From: a virus
Virus record (IMG/VR): IMGVR_UViG_3300012925_000010
Span: 1-36,081 of that record
Direction: 5' to 3' (one strand)
DNA length: 36,081 nucleotides
This document shows, one piece after another, positions 1 to 36,081 of the stretch. Below the pieces are notes generated by a model, which was not told the DNA's origin, searched no databases, and was given only the letters and a program-made list of their open reading frames with translations. The position numbers and the translations under genes are program-made. How positions within the stretch are numbered: position 1 is the first letter of the stretch; every line of letters begins with the position of its first letter.

Positions 1-1621
1 CCTGCGGATCGAAGTCGCCGCGCGAGATCGCCCCCACCGCGGGAGCCGCGCGATCCTCAAAATTCTGCACCCCACCGGGGACGGCTCGGCCGGTTCCCGG
101 GATCGCCGCAGCGTCGAGCCCGTTGAACCCCCCATCCGAAACCGGCATCGGCTCGTCGTCCAGCCAATCCTTGAGGCCGACGTCGCCGCCCCGTGCGTAG
201 CCGGCGACACCGCCGCCACGTGCAAAACCAACGCCGTAATCTTCGGCCGTCATACCCGGCGCCGGGTTGGCGCTCGACCCACCGTAGACGTCGCCGCCGA
301 GGAAGCTGCCGCCACCCCACGCATCGCCGCTGAGCCCGCCGAGCCCCGCCGACGAGGCGCCGCTCCAATCCAGCCCCTGAAGCCCTTTGCCGACGCCGCT
401 GACGCCGCTGGCGATCTTGCTGTAGTCTTGCGCTGTCGGCTGCCCGGATGACCCCGACGAGCCCGGCGCGCTCGCGTGCGGCGCTCCAGAGCCGCCATGG
501 ATTTGCATCTCCGGTATCCAGCCCTTGGCTCCGGCCCACGGAGTGCCGCCAACGCCGCCGCCCGTGGCGCGCTCGACAGCGTCGTCGGTGGCTCCCTTCA
601 GATCGACATAGTTCAGGCCGCCAAAGCCCTTCTGCACGGCATCAGGGTGGTCCTCCCGAACCTCCTGCGCAATGAGGCCGATGTGGTAGCCGGGCTGGCC
701 CTTGTAGCGATAGCGATAGATGTTCTGGCCGTCGTTGGTCGTGCCGATTTTCTCGATGTCCTCCTTGGCGCGACGGTCAGACAGGAACATGCCCGCGGCC
801 GACAGGCCGGCGCCGAGGTATTGAGCCGTCTGATTCGGCGCCGGCCCGGTGGTGGTGCCGCTCGACGTGCCGCCCAGGTTGGAGCCGACGCCGGTGCCGA
901 GCCCAGCCAGCCACTGGGTCTGCTGGTAGGGGTAAGCCTGCGCTTGTTGATATTGGCCGTAGAGCGCGTCGAGTTGCTGCTGCTGGGTCTGCTGCTGCAG
1001 CGTGCCGGCGTTGATCTGCGCGCCGGCTCCGGCGAGGGCCGCGTTCTGCCCTTGGATACCGTAGTTCGCCAGCGCATTGGCGCCAGCGAGCCCGGTCTGC
1101 TGCTGCTGCTGGGCGGCGCCGAGCGCCTGCGAATAGCCTTGGCTATAGAGCCCGGCGGTGGTGGACGCGGCGGTGCGCCCCTGCTGGCCCGCGAGAATAC
1201 CCTTCGCCACACCGGTGGCGTTGCCGCCGAGCGCGCCCTGTGCGATCTGGTTACCCTGCAGGCCGGCCATCGCAGATGCATTGTCGTGCTGCATCTGCGC
1301 CGACGTCGCGTCCACCACAGACTGTGTGTACGGATTGAGATATTGCTGGATTTGGTCGCCGGTGATGGCCCCTGTCGAGGCCCCGGCTAGGCCGGCGGCT
1401 TGCTGAATATACGGGTTCGCGTAGTTGGCGTTCGCGTTGATGCCGGCGATGCCGGCCTGCTGCTGCGCATTGACCGGTGCGGTGAGATCGCCGGTGTAGG
1501 CCTGATACGGGGTCGAGGCGACGCCCTGCGCGCGGGACAGGATGTCGCGATAGAGCGATGCGGCCTGCGGATCGGCGGACGATGACGACTGCGTGCTGGT
1601 GCTCTGCGAGCCTTTGCCCAA
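1..1621 (-). CDS. Tail-fibre-like protein with S74 chaperone domain (3' end outside window)
   Basis: An open frame without stop runs from a TTG at 1619-1621 to the left edge (540 codons visible). An in-frame stop lies upstream near 1690 and no ATG or GTG lies between, while AAGGGG sits just before the TTG, so TTG is the only plausible start. Residues 1-270 are Ala/Gln/Gly rich and probably helical, with the phage-type motif NPYTQSVVDAT. Residues about 278-355 match a peptidase_S74 intramolecular chaperone domain: LSDRRAKEDIEKIG, YRYKGQPGYHIGLIAQEV, HPDAV. The catalytic Ser and Lys of this family correspond to S281 and K286. S74 domains normally trimerise a fibre and then cut themselves off. 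Here at least 180 Gly-rich residues follow, including FARGGGV and YARGGDV. It lies 84 bases downstream of the acetyltransferase gene. The virion role is inferred; the domain call is strong. Confidence 0.85.
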   Translation of the reverse strand, partial: MGKGSQSTSTQSSSSADPQAASLYRDILSRAQGVASTPYQAYTGDLTAPVNAQQQAGIAGINANANYANPYIQQAAGLAGASTGAITGDQIQQYLNPYTQSVVDATSAQMQHDNASAMAGLQGNQIAQGALGGNATGVAKGILAGQQGRTAASTTAGLYSQGYSQALGAAQQQQQTGLAGANALANYGIQGQNAALAGAGAQINAGTLQQQTQQQQLDALYGQYQQAQAYPYQQTQWLAGLGTGVGSNLGGTSSGTTTGPAPNQTAQYLGAGLSAAGMFLSDRRAKEDIEKIGTTNDGQNIYRYRYKGQPGYHIGLIAQEVREDHPDAVQKGFGGLNYVDLKGATDDAVERATGGGVGGTPWAGAKGWIPEMQIHGGSGAPHASAPGSSGSSGQPTAQDYSKIASGVSGVGKGLQGLDWSGASSAGLGGLSGDAWGGGSFLGGDVYGGSSANPAPGMTAEDYGVGFARGGGVAGYARGGDVGLKDWLDDEPMPVSDGGFNGLDAAAIPGTGRAVPGGVQNFEDRAAPAVGAISRGDFDPQ

Positions 1622-1705
1622 GGTCCCCTTCCACTGACCGGCACGATCAGCTTGCGAAAGACCCGGCGGCGCGCTGGGCGAACATGATCACCCGGCATAC
1701 ACGTT

Positions 1706-2179
1706 TCAGGCCGGCAATACCAGTGGGTGCGGCGGTTTGTGAATGAAGTAGCCACCAACCGGGTCACCGAGCTGACGTCGGTATAGCTCGATCTTCGCCT
1801 TGGTGCGCTCGTTCGCAACGACACCGATCACGAGCGGAATACCAATCTCGTTGGAGCACCGCTTGGCGAAGGAGATCATGTCCTTGGCGTGCGTTGACCG
1901 CCGGTAGTCCGGCAGTACGTAATTCATGATCTCCTCCAAGCACCAGTCTTCGGTGTACCAGAATTGGGCAATCAACAGCATGATCATGCCCTCGATCCGA
2001 TCCTTGCCGACAAGCCCGATGATGGCGTCCCGTTTGCCAAAGGCGCGCTCGACCATGGCCACCACCTTCTCCGCCCCATAGGAGAATTGGCCGTTCTCGC
2101 TATGGTTTTTGACGCAAATGTCCAAGATCGTATCTCGGTCGATGGGCCGCGCCTTGCGGACAGATAGGGTTGTCAGCAT
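1706..2179 (-). CDS. GNAT-family N-acetyltransferase
   Basis: This 157-residue protein looks like a compact Gcn5-related N-acetyltransferase, which transfers acetyl from acetyl-CoA to an amine. The order of elements fits the fold: an N-terminal strand (LSVRKARPIDRDTI), a helical stretch with ENGQFSYGAEKV, the central strands IIGLVGKDRIEGMIMLL, and a C-terminal part IPLVIGVVANERTKAKIELY RRQLGDPVGGYF typical of the motif-B end of GNATs. The pyrophosphate-binding R/Q-x-x-G-x-G/A loop is not classical (the stretch DYRRSTHAKD occupies that position). The ATG overlaps the stop of the preceding gene as TGATG, indicating coupling. Such genes are common at the end of structural modules in alphaproteobacterial phages; the substrate is unknown. 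Confidence 0.7.
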   Translation of the reverse strand: MLTTLSVRKARPIDRDTILDICVKNHSENGQFSYGAEKVVAMVERAFGKRDAIIGLVGKDRIEGMIMLLIAQFWYTEDWCLEEIMNYVLPDYRRSTHAKDMISFAKRCSNEIGIPLVIGVVANERTKAKIELYRRQLGDPVGGYFIHKPPHPLVLPA

Positions 2180-2454
2180 CAGTTTGTCGCCTTCGGTACC
2201 GACGACTTGGTGTTTTCGTCGATAAGTTCGTCAAGTCGGTCTCGAATAATCTGAGCAAGACGTAGGTCAAAGCGCAGGTTCACCGTGATCTTCGGAGCCT
2301 GCGATACCACAAGTCTGGTCTTGTTCATGTTTTCTGGATCAATCTCTTGGACCGGAATAAATTGAGCCGTTGAGAAGGCCATGTTGAGCACGCCGTTCAG
2401 GAAGCCCGAGACCTCAAGGTCCGTCACGAACTTCACTTCCGAATCATTTTCCAT
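2179..2454 (-). CDS. Small phage protein of unknown function
   Basis: This is a 91-residue acidic protein that starts with ATG three bases after the stop of the giant polyvalent gene and ends in a TGATG overlap with the acetyltransferase gene. It appears to be alpha/beta with a C-terminal helix (LRFDLRLAQIIRDRLDELI). I do not recognise a named domain. Its tight coupling on both sides and coding-like sequence make it a real gene. Because it lies between two putative effector or virion genes, it may be an accessory of one of them, but nothing in the sequence proves this. Confidence 0.8.
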   Translation of the reverse strand: MENDSEVKFVTDLEVSGFLNGVLNMAFSTAQFIPVQEIDPENMNKTRLVVSQAPKITVNLRFDLRLAQIIRDRLDELIDENTKSSVPKATN

Positions 2455-2457
2455 CGA

Positions 2458-5400
2458 TCAATCCTGTGCTGGAGGCGCCAAATTGCGCAGCGTATTGACG
2501 TGCTCTTTGCGAGACGAGGTCTGCCACGCATCGAGATAGCGATGACCCTCGCCGAGATCGCCCCAACGACCGGTGATGTCCTCCGGGTGGATAACGTATT
2601 CGCCGTCCGCTGCATAGATGGGGACCGCGCCGCCGCGCGCACGTTTCACCGGGTCTTTCGGCGCGGCGTGGCTCTTGGCCGAGGCCGGGAACATCTTGTC
2701 CAGTTTCTTGAAGCCAGCGAGTGTGTTGCCCTCTCCCATCGACGACACATGATCCGAAGTGAGCACATAGGCGCCGTCTGGCACCTCCATCGGCACCTTG
2801 TCGGCACGACCATCGGTGCTGCCCATAATGGCACCAACGTGCACCTTGCCGCCCTTGGCGCGCCGGATGCCACGGGCCACCTTCATCGCTGCGTTCACTC
2901 CGCCCCCTGCCGCGCGCTGGTCGCCGCGCATTGCATCCATCGCCGCGGGTGCGGCCATAGCGCCACCTAGCATGCCGGCACCGGCCTTGCCCGACAAAAC
3001 GAGATCGCGAGCCTGCTCTGGCGAGATGCGCAAGCGGCGTGCGGCCACCATGATCTGCTTCGCCAGCAGTTCAAGTTTTGGGGCGCCCAGCTCGCTCTCG
3101 ACGCCCGTCTGCGGCCCCAGCGCCGTCCATAGGCGGGCCTGCGCCGGCACGCTCTCCAAGCCAGCAGGGCCTGCCACCTCGTGCTGCCACCACGGCTGCA
3201 GCGTCTGATATTCGCCGCGTGAGAACGACCCCTGCACGTCGGTTGGCCCCTTGCGGGTATCGGAGAGCCCGACGCCGCGGCTGAAGTGCGCATCCCCAAC
3301 GGGGCCCGACGTCTGGAAACCGGTCTCAGGCACGCCCGAGGCGTGGGAATAGAGAGGAACCTTCGGTGCCTCACTCTGGATCGCTCCAGTGTCGAAGAAC
3401 TTCTGCATCGGGCCAGCTTGGGCCGTCCGATGATACGGATGGCCGCCGATGTACTGCATATCGCCGGGGAAACCGGCGGTGTTGTAGCGCATACCTTCGG
3501 GCACGCCGGCAAACTTGGTGAAGTCGGAGAACCTGCCCTGATTTTTCAGCCAATGCGCTGAGGTCCCGCGTTGGATTTCCGTCATCACGTCGGAGCCCGG
3601 AGATGCCATCGCGGTCGTGGTGTTCAGCGCCCTATAGCGCTTCGCCGCCTCCTCGGGGCCAAACATCTGCTCCATCCGTTTGTACACTGGGTCCATGATG
3701 TACCAAGCGTCGGCGGTGCGCAGACCTTCGTGGCGGCCGGCCTCGCCGAGGATGTCTTGGAGGCGCTGGGTGTTTTGAGGGGTCTGGATATTTTGCGCCG
3801 AAAGCGAGCCGCGCGGGTTGGAGGACAGCCGAAGATTCGGCCCCTCGTTACCAACGCGGCCCTTCGCCATGTCACGCAGGTCGCCGCGCGTAACGCCGAA
3901 CAATTGCTTCATCGCCGGGTCTTCGGGTCCCACGCGGGCGGCAGCCTCCTCGGCAATGATGCGAGGGCCACGGTAGATGCCGGGATACATCATGCGATGG
4001 GGCTCAGCGACTGTCTGGACCGATAGGTCCGGCGGATTCTCGACGCCCTTGTTGTAGATGTGGCTGCCACCCTCGGTGAACTCGGGCTCCGCGTACTTCC
4101 GTTGACGGACCTTGCGCGCCACCTCCATCGCCGAGCCGGTGTCGTCGGCCATGCGTCGCACCGGCCCCGACCCGAGAGCCATCTCGGACGGCATCATGCG
4201 CACGCCGGCGACGGCGCCGGTGCCCATCGTGTTCAACGCAGCATCGCGCGCCCAGCTTCGGGACAGCTTCCCGCGCTGGTCCTCGTACCAACTTGCTTCC
4301 TCCGACCCCTCCGGGTACGGGTTTTGGGCCATCAGTCGACCGGGCCCTCGGACCAGATCGGCGGCGCCCTCGGCTATATGCTTGACGATCGGATTGGCAA
4401 AAGTTTCCGGCATCATCGCCGCCTCGTCTTCCGGCGACAGATCGGCGGCTCCGCCCGAGGCGCGTACCTTCCTGGCAACACCGAGCGCATTGCTGACGGC
4501 GCCTCCGCGCGCACGGCGCTCGCCACCATCAGCGGCGGCAACGCCAGCGGCCGGGATACCGGCCACGCCATACTTGCGCAACACCTTCAGCATCTTGTCA
4601 TCGAACATCACATAGTTGCGTGATCCCCTCTGGCCCGGCGCGCGCGAGCCAGCGTCCGGATAGTGCAGGCCCGGCACACCGAGATCGCGCAGCCGCTGCG
4701 AGGCCCGCACATTACCCTCGGTCTCGTTTTTCGCCGGCAGGCCCATGCGCTTGTATATTTCATTACCTGGGATCGATGAATGACCGGCCTGCTCCAACGC
4801 CAGCAATCGACCCTCAAGACCAGCTCTAACGCCCGGCAACAACGGCTGCTTGGGTTTGTGATAGTAGTGGCCTCTCGCCAGCATGCTCTTGATGTCGTCG
4901 ACCCGCTTCTTGACGTGCGTCTCCATCGGAGGGCCGACGCGGTCCTGCACATGCTGGGACTGCTGGTTGAATGGAGCCGCGTAGTCGAGCATATGCTCCG
5001 GGTTCACGTCCATGCCGACCTGATACATATGGCCCGTCGAACGCTCCGGATCATTGAGATAGGCGATGCGGCGATCGTATTCCTTGATCATATTGGTGGT
5101 GGCTTTGTCGGTCTCGCCACCAGCGATCATATCGTCGCGCAGGCCAGCGTACTTGTGAGCGAGAAGCGCCGCGTCGCCCCCCACATCCGACAGGTGAGAC
5201 CCGATCGTCGATCCTACCTCCTGCAGCCGGTACTTCTTGAGCAGCGGGTCTTGCCGGGTGGCGAGTTGGTGACGGTACCACTCACTGACCGGCTCATGAC
5301 CAGCGAAGTAGAGCCCGTGGCCGTAGGCCTGATTCCCTTCACCCGAACCGATCTTGGAGATATCGAACCGATCGAACGAATGCGGCGTGCCGTGATAGAC

Positions 5401-7359
5401 CATCACCGGCTCCGGCGAGCCGCGGTCCCGCATTGTCCACTCAGGCAGCAGCCCCACCTTCTGATCGGCATAGGTGGTGTCAGCCGCACTCGCGCTCCGG
5501 TTCTTCTCTCCGTGCGGACCGTAGTTGACCCACGAATTTTGCCCACGGGTCTCCGTCGTCATCGCCGGCCGCGCGACGTCTGAGTACATTTGCGCATGCG
5601 TGCGCCACGCATTGTCCTCACCGGCCGCGCGGAAGCCGTGGCCTTCCTTCAGGTGCCCGAAGTAGTCGTGCACCACGCGAAACATATCGTTGGCCAGCAG
5701 ATCGTGGTCGCCGATCTTTTCGCCGGTCTTGCGCAGCATCGGTGACGTCGCTGGCTCGCGGACCATTTTCTGGCCCCACTGATCGGCCTTCCCTACGGGC
5801 TCGAAGCCGAACCTCTTGTAGAAGTCGACAAGCCTGCGCTGCGTAGCAGGCTCCTCATCATGGGCCAGCAGCTCAATCTTCTTAGCGGAAGTATCGGCCG
5901 CCCCCGTCACCTCGCGCATCGTTTCGGTGCCAGCCCCCCTTTTGCCGTCGCGATTACCGATCCACGACAGAGCCCAACCATCCGGGCCTTGCTCCATTTC
6001 CAGTGACACACCCCGCTCTTTAGCCCTTGATGTTAGCGATTCGATGGACGACGAGCCAAAGCCACTCTCAGTCGGATAGAACCAGAGATGATTATTTTCC
6101 GCGACATCGCGCGCAGCCATCCGAGGATTTGCAGCATACGGGTCCGGCATATCCGCGGGGATCGGCTCGATCTTCAGGCCGGTCTTCTTGATCGCCTGAT
6201 ACTGCGCAGCCGTCTCGTTGATCAGGGCGTCGTAGGAGGCCTTCGTCGCCGGGTCGTTGGGGGTGTGCTTCATCTCCTCGTAGGCCTGCGCGATGGCCCG
6301 CGAGTGCTCCGGATCGAGCGGATGATATTTGGTTGGCGGCGTGTACGGACGGTCGGGGTGAGTCGTCCGCATGTAGTCCTCGGCGACGTCGTGCACCTTT
6401 CCGATCGGACCCGGGACGAAATGCTCCTCGCCAATCTTGAGCGCGCCCGGAAGGCCCTCTAGCGGCTTTCGTTCACCGGCCCACCGCGCTGCCGCTGCCT
6501 GTGCTTCTGGTAGGCCGCCTGCTCCTGACGCCCCTCCTCCTCCGGGTCCCACTTCTCCGGCTGGGGCGGCTGCTGCTGATCCTTCGGGTACGGCTCGCGG
6601 TCCATCTGATGCTCCCGCGGCAAGGCGCCGCTCGTTTTCCAATACCTCATCTACGGCAGAGAGGGAAGCCGCCCGCTTATCGGCGGCCCCGGCGCGGCGG
6701 ATGGGGCCGGCGCCCGCCACAACCTCACCAGCGGCCCGCGCTGGGGCGCCGAGGACCGTCCCGCCCATGACGTTGGCCACGCCCTCCAGCGAAGCTCCGA
6801 CCATCGGGTCGACCGGCTGCCAACCAACCCGCGGCGCGCTCACCCCAACGCCACCGAGCGGCGAGCGGGGGTCCGGTGACGTGTCCGGCGGAATGTCGGT
6901 GTAGTCCTCCCTGCGCAGACCCGGCAGCGGGTTGTTGCGCGCGGCCGTCACCGCCGCCTTCGGCAGGTCCCACGCCATATATTTCGGCATGGAGAGGACG
7001 GCTTGGCCCACCTTTGATCCAACGTCAGCCGCCCTATTGCCCCAGTCGGTACCGGGAGAAAGCTGGCCCCCATCGCCAACCAATGGTTCGCCGACGTCCG
7101 GCAGCACCTTTTCAAGCCGCTGCGGCTGGGCGGCGAGGCCCTGACGGGCGCGCGCAGCAAGATCGTCGGCGGTCTCGCGATAGGGCCCGCCATCCCATCG
7201 ATCCTCGAATGTCGCGCCGCCGCTGGCACGCTTGCGCTTGCTTCGGCGCGCGGTGTCGAGGGCTGCAGCAACGGCCTGATTCTGCGGATGACCCGTCGCC
7301 TTCATCTCGCGGATGTTCGCTGAAATCACCGAGCGCGAGGAACCCTTACGGAGCGGCAC
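2458..7359 (-). CDS. Giant polyvalent virion protein with GNAT-like and PARP/ART-like domains
   Basis: This 1633-residue protein starts at GTG behind a near-perfect AGGAGG. Visible parts, by residue: 1-45, a basic helical segment of the type RKGSSRSVISANIREMK seen at the start of many phage proteins; 60-300, Ala/Gly/Pro-rich linker; 435-535, a GNAT-like region ending LVDFYKRFGFEPVG; 555-645, a conserved phage block with NDMFRVVHDYFGH and TETRGQNSWVNYGPHGEKN; 652-930, an ADP-ribosyltransferase-like domain with YHGT (H656), GHGLYFA (Y684) and SRNYVMFDD (N915); 1125-1460, a second conserved block with PGSDVMTEIQRGT and SGVPETGFQT; 1500-1633, a tail with DGAYVLTSDHVSSMG and DGEYVIHPEDITGRWG. Six R-A-x-G-G motifs are scattered along it. 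The architecture fits the phage polyvalent proteins, thought to be packaged and injected with DNA. Packaging and enzymatic activity are inferred. Confidence 0.85.
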   Translation of the reverse strand: MPLRKGSSRSVISANIREMKATGHPQNQAVAAALDTARRSKRKRASGGATFEDRWDGGPYRETADDLAARARQGLAAQPQRLEKVLPDVGEPLVGDGGQLSPGTDWGNRAADVGSKVGQAVLSMPKYMAWDLPKAAVTAARNNPLPGLRREDYTDIPPDTSPDPRSPLGGVGVSAPRVGWQPVDPMVGASLEGVANVMGGTVLGAPARAAGEVVAGAGPIRRAGAADKRAASLSAVDEVLENERRLAAGASDGPRAVPEGSAAAAPAGEVGPGGGGASGAGGLPEAQAAAARWAGERKPLEGLPGALKIGEEHFVPGPIGKVHDVAEDYMRTTHPDRPYTPPTKYHPLDPEHSRAIAQAYEEMKHTPNDPATKASYDALINETAAQYQAIKKTGLKIEPIPADMPDPYAANPRMAARDVAENNHLWFYPTESGFGSSSIESLTSRAKERGVSLEMEQGPDGWALSWIGNRDGKRGAGTETMREVTGAADTSAKKIELLAHDEEPATQRRLVDFYKRFGFEPVGKADQWGQKMVREPATSPMLRKTGEKIGDHDLLANDMFRVVHDYFGHLKEGHGFRAAGEDNAWRTHAQMYSDVARPAMTTETRGQNSWVNYGPHGEKNRSASAADTTYADQKVGLLPEWTMRDRGSPEPVMVYHGTPHSFDRFDISKIGSGEGNQAYGHGLYFAGHEPVSEWYRHQLATRQDPLLKKYRLQEVGSTIGSHLSDVGGDAALLAHKYAGLRDDMIAGGETDKATTNMIKEYDRRIAYLNDPERSTGHMYQVGMDVNPEHMLDYAAPFNQQSQHVQDRVGPPMETHVKKRVDDIKSMLARGHYYHKPKQPLLPGVRAGLEGRLLALEQAGHSSIPGNEIYKRMGLPAKNETEGNVRASQRLRDLGVPGLHYPDAGSRAPGQRGSRNYVMFDDKMLKVLRKYGVAGIPAAGVAAADGGERRARGGAVSNALGVARKVRASGGAADLSPEDEAAMMPETFANPIVKHIAEGAADLVRGPGRLMAQNPYPEGSEEASWYEDQRGKLSRSWARDAALNTMGTGAVAGVRMMPSEMALGSGPVRRMADDTGSAMEVARKVRQRKYAEPEFTEGGSHIYNKGVENPPDLSVQTVAEPHRMMYPGIYRGPRIIAEEAAARVGPEDPAMKQLFGVTRGDLRDMAKGRVGNEGPNLRLSSNPRGSLSAQNIQTPQNTQRLQDILGEAGRHEGLRTADAWYIMDPVYKRMEQMFGPEEAAKRYRALNTTTAMASPGSDVMTEIQRGTSAHWLKNQGRFSDFTKFAGVPEGMRYNTAGFPGDMQYIGGHPYHRTAQAGPMQKFFDTGAIQSEAPKVPLYSHASGVPETGFQTSGPVGDAHFSRGVGLSDTRKGPTDVQGSFSRGEYQTLQPWWQHEVAGPAGLESVPAQARLWTALGPQTGVESELGAPKLELLAKQIMVAARRLRISPEQARDLVLSGKAGAGMLGGAMAAPAAMDAMRGDQRAAGGGVNAAMKVARGIRRAKGGKVHVGAIMGSTDGRADKVPMEVPDGAYVLTSDHVSSMGEGNTLAGFKKLDKMFPASAKSHAAPKDPVKRARGGAVPIYAADGEYVIHPEDITGRWGDLGEGHRYLDAWQTSSRKEHVNTLRNLAPPAQD

Positions 7360-7369
7360 GGTCGCCTCC

Positions 7370-7597
7370 TTAGAACGTCGAAAGAGCTACGCGACGCCAC
7401 GTACCGTCAGCCACGCAAACATAGAGAAACCCGGCCGAGGCGGCCACCTGTCCAGCGGTGCCGGCCGACGTCGAGACCGCCGGCACCGGGACCAGATTGA
7501 GGGACTTCTGGGCCAGCAGCGCCTGATAGATCAGACCGAGATTTTGCACAGCGGACGTCTGGGTCGAGTTGATCGTGTCGAGGTCTGCCGCGGCCAT
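7370..7597 (-). CDS. Short tail accessory protein
   Basis: This 75-residue protein starts at the ATG of a TGATG overlap with the tail-nozzle gene; a GTG one codon upstream is also possible. The N-terminal half is helical (NSTQTSAVQNLGLIYQALLA). The C-terminal half is a small beta module of a kind common in phage fibres and accessory proteins, with GTAGQVAASAGFLYVCVADG and TWRRVALSTF. It lies between the nozzle gene and the giant polyvalent gene, which supports a tail or virion role. No enzymatic feature is visible, and the exact role is unknown. Confidence 0.75.
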   Translation of the reverse strand: MAAADLDTINSTQTSAVQNLGLIYQALLAQKSLNLVPVPAVSTSAGTAGQVAASAGFLYVCVADGTWRRVALSTF

Positions 7598-9639
7598 CAC
7601 CGTCTCCCCTGCGCCGAGTAGCGATATCTCACATACCCCAAGCGGGAGAAACTACCAAGGTCATTGCCGGAGATGGTGACGCTGGTCAGGCCACCACGAA
7701 AGCGCGTGGTGACGTATTCTGTGGCTTGCGTCACGGTGAACGGGCCGTATGACACAGGCGTGTCGCCAGGATAATTGGCGACATGGAACGTCATATTTAT
7801 CTGAGCGGTCGAAGGCTGGCCGAACTCACCGAACTTGAAGTCCGGTCGCCACTGATCGACGAAGGCGTAGTCCTCGCCCTCGCCGATCCGGAAATACCCC
7901 GTCGTATAGGACCACGCTATCGGTTGGCCGGCAGCATCATTGCCCACCTCGTGCTGATAGATCACGCCGCCCGGGTTGGCGCCGATCGGCGGTCCGAGCA
8001 CGCTCTGGTCGATCCATGCCGAACGCGGCAACAGGCCATAGTCGAACGGCTGCCCCGGCTCGGTGATGTTGAACTTGACGTAGCTGTCGTTCTCGCCGTT
8101 GACGCTTGCCAACGACGGATAGAACCAACCCACCTCGTTGAACCCGGTATTCGGCATCGCGCGAACGTTCTGGATAAATGCAGTGTTGAGGTTCTGGAAA
8201 ACCGCATCCCACACCGGGCACGGGATCACCTCCACGCCGGAGCCTGCATAACGATAGAGGTTCGAGGTCCCCATCCAATAGACCCCACCGCGCAGCTGCT
8301 GCGGCGAATGCGAGGAACACGCTCCGGCACCGGCCCCGATCTTGTTGAAGCCATAGACGTTGGGAAAGCCGACGAAGTTCATCACCCACAGATCGAGATC
8401 GGTCCAGATCAGGTTCTGGTTGGAGACCGCCATCCCGGCCACGATGCGCGATCCCAACGGGATGCGGAAATTACGCGCGAGATTGGTGTCTGATGGGGTC
8501 CAGTCGAAGAAGTTTCCGCTATCACACCATTGCACCAAGAGCGGGTCTTGCAGCACGCCGATCTGCTCGCTGATGGTCGAGCCATAGGCCACCACGATCT
8601 GCGCCGATGTCGAGATGAACATGCCGGCATTGAAGATCGGGCCCGAGGCGATCAGCGTCATGTTGCCGAAGCCGCCGGTGGGGTCCCAATAATAGATGCC
8701 GCCATCCTCCGGGCAGGCGAGCAGAAGCTGGCCCCAATTGTCCGTTGTCCAGTCAGATGCTTGGATCGGTATCCCGGTTTGCACAGAGTTCACTACGCCG
8801 GTGCCGTAGCCGCCGAGACCGTAGCCGCCAATTCCGAACCCTACGCCGCCCGCGGGCGGCCCCAGCGAGATATAATAAACCAACTCGGCGTTGCCGCCAT
8901 TCATCGAGAACGAGCCCGCCGCGGTCGCCTGCGCGTTGGCTTGGATAACAAAGTGATTGGCGTCGGTGATCGATGCCGCTGTGTAGAGGCCGCTGATCGT
9001 AACGCCATTGCCGGTTGTCGGGATCGGAAAGACGATCGAATCGGCCCCTACGGTCAAACCGTGGGTGTTGAACGTCACCGAAATATTCGCGCTGTTGACC
9101 GCCGTGGTGAACACTGGAACGGCGCCGCCATTGGCTACGGTGGCCGTGGCGTTGCTGGCGGCCGTGATCCGGTAGCTATGCAGGCCGGTGACGCTGTCGA
9201 TCGGATAGAGACCGGATAGGATGATCCCGCCCACCGAGACCGGGGTATTGTAGAATACCGAATCAAATGTGGTGACCGTGTTGATGTTTGGGTCCGTAAC
9301 CAAGACACTTGGAGACCCAACCGTAGTGGAAAAATTCGGGGCGAAATCCGATACGAAAACTTGCGGCGTAATGTCGGTGAGAACGCCTCCCCGGATAACC
9401 CCGAGTTGCCGCGTGGTACCGACAGCGAGCCGGCTGACTTGGTTGAGGTCCTCCCATGCATGGAGATCGCGCGGCACGCCGGCCAGCGCCAACGGATAGA
9501 AATTGACCCAGCCACCGATCTTCTGGATCAGTCCGTCGCGATACCTGATCAACTGGCTTTGCGAAACGCCGGCCTGATTCAGGGTCGGTGTGCGCTCTAC
9601 ATTGACGCCTGGAATGAGCGTGACGCCACCGAATGGCAC
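7597..9639 (-). CDS. Tail nozzle/hub protein (P22 gp10- or T7 gp12-like)
   Basis: This 680-residue beta-rich protein starts at GTG after a GAGGAG ribosome site. Its N-terminus (PGVNVERTPTLNQAGVSQSQ LIRYRDGLIQKIGGW) and the recurring aromatic-Gly strands (WTTDNWGQLLLACPEDGG, IYYWDPTGGF, GGVYWMGTSNLYRY) resemble the beta-propeller nozzle proteins of podoviruses, which close the short tail and bind host surface or needle. Residues about 260-285 hold a Gly-Tyr-rich run (GIGGYGLGGYGTG). It is followed directly by a small accessory gene and preceded by a collar-domain fibre. Family assignment is from overall pattern rather than a single diagnostic motif. Confidence 0.7.
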   Translation of the reverse strand: MPFGGVTLIPGVNVERTPTLNQAGVSQSQLIRYRDGLIQKIGGWVNFYPLALAGVPRDLHAWEDLNQVSRLAVGTTRQLGVIRGGVLTDITPQVFVSDFAPNFSTTVGSPSVLVTDPNINTVTTFDSVFYNTPVSVGGIILSGLYPIDSVTGLHSYRITAASNATATVANGGAVPVFTTAVNSANISVTFNTHGLTVGADSIVFPIPTTGNGVTISGLYTAASITDANHFVIQANAQATAAGSFSMNGGNAELVYYISLGPPAGGVGFGIGGYGLGGYGTGVVNSVQTGIPIQASDWTTDNWGQLLLACPEDGGIYYWDPTGGFGNMTLIASGPIFNAGMFISTSAQIVVAYGSTISEQIGVLQDPLLVQWCDSGNFFDWTPSDTNLARNFRIPLGSRIVAGMAVSNQNLIWTDLDLWVMNFVGFPNVYGFNKIGAGAGACSSHSPQQLRGGVYWMGTSNLYRYAGSGVEVIPCPVWDAVFQNLNTAFIQNVRAMPNTGFNEVGWFYPSLASVNGENDSYVKFNITEPGQPFDYGLLPRSAWIDQSVLGPPIGANPGGVIYQHEVGNDAAGQPIAWSYTTGYFRIGEGEDYAFVDQWRPDFKFGEFGQPSTAQINMTFHVANYPGDTPVSYGPFTVTQATEYVTTRFRGGLTSVTISGNDLGSFSRLGYVRYRYSAQGRR

Positions 9640-9654
9640 GGCCTATCTCCTCAG

Positions 9655-10665
9655 TTACGTCTTGATAACCCAAATCCCAACCACCTGGGTATTCGGCATA
9701 TTGACGTGGCCGAGACCGCCGCCGGCGCTGTAGGTCGTGTCGATGCCGTTGGAGCTATTGACGCGGACCCCGGTCGAGGACAGGCCGGTGTTGGCTCCCT
9801 GCGGGCTGTTGCCGAAAGCGCCGCCGCCGCCGGTGTTACCGGTGCTGGCGGGCTGGACATATATGTGGGAGTGCTGCGGATCGAATATTCCGGCAGCGTG
9901 GAAGTGCGATGGTATCTGGGCTAGGGTCAGGATCACATTCTGCAAATCCTGCGCTGCTCCGATCGTTTGCCCGGCGATCCCGGAAGCCGCGACCGTAACG
10001 CGCGTCCCGGTGCTGTCATAGGACAGGGGATAGCGGCCACGAAGATCGGGGACGCCGAATGTGGTGATGCCGTTGCCGCCGAAGGCGCTCCCGAGCCAGC
10101 GGCCCAGCGCGCCGAACTGGCTGAAAGTGTAGACCGCGCCATCACAAAGCAAATATGGCGGCACCGTGCACCCCATGACCCAGAACGGAGGACCCGTGGC
10201 GCTGGACCACAGCTTCAGTTCACCCACACTTCCTTGGTCGGTGAACCTGACGTTGGAGCCGTCGTTGTAGATCGTGGCCCGCATGCCTTGCTGGATCGAG
10301 ATGACCTCGGTGGCTGCGGTCGCCCCCCGGAAGGATAGCAGAAGCGCGGCGCTGCCCGTGGTATTGTTCTCGATCGTGTAGACACCGGGCAGCGGCAGAG
10401 TGACCAGCACGTTCCCCGACTGCGCACCGGTGAACTGCAGCACGCGGTTTTGTGATTGGGTAGGACCCGGGGCCGGGGTCGGCGTAAACCCGGCAGGCGA
10501 CGTCAGAGTGACGTTGACGTTGGTGACGGCGATCTGCTGCACGCCGCAGAACATGCCGTCGATCGCCACCATGTTTGGATTGACGGCGACGTCACCCCAG
10601 GTGTCGACATCGGCGCCGGTCAACGGAACGATTATGCCGGCGTTTACTGTGCGCGGGTCTGCCAC
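9655..10665 (-). CDS. Tail fibre with tail-collar domain and HxH motifs
   Basis: This 336-residue protein starts at GTG behind GGGGG. The N-terminus (VPLTGADVDTWGDVAVNPNM) is a virion-attachment segment common in phage fibres. Residues about 148-215 are a phage tail-collar domain, with PPYLLCDGAVYTFSQFGALG followed by FGVPDLRGRYPLSYD. The C-terminal part carries SHFHAAG (HFH at 254-256) and QHSHIYV (HSH at 265-267), then a Gly/Ser-rich segment and GHVNMPNTQVVGIWVIKT at the end. HxH repeats in T4 gp37-type fibre tips bind iron in a trimer, so a trimeric metal-binding tip is likely. It would act in host recognition. Confidence 0.85.
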   Translation of the reverse strand: MADPRTVNAGIIVPLTGADVDTWGDVAVNPNMVAIDGMFCGVQQIAVTNVNVTLTSPAGFTPTPAPGPTQSQNRVLQFTGAQSGNVLVTLPLPGVYTIENNTTGSAALLLSFRGATAATEVISIQQGMRATIYNDGSNVRFTDQGSVGELKLWSSATGPPFWVMGCTVPPYLLCDGAVYTFSQFGALGRWLGSAFGGNGITTFGVPDLRGRYPLSYDSTGTRVTVAASGIAGQTIGAAQDLQNVILTLAQIPSHFHAAGIFDPQHSHIYVQPASTGNTGGGGAFGNSPQGANTGLSSTGVRVNSSNGIDTTYSAGGGLGHVNMPNTQVVGIWVIKT

Positions 10666-10677
10666 AAAGTCCCCCTA

Positions 10678-11397
10678 TCAGGTGCGAGGTGGCGTCGCGA
10701 TCGGGTCCGGCGATTTCGACGACCATCCCTGCGACCCGAATTTCTTCCTGATCTCCTCCACCTTAGCAGAGTCGATCAGCGGTTTGACATGACTTTCCCA
10801 AGTCACGGCCTGCTGTGGATTGTCACCCATCGACGAGAAGTTCTGCTGGTAGCCGGAGGCGAACACGAGTGCAGCCGCAAAGAAAACATCCGGCAAGTAT
10901 AGGCTCAGGAAAGTGGTCTGGTTGGTCAGGGACAGCGGCAGCGGCCTGATCGTGCCGACCACCTCGATGGAGTATGCCGCGTCGGGCCAAGGCCCCACGA
11001 TCCAATCGTTCTGGCTGATCGGAGCCATCATGGTAGGGACCTCCGAGCCGGCGCTGCTGCCGAACGTCATATCGAGGAACTCCTTTGACACCGGCAGCAG
11101 CGGCAGGCGGGAGCCGAGGTCCGGGTCGGTGGTCCCGGCCGGGATGATGGCGTTCATTTCCTCGATGACGACGAACGGATTGCCGGAAACTGTCGGCAGC
11201 GCGAAGTTACGATTGCCGACCACCAAAACTCCCATCTGCCTCACGACGGTCGATAGCAGATCAAGCTCGCGGTACAGCCGCTGCTCGGCATCGTTGATGA
11301 TGTTCGGCAGAGCAGTGACGTAGCCCGGATCGGTCTCTTGGACCGGGAGCATGTTCGCCAGACCGGTGACGAACGAATTGTAGGTGAGGCCGACCAT
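10678..11397 (-). CDS. Adaptor/connector-like virion protein
   Basis: This 239-residue protein begins at ATG after TAGGGGAATTTATCG. The N-terminal block (YVTALPNIINDAEQRLYREL DLL) and the later LPLLPVSKEFLDMTF and SLYLPDVFFAAALVFASGYQ segments are of the type found in podovirus head-tail adaptors or tail tubular A proteins, which form the ring beneath the portal. Helices flank a central beta region (GNRNFALPTVSGNPFVVIEE). A second adaptor-like gene lies at 15940-16641, so one of them may be the real portal adaptor and the other an accessory ring protein. The position beside nozzle and collar genes supports a tail role. Confidence 0.65.
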   Translation of the reverse strand: MVGLTYNSFVTGLANMLPVQETDPGYVTALPNIINDAEQRLYRELDLLSTVVRQMGVLVVGNRNFALPTVSGNPFVVIEEMNAIIPAGTTDPDLGSRLPLLPVSKEFLDMTFGSSAGSEVPTMMAPISQNDWIVGPWPDAAYSIEVVGTIRPLPLSLTNQTTFLSLYLPDVFFAAALVFASGYQQNFSSMGDNPQQAVTWESHVKPLIDSAKVEEIRKKFGSQGWSSKSPDPIATPPRT

Positions 11398-11409
11398 CGA
11401 TAAATTCCC

Positions 11410-12531
11410 CTACCTGCAGTTGACCTGAACCCGGTCGATGACGTGCGCGCGGCCCGGCTGCGATGTCACGGCGCCGCTGAGCGATGCGGCATTCCACTGC
11501 GCCGGGTCCAGCACCACCCACGACGATGCCGAGGACAGGCCGTCCGTGAAGTACCACGCGTTGGAGCCTGTCGAACCGGGAGGCGGAGCCACGTTCATCG
11601 ATGACGAGATCAGCAGGCTCTGGCCGACCGGGAAATTGACCGTCATGCAGTCCGACCATGCCCACTGCGCGGCGGTCATCAAGATTCCTGCGCGCTGATT
11701 GAACGTGAACTCCGTGAACGCGCCAGATGCGCTTGATGTACTGCCGGACTGGGCCGCGACCCCCATGTGCGCAAAATTTGTGGGGGATGGCGGCTGCGAC
11801 GCGGGCGGCGCCTCGATATCGTTCACGTAGTAGACCGGATAGGAAATATGCACCCGGATCGAGGTGACCGCGAATGGCGCCCCCACAATCGAGGTGCGCG
11901 TCGACAGCACCGGGGCGTTCTTCGTCATCTTCAGCGCCTGAACCGGAATGTTCAGCAGGTAGTTTTCGGCAGGTGGCTCTGGAAACACTGGATACTCGTT
12001 GTCGGTCATGATCGCGATGAACGATCCGGAGACCACGCCGCCACCTTGGCATTCGGCTGCCATGATGAAAGCGTCCTTGTTGACGATGTAGGTGCGCGGC
12101 ACCGGATAGGTTCGCCATTCCTGCCGAAGATTCTTGACCGATTCCCAGATGCCCATCGTGGCGAACGAATAGGGCCAGACATATTGGTGATTTGGATACC
12201 CCTGCTTGATGTAGGCCTGACCGGGATCGATGGCCCACGCCACGTTGCCAAATGTCGAAACCTCTGGCGGCACCGGATGCGGATTGCCATTGAAGGGCAA
12301 CGCCCCGTCCCACCAGAACACCGACTCCGATATCTTGAAAGATGGCATCTGGGTTTGCAGCGCGTCGATGTAGTTCTCCAACAGGAAAATCTGGTTGTTG
12401 GTCAGATCGTCCGACAATGCATTGCAGTTGATGGTCGCGATCGGAATCTGGAATGTGGCGCAATGCGCAACAGACCCGGTCAAGGTCACGATCATCAGCA
12501 CACCGAATTGAAGCAAGACTTTTCTCAACAT
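11410..12531 (-). CDS. Exported protein of unknown function
   Basis: This 373-residue protein is read from the ATG at 12529-12531, five bases after the stop of the fibre gene; a TTG two codons upstream is less likely. The first 25 residues form a Sec signal peptide: a basic MLRK start, the hydrophobic core FGVLMIVTLTGSVA, and a likely cleavage near AHCA-T. The Cys at the site does not sit in a lipobox. The mature part is rich in aromatic residues (VFWWDGALPF, NHQYVWPYSFATMGIWES) and beta strands, with a late segment SSWVVLDPAQWNAASLSGAV. I do not recognise the family. Its place between two tail genes suggests a virion or adhesion role, which does not fit easily with export. Confidence 0.75.
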   Translation of the reverse strand: MLRKVLLQFGVLMIVTLTGSVAHCATFQIPIATINCNALSDDLTNNQIFLLENYIDALQTQMPSFKISESVFWWDGALPFNGNPHPVPPEVSTFGNVAWAIDPGQAYIKQGYPNHQYVWPYSFATMGIWESVKNLRQEWRTYPVPRTYIVNKDAFIMAAECQGGGVVSGSFIAIMTDNEYPVFPEPPAENYLLNIPVQALKMTKNAPVLSTRTSIVGAPFAVTSIRVHISYPVYYVNDIEAPPASQPPSPTNFAHMGVAAQSGSTSSASGAFTEFTFNQRAGILMTAAQWAWSDCMTVNFPVGQSLLISSSMNVAPPPGSTGSNAWYFTDGLSSASSWVVLDPAQWNAASLSGAVTSQPGRAHVIDRVQVNCR

Positions 12532-12533
12532 GA

Positions 12534-15023
12534 TCAATGCACCTTTACTGCCTTCATAGCCGATCCGATCGATTGGGCTGTGGACGTACTATAGCCTATC
12601 TGTCCAATGCAATTGACTGTCGTTATGCCTGAAAATTTGTAGATGGTCTCCGGAGTGACCATGGTAAAATTTCCGTTTGGAACAATCGTCGAAGTTGCAC
12701 CAAAGCTGAATGAAGCGAGCGAGCCAACGGGTCCAAAATTCGTTGTTGTCGATGTCCCTACCGCACCCTGCTGCATGACAGTGGTGGCCGCGAAGGACAT
12801 GATGTTTGAGCACGAGATGGACCAAATCCCGGCGCCGAAAGCCTGAGATATCAGAACGACAGGAACGCCATTGCCCATCGCAATGGTGCCAGCGGTTACG
12901 GCTATATCAGCCCCGACTACGCCGGCAGCGGCGCTGCTGCCCGACGTAGATGTCGCAATCCCGCCGGTGTCCGGGCTGAACGCGATGTTGCCGGTCATCG
13001 TCCCGCCGGTCAGAGCGAGATCGAGCGAGGCGTGTCCGGTCAGCGCCGCCGTGATCGTCCCAGCCGAGAAATTGCCAGAGCTATCGCGGGCAACGAGTGT
13101 TGAGGCCGTGTTCGCGCTTGCCACTGATCCTGTTGGCAGCCCGCTGAAAACAGGCGTGACCAAGGTTGGGATTCCGTTGGCGACGAGATTGCCCGTGCCG
13201 GTGACGGCGTTGCTAAGCGTCACGCCGCCATAGGTCAGCGCCGAACCGATGGTAACGCCGCCGCCGCCGGTGGCGAGCGTGACGGAGCCTGTGCTGGCGA
13301 CATTGTTCAGATTGATAGATGCATTGCCTTTGGCATTGATCGCCATCGGCTCATTGGTTCCGGATGAAATAACCCCCACCGAAACACCGCCCGCGGCCGC
13401 CTGCGATGCAATCACGACACCGGTGACAGAAGAAGCGGTTGTGGCATTGACTTGAAATGCCGGGTTGGTCTGCCCATTGGCGCCGACCGAAAATGCCAAC
13501 ACAGAGTTTGATGTAATGATCGCCGGGCCGTTAACCTGCACCGAGCCGGTCACCGCAAGATTATTGGTCCCGATCGCGGCTCCGCCGAGCGCCAACGTTG
13601 TGCCGGTGGCGACACCAAGCTGTGGCGTCGTCATGATTGGTGCAGTGAGCGTCTTGTTTGTGAGCGTCTGGATGGCGGTGAGCGTGACCACGGTATCGCT
13701 CGTGCCGGGGAACGTCATCGTCGTTCCATCTGTGCCGGCCAGCGTCAGTGAATTGTTGAACGTCAGGTTTTTGGCCGACGCACCGGTCACCGTCGAGCCG
13801 GACCCAGTCGAAGCCAGCGTGAAGTTGGCGCCGGTTGCCGACAGCGTGACGCCGTTTGCGATGGTCAGCGTCGCACTGGTTGCCGGCGCGGTGATCGCAA
13901 CCTTGTTGATGCTGGTCGCGCTGGCAACACCGAGCGTCGGCGTCGTCAGGTTCATATTGGTGGCAGCGATGCCGCTCGGCAGCGTCGTCGAGAGCGACGG
14001 CACGCCGGTGCCGCTCGTGACGAGCACCGCATTGTTGGCCGTGGCGAGACCGGCGACGGCGTTGGTCGCTGAGGTGTACAGCAGCTGACTGATCGCGACG
14101 GTATCGGGCCATGTCGTGATGGTCCACACCGGCGCCGATGTGGCGCCCGACCGCAGCATCTGCCCCGCCGTCGCGGTGCCGGCCAGGATCGCGAGATTGG
14201 TCGGACCGGAGTAAACAATGCCGCCGTTCGATGCCGTGAGGCTGACATACGGCGCATTGATCGAGACGACCCCGCCTGCCGATACCGAGATCGGCGCAAC
14301 CCCAGTGACCGCGCCGCCGCCCGAGGACGTCACGCAGGTGGGGCAGGTCAAATTGCCGCTGACGGCATTCAGAACAACCGGAGCCGACGCCGCTACCGCG
14401 AACGTTCCGGTCCCGGCGATGGTTGGCAAAAAGAGCGAGCCCGAACCAGCGGCTGCCTGCGGCACGATCGATACGGTGCCGCTGGAGGACCCACCGAAAC
14501 TCAGGGAGCCGCCTACCGAACCCGGGACGCCGAGAAGCGGGCTCGTCGTGAATGCCGGAGGAGTTCCCGCCAGAACCGAGCCAGCGGCCCCCACAATCGA
14601 AACCTGACCCGTCACAGGATTGATCAGGAGAGGCGCCGATGCGGTACTGACGATGGTGCCCGCCGAAGTAGGCAGAAGAACAATGGCGCTACCAGCGGCC
14701 GCCTGAGCGCGTAGGAGGGCCGTGCCGGAGGTGGCGCCGGCAAAGCCGATCTGCCCGGTCGAGGCGCCAGGGATGCCCAGCACCGGCGCCGTCGTCGCGA
14801 TCGGGACTGCGCTGCCGCCGGTTGGATTCCCGAGCACCGTCCCGCCGGGGATCGGCGTGAGGGCCCCGGCGGGGACCGTGATCCACGTGGCCAAGGCCGG
14901 CGAGCCCGTGGCGTTGCCGCAGACCCGGTTGCCGGGTGCCGTCACGCCACATTGGGCAAGCGCCGCCGATGGCAGCAAGAGAGACAGCCCGGCGGCGGCA
15001 AGCAGCGAACGGAGCAGCTTCAT
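12534..15023 (-). CDS. Long beta-rich tail fibre with signal peptide
   Basis: This 829-residue protein starts at the ATG of a TGATG overlap at 15021-15023; a longer frame upstream would run into the previous gene and is rejected. Residues 1-24 form a Sec signal peptide (LRSLLAAAGLSLLLPSAALA, cleavage after ALAQ or ALA). The rest is low-complexity Ala/Gly/Ser/Thr, typical of trimeric fibre shafts. Fibre signatures include DTVVTLTAIQTLTNKTLTAP, STLVARDSSGNFSAGTITAA and LTGGTMTGNIAFSPDTGG. Residues about 80-147 and 162-229 are an internal duplication. The C-terminal 100 residues (ISCSNIMSF onward) may form a knob. It is probably the main receptor-binding fibre; the reason for export is unclear. 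Confidence 0.8.
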   Translation of the reverse strand: MKLLRSLLAAAGLSLLLPSAALAQCGVTAPGNRVCGNATGSPALATWITVPAGALTPIPGGTVLGNPTGGSAVPIATTAPVLGIPGASTGQIGFAGATSGTALLRAQAAAGSAIVLLPTSAGTIVSTASAPLLINPVTGQVSIVGAAGSVLAGTPPAFTTSPLLGVPGSVGGSLSFGGSSSGTVSIVPQAAAGSGSLFLPTIAGTGTFAVAASAPVVLNAVSGNLTCPTCVTSSGGGAVTGVAPISVSAGGVVSINAPYVSLTASNGGIVYSGPTNLAILAGTATAGQMLRSGATSAPVWTITTWPDTVAISQLLYTSATNAVAGLATANNAVLVTSGTGVPSLSTTLPSGIAATNMNLTTPTLGVASATSINKVAITAPATSATLTIANGVTLSATGANFTLASTGSGSTVTGASAKNLTFNNSLTLAGTDGTTMTFPGTSDTVVTLTAIQTLTNKTLTAPIMTTPQLGVATGTTLALGGAAIGTNNLAVTGSVQVNGPAIITSNSVLAFSVGANGQTNPAFQVNATTASSVTGVVIASQAAAGGVSVGVISSGTNEPMAINAKGNASINLNNVASTGSVTLATGGGGVTIGSALTYGGVTLSNAVTGTGNLVANGIPTLVTPVFSGLPTGSVASANTASTLVARDSSGNFSAGTITAALTGHASLDLALTGGTMTGNIAFSPDTGGIATSTSGSSAAAGVVGADIAVTAGTIAMGNGVPVVLISQAFGAGIWSISCSNIMSFAATTVMQQGAVGTSTTTNFGPVGSLASFSFGATSTIVPNGNFTMVTPETIYKFSGITTVNCIGQIGYSTSTAQSIGSAMKAVKVH
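14337..14786 (-). repeat. Internal duplication in the fibre shaft
   Basis: Two diverged copies, about 14583-14786 and 14337-14540, encode about 68 residues each with a period of about 82 codons. The first reads APVLGIPGASTGQIGFAG then TSGT, QAAAGS, LLPTSAGT and ASAPLLIN. The second reads SPLLGVPGSVGGSLSFGG then SSGT, QAAAGS, FLPTIAGT and ASAPVVLN. The repeat is conserved in protein rather than base by base, which indicates an old duplication or a modular fibre unit. Confidence 0.75.
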
Positions 15024-15544
15024 CAGGCGGTTCCCAAAATCCAAGTGTTGAGCGCCCCGACCGGGCGGAAGAAGTAGCCCCCGTACGGCGTGGCGATCGG
15101 GATGGCAGTGATGCCGTTGGCTGATTCGCCGCCGGTGAAGGTACACGTGATGATCCCAGTCACACCATCGAGGGTGCCGGCCACGTCTTGGACCAATGGC
15201 TCAACCGAATACGTCGTGGCTCGATCGAAGTGAATGTAGGTCGGCTCCGCCACGCTTTTGTTGACGTAGACACGGCCGATGAACGGCGTGGGGATATAGG
15301 GGTCACCCGGAGTAGTATGCTGGCCGTCAGTGATGATGACGCTGCTTTGAGCGAGCGAGATCAGCAGCGCCGACAGCTGCGCCGTGTCGATCTGATAATT
15401 GACCCCTTCGGTCACCACCGACTGCCCGGTGCCGGCAGCCACGACCTCCATCAACTCGGAGCCATTGAGCGTGCCGGTGAAGACCGGCAGATCGGTCATC
15501 TGGCCGCCGTTGAACACCACCGGGGAAACTGGATTGACGCTCAC
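15023..15544 (-). CDS. Tail or baseplate structural protein
   Basis: This 173-residue protein starts at GTG with GAGG eight bases upstream. The N-terminal motif MTDLPVFTGTLNGSELMEVV, followed by GVNYQIDTAQLSALL, is a small domain often found at the start of phage fibre-associated proteins, where it presumably docks to the tail. The C-terminal half (TIITCTFTGGESANGIT-like strands, then PIATPYGGYFFRPVG) is beta rich. It ends one base into the start codon of the long fibre gene (TGATG), so it may be a fibre adaptor made together with the fibre. No enzyme motif is seen. Confidence 0.75.
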   Translation of the reverse strand: MSVNPVSPVVFNGGQMTDLPVFTGTLNGSELMEVVAAGTGQSVVTEGVNYQIDTAQLSALLISLAQSSVIITDGQHTTPGDPYIPTPFIGRVYVNKSVAEPTYIHFDRATTYSVEPLVQDVAGTLDGVTGIITCTFTGGESANGITAIPIATPYGGYFFRPVGALNTWILGTA

Positions 15545-15554
15545 GGCGCGGCCC

Positions 15555-15917
15555 TCATTTGGTGTCGTAATATTTCAGGACCTGCAGATACCGCGGGCGG
15601 CCTCCCTGCAGTACCCGAGGCTGGCCACCCTGCACGAGACGCGGCCAGTATTCATCGATCGCGTAGGGCTCCGGCAGCGCCCGCAGCAATGGCTCCGGAT
15701 CAGGAGAGAGAACTATCGAGCCCAACTGTCGCTGCGGCCTGTCGAGGCACGTATCACAAACCTGAAGATTGAGCGAGATCAGGCGCAGGCCGGCCCACTG
15801 CATCTGATCTTCGAGGGCGACGAGGTTATAGACAAGCCCGCAACGCTGGCATGTCGCCCAACCCTGCGGACTACGCGGGTTGGTGCGGGCTCCTCTGGGA
15901 TGCGGACGATGCGCCAT
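15555..15917 (-). CDS. Zinc-ribbon phage protein
   Basis: This 120-residue protein begins at ATG after GAGGGGGC. Two CxxC knuckles are visible: CQRCG (C23, C26) and CDTCL (C54, C57), separated by 27 residues, which makes a zinc ribbon likely. Between and after them stand MQWAGLRLISLNL and RPQRQLGSIVLSPDPEPLLR, a pattern I associate with a conserved small protein of alphaproteobacterial phages encoded next to connector genes. The C-terminal half is Pro/Arg/Tyr rich with GGQPRVLQGGRPRYLQVLKY. It could be a small structural plug of the head-tail joint or a nucleic-acid binder. Function is not established. Confidence 0.75.
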   Translation of the reverse strand: MAHRPHPRGARTNPRSPQGWATCQRCGLVYNLVALEDQMQWAGLRLISLNLQVCDTCLDRPQRQLGSIVLSPDPEPLLRALPEPYAIDEYWPRLVQGGQPRVLQGGRPRYLQVLKYYDTK

Positions 15918-15939
15918 GCCCCCTCATATCACCGCGGAC

Positions 15940-16641
15940 CTATCGGCGGTAGTAGCTTGAAATACCCGGCGCAATTGAGAGCGGCACGTTCTCGGTGTTC
16001 TGTGTCGCGGCGATCGTCCACGCCTCGACGACATCCGCTTTGCGCATCTTCTCGATATCCGGCGTCGAGTATGGCCGTGAGAGGCGGTGCGCCATCCCCG
16101 CCACGAACCAGTCCAGCCACAAATACGGCAGGTCAGGCGTCTCGCCGCCAGCGAGGTTGGCATCCTGCATCTGGATGCAACGATAGTAATTGAGCGTGTA
16201 GTTGTTGTTCTGGTCAGGCACCGGCCACAGCGTGATGGTCGGCGAGATCAGGCGATCGAACCAGTAGCACGTCGGACGCCCCGGCGTATTTTTGTTGCTG
16301 AAGGAGGCATATTCGGTGCGCGAGATCGGCGTGATGTAGATGTCGTTGGCCGACGTCGGCGAATTTGTGCCGGTCGTGAGCCATGCGTCGAGAATCATCA
16401 CCGTGCGCGGGTCCACCGGATAGGTGGTCTGGCCGTTGATCAGAGGCACCGAGACCTTGTCGACCTTCCACAGATTGACCTGCCTGTTGGCGGCCTCGGC
16501 GAGCAAGAAGTTCAGCTCTCGGCGCGCGGTCTGCATGTGCTCAATGCGCAGCGACGGCGCAAATATCTTGAGGCGTTCGAACGCCGCCAGCACCACCTCG
16601 CCGTTCGAGACGCTGAAATTGTATGTCCCGGATGATGCCAT
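15940..16641 (-). CDS. Head-tail adaptor (P22 gp4/T7 gp11-like)
   Basis: This 233-residue protein starts at ATG after AAGGA. It opens with a helix-rich part: GEVVLAAFERLKIFAPSLRI, then QTARRELNFLLAEAANRQVN. A beta insertion follows, with LINGQTTYPVDPRTVMILDA and ISPTITLWPVPDQNNNYTLN. The C-terminal helices include LPYLWLDWFVAGMAHRLSRP. This order is typical of the adaptor ring proteins that join the portal to the short tail in podoviruses. Its upstream and downstream neighbours are small structural genes, in agreement. The second adaptor-like protein at 10678-11397 shares the general layout. Confidence 0.75.
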   Translation of the reverse strand: MASSGTYNFSVSNGEVVLAAFERLKIFAPSLRIEHMQTARRELNFLLAEAANRQVNLWKVDKVSVPLINGQTTYPVDPRTVMILDAWLTTGTNSPTSANDIYITPISRTEYASFSNKNTPGRPTCYWFDRLISPTITLWPVPDQNNNYTLNYYRCIQMQDANLAGGETPDLPYLWLDWFVAGMAHRLSRPYSTPDIEKMRKADVVEAWTIAATQNTENVPLSIAPGISSYYRR

Positions 16642-16654
16642 GGCGATCCTTCTC

Positions 16655-17656
16655 TTACTGAACGGAGCCCCGTATGAATGCGGTGATCACTCCGGTGGTC
16701 TTGGTGAAGCAGGTCGTTGCGGAAGTCACCACAGCGGTGATCCCGGTGCTGAACACGGATGGCGGGCCGGAATTATAGCTGATGCTTGCGTTGCCATTGG
16801 CCGGCAGCGCCGCGCATTCCAAGGGCGTGATCGCGCCGTCAGCGGGCGCCGCCGTGACATTGAGCACCACAAGAAACCCTGCGGTCGCCGTTAGGTTGGC
16901 CGCATAGATGGAATAGAGATTGCCGGGAGTAGCCTTCAGGACGTGGTTGTTTTCCGCAGCCGCGGAAACCACCGGCGTAATTCCCGCAGCAATGGCCGAC
17001 GTCGGCGCGATAGCGACTGCGGCGGTGCCGGTGCCCGCCGCAATGGCTCCGGTAATCGAGCGCTGGCGGTCCCACGTGGCGCCGTTGAATATATAGGACC
17101 CGAGGGCCCCGAGCAGGAAGCTGGGGGTGCCGACCGTGCCGCTCGACTGATAAAACCCCACCGTGTTCGACTGGGCATCGGTCGCAGCCGCGGAATTGAG
17201 GATCGATTGCGACCGCAACACGCCGTTGGCGTTGATCTGGAGGTCGCCACGTTGCCCAGCGGTCAGGGTAGGGAGCGTAGTGTTGTAGATTCCCCCCACT
17301 TTGAGTGGGTTGCCGCTGTCGGTGGCGCCATTGGCGACGGTGCCCTGTACTTCCGCGGTGCCGCTCGTGAACTGGTTGTTCAGCGCCTTGAGCAGCGCGA
17401 TGGTGGTCGCCGCGGTGGCGCTGGTCGGCACCGCGGCCGGTGCGTCCGTGGTCGACCCCTCGGCGATGTCGGCGCCGTTGGCGATGGTCGCCGCGCCGCC
17501 GCCGCCAGCGCTACTGGTCGGGAGCGGGTTGGTGGCGCTCACCGCGGTGCAGTTCGCTGGATTGGTGCCGATGCACAGCCGCACCGTCTGCGCCTGCCCA
17601 TGGGCCAGCGTCGTCATCATGAGGAAGGCGCCGAGCGCCGCAATTAGCCGCTTCAT
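16655..17656 (-). CDS. Virion-type protein with signal peptide
   Basis: This 333-residue protein starts at ATG behind GAGAGGCGACG. Residues 1-22 look like a Sec signal peptide (MKRLIAALGAFLMMTTLAHG, cleavage near AHGQA). After a Cys-containing segment (RLCIGTNPANC) comes a Gly/Ala-rich linker, then a motif common in phage head or tail decoration proteins: GNPLKVGGIYNTTLPTLTAG, followed by QRGDLQINANGVL. The C-terminal half is beta rich (NLYSIYAANLTATAGFLVVL). The gene lies among small structural genes between capsid and connector. The signal peptide is unusual for a virion protein. Export and virion incorporation both need direct evidence. Confidence 0.75.
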   Translation of the reverse strand: MKRLIAALGAFLMMTTLAHGQAQTVRLCIGTNPANCTAVSATNPLPTSSAGGGGAATIANGADIAEGSTTDAPAAVPTSATAATTIALLKALNNQFTSGTAEVQGTVANGATDSGNPLKVGGIYNTTLPTLTAGQRGDLQINANGVLRSQSILNSAAATDAQSNTVGFYQSSGTVGTPSFLLGALGSYIFNGATWDRQRSITGAIAAGTGTAAVAIAPTSAIAAGITPVVSAAAENNHVLKATPGNLYSIYAANLTATAGFLVVLNVTAAPADGAITPLECAALPANGNASISYNSGPPSVFSTGITAVVTSATTCFTKTTGVITAFIRGSVQ

Positions 17657-17665
17657 CGTCGCCTC

Positions 17666-17998
17666 TCAGTTGATGGACATGCCCTGCTGGGTCTGCAGGC
17701 GGAGCGCCCCAGCCGTCAACGTCACGATCACCATCCTGATGCGGGAGATCGGGGTGGTGAGGACGCTGACGCCGCTGGCCGCGGTCCCTACCGGGAAATC
17801 GGCGCTGTCGAACCACGATGCGGTGGCGTCGGTCTTCAGGGGATCGCTGAAGTCGTCGATCGTGTACTGCAGGGAATAGGCCGCCGGCCCAACCGTGAGC
17901 GTGATTGCGACCGTCGCAGTGAACGGCGAGATCGCCTGATCGAAGTCCACCGAAGGCTTGGTGCCGATCGTGGTGTAGGTCACATCGTGGTAGAGCAT
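17666..17998 (-). CDS. Small structural protein
   Basis: This protein of 110 residues is read from the ATG at 17996-17998; a GTG one codon upstream (18001) has slightly better spacing to AGGAG and may be used. The sequence is nearly all beta strand, with TYTTIGTKPSVDFDQAISPF, TATVAITLTVGPAAYSLQYT and SRIRMVIVTLTAGALRLQTQ. Such small beta proteins are common next to capsid and connector genes of these phages and may decorate the head. No enzymatic motif is seen. Confidence 0.75.
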   Translation of the reverse strand: MLYHDVTYTTIGTKPSVDFDQAISPFTATVAITLTVGPAAYSLQYTIDDFSDPLKTDATASWFDSADFPVGTAASGVSVLTTPISRIRMVIVTLTAGALRLQTQQGMSIN

Positions 17999-18025
17999 CA
18001 CGGCGGCGATCTCCTGGTGGGACCG

Positions 18026-18226
18026 CTAGTCGCCTTGCCCGATGCCTGGGAACTTGCGGTGGACCTTTTCGCGGACCTTTTTCTTGAGGTCCGCCGTTCC
18101 GAATTGACTGACGCGGCTCAGCGCGTTCCTTGCGTGACTTGCGTCATTCACTGGATAGGAACGGTCGGGGCCGGCAAAATCCTTCGCCGGCAACGCCTTC
18201 CGATCCGAGGTCGTCAGCTTCGCCAC
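18026..18226 (-). CDS. Small basic protein (DUF6582-like)
   Basis: This 66-residue protein is read from the GTG at 18224-18226, four bases after the previous stop; a longer frame upstream is an Arg-rich shadow of the neighbouring gene. The pattern AKLTTSDRKALPAKDFAGPD, then RSYPVNDASHARNALSRVSQ and VREKVHRKFPGIG, matches a small widespread phage domain of unknown function that is also found fused to other virion proteins (DUF6582-like from memory). It is strongly basic and helical at its C-terminus. It could bind DNA or capsid interior; the role is unknown. Confidence 0.75.
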   Translation of the reverse strand: MAKLTTSDRKALPAKDFAGPDRSYPVNDASHARNALSRVSQFGTADLKKKVREKVHRKFPGIGQGD

Positions 18227-18230
18227 GGCC

Positions 18231-18437
18231 CTAATCCGCGCGCTTGCTCGCGCTCGACGTGCGGTGCGCCGACGAGAACGGGTTCTTGTCAGCACCCACT
18301 CCGCCGCCGCGCGCGCGACGCGGGCGATCCATGCGAGCCTTGGCCATGCCGCCCTCGGGCTTGCAGACCTTGCCGCCCTTTTTGCGCTTTGCGGCTTCCG
18401 TGAAGACGTTGGGATTGCCTGAGACCTTATCCGGCAT
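18231..18437 (-). CDS. Small basic protein with RARGG motif
   Basis: This 68-residue protein starts at ATG with AGGAGAGAGCA just before it. It is rich in Lys, Arg and Gly and probably disordered: KRKKGGKVCKPEGGMAKARM, then DRPRRARGGGV and SSAHRTSSASKRAD. The stretch RMDRPRRARGGGV is nearly repeated as RMDRPHRASGGKV in the Pro-rich protein at 26779-27480. Such basic short proteins can neutralise or condense DNA in the head, or act as a packaging tag, but neither is shown. Confidence 0.7.
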   Translation of the reverse strand: MPDKVSGNPNVFTEAAKRKKGGKVCKPEGGMAKARMDRPRRARGGGVGADKNPFSSAHRTSSASKRAD

Positions 18438-18446
18438 TGCTCTCTC

Positions 18447-18914
18447 CTAGCTCATCCAGTTGACGGTCTGGACATAGCGCATGGTGACGCGCGTATGGCC
18501 CGTGGTCGTTGCGCCTGCGGCCACGTTTACCGTAGCGACAACGCTTTTGTTGGTGCCGGTGTCGCCCAACGCCAGCAGCTGGGCGGTCGACGGGGCCACC
18601 GGAGCTACGAACCGCGCAACCGCCGCCTTCACATCCATGGCGGTAGCATATTGAGCGCCGAGCGCCGCGATTCCGATGGTCAAAACAGCCGTGGCGGCCG
18701 AGTTCCATACCACGTCGTTGTCGACGAGGAAGTCCAGAATCTGGCAGTGTTCCGGGATCGCGAAGGTTCCGGAAACATTGTTGACGCCGTTCTGGGTCAA
18801 TACCAGCGTCTGCGACAGGATCGCAAGGCCAGCGTTGGCCGGACCGATATCGTCCGCATACTGTTTCGGACCCGAGATGATCGGTCCTGCGAACTGTGTG
18901 CCGGGTGCTGGCAT
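18447..18914 (-). CDS. Capsid-associated small protein
   Basis: This protein of 155 residues is read from the ATG at 18912-18914, ten bases after GGAG; a GTG at 18923, which overlaps the homing endonuclease stop as GTGA, is an alternative. The sequence is beta rich: GPIISGPKQYADDIGPANAG, LAILSQTLVLTQNGVNNVSG, TFAIPEHCQILDFLVDNDVV. It resembles small head proteins encoded directly after the capsid gene. If the homing endonuclease is an insertion, this gene was originally next to the major capsid gene, which fits a decoration or head-completion role. Confidence 0.75.
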   Translation of the reverse strand: MPAPGTQFAGPIISGPKQYADDIGPANAGLAILSQTLVLTQNGVNNVSGTFAIPEHCQILDFLVDNDVVWNSAATAVLTIGIAALGAQYATAMDVKAAVARFVAPVAPSTAQLLALGDTGTNKSVVATVNVAAGATTTGHTRVTMRYVQTVNWMS

Positions 18915-18919
18915 CTCAC

Positions 18920-19444
18920 TCACTCTCCTGCGGCAAACTCGCCATGCAACTCTTCCGATCGCTTGAGGTAGGCGGCATGCGCCAACTCCTCAGTGTCGAA
19001 GTAACCCAGATGCTCCCGAACGCCGTCTTTGGTGGCGATCGCCCGGTAGCGTATCGATCTCGCCTTCTGAACCGCCTGCACACCTTTGAGCAGGCTGCTC
19101 GCGTTGCCTTTCCGTAGATACTTTCCGCAGTTCGCCTTGTTCTGAGAACTGTTGGCGAGCCGGAGGTTGACCCACTTGTCGTTCGCTATGTCGCGGTCCT
19201 CGTGGTCCACCTGATGTTCGGGCCACTCGCCCTTCATATACACCCAGATGATCCTAGCAACGCGATACAGCTTACCTCCTACGTTAACGGTCCTGTATCC
19301 TTCGTTTCCAGAAACTCCTCCAGCAACCGATCCTGCTGGTATTCTGCCGTATCGGCCAGCGGCGGCTCGCCACCTTAGAACACCTTCTAGCGGGTCGTAT
19401 GTGAAGAGGCTCCTTACTTGCTCAGCACTCAGGTCCGTTAGCAT
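18920..19444 (-). CDS. Freestanding HNH-AP2 homing endonuclease
   Basis: This 174-residue protein starts at ATG with GGAG six bases upstream. The HNH nuclease motif occupies residues 75-100: HQVDHEDRD (H81, D82-like metal-site region), N89 and NLRLANSSQNKANC. An AP2-type DNA-binding domain follows at about 120-172: KGVQAVQKARSIRYRAIATK, then HLGYFDTEELAHAAY. HNH-AP2 proteins are mobile endonucleases that cut intron- or insertion-less phage DNA near their own site and spread by repair. It sits between capsid and small structural genes, has its own promoter-like sequence, and its leader is visibly AT richer than its surroundings. All this points to insertion as a selfish element. Confidence 0.9.
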   Translation of the reverse strand: MLTDLSAEQVRSLFTYDPLEGVLRWRAAAGRYGRIPAGSVAGGVSGNEGYRTVNVGGKLYRVARIIWVYMKGEWPEHQVDHEDRDIANDKWVNLRLANSSQNKANCGKYLRKGNASSLLKGVQAVQKARSIRYRAIATKDGVREHLGYFDTEELAHAAYLKRSEELHGEFAAGE

Positions 19445-19473
19445 CTCTCTCTCCGTTTTTCTGGTGAAGCACC

Positions 19474-19502
19474 ATACTAATCGGGGAGAGAGTATTGTTC
19501 AA
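19474..19502 (-). promoter_or_regulatory. Sigma-70-like promoter for the homing endonuclease
   Basis: In the 69-base gap after the capsid gene the minus strand holds TTGAAC at 19502-19497, a 17-base spacer, and TAGTAT at 19479-19474. Each box matches four of six consensus bases and the spacing is ideal. The predicted start lies shortly before the ribosome site GGAGAGAGAG of the HNH gene. The gap is the most AT-rich place in the capsid region. Use as a promoter is inferred. Confidence 0.45.
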
Positions 19503-19513
19503 TAGTTACCCAA

Positions 19514-20428
19514 CTAACTTGTTGGAAATTCGCCCCAAGCCGCGCGCGGGTCGTTGTAACCGAACGAGTAGCGCTCGTAGGCCTTGACCAGCAGGTTGTC
19601 GGTGATGTTGTCGACCCACATGTCGCTCTCGTACGGGATACGCATCATGTGGATCAGGCCCTCGATGTTGGTGGTGACGAACCACGCAAAGTTCGAGGTG
19701 AGGAAGTCCATCACCAGGAAACCTTCCGGCAGGCCGCCGGAGGTCGTTAGGATGGCGTTGACGTCGTTGTCGGCGGTGCCCGGTCGCAGTTCGGTCTTCA
19801 GCAGGCGGATCGCGACCGGCTGCAGGTTGACAGGGACGACCAGCCGGCGCGCGCGGGCCATGATCTTGAGACCGCGCTCGTTGACGAAGTTCGAGCGGAC
19901 ATTCGCCATGACGGCGAGGAGGCTCGATTCGTTGAGCGACTTCGGCACCGCGGAGGTGTTCGCCCACGTTCCGCTGTCCCACGGATGGTCGATCGCAAAC
20001 AGCGCCTTGCCGTCGCCGATCTGGGTGTTGTTGTAGATGTTGCCGAGATTGAGGACGTTGGCGCCCTGAATTTCCTTGAACTGCGCGAACGCCTCTTGGA
20101 GCTTCAGGTTGGTCGGGTTGAACTGCGCCTTGTAGAGGTTGTCGTCGATCGCCTTGCGGGTGATCGCGTAGCCCAGCGCCACCTCGATATGCACGAACGC
20201 CCAGGTGAAGCGCTCACCGGCGTTATTGTCGAACTGGGTTGCGGCGCCTTCATCCTTGAGGAAGGGCAGCGCGACGAAGGCCATCTGGGTCGAGCGCTCG
20301 ACGGCCATCGCCGACTTGTGGGTCTTGAAGACCTTGTCCCACTGACGTGGGATCATCTCGTAGGAGCCACGGACGTCGAACAGGCCCGGGAGCAGTTCGG
20401 AGCGGATGCTTGCAAGTGCGACGGGCAT
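19514..20428 (-). CDS. Major capsid protein
   Basis: This 304-residue protein starts at ATG after AAGGAAAGATTGATCA. It has the features of an HK97-fold major head protein: an N-terminal arm (VALASIRSELLPGLFDVRGS), an E-loop-like region (FLKDEGAATQFDNNAGERFT), the long spine-helix region around LKLQEAFAQFKEIQGANVLN, and the A-domain part GLKIMARARRLVVPVNLQPV AIRLLKTELRPGTADNDVN. The end contains the strand-rich NFAWFVTTNIEGLIHMMRIP. It builds the icosahedral head. The gene order scaffold, minor proteins, capsid agrees. A GroES-like gene upstream may help it fold. The assignment is from size, position and pattern. Confidence 0.85.
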   Translation of the reverse strand: MPVALASIRSELLPGLFDVRGSYEMIPRQWDKVFKTHKSAMAVERSTQMAFVALPFLKDEGAATQFDNNAGERFTWAFVHIEVALGYAITRKAIDDNLYKAQFNPTNLKLQEAFAQFKEIQGANVLNLGNIYNNTQIGDGKALFAIDHPWDSGTWANTSAVPKSLNESSLLAVMANVRSNFVNERGLKIMARARRLVVPVNLQPVAIRLLKTELRPGTADNDVNAILTTSGGLPEGFLVMDFLTSNFAWFVTTNIEGLIHMMRIPYESDMWVDNITDNLLVKAYERYSFGYNDPRAAWGEFPTS

Positions 20429-20442
20429 TGATCAATCTTTCC

Positions 20443-20889
20443 TTACACTGCGCCGATTGGCATCCACAGGATGGATGAGACTTTCCGGAAGAATATTCCA
20501 CCGACCAGCGCGGCGCTGCTCGGGAGCTGTATCCCGGCCTCGGAGTTGGACCCAGTGCTTGCCGGCAGAGTTCCGATCGCCTCCCCTACATTGGGGAAAA
20601 CGATGGGATTGGAGGGGCCCGAGGTGGGGTCCTTATAGACCTCGGCTACATCGCCGATGTCGGCATCATCCGGCAATCGAACCAAGACAAGATGATGGGA
20701 ATCGACGACAGACGTGATCACAAGCACTATCGTCGCTTGGGAAACGCGCGCAATCGGGCTGGCATCGTCGCCGACTCCAGAGCCAACGGTGGAGCCAGAT
20801 GTCGCTCCGCCGACCATCGAAATGATGGCCGCCCCTGATCTGTTGTAGATCGGGACTGGGGTTCCAAGAGGGTCGACAACCGTCGTCAT
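20443..20889 (-). CDS. Small head-associated protein
   Basis: This 148-residue protein starts at ATG two bases after the stop of the preceding gene and lies 14 bases before the capsid gene. It is beta rich with Gly/Ser runs (SMVGGATSGSTVGSGVGDDA) and a barrel-like pattern (ATIVLVITSVVDSHHLVLVR LPDD, then VAEVYKDPTSGPSNPIVFPN). The C-terminal segment IGTLPASTGSNSEAGIQLPS is followed by FRKVSSILWMPIG. Small beta-rich proteins next to the capsid gene are often decoration or stabilisation proteins. No motif proves this. Confidence 0.75.
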   Translation of the reverse strand: MTTVVDPLGTPVPIYNRSGAAIISMVGGATSGSTVGSGVGDDASPIARVSQATIVLVITSVVDSHHLVLVRLPDDADIGDVAEVYKDPTSGPSNPIVFPNVGEAIGTLPASTGSNSEAGIQLPSSAALVGGIFFRKVSSILWMPIGAV

Positions 20890-20891
20890 GA

Positions 20892-21662
20892 TCAGGCGCC
20901 CAAGGTCGTCTTGAAGATTTCGTTGTTGAACGTCACAACGGCCCAGCCGAACGGCGTGGTCGGGTCGTTACCATTGCCGATCTGACCGAAGTTGCCCGAA
21001 TTGGTGACCGGGGCGACAACCTTGAAGGGACCCGTGGTGTTGTTCAGCGTGGCGAGCGTCGACTGATCGACGGTCGCGCCGGAGAAACCGTTGATGAGAT
21101 TGCCGACGCCGATCGCGAACCCAACGGTCTCGCCAATATTCGCGGTAACGAGCGAAGTATTGAGCGCTGCCGCCATGAATAGCGCATTGGGCGCATTGAT
21201 GATGTAGGCCGTGGCATTCGAGCCGGCCGCGCCGGGCCAGAACGGTGACCACTGCGGCGTCCCACCGACAGGGGTATACATGCAGCCGTCGAACACACCG
21301 GCGATGATGACGGTGTTGGACGAGCCCTGCTCAATATTGCCTGTGGCAGTGTTGTAGATGACCGGGTCGCCGCGGAAAATCTTGGTGGCGTTGCTCGACA
21401 GGATCGTACCCGTCGCCAACTGATAGTCGGGCGATCCGCCGGAGGTGTATCCGATGTGACGGAAGCCAAAAGCCGTTGCAGTGTTGGCCACGAGGAATCG
21501 CTCCGGTGTTCGGAGGCCGCTTCCAGCTCGCATGGCTTGAAGGTACGCCTTGGGTTTCGCCCGACGCGCGGCTTGCGGTCGGTAGAGTGGCAGGGCGTCT
21601 GCCGGGTCGATCGGGCTGCTAGAGCGGATCAACCGTGCTGCATTTTGCAGCGTCGGAATCAT
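20892..21662 (-). CDS. Capsid decoration-like protein
   Basis: This protein of 256 residues is read from the ATG at 21660-21662, 41 bases after the glycosyltransferase stop; the longer frame upstream would overlap that gene and has an Arg/Cys-rich shadow composition. The basic N-terminal arm (LPLYRPQAARRAKPKAYLQA) precedes a beta-rich body: TATAFGFRHIGYTSGGSPDY, TKIFRGDPVIYNTATGNIEQ, TVIIAGVFDGCMYTPVGGTP QWSPFWPG. The last 90 residues contain NIGETVGFAIGVGNLINGFS and FGWAVVTFNNEIFKTTLGA. I associate this type of protein with abundant head-surface proteins of alphaproteobacterial phages. Its place just upstream of the capsid gene supports that. Confidence 0.75.
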   Translation of the reverse strand: MIPTLQNAARLIRSSSPIDPADALPLYRPQAARRAKPKAYLQAMRAGSGLRTPERFLVANTATAFGFRHIGYTSGGSPDYQLATGTILSSNATKIFRGDPVIYNTATGNIEQGSSNTVIIAGVFDGCMYTPVGGTPQWSPFWPGAAGSNATAYIINAPNALFMAAALNTSLVTANIGETVGFAIGVGNLINGFSGATVDQSTLATLNNTTGPFKVVAPVTNSGNFGQIGNGNDPTTPFGWAVVTFNNEIFKTTLGA

Positions 21663-21703
21663 CCCTACAGCAAAAGTCCCGACGCTGTCAACATCCTGTG
21701 ACG

Positions 21704-22447
21704 TTACTCGGCGGCGGCGCCATCCAATCTTTGGTCGATCTTGGCCACCCGAGCATCGATCTCGGTTTGCTGATAATCTAGCTCGCGGCTTTTGGCAAAG
21801 CACCCCACGAATGCATGCGGCCCTTCGTGCGTGAACGTATAGGCAGTCGAGGCCCATACTTTGCCGCCGGTCTCACGGAAACGCCGGCAAAATGAGATAT
21901 CCTCGCTGACCTTGCCCTCCGCTACGCGCAGGCAATCGAAGAACCCGAATGTCCGAGCAGCTCCCGCGTAGCGCAGATCAGGCAGCGTCATGTAGGGCCG
22001 GATCAGTTCGGGGAATTTCTCAATCATCGCGGTAACCGCATCGCGTCGGATCAGCAGACAACCGGCGCCAAGTCCGTCAACCTCGATGAATCCCTGCCGA
22101 TATTCTGGCGCTTCAGCACCGCTCACGACCCATCCCATCGGGTAAGTCTTCTTGGGGTAAATGCCACCAACCAGAGGCTCGTTGAAAGTCAGCATATCGA
22201 GCACAGCTTGTGGCGGGAATCCGACGTCGGCATCGAGGAACAGTAAATGCGTTGAATCGGGGTGGACGTCGTACCACCACGTCAGCACCATATTGCGAAT
22301 TTCCTCGATATCAGGCCAAGAGAACGAGGCGATGCTGGCATTGATCCCTTTGGAAGCCATCGCGCTCATGAGCGAATGGCTGGTCTCAAAGGTCGTGGTG
22401 GTGATCTGTCGACCGAAGGCCGGGATAAAGACGAAAATCTTAGCCAT
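21704..22447 (-). CDS. GT-A type glycosyltransferase
   Basis: This 247-residue protein starts at the ATG of a TGATG overlap; a GTG one codon earlier is less likely. The N-terminal strand KIFVFIPAFGRQ, the stretch HLLFLDADVGFPPQAVLDML with the metal-binding DAD motif at residues 72-74, and the later VSEDISFCRRFRETGGKVWA match a GT-A fold, family 2-like transferase that uses a nucleotide sugar and a divalent metal. GGIYPKKTYPMGW follows the DAD motif as in related phage enzymes. Being between minor head genes, it may glycosylate a capsid or fibre protein; modification of host envelope or phage DNA is the alternative. The acceptor cannot be told from sequence. Confidence 0.85.
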   Translation of the reverse strand: MAKIFVFIPAFGRQITTTTFETSHSLMSAMASKGINASIASFSWPDIEEIRNMVLTWWYDVHPDSTHLLFLDADVGFPPQAVLDMLTFNEPLVGGIYPKKTYPMGWVVSGAEAPEYRQGFIEVDGLGAGCLLIRRDAVTAMIEKFPELIRPYMTLPDLRYAGAARTFGFFDCLRVAEGKVSEDISFCRRFRETGGKVWASTAYTFTHEGPHAFVGCFAKSRELDYQQTEIDARVAKIDQRLDGAAAE

Positions 22448-22647
22448 CACTCTTCCTTAGTGAAAATGTACGTGGTGCCATCCGGCCTCTTGCACTGGAA
22501 CGTTGAGATCGTATTGTTGCAGTCAATGGTGGGCGTGGTGGGGCGGCAAAATACCTTGCCATGGTCAGGCTCCGGATCACACACCGCCACAGGGACGCAC
22601 ATCAAGAGCGTGCGCGCCACCGAAACCAGCGTGCAAATATCGGCCAC
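22447..22647 (-). CDS. Small cysteine-rich protein
   Basis: This 66-residue protein starts at GTG directly after the stop of the previous gene and ends in a TGATG overlap with the glycosyltransferase gene. It has six Cys residues in MADICTLVSV, LLMCVPVAVCD, GKVFCRPTTP, TIDCNNT and STFQCKRPDG. The first 20 residues are hydrophobic with a short core (VSVARTLLMCVPVAV), possibly an export signal or membrane anchor, and the rest could be a disulfide-bonded domain. I do not recognise it. Coupling on both sides supports a real gene. Confidence 0.7.
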   Translation of the reverse strand: MADICTLVSVARTLLMCVPVAVCDPEPDHGKVFCRPTTPTIDCNNTISTFQCKRPDGTTYIFTKEE

Positions 22648-23373
22648 CTACTCCTCAAAGCCAGCGTCACCTTCGGCGACCACGTCCGGCCGCGGGATAT
22701 CCTTGCCGAAGTCGATATCCATCTTCAGGCCTCCGGCGTTGCCGCGGCGCGCCGCGACGCCAGCCCCAGGGAGCGACTTCTGAGTCATCCGCAGCGCGTC
22801 GGTGCGGTCGCGCAGCAGGGCGCGGGCGATCTGCTCGTCCTCGCGTGAAGCTTCCTTCGTCAGCGACGCCGGCCGCTCCTCCAAGCGCAGGCCCTGCACC
22901 ACGATGTCGCCCTCGTAGCCGACCGGTGTCCACCGGCCCGCATGCCGTGACGCCGGCACCGCGCGCCAGCCGTTCTGATACATCAGCAGGTCACCCTGCA
23001 CGATCTCACCGATCGGCTTGTTGAGGATGGTTACCGGGTTCCACTGGTAGGACCATCCATGCGGCACCTCGCTCATCGGCAGGTCAAGTGGGTCACCAGA
23101 AGCGATGCGGCGCCGGGTGAGGTGCGCACCGTCGCGGCCCACGGCGACGATCGATCCATCCCGCGGGTTCTCGCGGGTGGTATCACGGGGGGCCTCGGCA
23201 CGCGGCGGCACCGGGCGCGGCGCGGCGCGGCGGATACCGGGAGCCGCCTCGGCCTGCTGGCGCAGTTGGGCCGGCGGCGTCGTAACGCGGGTGTTCTTCT
23301 TGCGCTTTTTCATCTTGGCACGTGTCGGGACGCGGGTGATCTGCGGAGCATCTCCGCCCATCGGGTCATTCAT
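22648..23373 (-). CDS. YQW-family phage protein, copy C
   Basis: This 241-residue protein overlaps the previous gene by eight bases. Residues 1-80 are basic and disordered (KMKKRKKNTRVTTPPAQLRQ). Then comes the block shared with the genes at 23366-24106 and 25817-26494: SGDPLDLPMSEVPHGWSYQW NPV, later NGWRAVPASRH, GDIVVQGLRLEERPASL, followed by a charged helix (EDEQIARALLRDRTDALRM). The tail is acidic (DIDFGKDIPRPDVVAEGDAG). I recognise the block as recurrent in alphaproteobacterial podovirus genomes, but no function is established. Repeated near the scaffold gene, it may serve in head assembly. Confidence 0.8.
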   Translation of the reverse strand: MNDPMGGDAPQITRVPTRAKMKKRKKNTRVTTPPAQLRQQAEAAPGIRRAAPRPVPPRAEAPRDTTRENPRDGSIVAVGRDGAHLTRRRIASGDPLDLPMSEVPHGWSYQWNPVTILNKPIGEIVQGDLLMYQNGWRAVPASRHAGRWTPVGYEGDIVVQGLRLEERPASLTKEASREDEQIARALLRDRTDALRMTQKSLPGAGVAARRGNAGGLKMDIDFGKDIPRPDVVAEGDAGFEE

Positions 23374-24106
23374 CGGGGGTCTCCTTCAGGGATTTACGCA
23401 CGTTTCCGACCGCAATCGGCAGCAGGATGGCACGGAGAGTAGGCCACCATGGTGCCCCCTTGTTGGCATCCATGGCGGCATAGAATTGGTCGGCCACCGG
23501 GCCCGGAGCGAGAGTGCGATCCTTGCGCACCACCTCAGACTCCAGCCGATCACGCTCCTTGAAAATGCGATCGATGTATGGAGCCATGTCCTTGGGAATA
23601 GGGCCGATGGTCTCGATCGTTTTGGTGGACTGTCGCTTGAATACCGAGGCGGGAGGTTTGCCGATCTCGTGCTCCTCCAACGTATCCAGCTTGCCGGTCT
23701 CAGACTGCGTCCCAATCCGGACATCGCCGGTGAGGTCAATCGCCGCGGCTCTCATCCTCCAATCGTCAATGTTCTGCTGCGCCTTGGTGCGCGCCTGCGC
23801 CTGCGCACGGCTAACGATCTCCGCAGACTTCTCGCACAGTCGCAGGCCACCTCTTTCGACGTCGCCGGGCGTGCCCCACGGGGCGAACACTCCCTCGTGC
23901 CGCGAGTATGGCACCGGAGTCCACCCCGATGCGGCCTCCTTCACTTCGACGTCTGGGCTGATCGGATTCCATTGGTATGACATGCCGCGCGGGATCATGG
24001 TCAGCGGGATATCGTAGGGATCACCGCTGCGGAGCGCGACCGTGTAGCCGGCACCCCACAGATCGTGCAGCTGGTCGATCGTCAGGATGTCGGTGACGGC
24101 GCTCAT
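23366..24106 (-). CDS. YQW-family phage protein, copy B
   Basis: This 246-residue protein starts at an ATGA overlap with the zinc-binding gene. The shared block occupies residues about 20-110: RSGDPYDIPLTMIPRGMSYQ WNP, then SGWTPVPYSRHEGVF, GDVERGGLRLCEKSAEIV, followed by an Ala/Gln-rich helix (SRAQAQARTKAQQNIDDWRM). The C-terminal half is unique: FKRQSTKTIETIGPIPKDMA, then FYAAMDANKGAPWWPTLRAI. It is one of three diverged copies in this window, all within 4 kb. Function is unknown. Confidence 0.8.
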   Translation of the reverse strand: MSAVTDILTIDQLHDLWGAGYTVALRSGDPYDIPLTMIPRGMSYQWNPISPDVEVKEAASGWTPVPYSRHEGVFAPWGTPGDVERGGLRLCEKSAEIVSRAQAQARTKAQQNIDDWRMRAAAIDLTGDVRIGTQSETGKLDTLEEHEIGKPPASVFKRQSTKTIETIGPIPKDMAPYIDRIFKERDRLESEVVRKDRTLAPGPVADQFYAAMDANKGAPWWPTLRAILLPIAVGNVRKSLKETPDE

Positions 24107-24372
24107 GATACTCGCCTCCTGCGCTGATAGTCCCTAGCCATCGCACGGCCCTTTTCGAGATTGGCATAATACCACTTCAAACACTTTTCCCGATGAGCCT
24201 GCGGATTAGCCCTGATCCGAGCATTCTCATGCATGCGACGACATCCCAAGCACATGTGAGTACTCGTATATCGAGGAATATGATGACCATTTTTGCATGG
24301 CCTCCCCTCGTAGAAGAACTTGATCCCGAGCTTGGCTGCCTCAGCTTTTGTCAAGATGTAGGGGAAACTCAT
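24103..24372 (-). CDS. Zinc-binding CxxGH...CxxC protein
   Basis: This 89-residue protein starts at ATG five bases after the scaffold gene stop and ends in an ATGA overlap. It shows a zinc-binding pattern CKNGHHIPRY then HMCLGCRRMH, with C26, H30 or H31, C41 and C44 as ligands, followed by a basic helical part (HREKCLKWYYANLEKGRAMA). The same N-terminal module (LTKAEAAKLGIKFFYEGRPC) precedes the nuclease part in many phage endonuclease VII/HNH-type proteins. Here no HNH catalytic core follows, so this may be a stand-alone DNA-binding module or the remnant of a mobile endonuclease. Confidence 0.75.
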   Translation of the reverse strand: MSFPYILTKAEAAKLGIKFFYEGRPCKNGHHIPRYTSTHMCLGCRRMHENARIRANPQAHREKCLKWYYANLEKGRAMARDYQRRRRVS

Positions 24373-24377
24373 GGCGG

Positions 24378-25373
24378 CTATACTTCAAAGCTTGACTTGT
24401 CATAAAGCCCGGCCTTTTTGCCCTCATGCTTGCGGCGGGCCATCTCGGCGAGGCCGATCGGATCACCCTTCTTGAAGCGGTTCTGGCCGGTGGGATCGTC
24501 GTAGTTCCACTGGAGCGTGCCATCCGTCGCCGACAGGGCCTCGCCCGCCGTCAGCTTCACCGTGGTGCCGCCATTGAGGCCGCCGCCGCTGCCGCCACCC
24601 GGCGCGGCCCCCGAGCTGGGACGCCGGCCATCTCCCTTGCCGCCACCATCAGGTTCCGGGGTCGATTTCTTCATCTTCACGCCGTCCTCGATCCGCTGGA
24701 AATATTCCTCGCTGTCAAGCGCGACGTCGTCGGCCACCGCCAGATTGTGCGCCGCCATCATGCGGGCGTTCATTCTGGGATCGGTGATGCACTCCGGGTG
24801 TGCTCTCACCCAAGCGGCCGACTTCGCTGATAAGGTCGCCGCGGTTGCCTCCACCGGATCGGCCGCCTGCCGGCGCTGCGGAGCTTGCCGAGCGTTGGGG
24901 TCGCCACCGGCGCCCTTCCTGGTGGCCACGTCCTTCAAGTCCTCACGGGCCTCGGTAAGGCGCTGGAGGTTACCTTCCGAGCGGGCGATCAGCCGCTGCG
25001 CGCGCGCCATCGCCGCGCCATCGCCCGCCTCGAACGCCACGGTATAGGCCTGCTCGGCCTGCTGGGCCTCGGCCTCGGCCGCAGCGATGCCGCTCTCGAC
25101 CGTGCCGAGCTGGCTGGTGACGACTTGGCTCTCGGCACGCTGCAGCCGCTGGTGGGTGTCATCGAGTTGCTGTTTGGTGGCCTGCCCCTCGGCGACCACC
25201 GTGCGCAGCTGGCCGCTCATGGCCGAAAACTGCTTCTTGAGGTCGGCAACCGGGTCTCCGTCATCGTCGTTGAACGATACGCTTCCGGCGCCAGTCTTGC
25301 CTTCTTCAGCCTTCACCAGCGTGGTCGAGGTGTCGCCCTGCAGGTTGATGATCACGTCGTCATTGTCAGCCAT
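24378..25373 (-). CDS. Scaffold-like head assembly protein
   Basis: This 331-residue protein starts at ATG behind AAGGGGAATAGCG; a frame 12 codons longer is less likely. The N-terminus is acidic (MADNDDVIINLQGD, later VSFNDDDGDPVADLKKQ). A long coiled coil follows (QLRTVVAEGQATKQQLDDTH, then AAAEAEAQQAEQAYTVAFEA and IARSEGNLQRLTEAREDLKD). The middle has AWVRAHPECITDPRMNARMM. A Gly-rich linker and the C-terminal tail KKGDPIGLAEMARRKHEGKK AGLYD end the protein. Acidic start, long helix and basic C-terminal tail, upstream of the capsid gene, are typical of internal scaffolds that bind the capsid shell. Family membership cannot be proved by eye. Confidence 0.7.
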   Translation of the reverse strand: MADNDDVIINLQGDTSTTLVKAEEGKTGAGSVSFNDDDGDPVADLKKQFSAMSGQLRTVVAEGQATKQQLDDTHQRLQRAESQVVTSQLGTVESGIAAAEAEAQQAEQAYTVAFEAGDGAAMARAQRLIARSEGNLQRLTEAREDLKDVATRKGAGGDPNARQAPQRRQAADPVEATAATLSAKSAAWVRAHPECITDPRMNARMMAAHNLAVADDVALDSEEYFQRIEDGVKMKKSTPEPDGGGKGDGRRPSSGAAPGGGSGGGLNGGTTVKLTAGEALSATDGTLQWNYDDPTGQNRFKKGDPIGLAEMARRKHEGKKAGLYDKSSFEV

Positions 25374-25410
25374 CGCTATTCCCCTTTGGGCTTGTTGCGC
25401 TGTTGGCACA

Positions 25411-25827
25411 TCAGAAATACGCCTCCGGGTCCTCGACGCGCATCAGAATGCGGCTGTCGTCGAACAGACGGCACGGCACGCCGTTGATGAACATCGCGAC
25501 GCCATCGGAAGCCACGAACATCACCCATTCGCCGATCTTCAGCGTGTCGCCGTGAAACTGTGCGATATTGTCGTCCTTGAAGGCACCCTTGCCGAGCCCG
25601 ATCACGAGACCCACCGTGCCCTGATAGCGGTCCTCCTCGATCACCTGATCTGGCAGCTCGACGCCACCTGCAGTCCTCGACGGGCGGATGTAGCCGGCCA
25701 CCAGAACCTTGCTGTGGAAAACCTTCGTGGCATGCTTGCCGAGGGCCTTCAGGATCGCCTTCTTCGGGTCAACCGAGGACCGGGCGATCTCGCGCATCTT
25801 CACGACGACATTGGAGCTACGGGGCAT
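25411..25827 (-). CDS. GroES-like co-chaperonin
   Basis: This 138-residue protein overlaps the previous gene by 11 bases. Residues about 36-138 follow the Cpn10/GroES pattern: a first strand SKVLVAGYIRPS, a mobile-loop-like RTAGGVELPD (compare the AGG-IVL loop of GroES that docks on GroEL), TVGLVIGLGKGAF, then LKIGEWVMFVASDGVAMFIN and the final DDSRILMRVEDPEAYF. A basic 35-residue N-terminal extension precedes it. It is longer than the usual 95-100 residues. T4 gp31 is the known example of a phage co-chaperonin needed for capsid folding. Here the neighbours are scaffold-like and capsid genes, so the same role is likely. Confidence 0.85.
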   Translation of the reverse strand: MPRSSNVVVKMREIARSSVDPKKAILKALGKHATKVFHSKVLVAGYIRPSRTAGGVELPDQVIEEDRYQGTVGLVIGLGKGAFKDDNIAQFHGDTLKIGEWVMFVASDGVAMFINGVPCRLFDDSRILMRVEDPEAYF

Positions 25828-26494
25828 TGGATTCCTTGAAGTTGTTGATCGGAGAAAAACTCAGATTGACCGTCTCGTAGACAACCTCCGGCGCGAACGG
25901 ACTTATAGGCCCCAAGACCGGCCGCTCCATCAAGATGCGCCTGCGAACATATTCGTTCAGGGTCAGCTTGAGATAGGTCGCGGCGCTCTGCCAGCGCACA
26001 GATACCCTCATAAGCAGCGTGACGGCCACCTCGACGGGCGGACCTTCATTCTGCTGAGCCTCGGGAATGGTCTCGCCCTGTACGACCCAATCGGCCGGCA
26101 TGATGTAGAAGCCCTTGCCGGGGTCGATCACGCCCATGGTTTTTTCGAGGGCTTTGGCCTTGTCCGTAAGGGCGGATAATTCTTTCTTGACATGCTCGGC
26201 CGGAATTTCGCAGAGCATCAAACCATCAATCGAGATGAAGCCGCTGGCGTTCCTCGCACTGTCCGGGAAATCGTGGGCATGGCGGCTGTAGGGGACCGGG
26301 CGCCACCCGGAGCTTGAATCGCAGCAGCCAACGATCCACTGATAAGCCCAACCGACCGGCAGCTTGCTTTTGTCGAGATGGAACGGGTCGTTCTTGAACT
26401 CGATATGGCGAAGCTTCGGCGTTCGCTTCCGGGTCCTTGCCTTTGACGCGATCTTGCGCGGGGCTTTCCTCACTGGCCGGCGGGGCCGCTTCAT
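25817..26494 (-). CDS. YQW-family phage protein, copy A
   Basis: This protein of 225 residues is read from the second ATG at 26492-26494, because AGGG then lies nine bases upstream; the ATG at 26503 touches AGGG directly. A strongly basic N-terminus (KRPRRPVRKAPRKIASKART) is followed by the shared block NDPFHLDKSKLPVGWAYQWI, SGWRPVPYSRHAHDFP, FISIDGLMLCEIPAEHV and a charged helix. The C-terminal part is unique: EVAVTLLMRVSVRWQSAATY, then RPVLGPISPFAPEVVYETVN. It is the first transcribed of three related genes and lies directly before the co-chaperonin. Function is unknown. Confidence 0.8.
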   Translation of the reverse strand: MKRPRRPVRKAPRKIASKARTRKRTPKLRHIEFKNDPFHLDKSKLPVGWAYQWIVGCCDSSSGWRPVPYSRHAHDFPDSARNASGFISIDGLMLCEIPAEHVKKELSALTDKAKALEKTMGVIDPGKGFYIMPADWVVQGETIPEAQQNEGPPVEVAVTLLMRVSVRWQSAATYLKLTLNEYVRRRILMERPVLGPISPFAPEVVYETVNLSFSPINNFKESNAP

Positions 26495-26542
26495 CGGGTG
26501 CATCCCTGCGTAACGCCGACCCCGGCATGGGGTGGCTGGAGG

Positions 26543-26779
26543 CTAAGCCTCAAGTATCTGCTGTGCTTCCTTGCAGAAATAGATCGCGATGTCGAGACCT
26601 TCAATCTTTCCACGGCGCGCGCGGTACTCGTCGAACGTCTTGCATTCAATCTTCGCCAGCTCCTCGACCGCAGCGGCGCGCGCGGTCTGGAGGAGCTGGA
26701 GCAGGTTGCGCGCGAGCGCGTGATGGTCGCCCATGAACTCGCGCACCGGGTCCTTCTCGGTGATGCCACGCAGCGCCAT
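26543..26779 (-). CDS. Small helical protein
   Basis: This 78-residue protein starts at the ATG of a TGATG overlap with the Pro-rich gene. It is almost entirely helical (DHHALARNLLQLLQTARAAA, then VEELAKIECKTFDEYRARRG and LDIAIYFCKEAQQILEA). I do not recognise a named family. Its coupling and position upstream of head genes suggest a small assembly or packaging factor, but nothing proves it. Confidence 0.75.
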   Translation of the reverse strand: MALRGITEKDPVREFMGDHHALARNLLQLLQTARAAAVEELAKIECKTFDEYRARRGKIEGLDIAIYFCKEAQQILEA

Positions 26780-27480
26780 CAGTATTCCTTCGCCTTCTTC
26801 AGCCGCCCGAGCCCACCACCGGCGCCGCCGGGCAGCTTGGTCGCCTTGGCAACGGCCCCCGGCGTGCCGCCCTTCATAACGACGCCCTTCACGGCGCCAC
26901 CAGTGTTGAACGAGACCACGCCGCCGCCCGTGGCAAACGTGACGACCTTGCCGCGGTTCATGTTCTTGATGTCGACCGCCTTGGCCTTGTCGTGCTGGAC
27001 CGGGGTGCCGACATCCATTCCGATCGCCTTGACGCCCTTCACGCTGCCGCCGCGGGCGCGCATTGGCATGCCCGGAGGAGGGCCACCGGGAGGCATTCCA
27101 GGAGGACCGCCCATCGGGCCACCTGGAGGCGGCAGCGCGCCCGGCGGGGGTCCTGGAGGCGGTGGCGGGGGTCCTGGAGGCGGCATCATTACCGGCGGTG
27201 GCGGCGGCGGAGCCTGCTGGCCGCCGGTGATCACGTTGACCACCGTGGTGCCCTTTTTGACCTTGCCGCCCGAGGCGCGGTGGGGGCGATCCATCCGCTG
27301 CGCGGCCTTCACGCCACCGATGTCGCCCAAAGACTTGCCGATCATCTTCTTGATCAGCGTCTTGTCCTGCTCGGCATCGGCGTGAACCGCGCCGCCTTTG
27401 GCATATTGCTTGGTGATCTCTCCGACGCGGGAGCGCTCGACGTTGCTCTGCCGGAATTTGTTGAACGGATGGCCTGCCAT
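26779..27480 (-). CDS. Pro/Gly-rich basic protein with RAxGG motifs
   Basis: This protein of 233 residues is read from the ATG at 27478-27480 with GAGGA seven bases upstream; a frame 17 codons longer has no ribosome site. Residues 1-60 are charged and helical. Residues 90-140 are a Pro/Gly/Met run (PPPPPPVMMPPPGPPPPPPG and on to PPGGPPPGMPM). Around it lie AKGGAV, RASGGKVKKG, RARGGSVKG and GGAVKGVVMKGG. It is basic and probably disordered. Its Lys/Arg-Gly-Gly pattern recurs in three other genes of the window. It may be an internal head protein or DNA-binding packaging protein. No fold is recognised. Confidence 0.75.
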   Translation of the reverse strand: MAGHPFNKFRQSNVERSRVGEITKQYAKGGAVHADAEQDKTLIKKMIGKSLGDIGGVKAAQRMDRPHRASGGKVKKGTTVVNVITGGQQAPPPPPPVMMPPPGPPPPPPGPPPGALPPPGGPMGGPPGMPPGGPPPGMPMRARGGSVKGVKAIGMDVGTPVQHDKAKAVDIKNMNRGKVVTFATGGGVVSFNTGGAVKGVVMKGGTPGAVAKATKLPGGAGGGLGRLKKAKEY

Positions 27481-27565
27481 CTCGGGTCCTCGTTTGGGCG
27501 CCCGGCCCGGGCTGTCAGTCGTGCGATCCACGCTTATGACACGGAATCACTATGACGTCACGTCG

Positions 27566-27703
27566 TTATAGGAATGGCCACTTCGGCCTTCCCTCCGGAA
27601 ACGATACCCACACATATCGGCCAAGCCGGTTGATCTGGAAATCGTCCCACCGCTCGCGACGAGAATGCCAGAACAGCATCGCTATAGCCTTGCGACGACG
27701 CAT
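27566..27703 (-). CDS. 45-residue basic protein coupled to the portal gene
   Basis: The portal stop and this ATG overlap as TAATG at 27703. The frame reads MRRRKAIAMLFWHSRRERWD, then DFQINRLGRYVWVSFPEGRP, and ends KWPFL before TAA at 27566-27568. It is rich in Arg and Trp and does not look like random frame reading of a GC-rich sequence. A start at the second Met (codon 9) is possible. Function is unknown; it may be a portal or packaging accessory. Confidence 0.65.
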   Translation of the reverse strand: MRRRKAIAMLFWHSRRERWDDFQINRLGRYVWVSFPEGRPKWPFL

Positions 27704-30180
27704 TACCGCTTTTTCTTTGGCTTCTGGCCGCCGGCCGGCTTCGGCGAGTGCATGGCCACATGCCTTGCCACGTCGGCTTGCTGCTGCTGAATGCCGACCT
27801 TGGCGCCCTCGGTGTCGGCCTTCGTGACCAACTCCCGTTCGGCCAGATCGCGATCCTTCTGATCCATACCGACCTGATGGCCAAGCTCGGCGCGAGCGAG
27901 GCCATGGTCGGCGCCGTCCTTTGCCATCGCGTGCTGGGCCTGCACCTCAGCGAGACCGTGCTGACGTGATTCGAGGTTCATTTTGTGCGCAGCTTGGGCG
28001 CTGGCGAGACCGTGCTCCAACCCTCTCTGCTGCAGATCGGCGCGCGTCTTCATCGCGTCGCCGGTGACCTTCGTGGCGTCGAGCGCCTGCTGATTCGCGT
28101 CCTTGGCGAGCCCAGCGACATCCATCTGTCGCTGATGCGCGGCATCTTCGCGGTCGCCTTCGTGGGTGATCAGAGCCTTGGCAAGGTCGATCGTCTTGCC
28201 CTTGATCGATGCGGCGCTCTTGATCTGCTCCAGCATCGGCTTCTGGGCATTCTCGGCGGCATTGACCTTGGTGGCCTCCATCTTGGCTTCGGCCTCCTTG
28301 CCCTTCGCGATCGCGGTGAGCGTGTCGGCATCCGGCGGAGGCGGGTTCGGGTCTTTCGGCAGAACGAGGCCCGCGGCCTCCTCCCGCATCGCGCTCAAGA
28401 CGCGGCGCAGCACCTCGTGCATATCCATCAGCTTGCCGAGCGGCGTGTTGGCCAATTCGACCAGCGCCACTGCCTTCATGACGCGGTGAATGTGGCTCGG
28501 GACGTTGGGGTCCGACTTCGGCACCAAACTGCGCTCGTCGAGCGCTTGGATCAGCTTCTGAACGGTCCAGTAGCCCTTCGAGCCCTTGTTGCCCTTCCAG
28601 AACGCCTCCGGGTTTTCGCGGAACAAGTCGGCATAGAGCGACAGCTCCTCGTCGAGCGCGCGGTGCTGGCCCTTGTGGGCAGCCGCCATGACCTTGGTGG
28701 TCTGCTCGATATGCGCCAGCATGGTGCCGACCGGGATGTTCTGTACGCCCTCGCCGACCGGCACGTCCGGCGCCCCGCCTACCGCCTTGGACTGCTCGGT
28801 AATCTTGTCCATCAATTGCATGAGGCCGGCCCCAGCCTCCTTGTACGGAAGGTTGGCGACCACCTCAGTGATCGGGCGCCCACCCGTCTCGATCAGGACG
28901 CCCTCACCGGGTGCGGCGCGGAAGTTCGAGGTGTTCTGCCGCCCCGCCAGCTTGTCGAGCAGGAACGCCGGGAAGTTGGCAAACATGCCGGCATCGAGGC
29001 ACATGCGCCACGCCGCGGTCATCGCCGCGGAGGCGTTGCCGAGGATGTTGACCAAGCCGGTGCCATAGAAGCCGGGGCCTGGAACATACGGATATTTCAC
29101 ATACATTTTCTTGCGGCCGCAGTCTTCATCCTCCGGCTTCCAGTCGCGACGGATCGCCAGGATGGCCATGGAATCCTTATCCATCGTGACCAGATACGGC
29201 AGCGGCACGCCCTTGCCCTTGAACTCCTTGGGTGCGAAGTCGTCGAGGTCTAGCTCGCACTGCGTTTCCCACAGCGTATAGGGCATGTCCTCGGGGCGTT
29301 GCTTACTCGACGACATGCCCTGGGTCTGCGCAATCTCCTCAGCGACCTGATTGGTGGCCGGTGTCGGAGGCGCCAGCGCGATGTCGCGATAGATGCCCTT
29401 GATCTGATAGCGCTTCATATCGGTCTGCCGCATCGTGATGACGTGGGTGATTCGCTCGCAGGCGTCGAAGTCCTTGGTGGCGTCGGAGACGATCAAGTTC
29501 TCCGGCGACACCGCCTCCGAATAGGGACGCTTCTTGAGCGGGTGGGTGTAGACCTTCTTGAACCCAGAGCCACCGAAATAGCAGCCCCACAGCAGCATGT
29601 GCGAGGTCTCAGGCCCGAACTCGGTCGCGGTCGTGGTCAGGTAGTAGTTCATGTCGCGCTGCAACGCCTCGCCCAGTTCGTCCTTTTGCTGTGACGGCAG
29701 GTCCGAATAGTCGGCGATCTTGCAGGGCCCTTCGGCCGGTAGCAGCTCCGCCTGCGCGTTGGCCCAGCCGCGGAGCACGCCGTCTAGCAGCAGGGGGTTG
29801 GTGACAACGGACTGGCCGTCGACCGGGGAGGCGCCGTCACTGTTTCTCGGGTCCTCCATCTTGAGCCCGAGGAGGTCCATGCCGGCGGCCCGGTTCGCCA
29901 GCCACTCGGCACGGGACTGGTCGTCGGCCTCGATCGCCTCGTGGAGGTTGTTGGCGATCGTCATCAGCTCGCCTTCGCCGATGCGCTTTACGATGTTCTC
30001 GTAGAACTTGGCGGGGTCGTCGGCGTCACCCTGATCCGCGCGTGGCGGGTTAAGCTGAACGACGACGCCGCCGTCCTCGGTCGGGATCGAGATGGTGCCA
30101 TCTGCATCGGTGTGGACGTTGTCCTCGCCATCTTCGATGATGACGTGGATATCCTCGTTCGCGAGCGCGGTATCAGCCAC
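27703..30180 (-). CDS. Portal protein with extended repeat tail
   Basis: This 825-residue protein starts at GTG. It has the layout of podovirus-type portal proteins: an acidic N-terminal arm, a helical wing (NNLHEAIEADDQSRAEWLAN RAAGMDLLGL), the crown/stem region with MLLWGCYFGGSGFKKVYTHP, SPENLIVSDATKDFDACERI, YVPGPGFYGTGLVNILGNAS, and the C-terminal helices GVQNIPVGTMLAHIEQTTKV. Twelve copies form the ring through which DNA is packaged and ejected. Residues 640-825 are a long Ala/Lys/Gln-rich coiled barrel-like tail with three 18-residue repeats and a basic end (GGQKPKKKR). It is longer than most portals (about 500-720). The gene lies just after terminase, as usual. Confidence 0.9.
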   Translation of the reverse strand: MADTALANEDIHVIIEDGEDNVHTDADGTISIPTEDGGVVVQLNPPRADQGDADDPAKFYENIVKRIGEGELMTIANNLHEAIEADDQSRAEWLANRAAGMDLLGLKMEDPRNSDGASPVDGQSVVTNPLLLDGVLRGWANAQAELLPAEGPCKIADYSDLPSQQKDELGEALQRDMNYYLTTTATEFGPETSHMLLWGCYFGGSGFKKVYTHPLKKRPYSEAVSPENLIVSDATKDFDACERITHVITMRQTDMKRYQIKGIYRDIALAPPTPATNQVAEEIAQTQGMSSSKQRPEDMPYTLWETQCELDLDDFAPKEFKGKGVPLPYLVTMDKDSMAILAIRRDWKPEDEDCGRKKMYVKYPYVPGPGFYGTGLVNILGNASAAMTAAWRMCLDAGMFANFPAFLLDKLAGRQNTSNFRAAPGEGVLIETGGRPITEVVANLPYKEAGAGLMQLMDKITEQSKAVGGAPDVPVGEGVQNIPVGTMLAHIEQTTKVMAAAHKGQHRALDEELSLYADLFRENPEAFWKGNKGSKGYWTVQKLIQALDERSLVPKSDPNVPSHIHRVMKAVALVELANTPLGKLMDMHEVLRRVLSAMREEAAGLVLPKDPNPPPPDADTLTAIAKGKEAEAKMEATKVNAAENAQKPMLEQIKSAASIKGKTIDLAKALITHEGDREDAAHQRQMDVAGLAKDANQQALDATKVTGDAMKTRADLQQRGLEHGLASAQAAHKMNLESRQHGLAEVQAQHAMAKDGADHGLARAELGHQVGMDQKDRDLAERELVTKADTEGAKVGIQQQQADVARHVAMHSPKPAGGQKPKKKR
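27853..28014 (-). repeat. Three 18-residue repeats in the portal C-terminus
   Basis: Codons 723-776 of the portal gene encode three consecutive units of exactly 18 residues: HGLASAQAAHKMNLESRQ, HGLAEVQAQHAMAKDGAD and HGLARAELGHQVGMDQKD. A fourth partial unit starts RDLAEREL. An 18-residue period equals five helical turns, so equivalent His-Gly-Leu-Ala faces stack along one side of a helix. This is likely part of a coiled barrel above the portal crown. Confidence 0.85.
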
Positions 30181-30189
30181 CTTCAGCCC

Positions 30190-30315
30190 CTAGTTCGGGT
30201 ATGTGAAGGTCACCCATAGCACAACAACGACGATCGCGAAAATTGCGTAGAGGGCGCCGGCACTCAATTCAGCCGGCTCGATCTCCGGCGGACGGAGCCC
30301 GAAGTGGCGCTTCAT
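30190..30315 (-). CDS. 41-residue single-span membrane protein
   Basis: The ATG at 30313-30315 overlaps the stop of the previous gene as ATGA, and the frame ends at TAG 30190-30192, nine bases before the portal start. It reads MKRHFGLRPPEIEPAELSAG followed by one hydrophobic segment ALYAIFAIVVVVLWVTFTYP. The basic N-terminus and short outside end suggest an N-in orientation. Small one-span phage proteins can be holins, lysis regulators or superinfection-exclusion factors. With no endolysin nearby I cannot choose. Confidence 0.75.
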   Translation of the reverse strand: MKRHFGLRPPEIEPAELSAGALYAIFAIVVVVLWVTFTYPN

Positions 30316-30527
30316 CGGTCCTCCAGGATCGCCTGCGCAGCCTGCATATAATCTTTCCAATGGCGCTCAGCGTATGTTTCGGGTCGGTCACAACCATATA
30401 TTTTGGCCGTGGTCATCCATTCTCCGCCCGGCTTGATATAAGCCAACGCAGCCCCATGCCAGAAGGCAATTTTGCGGGCGACAGCCTCCTCCGCGACCGT
30501 TGAGCGCAACAGCAACATCAGGTTCAC
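30312..30527 (-). CDS. Small protein of unknown function
   Basis: This 71-residue protein starts at GTG in a GTGA overlap and ends in an ATGA overlap, so it is coupled on both sides. It is mostly helical (LMLLLRSTVAEEAVARKIAF, then ETYAERHWKDYMQAAQAILE) with a short aromatic segment GAALAYIKPGGEWMTTAKIY. No named family is recognised. It belongs to the run of small genes between terminase and portal. Confidence 0.75.
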   Translation of the reverse strand: MNLMLLLRSTVAEEAVARKIAFWHGAALAYIKPGGEWMTTAKIYGCDRPETYAERHWKDYMQAAQAILEDR

Positions 30528-30799
30528 CGGTGCAAGACAGATTTGCCACCCCCGCCGCCGGTGCGCTCCTCCAGCGTGCGCATCGCGGTGCCGCAGCCGA
30601 GATACAGCTTTGGCGCGTCTGACCCGGCAATGGCTATTCCGAAATCGAACGGCCCAACGGCGACGACGGCCAAGGCGTGCACTTCACCAACCCTCGCCGA
30701 GGCCAGGATTTGCTCCAGCAGTGCAATGCATTCCGATTGGGCCGGGCTCATTGTGCTGGCGGGGCCGCCGCTCGAATTTAAAAGGATCGGCTTCTTCAC
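30524..30799 (-). CDS. Small conserved-looking protein
   Basis: This 91-residue protein starts at GTG in a GTGA overlap with the previous gene. A helix (QSECIALLEQILASARVGEV) leads into strands (ALAVVAVGPFDFGIAIAGSD), followed by LYLGCGTAMRTLEERTGGGG. The helix-strand layout resembles small phage proteins of the pattern 'helix then ALAVV strand' that I have seen in alphaproteobacterial phages, but I know no function. It is coupled on both sides. Confidence 0.75.
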   Translation of the reverse strand: MKKPILLNSSGGPASTMSPAQSECIALLEQILASARVGEVHALAVVAVGPFDFGIAIAGSDAPKLYLGCGTAMRTLEERTGGGGGKSVLHR

Positions 30800-31224
30800 G
30801 GTTTGGGTTCCTGTTTGAATGTTGCGACGCCGTCTTTGTATGGAAGATGCAGCCAGAGCCTCTCACCATTGCCGAGTTCGACCAAATCCGGTCCTCGGAC
30901 ACATTGGCGCAGGATGGTGCGCAGGCGCTCGACCTCGGATTGCTCGTGACGGATGATATCCCCTTCCGGAGTATAGCCCTCCAGAAACGCCTTGCGCGGG
31001 CTGAAGGACTGATAGCCGTCTTCGTAAACCACATAGAAGTCGCCCGGCCCCGGCTTATAGCGAGAGAACATCCTCTCCTCCATCTTCACCGGACTGAAGC
31101 GGGCATCACTGAATGACACGAGACGCCGATCATTCATCGGATCGTAAGCACCGATGCTGGCGATCTCCAACGCGCGCACGCGCTTGTGGCTGATGTAGGT
31201 CGGCAGCGGGTCATACTTGGTCAT
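30796..31224 (-). CDS. Conserved phage protein with YQSFSPRKAF motif
   Basis: This 142-residue protein starts at an ATGA overlap with the exported small protein. It reads THKRVRALEIASI-like near its start (YISHKRVRALEIASIGAYDP), then GPGDFYVVYEDGYQSFSPRK AFLEGYTPEGD. The motif with 'DGYQSFSPRKAFEEGY' character is a hallmark of a small protein widespread in proteobacterial phages, of unknown function. The C-terminus is RGPDLVELGNGERLWLHLPY. It is coupled to genes on both sides. Confidence 0.8.
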   Translation of the reverse strand: MTKYDPLPTYISHKRVRALEIASIGAYDPMNDRRLVSFSDARFSPVKMEERMFSRYKPGPGDFYVVYEDGYQSFSPRKAFLEGYTPEGDIIRHEQSEVERLRTILRQCVRGPDLVELGNGERLWLHLPYKDGVATFKQEPKP

Positions 31225-31496
31225 TTCGCCTTCTCCTTCGATGGAGCCACCTTGTCATCCTTGCCGGGCTCCGCAGGAGGCTTCGGCGCCTGCGCCTGAA
31301 GCTGGGTGTTGATCTTGGCGATCAGAGGGTCGGCCAGCCGCTTCGGCAGCTCCTGCAGCGCCTGCCCCAACGTCCCGATGTCCGCGTCGTTCAGTTGGAG
31401 ATGGTAGGTGGCAGGAGGCGCGGGAGCCGGAGCGGCGTTCTGCGCGAATGCGCTGGTGGTCATAAGTGCGGCTGCTAGAACGAGACTGAATTTCAC
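31221..31496 (-). CDS. Small exported protein
   Basis: This 91-residue protein starts at GTG with GAGGAA eight bases upstream. Residues 1-19 form a clear Sec signal peptide (MKFSLVLAAALMTTSAFA-Q, cleavage after AFA). The mature part has a Pro/Ala linker (NAAPAPAPPATYHLQLNDAD), a helix (LGQALQELPKRLADPLIAKI) and a charged tail (DDKVAPSKEKAK). A small periplasmic phage protein could be a spanin-like lysis helper or a factor that protects the host envelope. No lipobox is present. Confidence 0.8.
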   Translation of the reverse strand: MKFSLVLAAALMTTSAFAQNAAPAPAPPATYHLQLNDADIGTLGQALQELPKRLADPLIAKINTQLQAQAPKPPAEPGKDDKVAPSKEKAK

Positions 31497-31548
31497 CTAG
31501 ATTTCCTCGAATTTATGCGAGCGCGTGACTGCCTTGCACGGTCTATGA

Positions 31549-31665
31549 TCACTCCCCCTCGCGGGGCCCCGGAAACAGCCGCAGGCAGTCTTTCTGGGAG
31601 CAACCGACCCGCTCGCTGGCCGACTGAGGTGTCCCGTCTCCGGAGGTAAGCCACACGCTTATCAT
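31549..31665 (-). CDS. 38-residue protein coupled to terminase
   Basis: The ATG at 31663-31665 overlaps the terminase stop as ATGA, and TGA lies at 31549-31551. The frame reads MISVWLTSGDGTPQSASERV, then GCSQKDCLRLFPGPREGE. It has two Cys residues, a helix-like centre and a charged end. A longer frame across the same bases (31493-31744) is Arg-rich and is rejected as a shadow. Translation is likely coupled to terminase. Function is unknown. Confidence 0.65.
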   Translation of the reverse strand: MISVWLTSGDGTPQSASERVGCSQKDCLRLFPGPREGE

Positions 31666-33467
31666 GCTCGTGCTGTCGGGTAAAGTGGCCTGAGCTTCTT
31701 TTTCGGCATCGCGGCCTCAAGCTGGGCAATTCGTACCTCGTCATCCGATCGCAGCAAGCCGTTGGCGCGCAGATGCTTGATAGCCTGCGTCATGGCGTCG
31801 ATAAGGTCCTTGTATTTGCCCTTGGGAAACACGGCCATCTCCTCCAGCGTCTTCTCGCCCCAGTCGCGCAGCGGATAGGGCACGTAGATCATGCCTTGGG
31901 AGAACGATGGCTGCACCGCCAGCGCGCGCGCGACCTTGTCCAGCCCCTTGGGGTCGACCAGCTGAATGCCCCAGCCGGCCTTCGGATGGCTGTCCTGCAG
32001 CGTCTGCGCGGCCGAGATGCCGGAGGCCTTGGCCTCGATCAGCAGACGGTCGGCCTTGAAGCGGATGCAGGTATCCGCGACCCAGTCGGTCAGGCCCCAT
32101 GCTTTCTGCTGCCGCATGCGGAACGCCATCGCCTTCTCGCCCGGCTCTGGGATGACCTTCGGCGACGAGAACCGCAGCCGGCGGCGCCAAGCATGCATCA
32201 GCATCGCGCGGTTGAAGCCATTTTCGTTCTCCCATATGCCAACCACCACCGCGGCACTCGGGTCGTTCTGTTCTTTCTCGGTGAAGGCCGAATCGATCGA
32301 CACCACGACATAGCTGAACGGCGGGAACTTCTGGTCGACCGGCTCCCACGGCTGCCACCACTCCATCTCGAAGATGGCGTCACCACGGACCTTGGGGGTC
32401 TGCTGGTACTGGCCGGCCCAAGCATAGGGACCGGCATCCTTTTTCATCGACGGGATGATCGCGTCCGGGAAGCGCTCCGGCCACGCCAACTCGCCGTCGC
32501 AATCTTCCGGCCTCTCGCGCCAGCGCGGATCGCTCCACCCGATCACGGTCTGCAGCGGCCCGCCGTTGTCGTTGGCGCCCCACACGAACTCCATGGCGAT
32601 CAGCAGATGGCACCAGTCACCCAGATCGACGATGACCGTGCCGGAGACGTCTTCTTCGTGAACCCGCTGCATGATCACGACCTTGGCGCCCGTCTCCATA
32701 TTGTTGAGGCGCGACGACATCGATTCCCGGAACCAGCGGATGGTTTCCTTCCTGGTGACCTCGGATTCGCTCTCCTTGACGTTGTGGGGGTCGTCGAGAA
32801 TCACCCGGTCGCCGCGCTCGCCCGTGCCGACGCCGCCGACCGAGGTGGCCAACTTCCAGCCGTGCTTCCAGTTCGAGACCTTCTTCTCCCCAGTCTTGCG
32901 CACGATGACGAGCTGGTCATCCTCCTTTGCGGCGCTGGCGCCGTATAGTTCCTGATATTCCGGAGAGGTGATCAGGTCCTTGAATTTGAGGTTGTCACGC
33001 TCGGTCAGCGACGACGAGTAGCTGAAGGCCACGTAGCGCAGATGCGCCAGCTCCATCGGGCCCCATTCCCACGCCGGCCAGAACACGTCCGTCAGCAGCG
33101 ACTTCATGAAGCCGGGGGGCACATTGATCAGCAGCTTGGTGATCTCGCCGAAGGTCACCGCCTCAAGGTGCTCACAGACCGCCTCTAGAGCCCACCCATC
33201 GACGAATTTCGTCCCGGGCTCCAAGATGTGCCAGAAATAGCGGACGAAGCTGAGCAGCCCTCCCTGCCACACGCCATCGGAATCCCGATAGCCGCGGGTT
33301 TTGTGCTCGGCCTTGGCGCGGCGCTTGCGTACTTCGGCGGCGAGGCCGAGGAACCGCTCCATCTCTTGGCGCGATGGCTGCCGGTTGGCACGGATCGGGA
33401 GCGGCCGGCGCTCGTTGGTGACGAAACGCCGGCTGCGCACCGCCTCATAGCGCAGCTTGGGGGTCAC
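31662..33467 (-). CDS. terL: Terminase large subunit
   Basis: This 601-residue protein starts at GTG in a GTGA overlap. It is the packaging motor: an N-terminal ATPase pumps DNA into the head and a C-terminal nuclease cuts the concatemer. The Walker A-like loop is LINVPPGFMKSLL (residues 113-125), the Walker B is RVILDDPHNV (221-230, with D225-D226), and GDRVILDDPHN is preceded by the GGVGTGERGD stretch typical of TerL proteins. The nuclease shows a first acidic site in VVVSIDSAFTEKEQ (D392) and a later one in GKYKDLIDAMTQAIKHL. It is the most secure assignment in the window. A recognisable small terminase is not seen upstream. Confidence 0.97.
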   Translation of the reverse strand: MTPKLRYEAVRSRRFVTNERRPLPIRANRQPSRQEMERFLGLAAEVRKRRAKAEHKTRGYRDSDGVWQGGLLSFVRYFWHILEPGTKFVDGWALEAVCEHLEAVTFGEITKLLINVPPGFMKSLLTDVFWPAWEWGPMELAHLRYVAFSYSSSLTERDNLKFKDLITSPEYQELYGASAAKEDDQLVIVRKTGEKKVSNWKHGWKLATSVGGVGTGERGDRVILDDPHNVKESESEVTRKETIRWFRESMSSRLNNMETGAKVVIMQRVHEEDVSGTVIVDLGDWCHLLIAMEFVWGANDNGGPLQTVIGWSDPRWRERPEDCDGELAWPERFPDAIIPSMKKDAGPYAWAGQYQQTPKVRGDAIFEMEWWQPWEPVDQKFPPFSYVVVSIDSAFTEKEQNDPSAAVVVGIWENENGFNRAMLMHAWRRRLRFSSPKVIPEPGEKAMAFRMRQQKAWGLTDWVADTCIRFKADRLLIEAKASGISAAQTLQDSHPKAGWGIQLVDPKGLDKVARALAVQPSFSQGMIYVPYPLRDWGEKTLEEMAVFPKGKYKDLIDAMTQAIKHLRANGLLRSDDEVRIAQLEAAMPKKKLRPLYPTARA

Positions 33468-33691
33468 AGGACGTATAGCTCTCCCTTGGGCTCAAGCCTA
33501 GTAGGCAGAACCTCGCGGATGAGACGATTTTCATCCGGATGATGATCACCCGAAAGCACGATGATTCTATCGAACCGATGACCAGTGAGGGGCGCTCCGA
33601 TCAGTTCAAACTGCCAAGAGGATGACCCGCACGCCATCGCAGCCTCGCGGCGCTGGGCCTCGCTTCGGCACACGACGAGAACATTAGCCAT
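33464..33691 (-). CDS. Small protein upstream of terminase
   Basis: This 75-residue protein is read from the ATG at 33689-33691, overlapping the previous gene by eight bases; a longer frame upstream is a Cys/Trp-rich shadow. It begins with a strand-helix pair (MANVLVVCRSEAQRREAAMA), then SSSWQFELIGAPLTGHRFDR and a strand IIVLSGDHHP, suggesting a small alpha/beta fold. It ends in a GTGA overlap with terminase. Location raises the possibility of a packaging role, but it lacks the helix-turn-helix and coiled coil of small terminases. Confidence 0.7.
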   Translation of the reverse strand: MANVLVVCRSEAQRREAAMACGSSSWQFELIGAPLTGHRFDRIIVLSGDHHPDENRLIREVLPTRLEPKGELYVL

Positions 33692-33884
33692 TGGCTGCGT
33701 CCTCCACCAGCGGCACGTCGCGCCAGATAGAGGTGGCCTCAACACAGTGCCGTCCTCCATCCGGCAGCTCCCGGTAGGTAACCAACCCCCAGCATTGCTG
33801 CAGAATGCGCAATTCCCGGTCGTCGACAATACGCTTGACGAACCTCATACCGATCTGAGGAGTCTCGATCTGATAATCAGCCAC
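33684..33884 (-). CDS. Small protein of unknown function
   Basis: This 66-residue protein overlaps both neighbours by eight bases. It starts MADYQIETPQIGMRFVKRIV and continues LRILQQCWGLVTYRELPDGG, then ATSIWRDVPLVEDAANG. It is probably a small beta-rich domain with one exposed Cys. I do not recognise it. It belongs to the three-gene run between the terminator and terminase. Confidence 0.7.
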   Translation of the reverse strand: MADYQIETPQIGMRFVKRIVDDRELRILQQCWGLVTYRELPDGGRHCVEATSIWRDVPLVEDAANG

Positions 33885-34095
33885 GGGCGGCGTCCTCCTG
33901 CGCCTTCTTCAGCGCGGCGTCCTCGACCGCGCGCAGCCGCGGCGCGACCATCTGCACCAACGCTAGAGGCGGCTTGGTGATCTCGGCAGCGCTTACGGTT
34001 ACGCCCCCGCCGACGATGCCGCCGTTCTCGATCCGAAACTGGGTTTTGGGGAATGCGCTGCGGAGCATCTGCAGGCTGTCGTCAGTGGCTGGCAT
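33877..34095 (-). CDS. Small protein, first gene after the terminator
   Basis: This 72-residue protein starts at ATG with AAGGAG eight bases upstream, 46 bases downstream of the terminator tail. It has SLQMLRSAFPKTQFRIENGG, then TVSAAEITKPPLALVQMVAP and a charged helix LRAVEDAALKKAQEDAARG. I do not recognise a family. Being the first gene after the terminator it could be read through or started from a nearby promoter; I see no convincing promoter in the 45-base gap. Confidence 0.7.
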   Translation of the reverse strand: MPATDDSLQMLRSAFPKTQFRIENGGIVGGGVTVSAAEITKPPLALVQMVAPRLRAVEDAALKKAQEDAARG

Positions 34096-34140
34096 CAGCT
34101 ATCTCCTTGAGCAGCGGCGCGCTGCACTTTGGACCATACA

Positions 34141-34179
34141 CAAAACCAAAGCCCCCGCAACATTTCTGCTGCGAGGGCT
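34141..34179 (-). terminator. Intrinsic terminator after the Ig-fibre gene
   Basis: On the minus strand AGCCCTCGCA (34179-34170) pairs with TGCGGGGGCT (34159-34150) around a ten-base loop, with one G-T pair. The run TTGGTTTTG follows at 34149-34141. Position 47 bases after the fibre stop fits a leftward transcript end. The opposite strand lacks a T run. Confidence 0.8.
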
Positions 34180-34225
34180 CCGGTGCATCTGGTCTCTAAG
34201 TGCCCGTACGGACAAGAGCAACCTA

Positions 34226-34996
34226 TCAGGCGGCTGGAGTTTGTCCAGCGGGCTGGCCTTCGGTCGGGGGCGAGGCCGGCGCAGGCGTCGGATCAATGAC
34301 GCTCTGCTCCAAGACCGCGGACTTCGACACCGCAAAGTTGGCGTCACCGCTGTAGGTGGCCACGATGTCGTAGTCACCCGGCTGGCTCGGAGCGGCGAGC
34401 ACCGCAACCCCGGTCGAGTCGAGAGCGCTGTGGCCGATGTCGTCGCCGCCCTGCAGGCTGAACACGACTGACCCGGTGATCGACAGCGTGGTTGGGTTCA
34501 CTGCGTTCACTCCGGCCGACAGCGTCACGGTGTCGCCGGTAGTCGCCTGCGGCTTCGACGAGGTGAGGGAGGTGGCGGTTGCCGCCAGCTGGGCAGTCGG
34601 CGGCGCCGGATCGTTGGTCGGATCGTCGTCGTTGGCCAGTACCGCGTCCGTGATCGCGCGGGTATTGCCCTGCAGCTCCGACATCGCCTCGTCCAGCTTA
34701 GCCTGGGCGGTGGCGCTCAGTTCGCCGGCCAAGGCCGCATTGAGCCGGGCGCGGATACCCGACAGTAGCGTCGCCATCGATGTGATTTCAGTCTTTTGCG
34801 CCTGCACTGCCGCAAGCACCTCGTCTACGGTCGCCATGATCTTCTCCAGTCTGCGTGCGTTGAGCCTGCCGAGAATTTCGATGCGATGAAGGGCGGCAGT
34901 GGTCGCTTCATCGGTTACTACTTGGATCACCGGCGGCTCCGGGGGCCTCGGCATGAAGCCCCCCATCGGCCGACGCATGCTGTCGAAGCGCGACAT
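34226..34996 (-). CDS. Ig-like (Big_3_5-type) head fibre or decoration protein
   Basis: The long form of 256 residues starts at ATG 34994-34996, seven bases after the previous stop, with TTAGGTGG upstream. A second in-frame ATG at 34835-34837 has GGAG six bases upstream and would give 203 residues beginning MATVDEVLAAVQAQKTEITS. The long N-terminus is MSRFDSMRRPMGGFMPRPPE. A coiled coil follows (SMATLLSGIRARLNAALAGE), then an Ig-like domain: TSLTSSKPQATTGDTVTLSA, NPTTLSITGSVVFSLQGGDD, then GDYDIVATYSGDANFAVSKS. This pattern is the bacterial Ig-like 3_5 family, common on phage surfaces where it may bind sugars or cells. The C-terminus is Pro-rich and disordered. Confidence 0.8.
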   Translation of the reverse strand: MSRFDSMRRPMGGFMPRPPEPPVIQVVTDEATTAALHRIEILGRLNARRLEKIMATVDEVLAAVQAQKTEITSMATLLSGIRARLNAALAGELSATAQAKLDEAMSELQGNTRAITDAVLANDDDPTNDPAPPTAQLAATATSLTSSKPQATTGDTVTLSAGVNAVNPTTLSITGSVVFSLQGGDDIGHSALDSTGVAVLAAPSQPGDYDIVATYSGDANFAVSKSAVLEQSVIDPTPAPASPPTEGQPAGQTPAA

Positions 34997-35003
34997 GAAC
35001 CAC

Positions 35004-35414
35004 CTAACTGGCTTGAGCCACGCAAGTTCCATGAAGATACCCGGCCACGAGCGCCTTGCTCTCTTCCGGCATCCTATAGCCCAGCCCCCACACCGTCTCA
35101 ATGACTACGCCGAACTTTTTCAGCTTGCGGCGGGCCTTGCAGATGTAGACGTCGACGATCTTGATCTCGGGGACAGTATTGCCCGTGGCATCGCGCGTCA
35201 CCGCGATCAGCAGCCCCTCCTTGGTGACGAGATCGCGGCTTACCAGCATGGCGATGATCTTCCCCTCCGATTCAGTGAGGCCGAATATCAGCGGCACTTC
35301 GATCCGCAGCCCGATCTCTGCCTCAAGCCAAGCCACTCTGGCACGGAGGGTGTCGTTCTCGGCCTCGACCGCGGCGACGTAGCTATCACGCAATGCGTTT
35401 GACGGATGGATCAT
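35004..35414 (-). CDS. CtrA-type winged-helix DNA-binding protein without receiver domain
   Basis: This protein of 136 residues is read from the ATG at 35412-35414, overlapping the end of the ParB-like gene; a longer upstream frame is Arg-rich and lacks a ribosome site. A short coiled coil (VEAENDTLRARVAWLEAEIG) is followed by an OmpR/PhoB-type winged helix: LTESEGKIIAMLVSRDLVTK, then PEIKIVDVYICKARRKLKKF and VIETVWGLGYRM. The recognition-helix and wing parts are close to alphaproteobacterial CtrA (PELKIIDVFICKLRKKL and IETVWGRGYVL, from memory). No phosphoreceiver domain is present. CtrA controls cell cycle and is phosphorylated in its receiver. This protein could bind CtrA sites constitutively or regulate phage genes. 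The regulatory target is inferred. Confidence 0.85.
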   Translation of the reverse strand: MIHPSNALRDSYVAAVEAENDTLRARVAWLEAEIGLRIEVPLIFGLTESEGKIIAMLVSRDLVTKEGLLIAVTRDATGNTVPEIKIVDVYICKARRKLKKFGVVIETVWGLGYRMPEESKALVAGYLHGTCVAQAS

Positions 35415-36081
35415 TGAGAAGCCTGCTCCAGCGCTCGACCAGCGCCCTCCAAAGGGTGATCTTCTGGGCTCTTGACGCAGCATGCGCCATCAGCATGGCG
35501 TTGTCTCCATCAATCCGGATGATGGCCGACAGCGCCTCCAAATCGACCTTGGCGTCTCCGATGCACAGCATATGCTCCACGGCGCGTATCTCATGGGCCG
35601 AGATCGGGGCCCTCTTCGCCTTGACAAGTGTTTCGAGGACGCGCCGGGCCTGCATCGGGCCGCGCCGGTCGACCAACCCTCGCACAGTACCGACCGCCAT
35701 GGTGTCGCCCTCGGCCACCGCAGTATACTGGCTGATATTGCGCAATCTCACCCCGGCCCGCTTGAGTACCGCCGCGCATTCGTTCGCTGAGGGGTCTCCG
35801 GAGGCCACCAAGGCGCGATAGATATCCAGCGGTGACACCATGATGCGATCGGAGTTGTGCCCCACGAAGGCCCGCGCGCGCTCGTCGATCCCCTCGGCCA
35901 GCACCACGAACACCGGGATCGCATCGACCCTCAAGGTGGCAGCCACGATCGCGGTGTGCTGCCCATCGATCACATGCAGCTGGGCACCGGCGCGCACCAC
36001 GATTGGCGGCTTCATCCGGTTCCACGAAAATTCCGTCAGCATCTTCTCGATCAGCGCCATCGAGCGTTTCGACAGGTTCCG
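35386..36081 (-). CDS. ParB/Srx-fold protein (5' end outside window)
   Basis: The frame is open to the right edge, seven codons before the ATG at 36058-36060, reading RNLSKRS, which is a common lead-in of ParB-like domains, so the true start lies beyond the window. The ParB/sulfiredoxin-like core is seen in WNRMKPPIVVRAGAQLHVID GQHTAIVAATLRVDAIPVFV. In classical ParB the equivalent box is GERRxRA or GEHR; here it is DGQHTAI. ParB-like phage proteins bind DNA, or act as CTPase or nuclease. The C-terminal two thirds are helical (ALVASGDPSANECAAVLKRA, NISQYTAVAEGDTM) and could be DNA binding. The gene is followed at once by the CtrA-type regulator. The end at 35386 overlaps that gene by 29 bases. 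Confidence 0.8.
   Translation of the reverse strand, partial: RNLSKRSMALIEKMLTEFSWNRMKPPIVVRAGAQLHVIDGQHTAIVAATLRVDAIPVFVVLAEGIDERARAFVGHNSDRIMVSPLDIYRALVASGDPSANECAAVLKRAGVRLRNISQYTAVAEGDTMAVGTVRGLVDRRGPMQARRVLETLVKAKRAPISAHEIRAVEHMLCIGDAKVDLEALSAIIRIDGDNAMLMAHAASRAQKITLWRALVERWSRLLNDPSVKRIA

Follow-up and report, generated by a model that had tools for sequence, protein, structure and literature searches.

A phage polyvalent protein with a GNAT-like sequence nested in a widespread conserved domain and a predicted glycosylase-like domain

What could a phage protein of 1633 residues, encoded among virion genes, do during an infection? The window analysed here is an entire IMG/VR record (IMGVR_UViG_3300012925_000010), 36,081 bases long and possibly a fragment itself. 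ORF calling and translation placed an uninterrupted ORF of 1633 codons at 2458..7359 on the minus strand, the strand of all features given below, with a GTG start at 7359. The first-pass annotation had listed this ORF without a strand; the frame is indeed unbroken, and the plus-strand frame of the same stretch has many stops. The GTG start is supported because relatives open with the same element, for example MPLRKGSSRATISSNIREM in L015 (phmmer). This N-terminal element (residues 1-48, V/M-PLRKGSS...PQNQAVAAAL, 7216..7359) was delimited by phmmer and by phrog_2423, a small PHROG family of 52 positions that matches residues 2-45 with an E-value of 1.2e-11. It also occurs in L019, L020/L250 and L178, and in L178, another ART-GNAT protein, it is placed at the C-terminal end.

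With the whole protein as query, Pfam returned only a fragment of an ADP-ribosyltransferase (ART) below its cut-off and a weaker DUF3990 match in the same place, PHROGs returned phrog_2423 (2-45), phrog_3170 (551-614) and a few weaker families, and neither NCBIfam nor PADLOC gave a match. Six loci were found by a search with the whole protein. L001 and L002 match over most of it, with 71-72% identity in the best segment, L003 matches over much of the length, and L004-L006 closely share residues 300-641 only. All six lack the stretch that resembles GNAT acetyltransferases. One ORF holds a domain that we call D1, a GNAT insert, an ART and a further domain, D3, so that at least two biochemically disparate domains share one polypeptide, as in the polyvalent proteins described in PMC5512222; the earlier assignment to that class holds. 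Domains are gained and lost among the relatives: L015 has no D3 match, and in L003 D3 is reduced to its tail end. The parts are joined by less constrained sequence. A variable linker (residues 60-299, 6463..7182), rich in Ala, Gly and Pro in its second half, is retained in pieces only, with 12 ORF matches that include the window's own and repeats of one contig. A second linker (residues 940-975, 4435..4542) has two R-x-GG-type repeats, and the C-terminal modules (residues 1499-1612, 2524..2865; phmmer) consist of R-x-GG followed by 'PDGAYV/DGEYVI' elements; the C-terminal query also matches residues 943-971 of P0001. Where they link domains, the R-x-GG stretches might serve for processing or as hinges. 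Pfam detected no processing peptidase domain in the window protein.

The GNAT-like sequence occupies about 95 residues (438-532, GAGTETM...FYKRFGFEPVG, 5764..6048). It had been described as the end of the protein; the likeness is there, and the terminal position is ruled out, since the stretch is internal and nested in D1. No Pfam GNAT family matches the window protein. Among four GNAT-bearing relatives scanned, L192 (20.9 bits) and L200 (22.7 bits) pass the Acetyltransf_1 cut-off of 20.7, and L177 and L178 pass no Pfam GNAT cut-off. The GNAT query found 71 viral loci (79 stretches), one of which, L243, was reached only through the D1 flank. Alignment, read by eye, suggests that motif A retains G-A-G and that the preceding Arg/Gln is lost. 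A PDB sequence search with the insert gave no match below E 0.5, and the AlphaFold2 (AF2) model is unreliable there, with pLDDT of about 35-68. The sequence, unlike the model, supports a putative GNAT domain at residues 438-532. A GNAT of this family is found together with D1 in three ORFs, and is nested in the window's only; together with an ART it occurs in 15 distinct other ORFs. The union of GNAT and ART in one protein has been described for one GNAT family in PMC5512222.

The residues on both sides of this insert form one domain. D1 comprises a first half (residues 300-437, 6049..6462), delimited by alignment with relatives, and a second half (residues 533-648, 5416..5763), marked by conservation and by phrog_3170, which matches residues 551-614 with an E-value of 6.2e-14. 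The GNAT stretch is missing in 10 of 10 other aligned phage sequences. The first-pass annotation had singled out a conserved block at residues 555-645. Its conservation is real, and the block is the C-terminal half of a domain of about 250 residues; it is ruled out as a domain of its own because the other half precedes the GNAT. An alignment-based scan gave at least 599 viral stretches, of which at least 589 were confirmed and the best 80 were taken for comparison, and a search of one genome per species gave 86 cellular stretches, which reduce to 79 bacterial and archaeal loci. In 169 of 175 distinct D1 segments, some of them fragments, the domain is one continuous profile match. Five of the split segments span 354-363 residues, against at most 269 elsewhere, which corresponds to an insert of about 95-105 residues in one place; the sixth, from L164, is looser. 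Four of the inserts (L016, L021, L023, L028) are mutually 43-53% identical over segments that include a little flanking D1, are unlike GNAT, and occupy the same site as the window's insert. The same unit adjoins D1, outside it, in L052, L079, L082 and L088, and matched no PDB sequence below E 0.5. As unrelated inserts are found at one site, this loop of D1 accepts unrelated domains.

Seven residues in the second half of D1 are nearly invariant. Counted over those of the 175 distinct rows that have a letter at the position, H564 is kept in 173/173, D565 in 172/173, H569 in 173/173, E581 in 171/172, H588 in 168/171, E603 in 171/171 and Q607 in 171/171. In the AF2 model, in which the D1 core (including residues 300-437) has pLDDT mostly above 90, they lie on three successive helices, and this H-D-H-E-H-E-Q set looks like a metal or catalytic site. 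The HDxxGH motif recalls HD-domain proteins and aromatic-amino-acid hydroxylases, and a relationship to either found no support in Pfam, PDB sequences or folds. Ten D1-bearing proteins were scanned, and D1 matched no Pfam family; proteins consisting of D1 only gave weak sub-cut-off matches, the lowest E-value being 0.0097 for DUF1989 in L010. Foldseek found no significant PDB match for the model of D1 with GNAT, a comparison dominated by the GNAT part that barely probes the D1 core, nor for the model of D3. A BFVD fold search with the former gave 20 significant matches, all of them to phage proteins; ART, NAT, head-morphogenesis or large-polyvalent domains figure in some of their names, an activity of D1 in none. 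Among named phages, Synechococcus phage MinM2 and Planktothrix phage Pag-Yong1 have D1 within a giant protein, and Streptomyces phage Dagobah has a stand-alone D1 of 188 codons. Another named relative is gp97 of mycobacteriophage Colt, 41.6% identical over query residues 530-614. PHROG 3170, of unknown function, has a profile of 433 positions, equal to the length of gp97. Unlike the window's D1, gp97 is encoded by a gene of its own (433 codons, in a genome of 158.5 kb) and comes without ART or D3.

The ART follows D1 directly (residues 650-935, 4555..5412), as delimited by Pfam and a 33-sequence alignment. It had been proposed from the motif YHGT...GHGLYFA (residues 655-686), and conservation bears this out. 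Pfam ART-PolyVal (PF18760) matches 47 residues (650-696) with an E-value of 4.3e-5, and its score of 24.7 bits is under the curated cut-off of 31.2; for this reason the domain is called an ART of such a type and is not filed as a member of PF18760. At E 1e-8, 53 ORF matches were obtained, of which 33 are distinct and span the domain, the window's included. H656 is kept in 31 of these 33 (L003 and L251 are without the His), Y684 and N915 in all 33, and all 33 have D or E within five residues after F919, the last being a loose test. The His, the Tyr and the acidic residue correspond to an ART of the H-Y-D type, with the triad assigned after PMC5512222. Sulfitobacter phage phiGT1 has an ART gene near its portal gene. 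A PDB sequence search with the ART gave no match below E 0.5.

D3 (residues 1110-1470, 2950..4032) covers the second conserved block noted at first, at residues 1125-1460. Its conservation is confirmed: a single-sequence scan found two loci, and an alignment-based scan found D3 in 72 loci out of 164 stretches. No tblastn match to the window's D3 was obtained at E 0.01 in 50,697 phage records, and no PHROGs family was matched by two or more of the 33 members compared (lowest E 0.0011). The AF2 model from 33 sequences is helical, with pLDDT 86.1 and pTM 0.86. VIA-align was run over 990 Foldseek candidates, and 21 entries were listed. The top three (Z 11.6, 11.4 and 11.2) are all 8-oxoG glycosylases, the best with 181 aligned residues and rmsd 3.0. 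Among ranks 1-15 (Z 5.6-11.6), 14 are 8-oxoG glycosylases, EndoIII, MutY or MagIII, the exception being the queuosine enzyme DUF2419 at rank 6 (7u5a, Z 7.2). The 5-PmdU glycinyltransferase of phage PaMx11 follows at rank 16 (8z2n, Z 4.9, 204 aligned) and MutY at rank 17. These 17 rows have Z of 4.7 or more, and ranks 18-21 are unrelated proteins with Z of 3.0 or less. A Z of 11.6 falls within the range reported by VIA-align for helical models without a clear match, so the argument for the fold relies on how uniform the list is and how far the unrelated rows fall below it, not on Z alone. The predicted helical model thus has the overall HhH-GPD fold, which Foldseek alone did not retrieve significantly.

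Conserved residues point in the same direction. K1333, D1356, H1358 and R1361 are invariant in the 54 rows (of 58) with a letter at these positions, and K1333...D1356-A-H1358..R1361 resembles K...VDTHxxR of EndoIII-type cellular proteins, in which the Lys and Asp are catalytic. By order and helices, K1333 and D1356 are probably counterparts of the catalytic Lys/Asp pair of OGG/EndoIII-like enzymes. The likeness to HhH-GPD glycosylases (OGG2, OGG1, AGOG, EndoIII, MutY, MagIII) consists of the predicted fold and of an invariant Lys and Asp-x-His at comparable positions. On the other hand, sequence homology is not detectable. The window protein and four other D3 proteins have no HhH-GPD Pfam match, and a sequence link to EndoIII/MutY or Ogg2 was rejected, as hhalign gave a probability of 0.2% for the former and, for the latter, about 1%, against 0.3-0.5% for two unrelated profiles. 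D3 also differs in lacking the LPGVG-type hairpin before the Lys (the window's D3 has QSEAP, and LPGVG appears in no row of the alignment) and in a Lys-Asp spacing of 23, compared with 18-19 in the glycosylases. Since no sequence-profile relationship was found, D3 is not filed as a member of the group; from its model, it probably folds and works like OGG/EndoIII DNA glycosylases. Both conserved blocks had been described as having no known function. That description can now be narrowed to a DNA-glycosylase-like predicted fold for this one and, for D1, to a large family whose cellular members lie beside sulphur-amino-acid and SAH genes.

D1, ART and D3 also occur apart from one another. Among 83 D3 loci, of which 53 are distinct, D1 is present in 16. 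Because some D3 loci had been obtained through D1, a fairer figure is 8 of the 45 distinct loci newly found by the D3 alignment scan, in which D1 lies within about 13 kb; some of these D1 matches are partial. The ART profile used on the D3 loci leaked into D1, and ART matches inside D1 as well as the ART tally were left out. ART, D1 and D3 are three neighbouring genes in L076, L300 and L310, D1 and D3 are fused without ART in L283 and L289, and ART and D3 are neighbours in L292 and L299. Loci such as L299 and L264 have D3 as a small stand-alone protein. According to PHROGs, the portal gene stands directly before the set in five loci: the order is portal-ART-D1-D3 in L076 and L300, terminase-portal-ART-D3 in L299, terminase-portal-D1-D3 in L064, and portal-[D1-D3 fused] in L283. 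A portal gene precedes D3 in L298, and a relative of DNA ejection proteins (E 3.6e-5) is encoded three genes upstream of D3 in L260.

The window's gene is in similar company. Downstream and in the same direction come a 91-codon gene without a family, a separate acetyltransferase (GNAT) gene (1706..2179; phrog_1249, E 2.5e-10; no Pfam match at E 1e-3) and a relative of DNA ejection/virion proteins that runs off the record (1..1621; phrog_4287, E 4.4e-33). Upstream are a gene of 76 codons, which matches tail proteins at its C-terminal end, the gene of a virion structural protein (7597..9639; phrog_3287, E 3.1e-47) and genes for tail proteins. The portal, the major head protein and the terminase are encoded in the same record. 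The gene thus lies in a late/structural neighbourhood of the kind typical of polyvalent proteins, with an ejection relative on one side and structural genes on the other. ARTs encoded near terminase, portal and head genes have been reported (PMC9503650), and injected polyvalent proteins with ART and GNAT domains have been described (PMC5512222). This gene order suggests that the protein is probably packaged in the particle and injected at the start of infection.

From the observed reading frame, domain boundaries, conserved residues, nesting and gene neighbourhoods, together with folds taken from models, we infer with moderate confidence that the gene encodes a virion-carried, injected multi-enzyme polyvalent protein. 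It would consist of the N-terminal element, D1 as a metal-type enzyme with GNAT in its loop, an H-Y-D mono-ADP-ribosyltransferase, D3 with an OGG/EndoIII-like fold and probably the Lys/Asp pair, and C-terminal virion-type modules. Such a protein would be made late in infection, enter the head beside the ejection protein and be delivered with the DNA into a new host. There the ART, and perhaps the GNAT too, would modify host proteins, D3 would act on bases of DNA (or RNA), and D1 would have a small metabolite as its substrate, perhaps one from the SAM/SAH/homocysteine cycle. It is quite improbable that the protein serves chiefly in structure or assembly, with enzyme-like domains that are degenerate or act as binding modules. 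The location among structural genes, the R-x-GG and DGEYVI-type elements and the retention of just the end of D3 in L003 would agree with such a role, but the catalytic-type residues in D1, the ART and D3 hardly vary among diverse phages, and, unlike in a structural protein, domains come and go or are encoded by genes of their own. D3 might alternatively be related to enzymes of the same HhH-GPD-like fold that hypermodify bases in phages or hydrolyse nucleosides or queuosine, and would then edit DNA or RNA bases instead of excising them. We consider this rather unlikely. The glycinyltransferase and the queuosine enzyme are indeed among the 17 rows with Z of 4.7 or more, and thymidine hypermodification is a known trait of phages. 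However, 8-oxoG glycosylases rank nearest (Z 11.2-11.6), the K...D-x-H pattern is positioned as in lyase-type glycosylases, and D3 lies near portal or ejection genes in seven of the seven loci whose neighbourhoods were scanned, which were chosen by eye (L064, L076, L260, L283, L298, L299, L300).

For the injected multi-enzyme protein, the substrate of D1 is the part on which cellular genomes bear. While 16 of the 79 cellular D1 loci are ORFs of more than 1000 codons and phage-like, the stand-alone D1 genes of Aquimarina, Aureispira, Ruegeria and Micromonosporaceae have the same conserved residues as the window's D1 and differ in being single-domain, metabolic-looking and next to genes for Cys/Met enzymes, DUF3293 or AdoHcyase-like proteins; the flanks scanned gave no match to ART or D3. 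A stand-alone D1 also occurs in a Chryseobacterium operon. Neighbour names were confirmed by Pfam on representatives only. In 11 of the 79 loci an AdoHcyase-like NAD protein adjoins D1 in the same direction (L113 and L115 come from one assembly). DUF3293 is present in ten of these 11, and L117 has the three fused into a single protein. Among three stand-alone DUF3293 proteins scanned, one had a weak sub-cut-off match to SAM lyase (E 0.0021), which is a lead only. Another 15 of 79 loci have an aminotransferase-V and a Cys/Met-PLP gene, on different ORFs, and among these 15 a homocysteine S-methyltransferase is present in 10 and a SAH hydrolase in four. An N6-DNA-methylase gene is near D1 in 27 of 79 loci, mostly of Micromonosporaceae, with a protein kinase in 25 and a UvrD-like helicase in 21. 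In a tree of 97 D1 rows, 10 SAHH-linked cellular rows are grouped with support of 0.85, and the clade that contains the viral rows, with support of just 0.43, was left out of the argument. These neighbourhoods have led us to a tentative reading, one that we hold to be possible though somewhat unlikely, in which D1 is an enzyme of the SAM/SAH/homocysteine cycle that phages inject to drain methyl-donor metabolism or divert it, for instance to counter restriction that depends on DNA methylation. The evidence is one of association, though: the 27 N6-methylase loci have no such metabolic genes within the flanks examined, and in the three inspected the neighbours are oriented in differing directions. 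Moreover, D1 has no fold match, its core being poorly probed, and a phage D1 need not retain the cellular substrate. A more far-reaching version is doubtful. According to it, D1 would be the founder of a new enzyme superfamily, present in phages and cells alike and with a so far unseen fold. Its cellular setting would be a SAH/homocysteine operon (AdoHcyase-like, D1 and DUF3293). Many uncultured phages would inject it, either fused or coupled to an ART and to an enzyme like DNA glycosylases, to cut host methylation capacity and act on DNA at the same time, and one of its loops would receive further effectors, a GNAT in this protein and an unrelated domain in other phages.

Compared with known systems, the protein resembles the polyvalent proteins of phages and conjugative elements (Iyer et al., 2017; PMC5512222), which likewise are long polypeptides that combine disparate enzyme domains, including H-Y-D ART and GNAT, and are encoded among virion genes. 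It differs from the class as described there in that D1 and D3 have no Pfam match and the GNAT is nested inside another domain. The word 'glycosylase' is absent from the main text of that paper, and D1 or D3 may still equal an LPD domain of its supplement. ART-PolyVal (PF18760) and Alt of phage T4 likewise offer the His, Tyr and acidic ART motif and a predicted head-packaged ART, but the active site of Alt is R-S-E (PMC5512222). The polyvalent class is known; the surprises for a specialist would be the D1 family, the nested GNAT and a D3 that resembles glycosylases.

Two of the at least four enzyme-like parts of this protein, D1 and D3, are not named in the family libraries searched, and no paper treating either was found, families without a name not being searchable by name. 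D1 was found in at least 589 viral stretches as well as the 79 cellular loci, a large family without a Pfam model for which the cellular relatives give a first biochemical lead. Since D1, ART and D3 can be either fused or encoded next to each other after the portal gene, the claim that they form a functional module is testable with small separable proteins. D3, if glycosylase-like, would add a DNA-glycosylase-like enzyme to the proteins that phages inject.

In some cellular loci, D1, the domain formed by residues 300-437 and 533-648 of the polyvalent phage protein, is part of a conserved cassette, in which its gene is accompanied by those for an AdoHcyase-like NAD protein and a DUF3293 protein (cellular loci L112, 3793-6127; L116, 3520-5859; L120, 4863-7227; L117, 3747-6188). 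In Actinophytocola, all three are fused into a single polypeptide. This cassette has the look of a metabolic operon. In actinobacteria, chiefly Micromonosporaceae, stand-alone D1 genes have an N6-DNA-methylase gene close by (L130, 2247-8866, and 26 further loci); most of these loci also have a protein kinase gene and one for a UvrD-like helicase in the vicinity. On two bacterial contigs, the D1 reading frame is interrupted and its halves lie on two adjacent ORFs (L105, 4758-5726; L162, 1556-2665); these are either sequence errors or decaying copies.

A further domain, unnamed and roughly 100 residues long (LNIGL...SDTEPT...), lies within D1 in L016, L021, L023, and L028, and adjoins it in L052, L079, L082, and L088. 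A short element, PLRKGSS...PQNQAVAAAL, forms the N-terminal end of the window protein (residues 1-48; 7216-7359) and of the proteins of L015 and L019, but in the L178 protein it is C-terminal (residues 411-451). This element, covered by phrog_2423, a family of 52 positions, may serve as a virion-loading tag. Elements with R-x-GG and "DGEYVI" at the C-terminus of the window protein (2524-2865) recur in a cyanophage gene (L008, 1982-2893) that lies close to the one for the giant D1 protein, and are reminiscent of tail tape-measure protein repeats.

In Streptomyces phage Dagobah, D1 stands alone in a small gene (L013, 1734-2300), with a terminal repeat close by and hypothetical genes around it. 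Its product is a handy protein for the study of D1.

What the first reader, a model, noticed from the sequence alone, without database searches (positions are those of the whole stretch)
22648..26494. Three diverged copies of one unknown family around the scaffold gene
Genes at 25817-26494, 23366-24106 and 22648-23373 share DP-x-x-L/I...P-x-G-x-x-YQW, G-W-x-x-V-P-x-S-R-H and G-I/V-x-x-x-G-L-x-L-x-E, then a charged helix, but have different N- and C-terminal parts. Duplicates kept in one head module suggest related but distinct partners, for example three positions in a procapsid or three steps of assembly. The family has no known function that I can name.
Basis: seen in the sequence. Interest (0 to 1): 0.7.

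Follow-up and report, generated by a model that had tools for sequence, protein, structure and literature searches.

The report
Three related phage head-assembly proteins
A virus of bacteria carries three diverged copies of a small protein that hundreds of related viruses mostly have only once, beside the genes that build the head; nobody knows its job, but one extra copy ends like a scaffold protein, which points to work inside the forming shell.

Summary
A (25817-26503), B (23366-24106) and C (22648-23373), all on the minus strand, share one ~90-residue domain far beyond chance. Predicted models of B and C show the same fold in that block; A was not modelled. The family is not private to this phage. 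C is its core form, present once in most related phages and sitting between the scaffold gene and the cement and major-capsid genes. Cultured Pelagibacter, Roseobacter and Planktothrix phages carry it as phrog_36003 (function unknown). B and A are accessory extra copies, gained or lost separately (C alone, B+C, A+C, A+B+C). The tails differ: B ends in three helices; A ends in a motif that matches, in both search directions, the C-terminus of related scaffold proteins, a motif that recurs at the end of the phage Mu I/Z scaffold. Most likely C is a scaffold-coupled procapsid assembly factor, and A and B are specialised versions attached through different tails. Neither location nor function was tested experimentally. 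Best called a new variant of a known but uncharacterised family.

The parts
22648..23373 (-). C: core member (241 aa); unstructured N-terminus 1-90, shared domain about 94-200, short C-terminus; orthologous in position to phrog_36003 proteins
23366..24106 (-). B: accessory copy (246 aa); shared domain about 29-122, then two strands and a three-helix C-terminal tail; overlaps C by 8 bases
25817..26503 (-). A: accessory copy (228 aa; alternative start 26494); basic N-terminus, shared domain about 39-118, scaffold-like C-terminal segment about 152-203; overlaps the GroES-like gene by 11 bases
24378..25409 (-). Scaffold-like gene (343 aa), the conserved upstream neighbour of the family; its C-terminus is an elaborated form of the end seen in relatives
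   Evidence: position; C-terminal ends; Mu I/Z comparison of the plain form of the motif
25411..25827 (-). GroES-like co-chaperonin, conserved in the module
   Evidence: Pfam Cpn10 1.2e-4, phrog_3188 4.7e-7
20892..21857 (-). Probable cement (decoration) gene, by position next to the capsid gene and by resemblance to the genes at that place in cultured relatives
   Evidence: synteny; no family match
19514..20428 (-). Major capsid protein, Mu gpT class
   Evidence: Pfam Mu-like_gpT 1.1e-5, phrog_371 7.5e-9
27703..30180 (-). Portal protein
   Evidence: phrog_1216 2.6e-11; SU10_portal 29.5 bits, just under its cut-off of 30

Best explanation
The shared block is one small alpha/beta domain (strand, helix, GW-x-x-VP-x-SRH loop, strand, long charged helix). 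C is the core, mostly single-copy form: a scaffold-coupled head-assembly factor, made together with the scaffold and most likely working with it inside the procapsid, on or near the inner face of the shell. B and A are accessory duplicates in which the domain is joined to other tails: B to a three-helix tail, A to a basic N-terminus and a C-terminal segment resembling the presumed coat-binding end of this scaffold type. The tails would bring the same domain to different partners or sites. Shown: the family, the fold of the block in B and C (predicted), the gene position, the copy-number pattern, the likeness of A's tail to scaffold ends. Inferred: location inside the procapsid, binding to capsid or scaffold, division of labour between copies.
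For: C or its relative lies directly after the scaffold gene and before the cement and capsid genes across the module. A's tail profile hits the very ends of scaffold genes and almost nothing else below E 2 in 19,399 ORFs (ORF count); in reverse, three A-type proteins (two of them near-identical) are the first hits after the scaffolds. hhalign 92.8%, score 32.5, against at most 13.8 in 200 column shuffles. The scaffold-end profile matches the end of Mu I/Z at 12.4 bits, shuffles at most 4.0; the capsid protein is of the Mu gpT class. In P22 the C-terminal helix-turn-helix of the scaffold binds the coat protein (PMC9965877). Same fold in B and C. Overlapping genes suggest coupled translation.
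Against: No member has been located in a procapsid or virion, and no partner is known. The single hits between A's tail and scaffold ends are weak (E 0.01-2); the case rests on both directions and the profile comparison. The window's own A was not among the hits of the reverse search, and the window's own scaffold has an elaborated end. That the scaffold end binds the capsid in these phages is by analogy to P22. B's tail shows no such likeness.
Confidence: 0.5

Rival explanations
1. The family is a minor virion protein that stays in the mature head (inner or outer decoration, or a vertex protein), and the three copies occupy different positions in the shell.
For: Conserved place next to cement and capsid genes; highly conserved aromatic and SRH residues, as for a binding surface.
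Against: A separate cement-like gene is already present beside the capsid gene. No virion proteomics of a relative was found. A's scaffold-like tail fits an inner, assembly-time role better.
Confidence: 0.25
2. The family is an adaptor for folding of the capsid protein, working with the phage GroES-like protein next to it.
For: A GroES-like gene is present in the module in every inspected phage, and A lies directly before it with overlapping ends.
Against: The scaffold gene, not the GroES gene, is the constant neighbour of C. No sequence or structural likeness to a chaperone was seen.
Confidence: 0.1
3. A and B are DNA-binding regulators of the head genes, with A's tail a ribbon-helix-helix.
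For: A has a very basic N-terminus and a strand-helix-helix-like C-terminal sequence.
Against: No Pfam RHH match. hhalign scores A's tail 16.3 against a small RHH profile of three sequences and 32.5 against scaffold ends (the RHH profile is shallow). B's tail is modelled as three helices.
Confidence: 0.07
4. B and A are decaying or neutral duplicates without a function of their own.
For: They are absent from most relatives, and B is less conserved than C: identity to L007 is 59% for B and 73% for C.
Against: Open frames, kept motifs and dN/dS of about 0.07-0.34. A recurs in five loci and B in about twenty.
Confidence: 0.06

Closest known systems
phrog_36003 (e.g. Pelagibacter phage HTVC027P gp57 and HTVC023P gp38, Roseobacter phage CRP-902 gp59, Planktothrix phage Pag-Yong1 UMO75981.1)
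   Same: Same place between scaffold-like and cement-like genes; matches the C profile at 1e-9 to 1e-15.
   Different: One copy per phage in those inspected; the window has two extra copies with other tails. The window's own A, B and C do not reach significance in the PHROG scan.
Phage Mu I/Z protease-scaffold
   Same: C-terminal motif matches the scaffold ends of the single-copy phages; capsid protein of the same class.
   Different: A shares only this short end with scaffolds; Mu has no gene between Z and T in the inspected annotation.
P22 scaffold gp8, C-terminal helix-turn-helix
   Same: Functional parallel for a short helical C-terminal end as the coat-binding part (PMC9965877).
   Different: No sequence relation tested; analogy only.

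Membership tests
phrog_36003 superfamily (scaffold-downstream protein of unknown function) | Profile similarity over the shared block | tested here: met
   C-family profile matches five cultured-phage or complete-record members at 1e-9 to 1e-15, which are phrog_36003. Direct PHROG scans of window A, B and C were not significant; relatives L037 and L041 were weak, 0.002-0.003.
phrog_36003 superfamily (scaffold-downstream protein of unknown function) | Gene placed directly after the scaffold gene and before cement and capsid genes | tested here: met
   Met by C, and by B between scaffold and C; A lies before the GroES-like gene instead.
Phage scaffolding protein (as a class, for A) | Scaffold-type C-terminal end | tested here: inconclusive
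   Reciprocal profile likeness, but single hits are weak and window A itself was not a hit in the reverse direction.
Phage scaffolding protein (as a class, for A) | Binds capsid protein and is needed for procapsid assembly | not testable with these tools
   Needs binding and assembly assays.
Ribbon-helix-helix DNA-binding protein (for A or B) | Significant RHH profile match | tested here: inconclusive
   No Pfam RHH match for A- or B-type proteins; hhalign 16.3 to a shallow three-sequence RHH profile.

The most novel reading that the evidence does not exclude
A and B are targeted co-scaffolds: the phage duplicated a conserved scaffold partner and gave one copy a scaffold-type coat-binding end, so that one domain is placed at chosen sites of the growing procapsid. 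This would be an unrecognised layer of head assembly whose core component (C, phrog_36003) is shared by abundant marine phages.
Probability: 0.25. Interest if true: 0.7.

Novelty: new variant of a known kind. Interest (0 to 1): 0.48.

Why it matters
The single-copy form is a conserved, unexplained head-module gene in HTVC023P-type pelagiphages, CRP-901-type roseophages, Planktothrix phages and many uncultured phages. Natural duplicates with swapped tails, one of them scaffold-like, give a concrete and testable hint about where this protein acts.

Tried and rejected
Pfam and PHROG scans of A, B, C gave no usable name; the SpoIISB antitoxin hit on B (19.5 bits, cut-off 27) is below threshold and was rejected. 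tblastn of A, B, C in the phage collection found one relative only. PDB sequence searches with the C, B and A profiles gave nothing credible. PDB structure searches gave no match below E 1 for C, and only Z about 4 for both models (winged-helix-like chains for C, sigma-factor and retroviral-capsid helices for B's tail), read as common arrangements. A scan with A alone found no relative and the A alignment was too diverged for a scan. I first took A's C-terminus for a ribbon-helix-helix, and B's for the same fold with a longer loop; the profile comparisons and B's model (three helices) did not support this. The genome-contig scan returned six MAG contigs, probably phage contigs in MAG bins, so no host is assigned. 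Papers on HTVC023P-type and CRP-901-type phages name capsid and GroES genes but say nothing about this gene in the passages read; searches for Pag-Yong1 and QDWS535 found no paper. In the tree of the domain B groups together and four of five A copies join B, but on long branches and with few columns, so the duplication order is open.

Full report
What is there. The window is a 36,081-base IMG/VR virus record with a head module on the minus strand: terminase 31662-33467, portal 27703-30180, a proline-rich gene 26779-27531, A 25817-26503, a GroES-like gene 25411-25827, a scaffold-like gene 24378-25409, a small ORF 24103-24372, B 23366-24106, C 22648-23373, a glycosyltransferase-like gene 21704-22450, a probable cement gene 20892-21857, and a Mu gpT-class capsid gene 19514-20428. 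A, B and C share a block with scores of 112-174 against shuffle maxima of 57-65.

The family. A profile of the block gave 388 relatives in viral contigs, of which the best 80 were kept; further scans added loci. Of 187 loci examined, 158 hold one copy, 22 two and 4 three. Some loci are fragments and some contigs are near-duplicates, so the numbers show a trend only. Where the whole module is visible the patterns are C alone, B+C, A+C (L013) and A+B+C (window, L023, L028); L195 is a further A+B+C locus. C is therefore the core form.

Known relatives. The capsid protein has 25 related records in the phage collection. In the eight inspected (seven named phages and one uncultured record, MW202796.1) the order is portal, GroES, scaffold-like gene, a gene encoding 137-184 residues, a cement-like gene, capsid gene. 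In five of them (HTVC023P, HTVC027P, CRP-902, Pag-Yong1, DSL-LC04) that gene matches the C profile at 1e-9 to 1e-15 and is phrog_36003, function unknown. In Caulobacter phage RW, Alcaligenes phage QDWS535 and MW202796.1 the gene at this place is not significantly matched by the C profile; RW alone has a weak phrog_36003 hit (0.0019). MW202675.1 (uncultured) also carries a member between scaffold and capsid genes.

Fold. C was modelled with 72 sequences: residues 1-90 at low confidence with almost no regular structure, then strand 107-113, helix 121-133, helix 141-144, strand 162-168, helix 169-200, the core at pLDDT above 90 for the most part. B was modelled with 31 sequences: strand 42-48, helix 53-60, helix 67-70, strand 88-94, helix 95-122, then two strands and three helices. 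The order of elements in the block is the same, and both models match the same uncharacterised phage proteins (A0A6J5L7U1, A0A6J5QBS5, A0A6J5PIP5, A0A6J5T7U0) with probability 1.00. B's alignment contained C-type rows and the reverse does not hold, so the two models are not fully independent. No solved structure is close. A was not modelled.

The tails. A's C-terminal profile, built from four A-type proteins, was run against 19,399 ORFs from the loci (ORF count); a fifth A-type protein, in L195, was found. After these the hits with E below 2 are almost all the very ends of scaffold genes, E 0.02-1.4 each. In the other direction a profile of 71 scaffold ends ranks three A-type proteins (L028 0.0088; L023 and L195, near-identical, 1.8) as the first hits after the scaffolds; the window's A was not among the hits. 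hhalign gives 92.8% and score 32.5; 200 column shuffles reach at most 13.8; a three-sequence ribbon-helix-helix profile scores 16.3. The same scaffold profile matches the last residues of Mu I/Z at 12.4 bits, with shuffled Mu I at most 4.0. In P22 the C-terminal helix-turn-helix of the scaffold binds the inner surface of the coat, and removal of 11 C-terminal residues abolishes binding (PMC9965877). B's tail matches neither A's tail nor scaffold ends.

Selection and coupling. dN/dS is 0.07 for A (one close pair), 0.17-0.34 for B and 0.08-0.26 for C. B overlaps C by 8 bases, the small ORF overlaps B by 4, and A overlaps the GroES-like gene by 11, which suggests coupled translation.

Reading. 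The evidence supports one conserved head-module protein (C) and two accessory duplicates with other tails, one of them scaffold-like. A role inside the procapsid is the most economical reading, but it rests on position and on a short motif; a virion protein is the main rival. No experiment on any member was found in the papers searched.

Noticed in passing
L030:9310-9792 and L119:7174-7773; L210:9309-9860: In two relatives the second copy of the family is fused behind a twin-arginine-like signal peptide (SRRxFLGGLLSAxAAPAxV); in a third, a stand-alone ORF with such a signal lies directly before the single family gene.
   Followed up: partly
window 24103-24372: Small 89-residue ORF with paired cysteines inserted between scaffold and B, overlapping B by 4 bases; matches phrog_1081, function unknown.
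   Followed up: partly
window 24378-24560 (end of the scaffold gene, minus strand): In the window's clade the scaffold end is elaborated to VKLT..EA..ATDGTL.WNYDDP.G...FKKGDPIG..EMARRK....GLYD, where single-copy phages have a plain VRLT..E..MA..MGMTPEEYA end.
   Followed up: partly
window 21704-22450: Glycosyltransferase-like gene (phrog_1574, 4.9e-21; weaker glycosyltransferase families) kept between C and the cement gene in many relatives.
   Followed up: no
window 35386-36060: ParB-like gene at the window's right end (phrog_1033, 1.2e-6).
   Followed up: no
window 2458-7359: Very long ORF (1633 aa) with repeated RASGG/RARGG-like stretches, not identified here.
   Followed up: no
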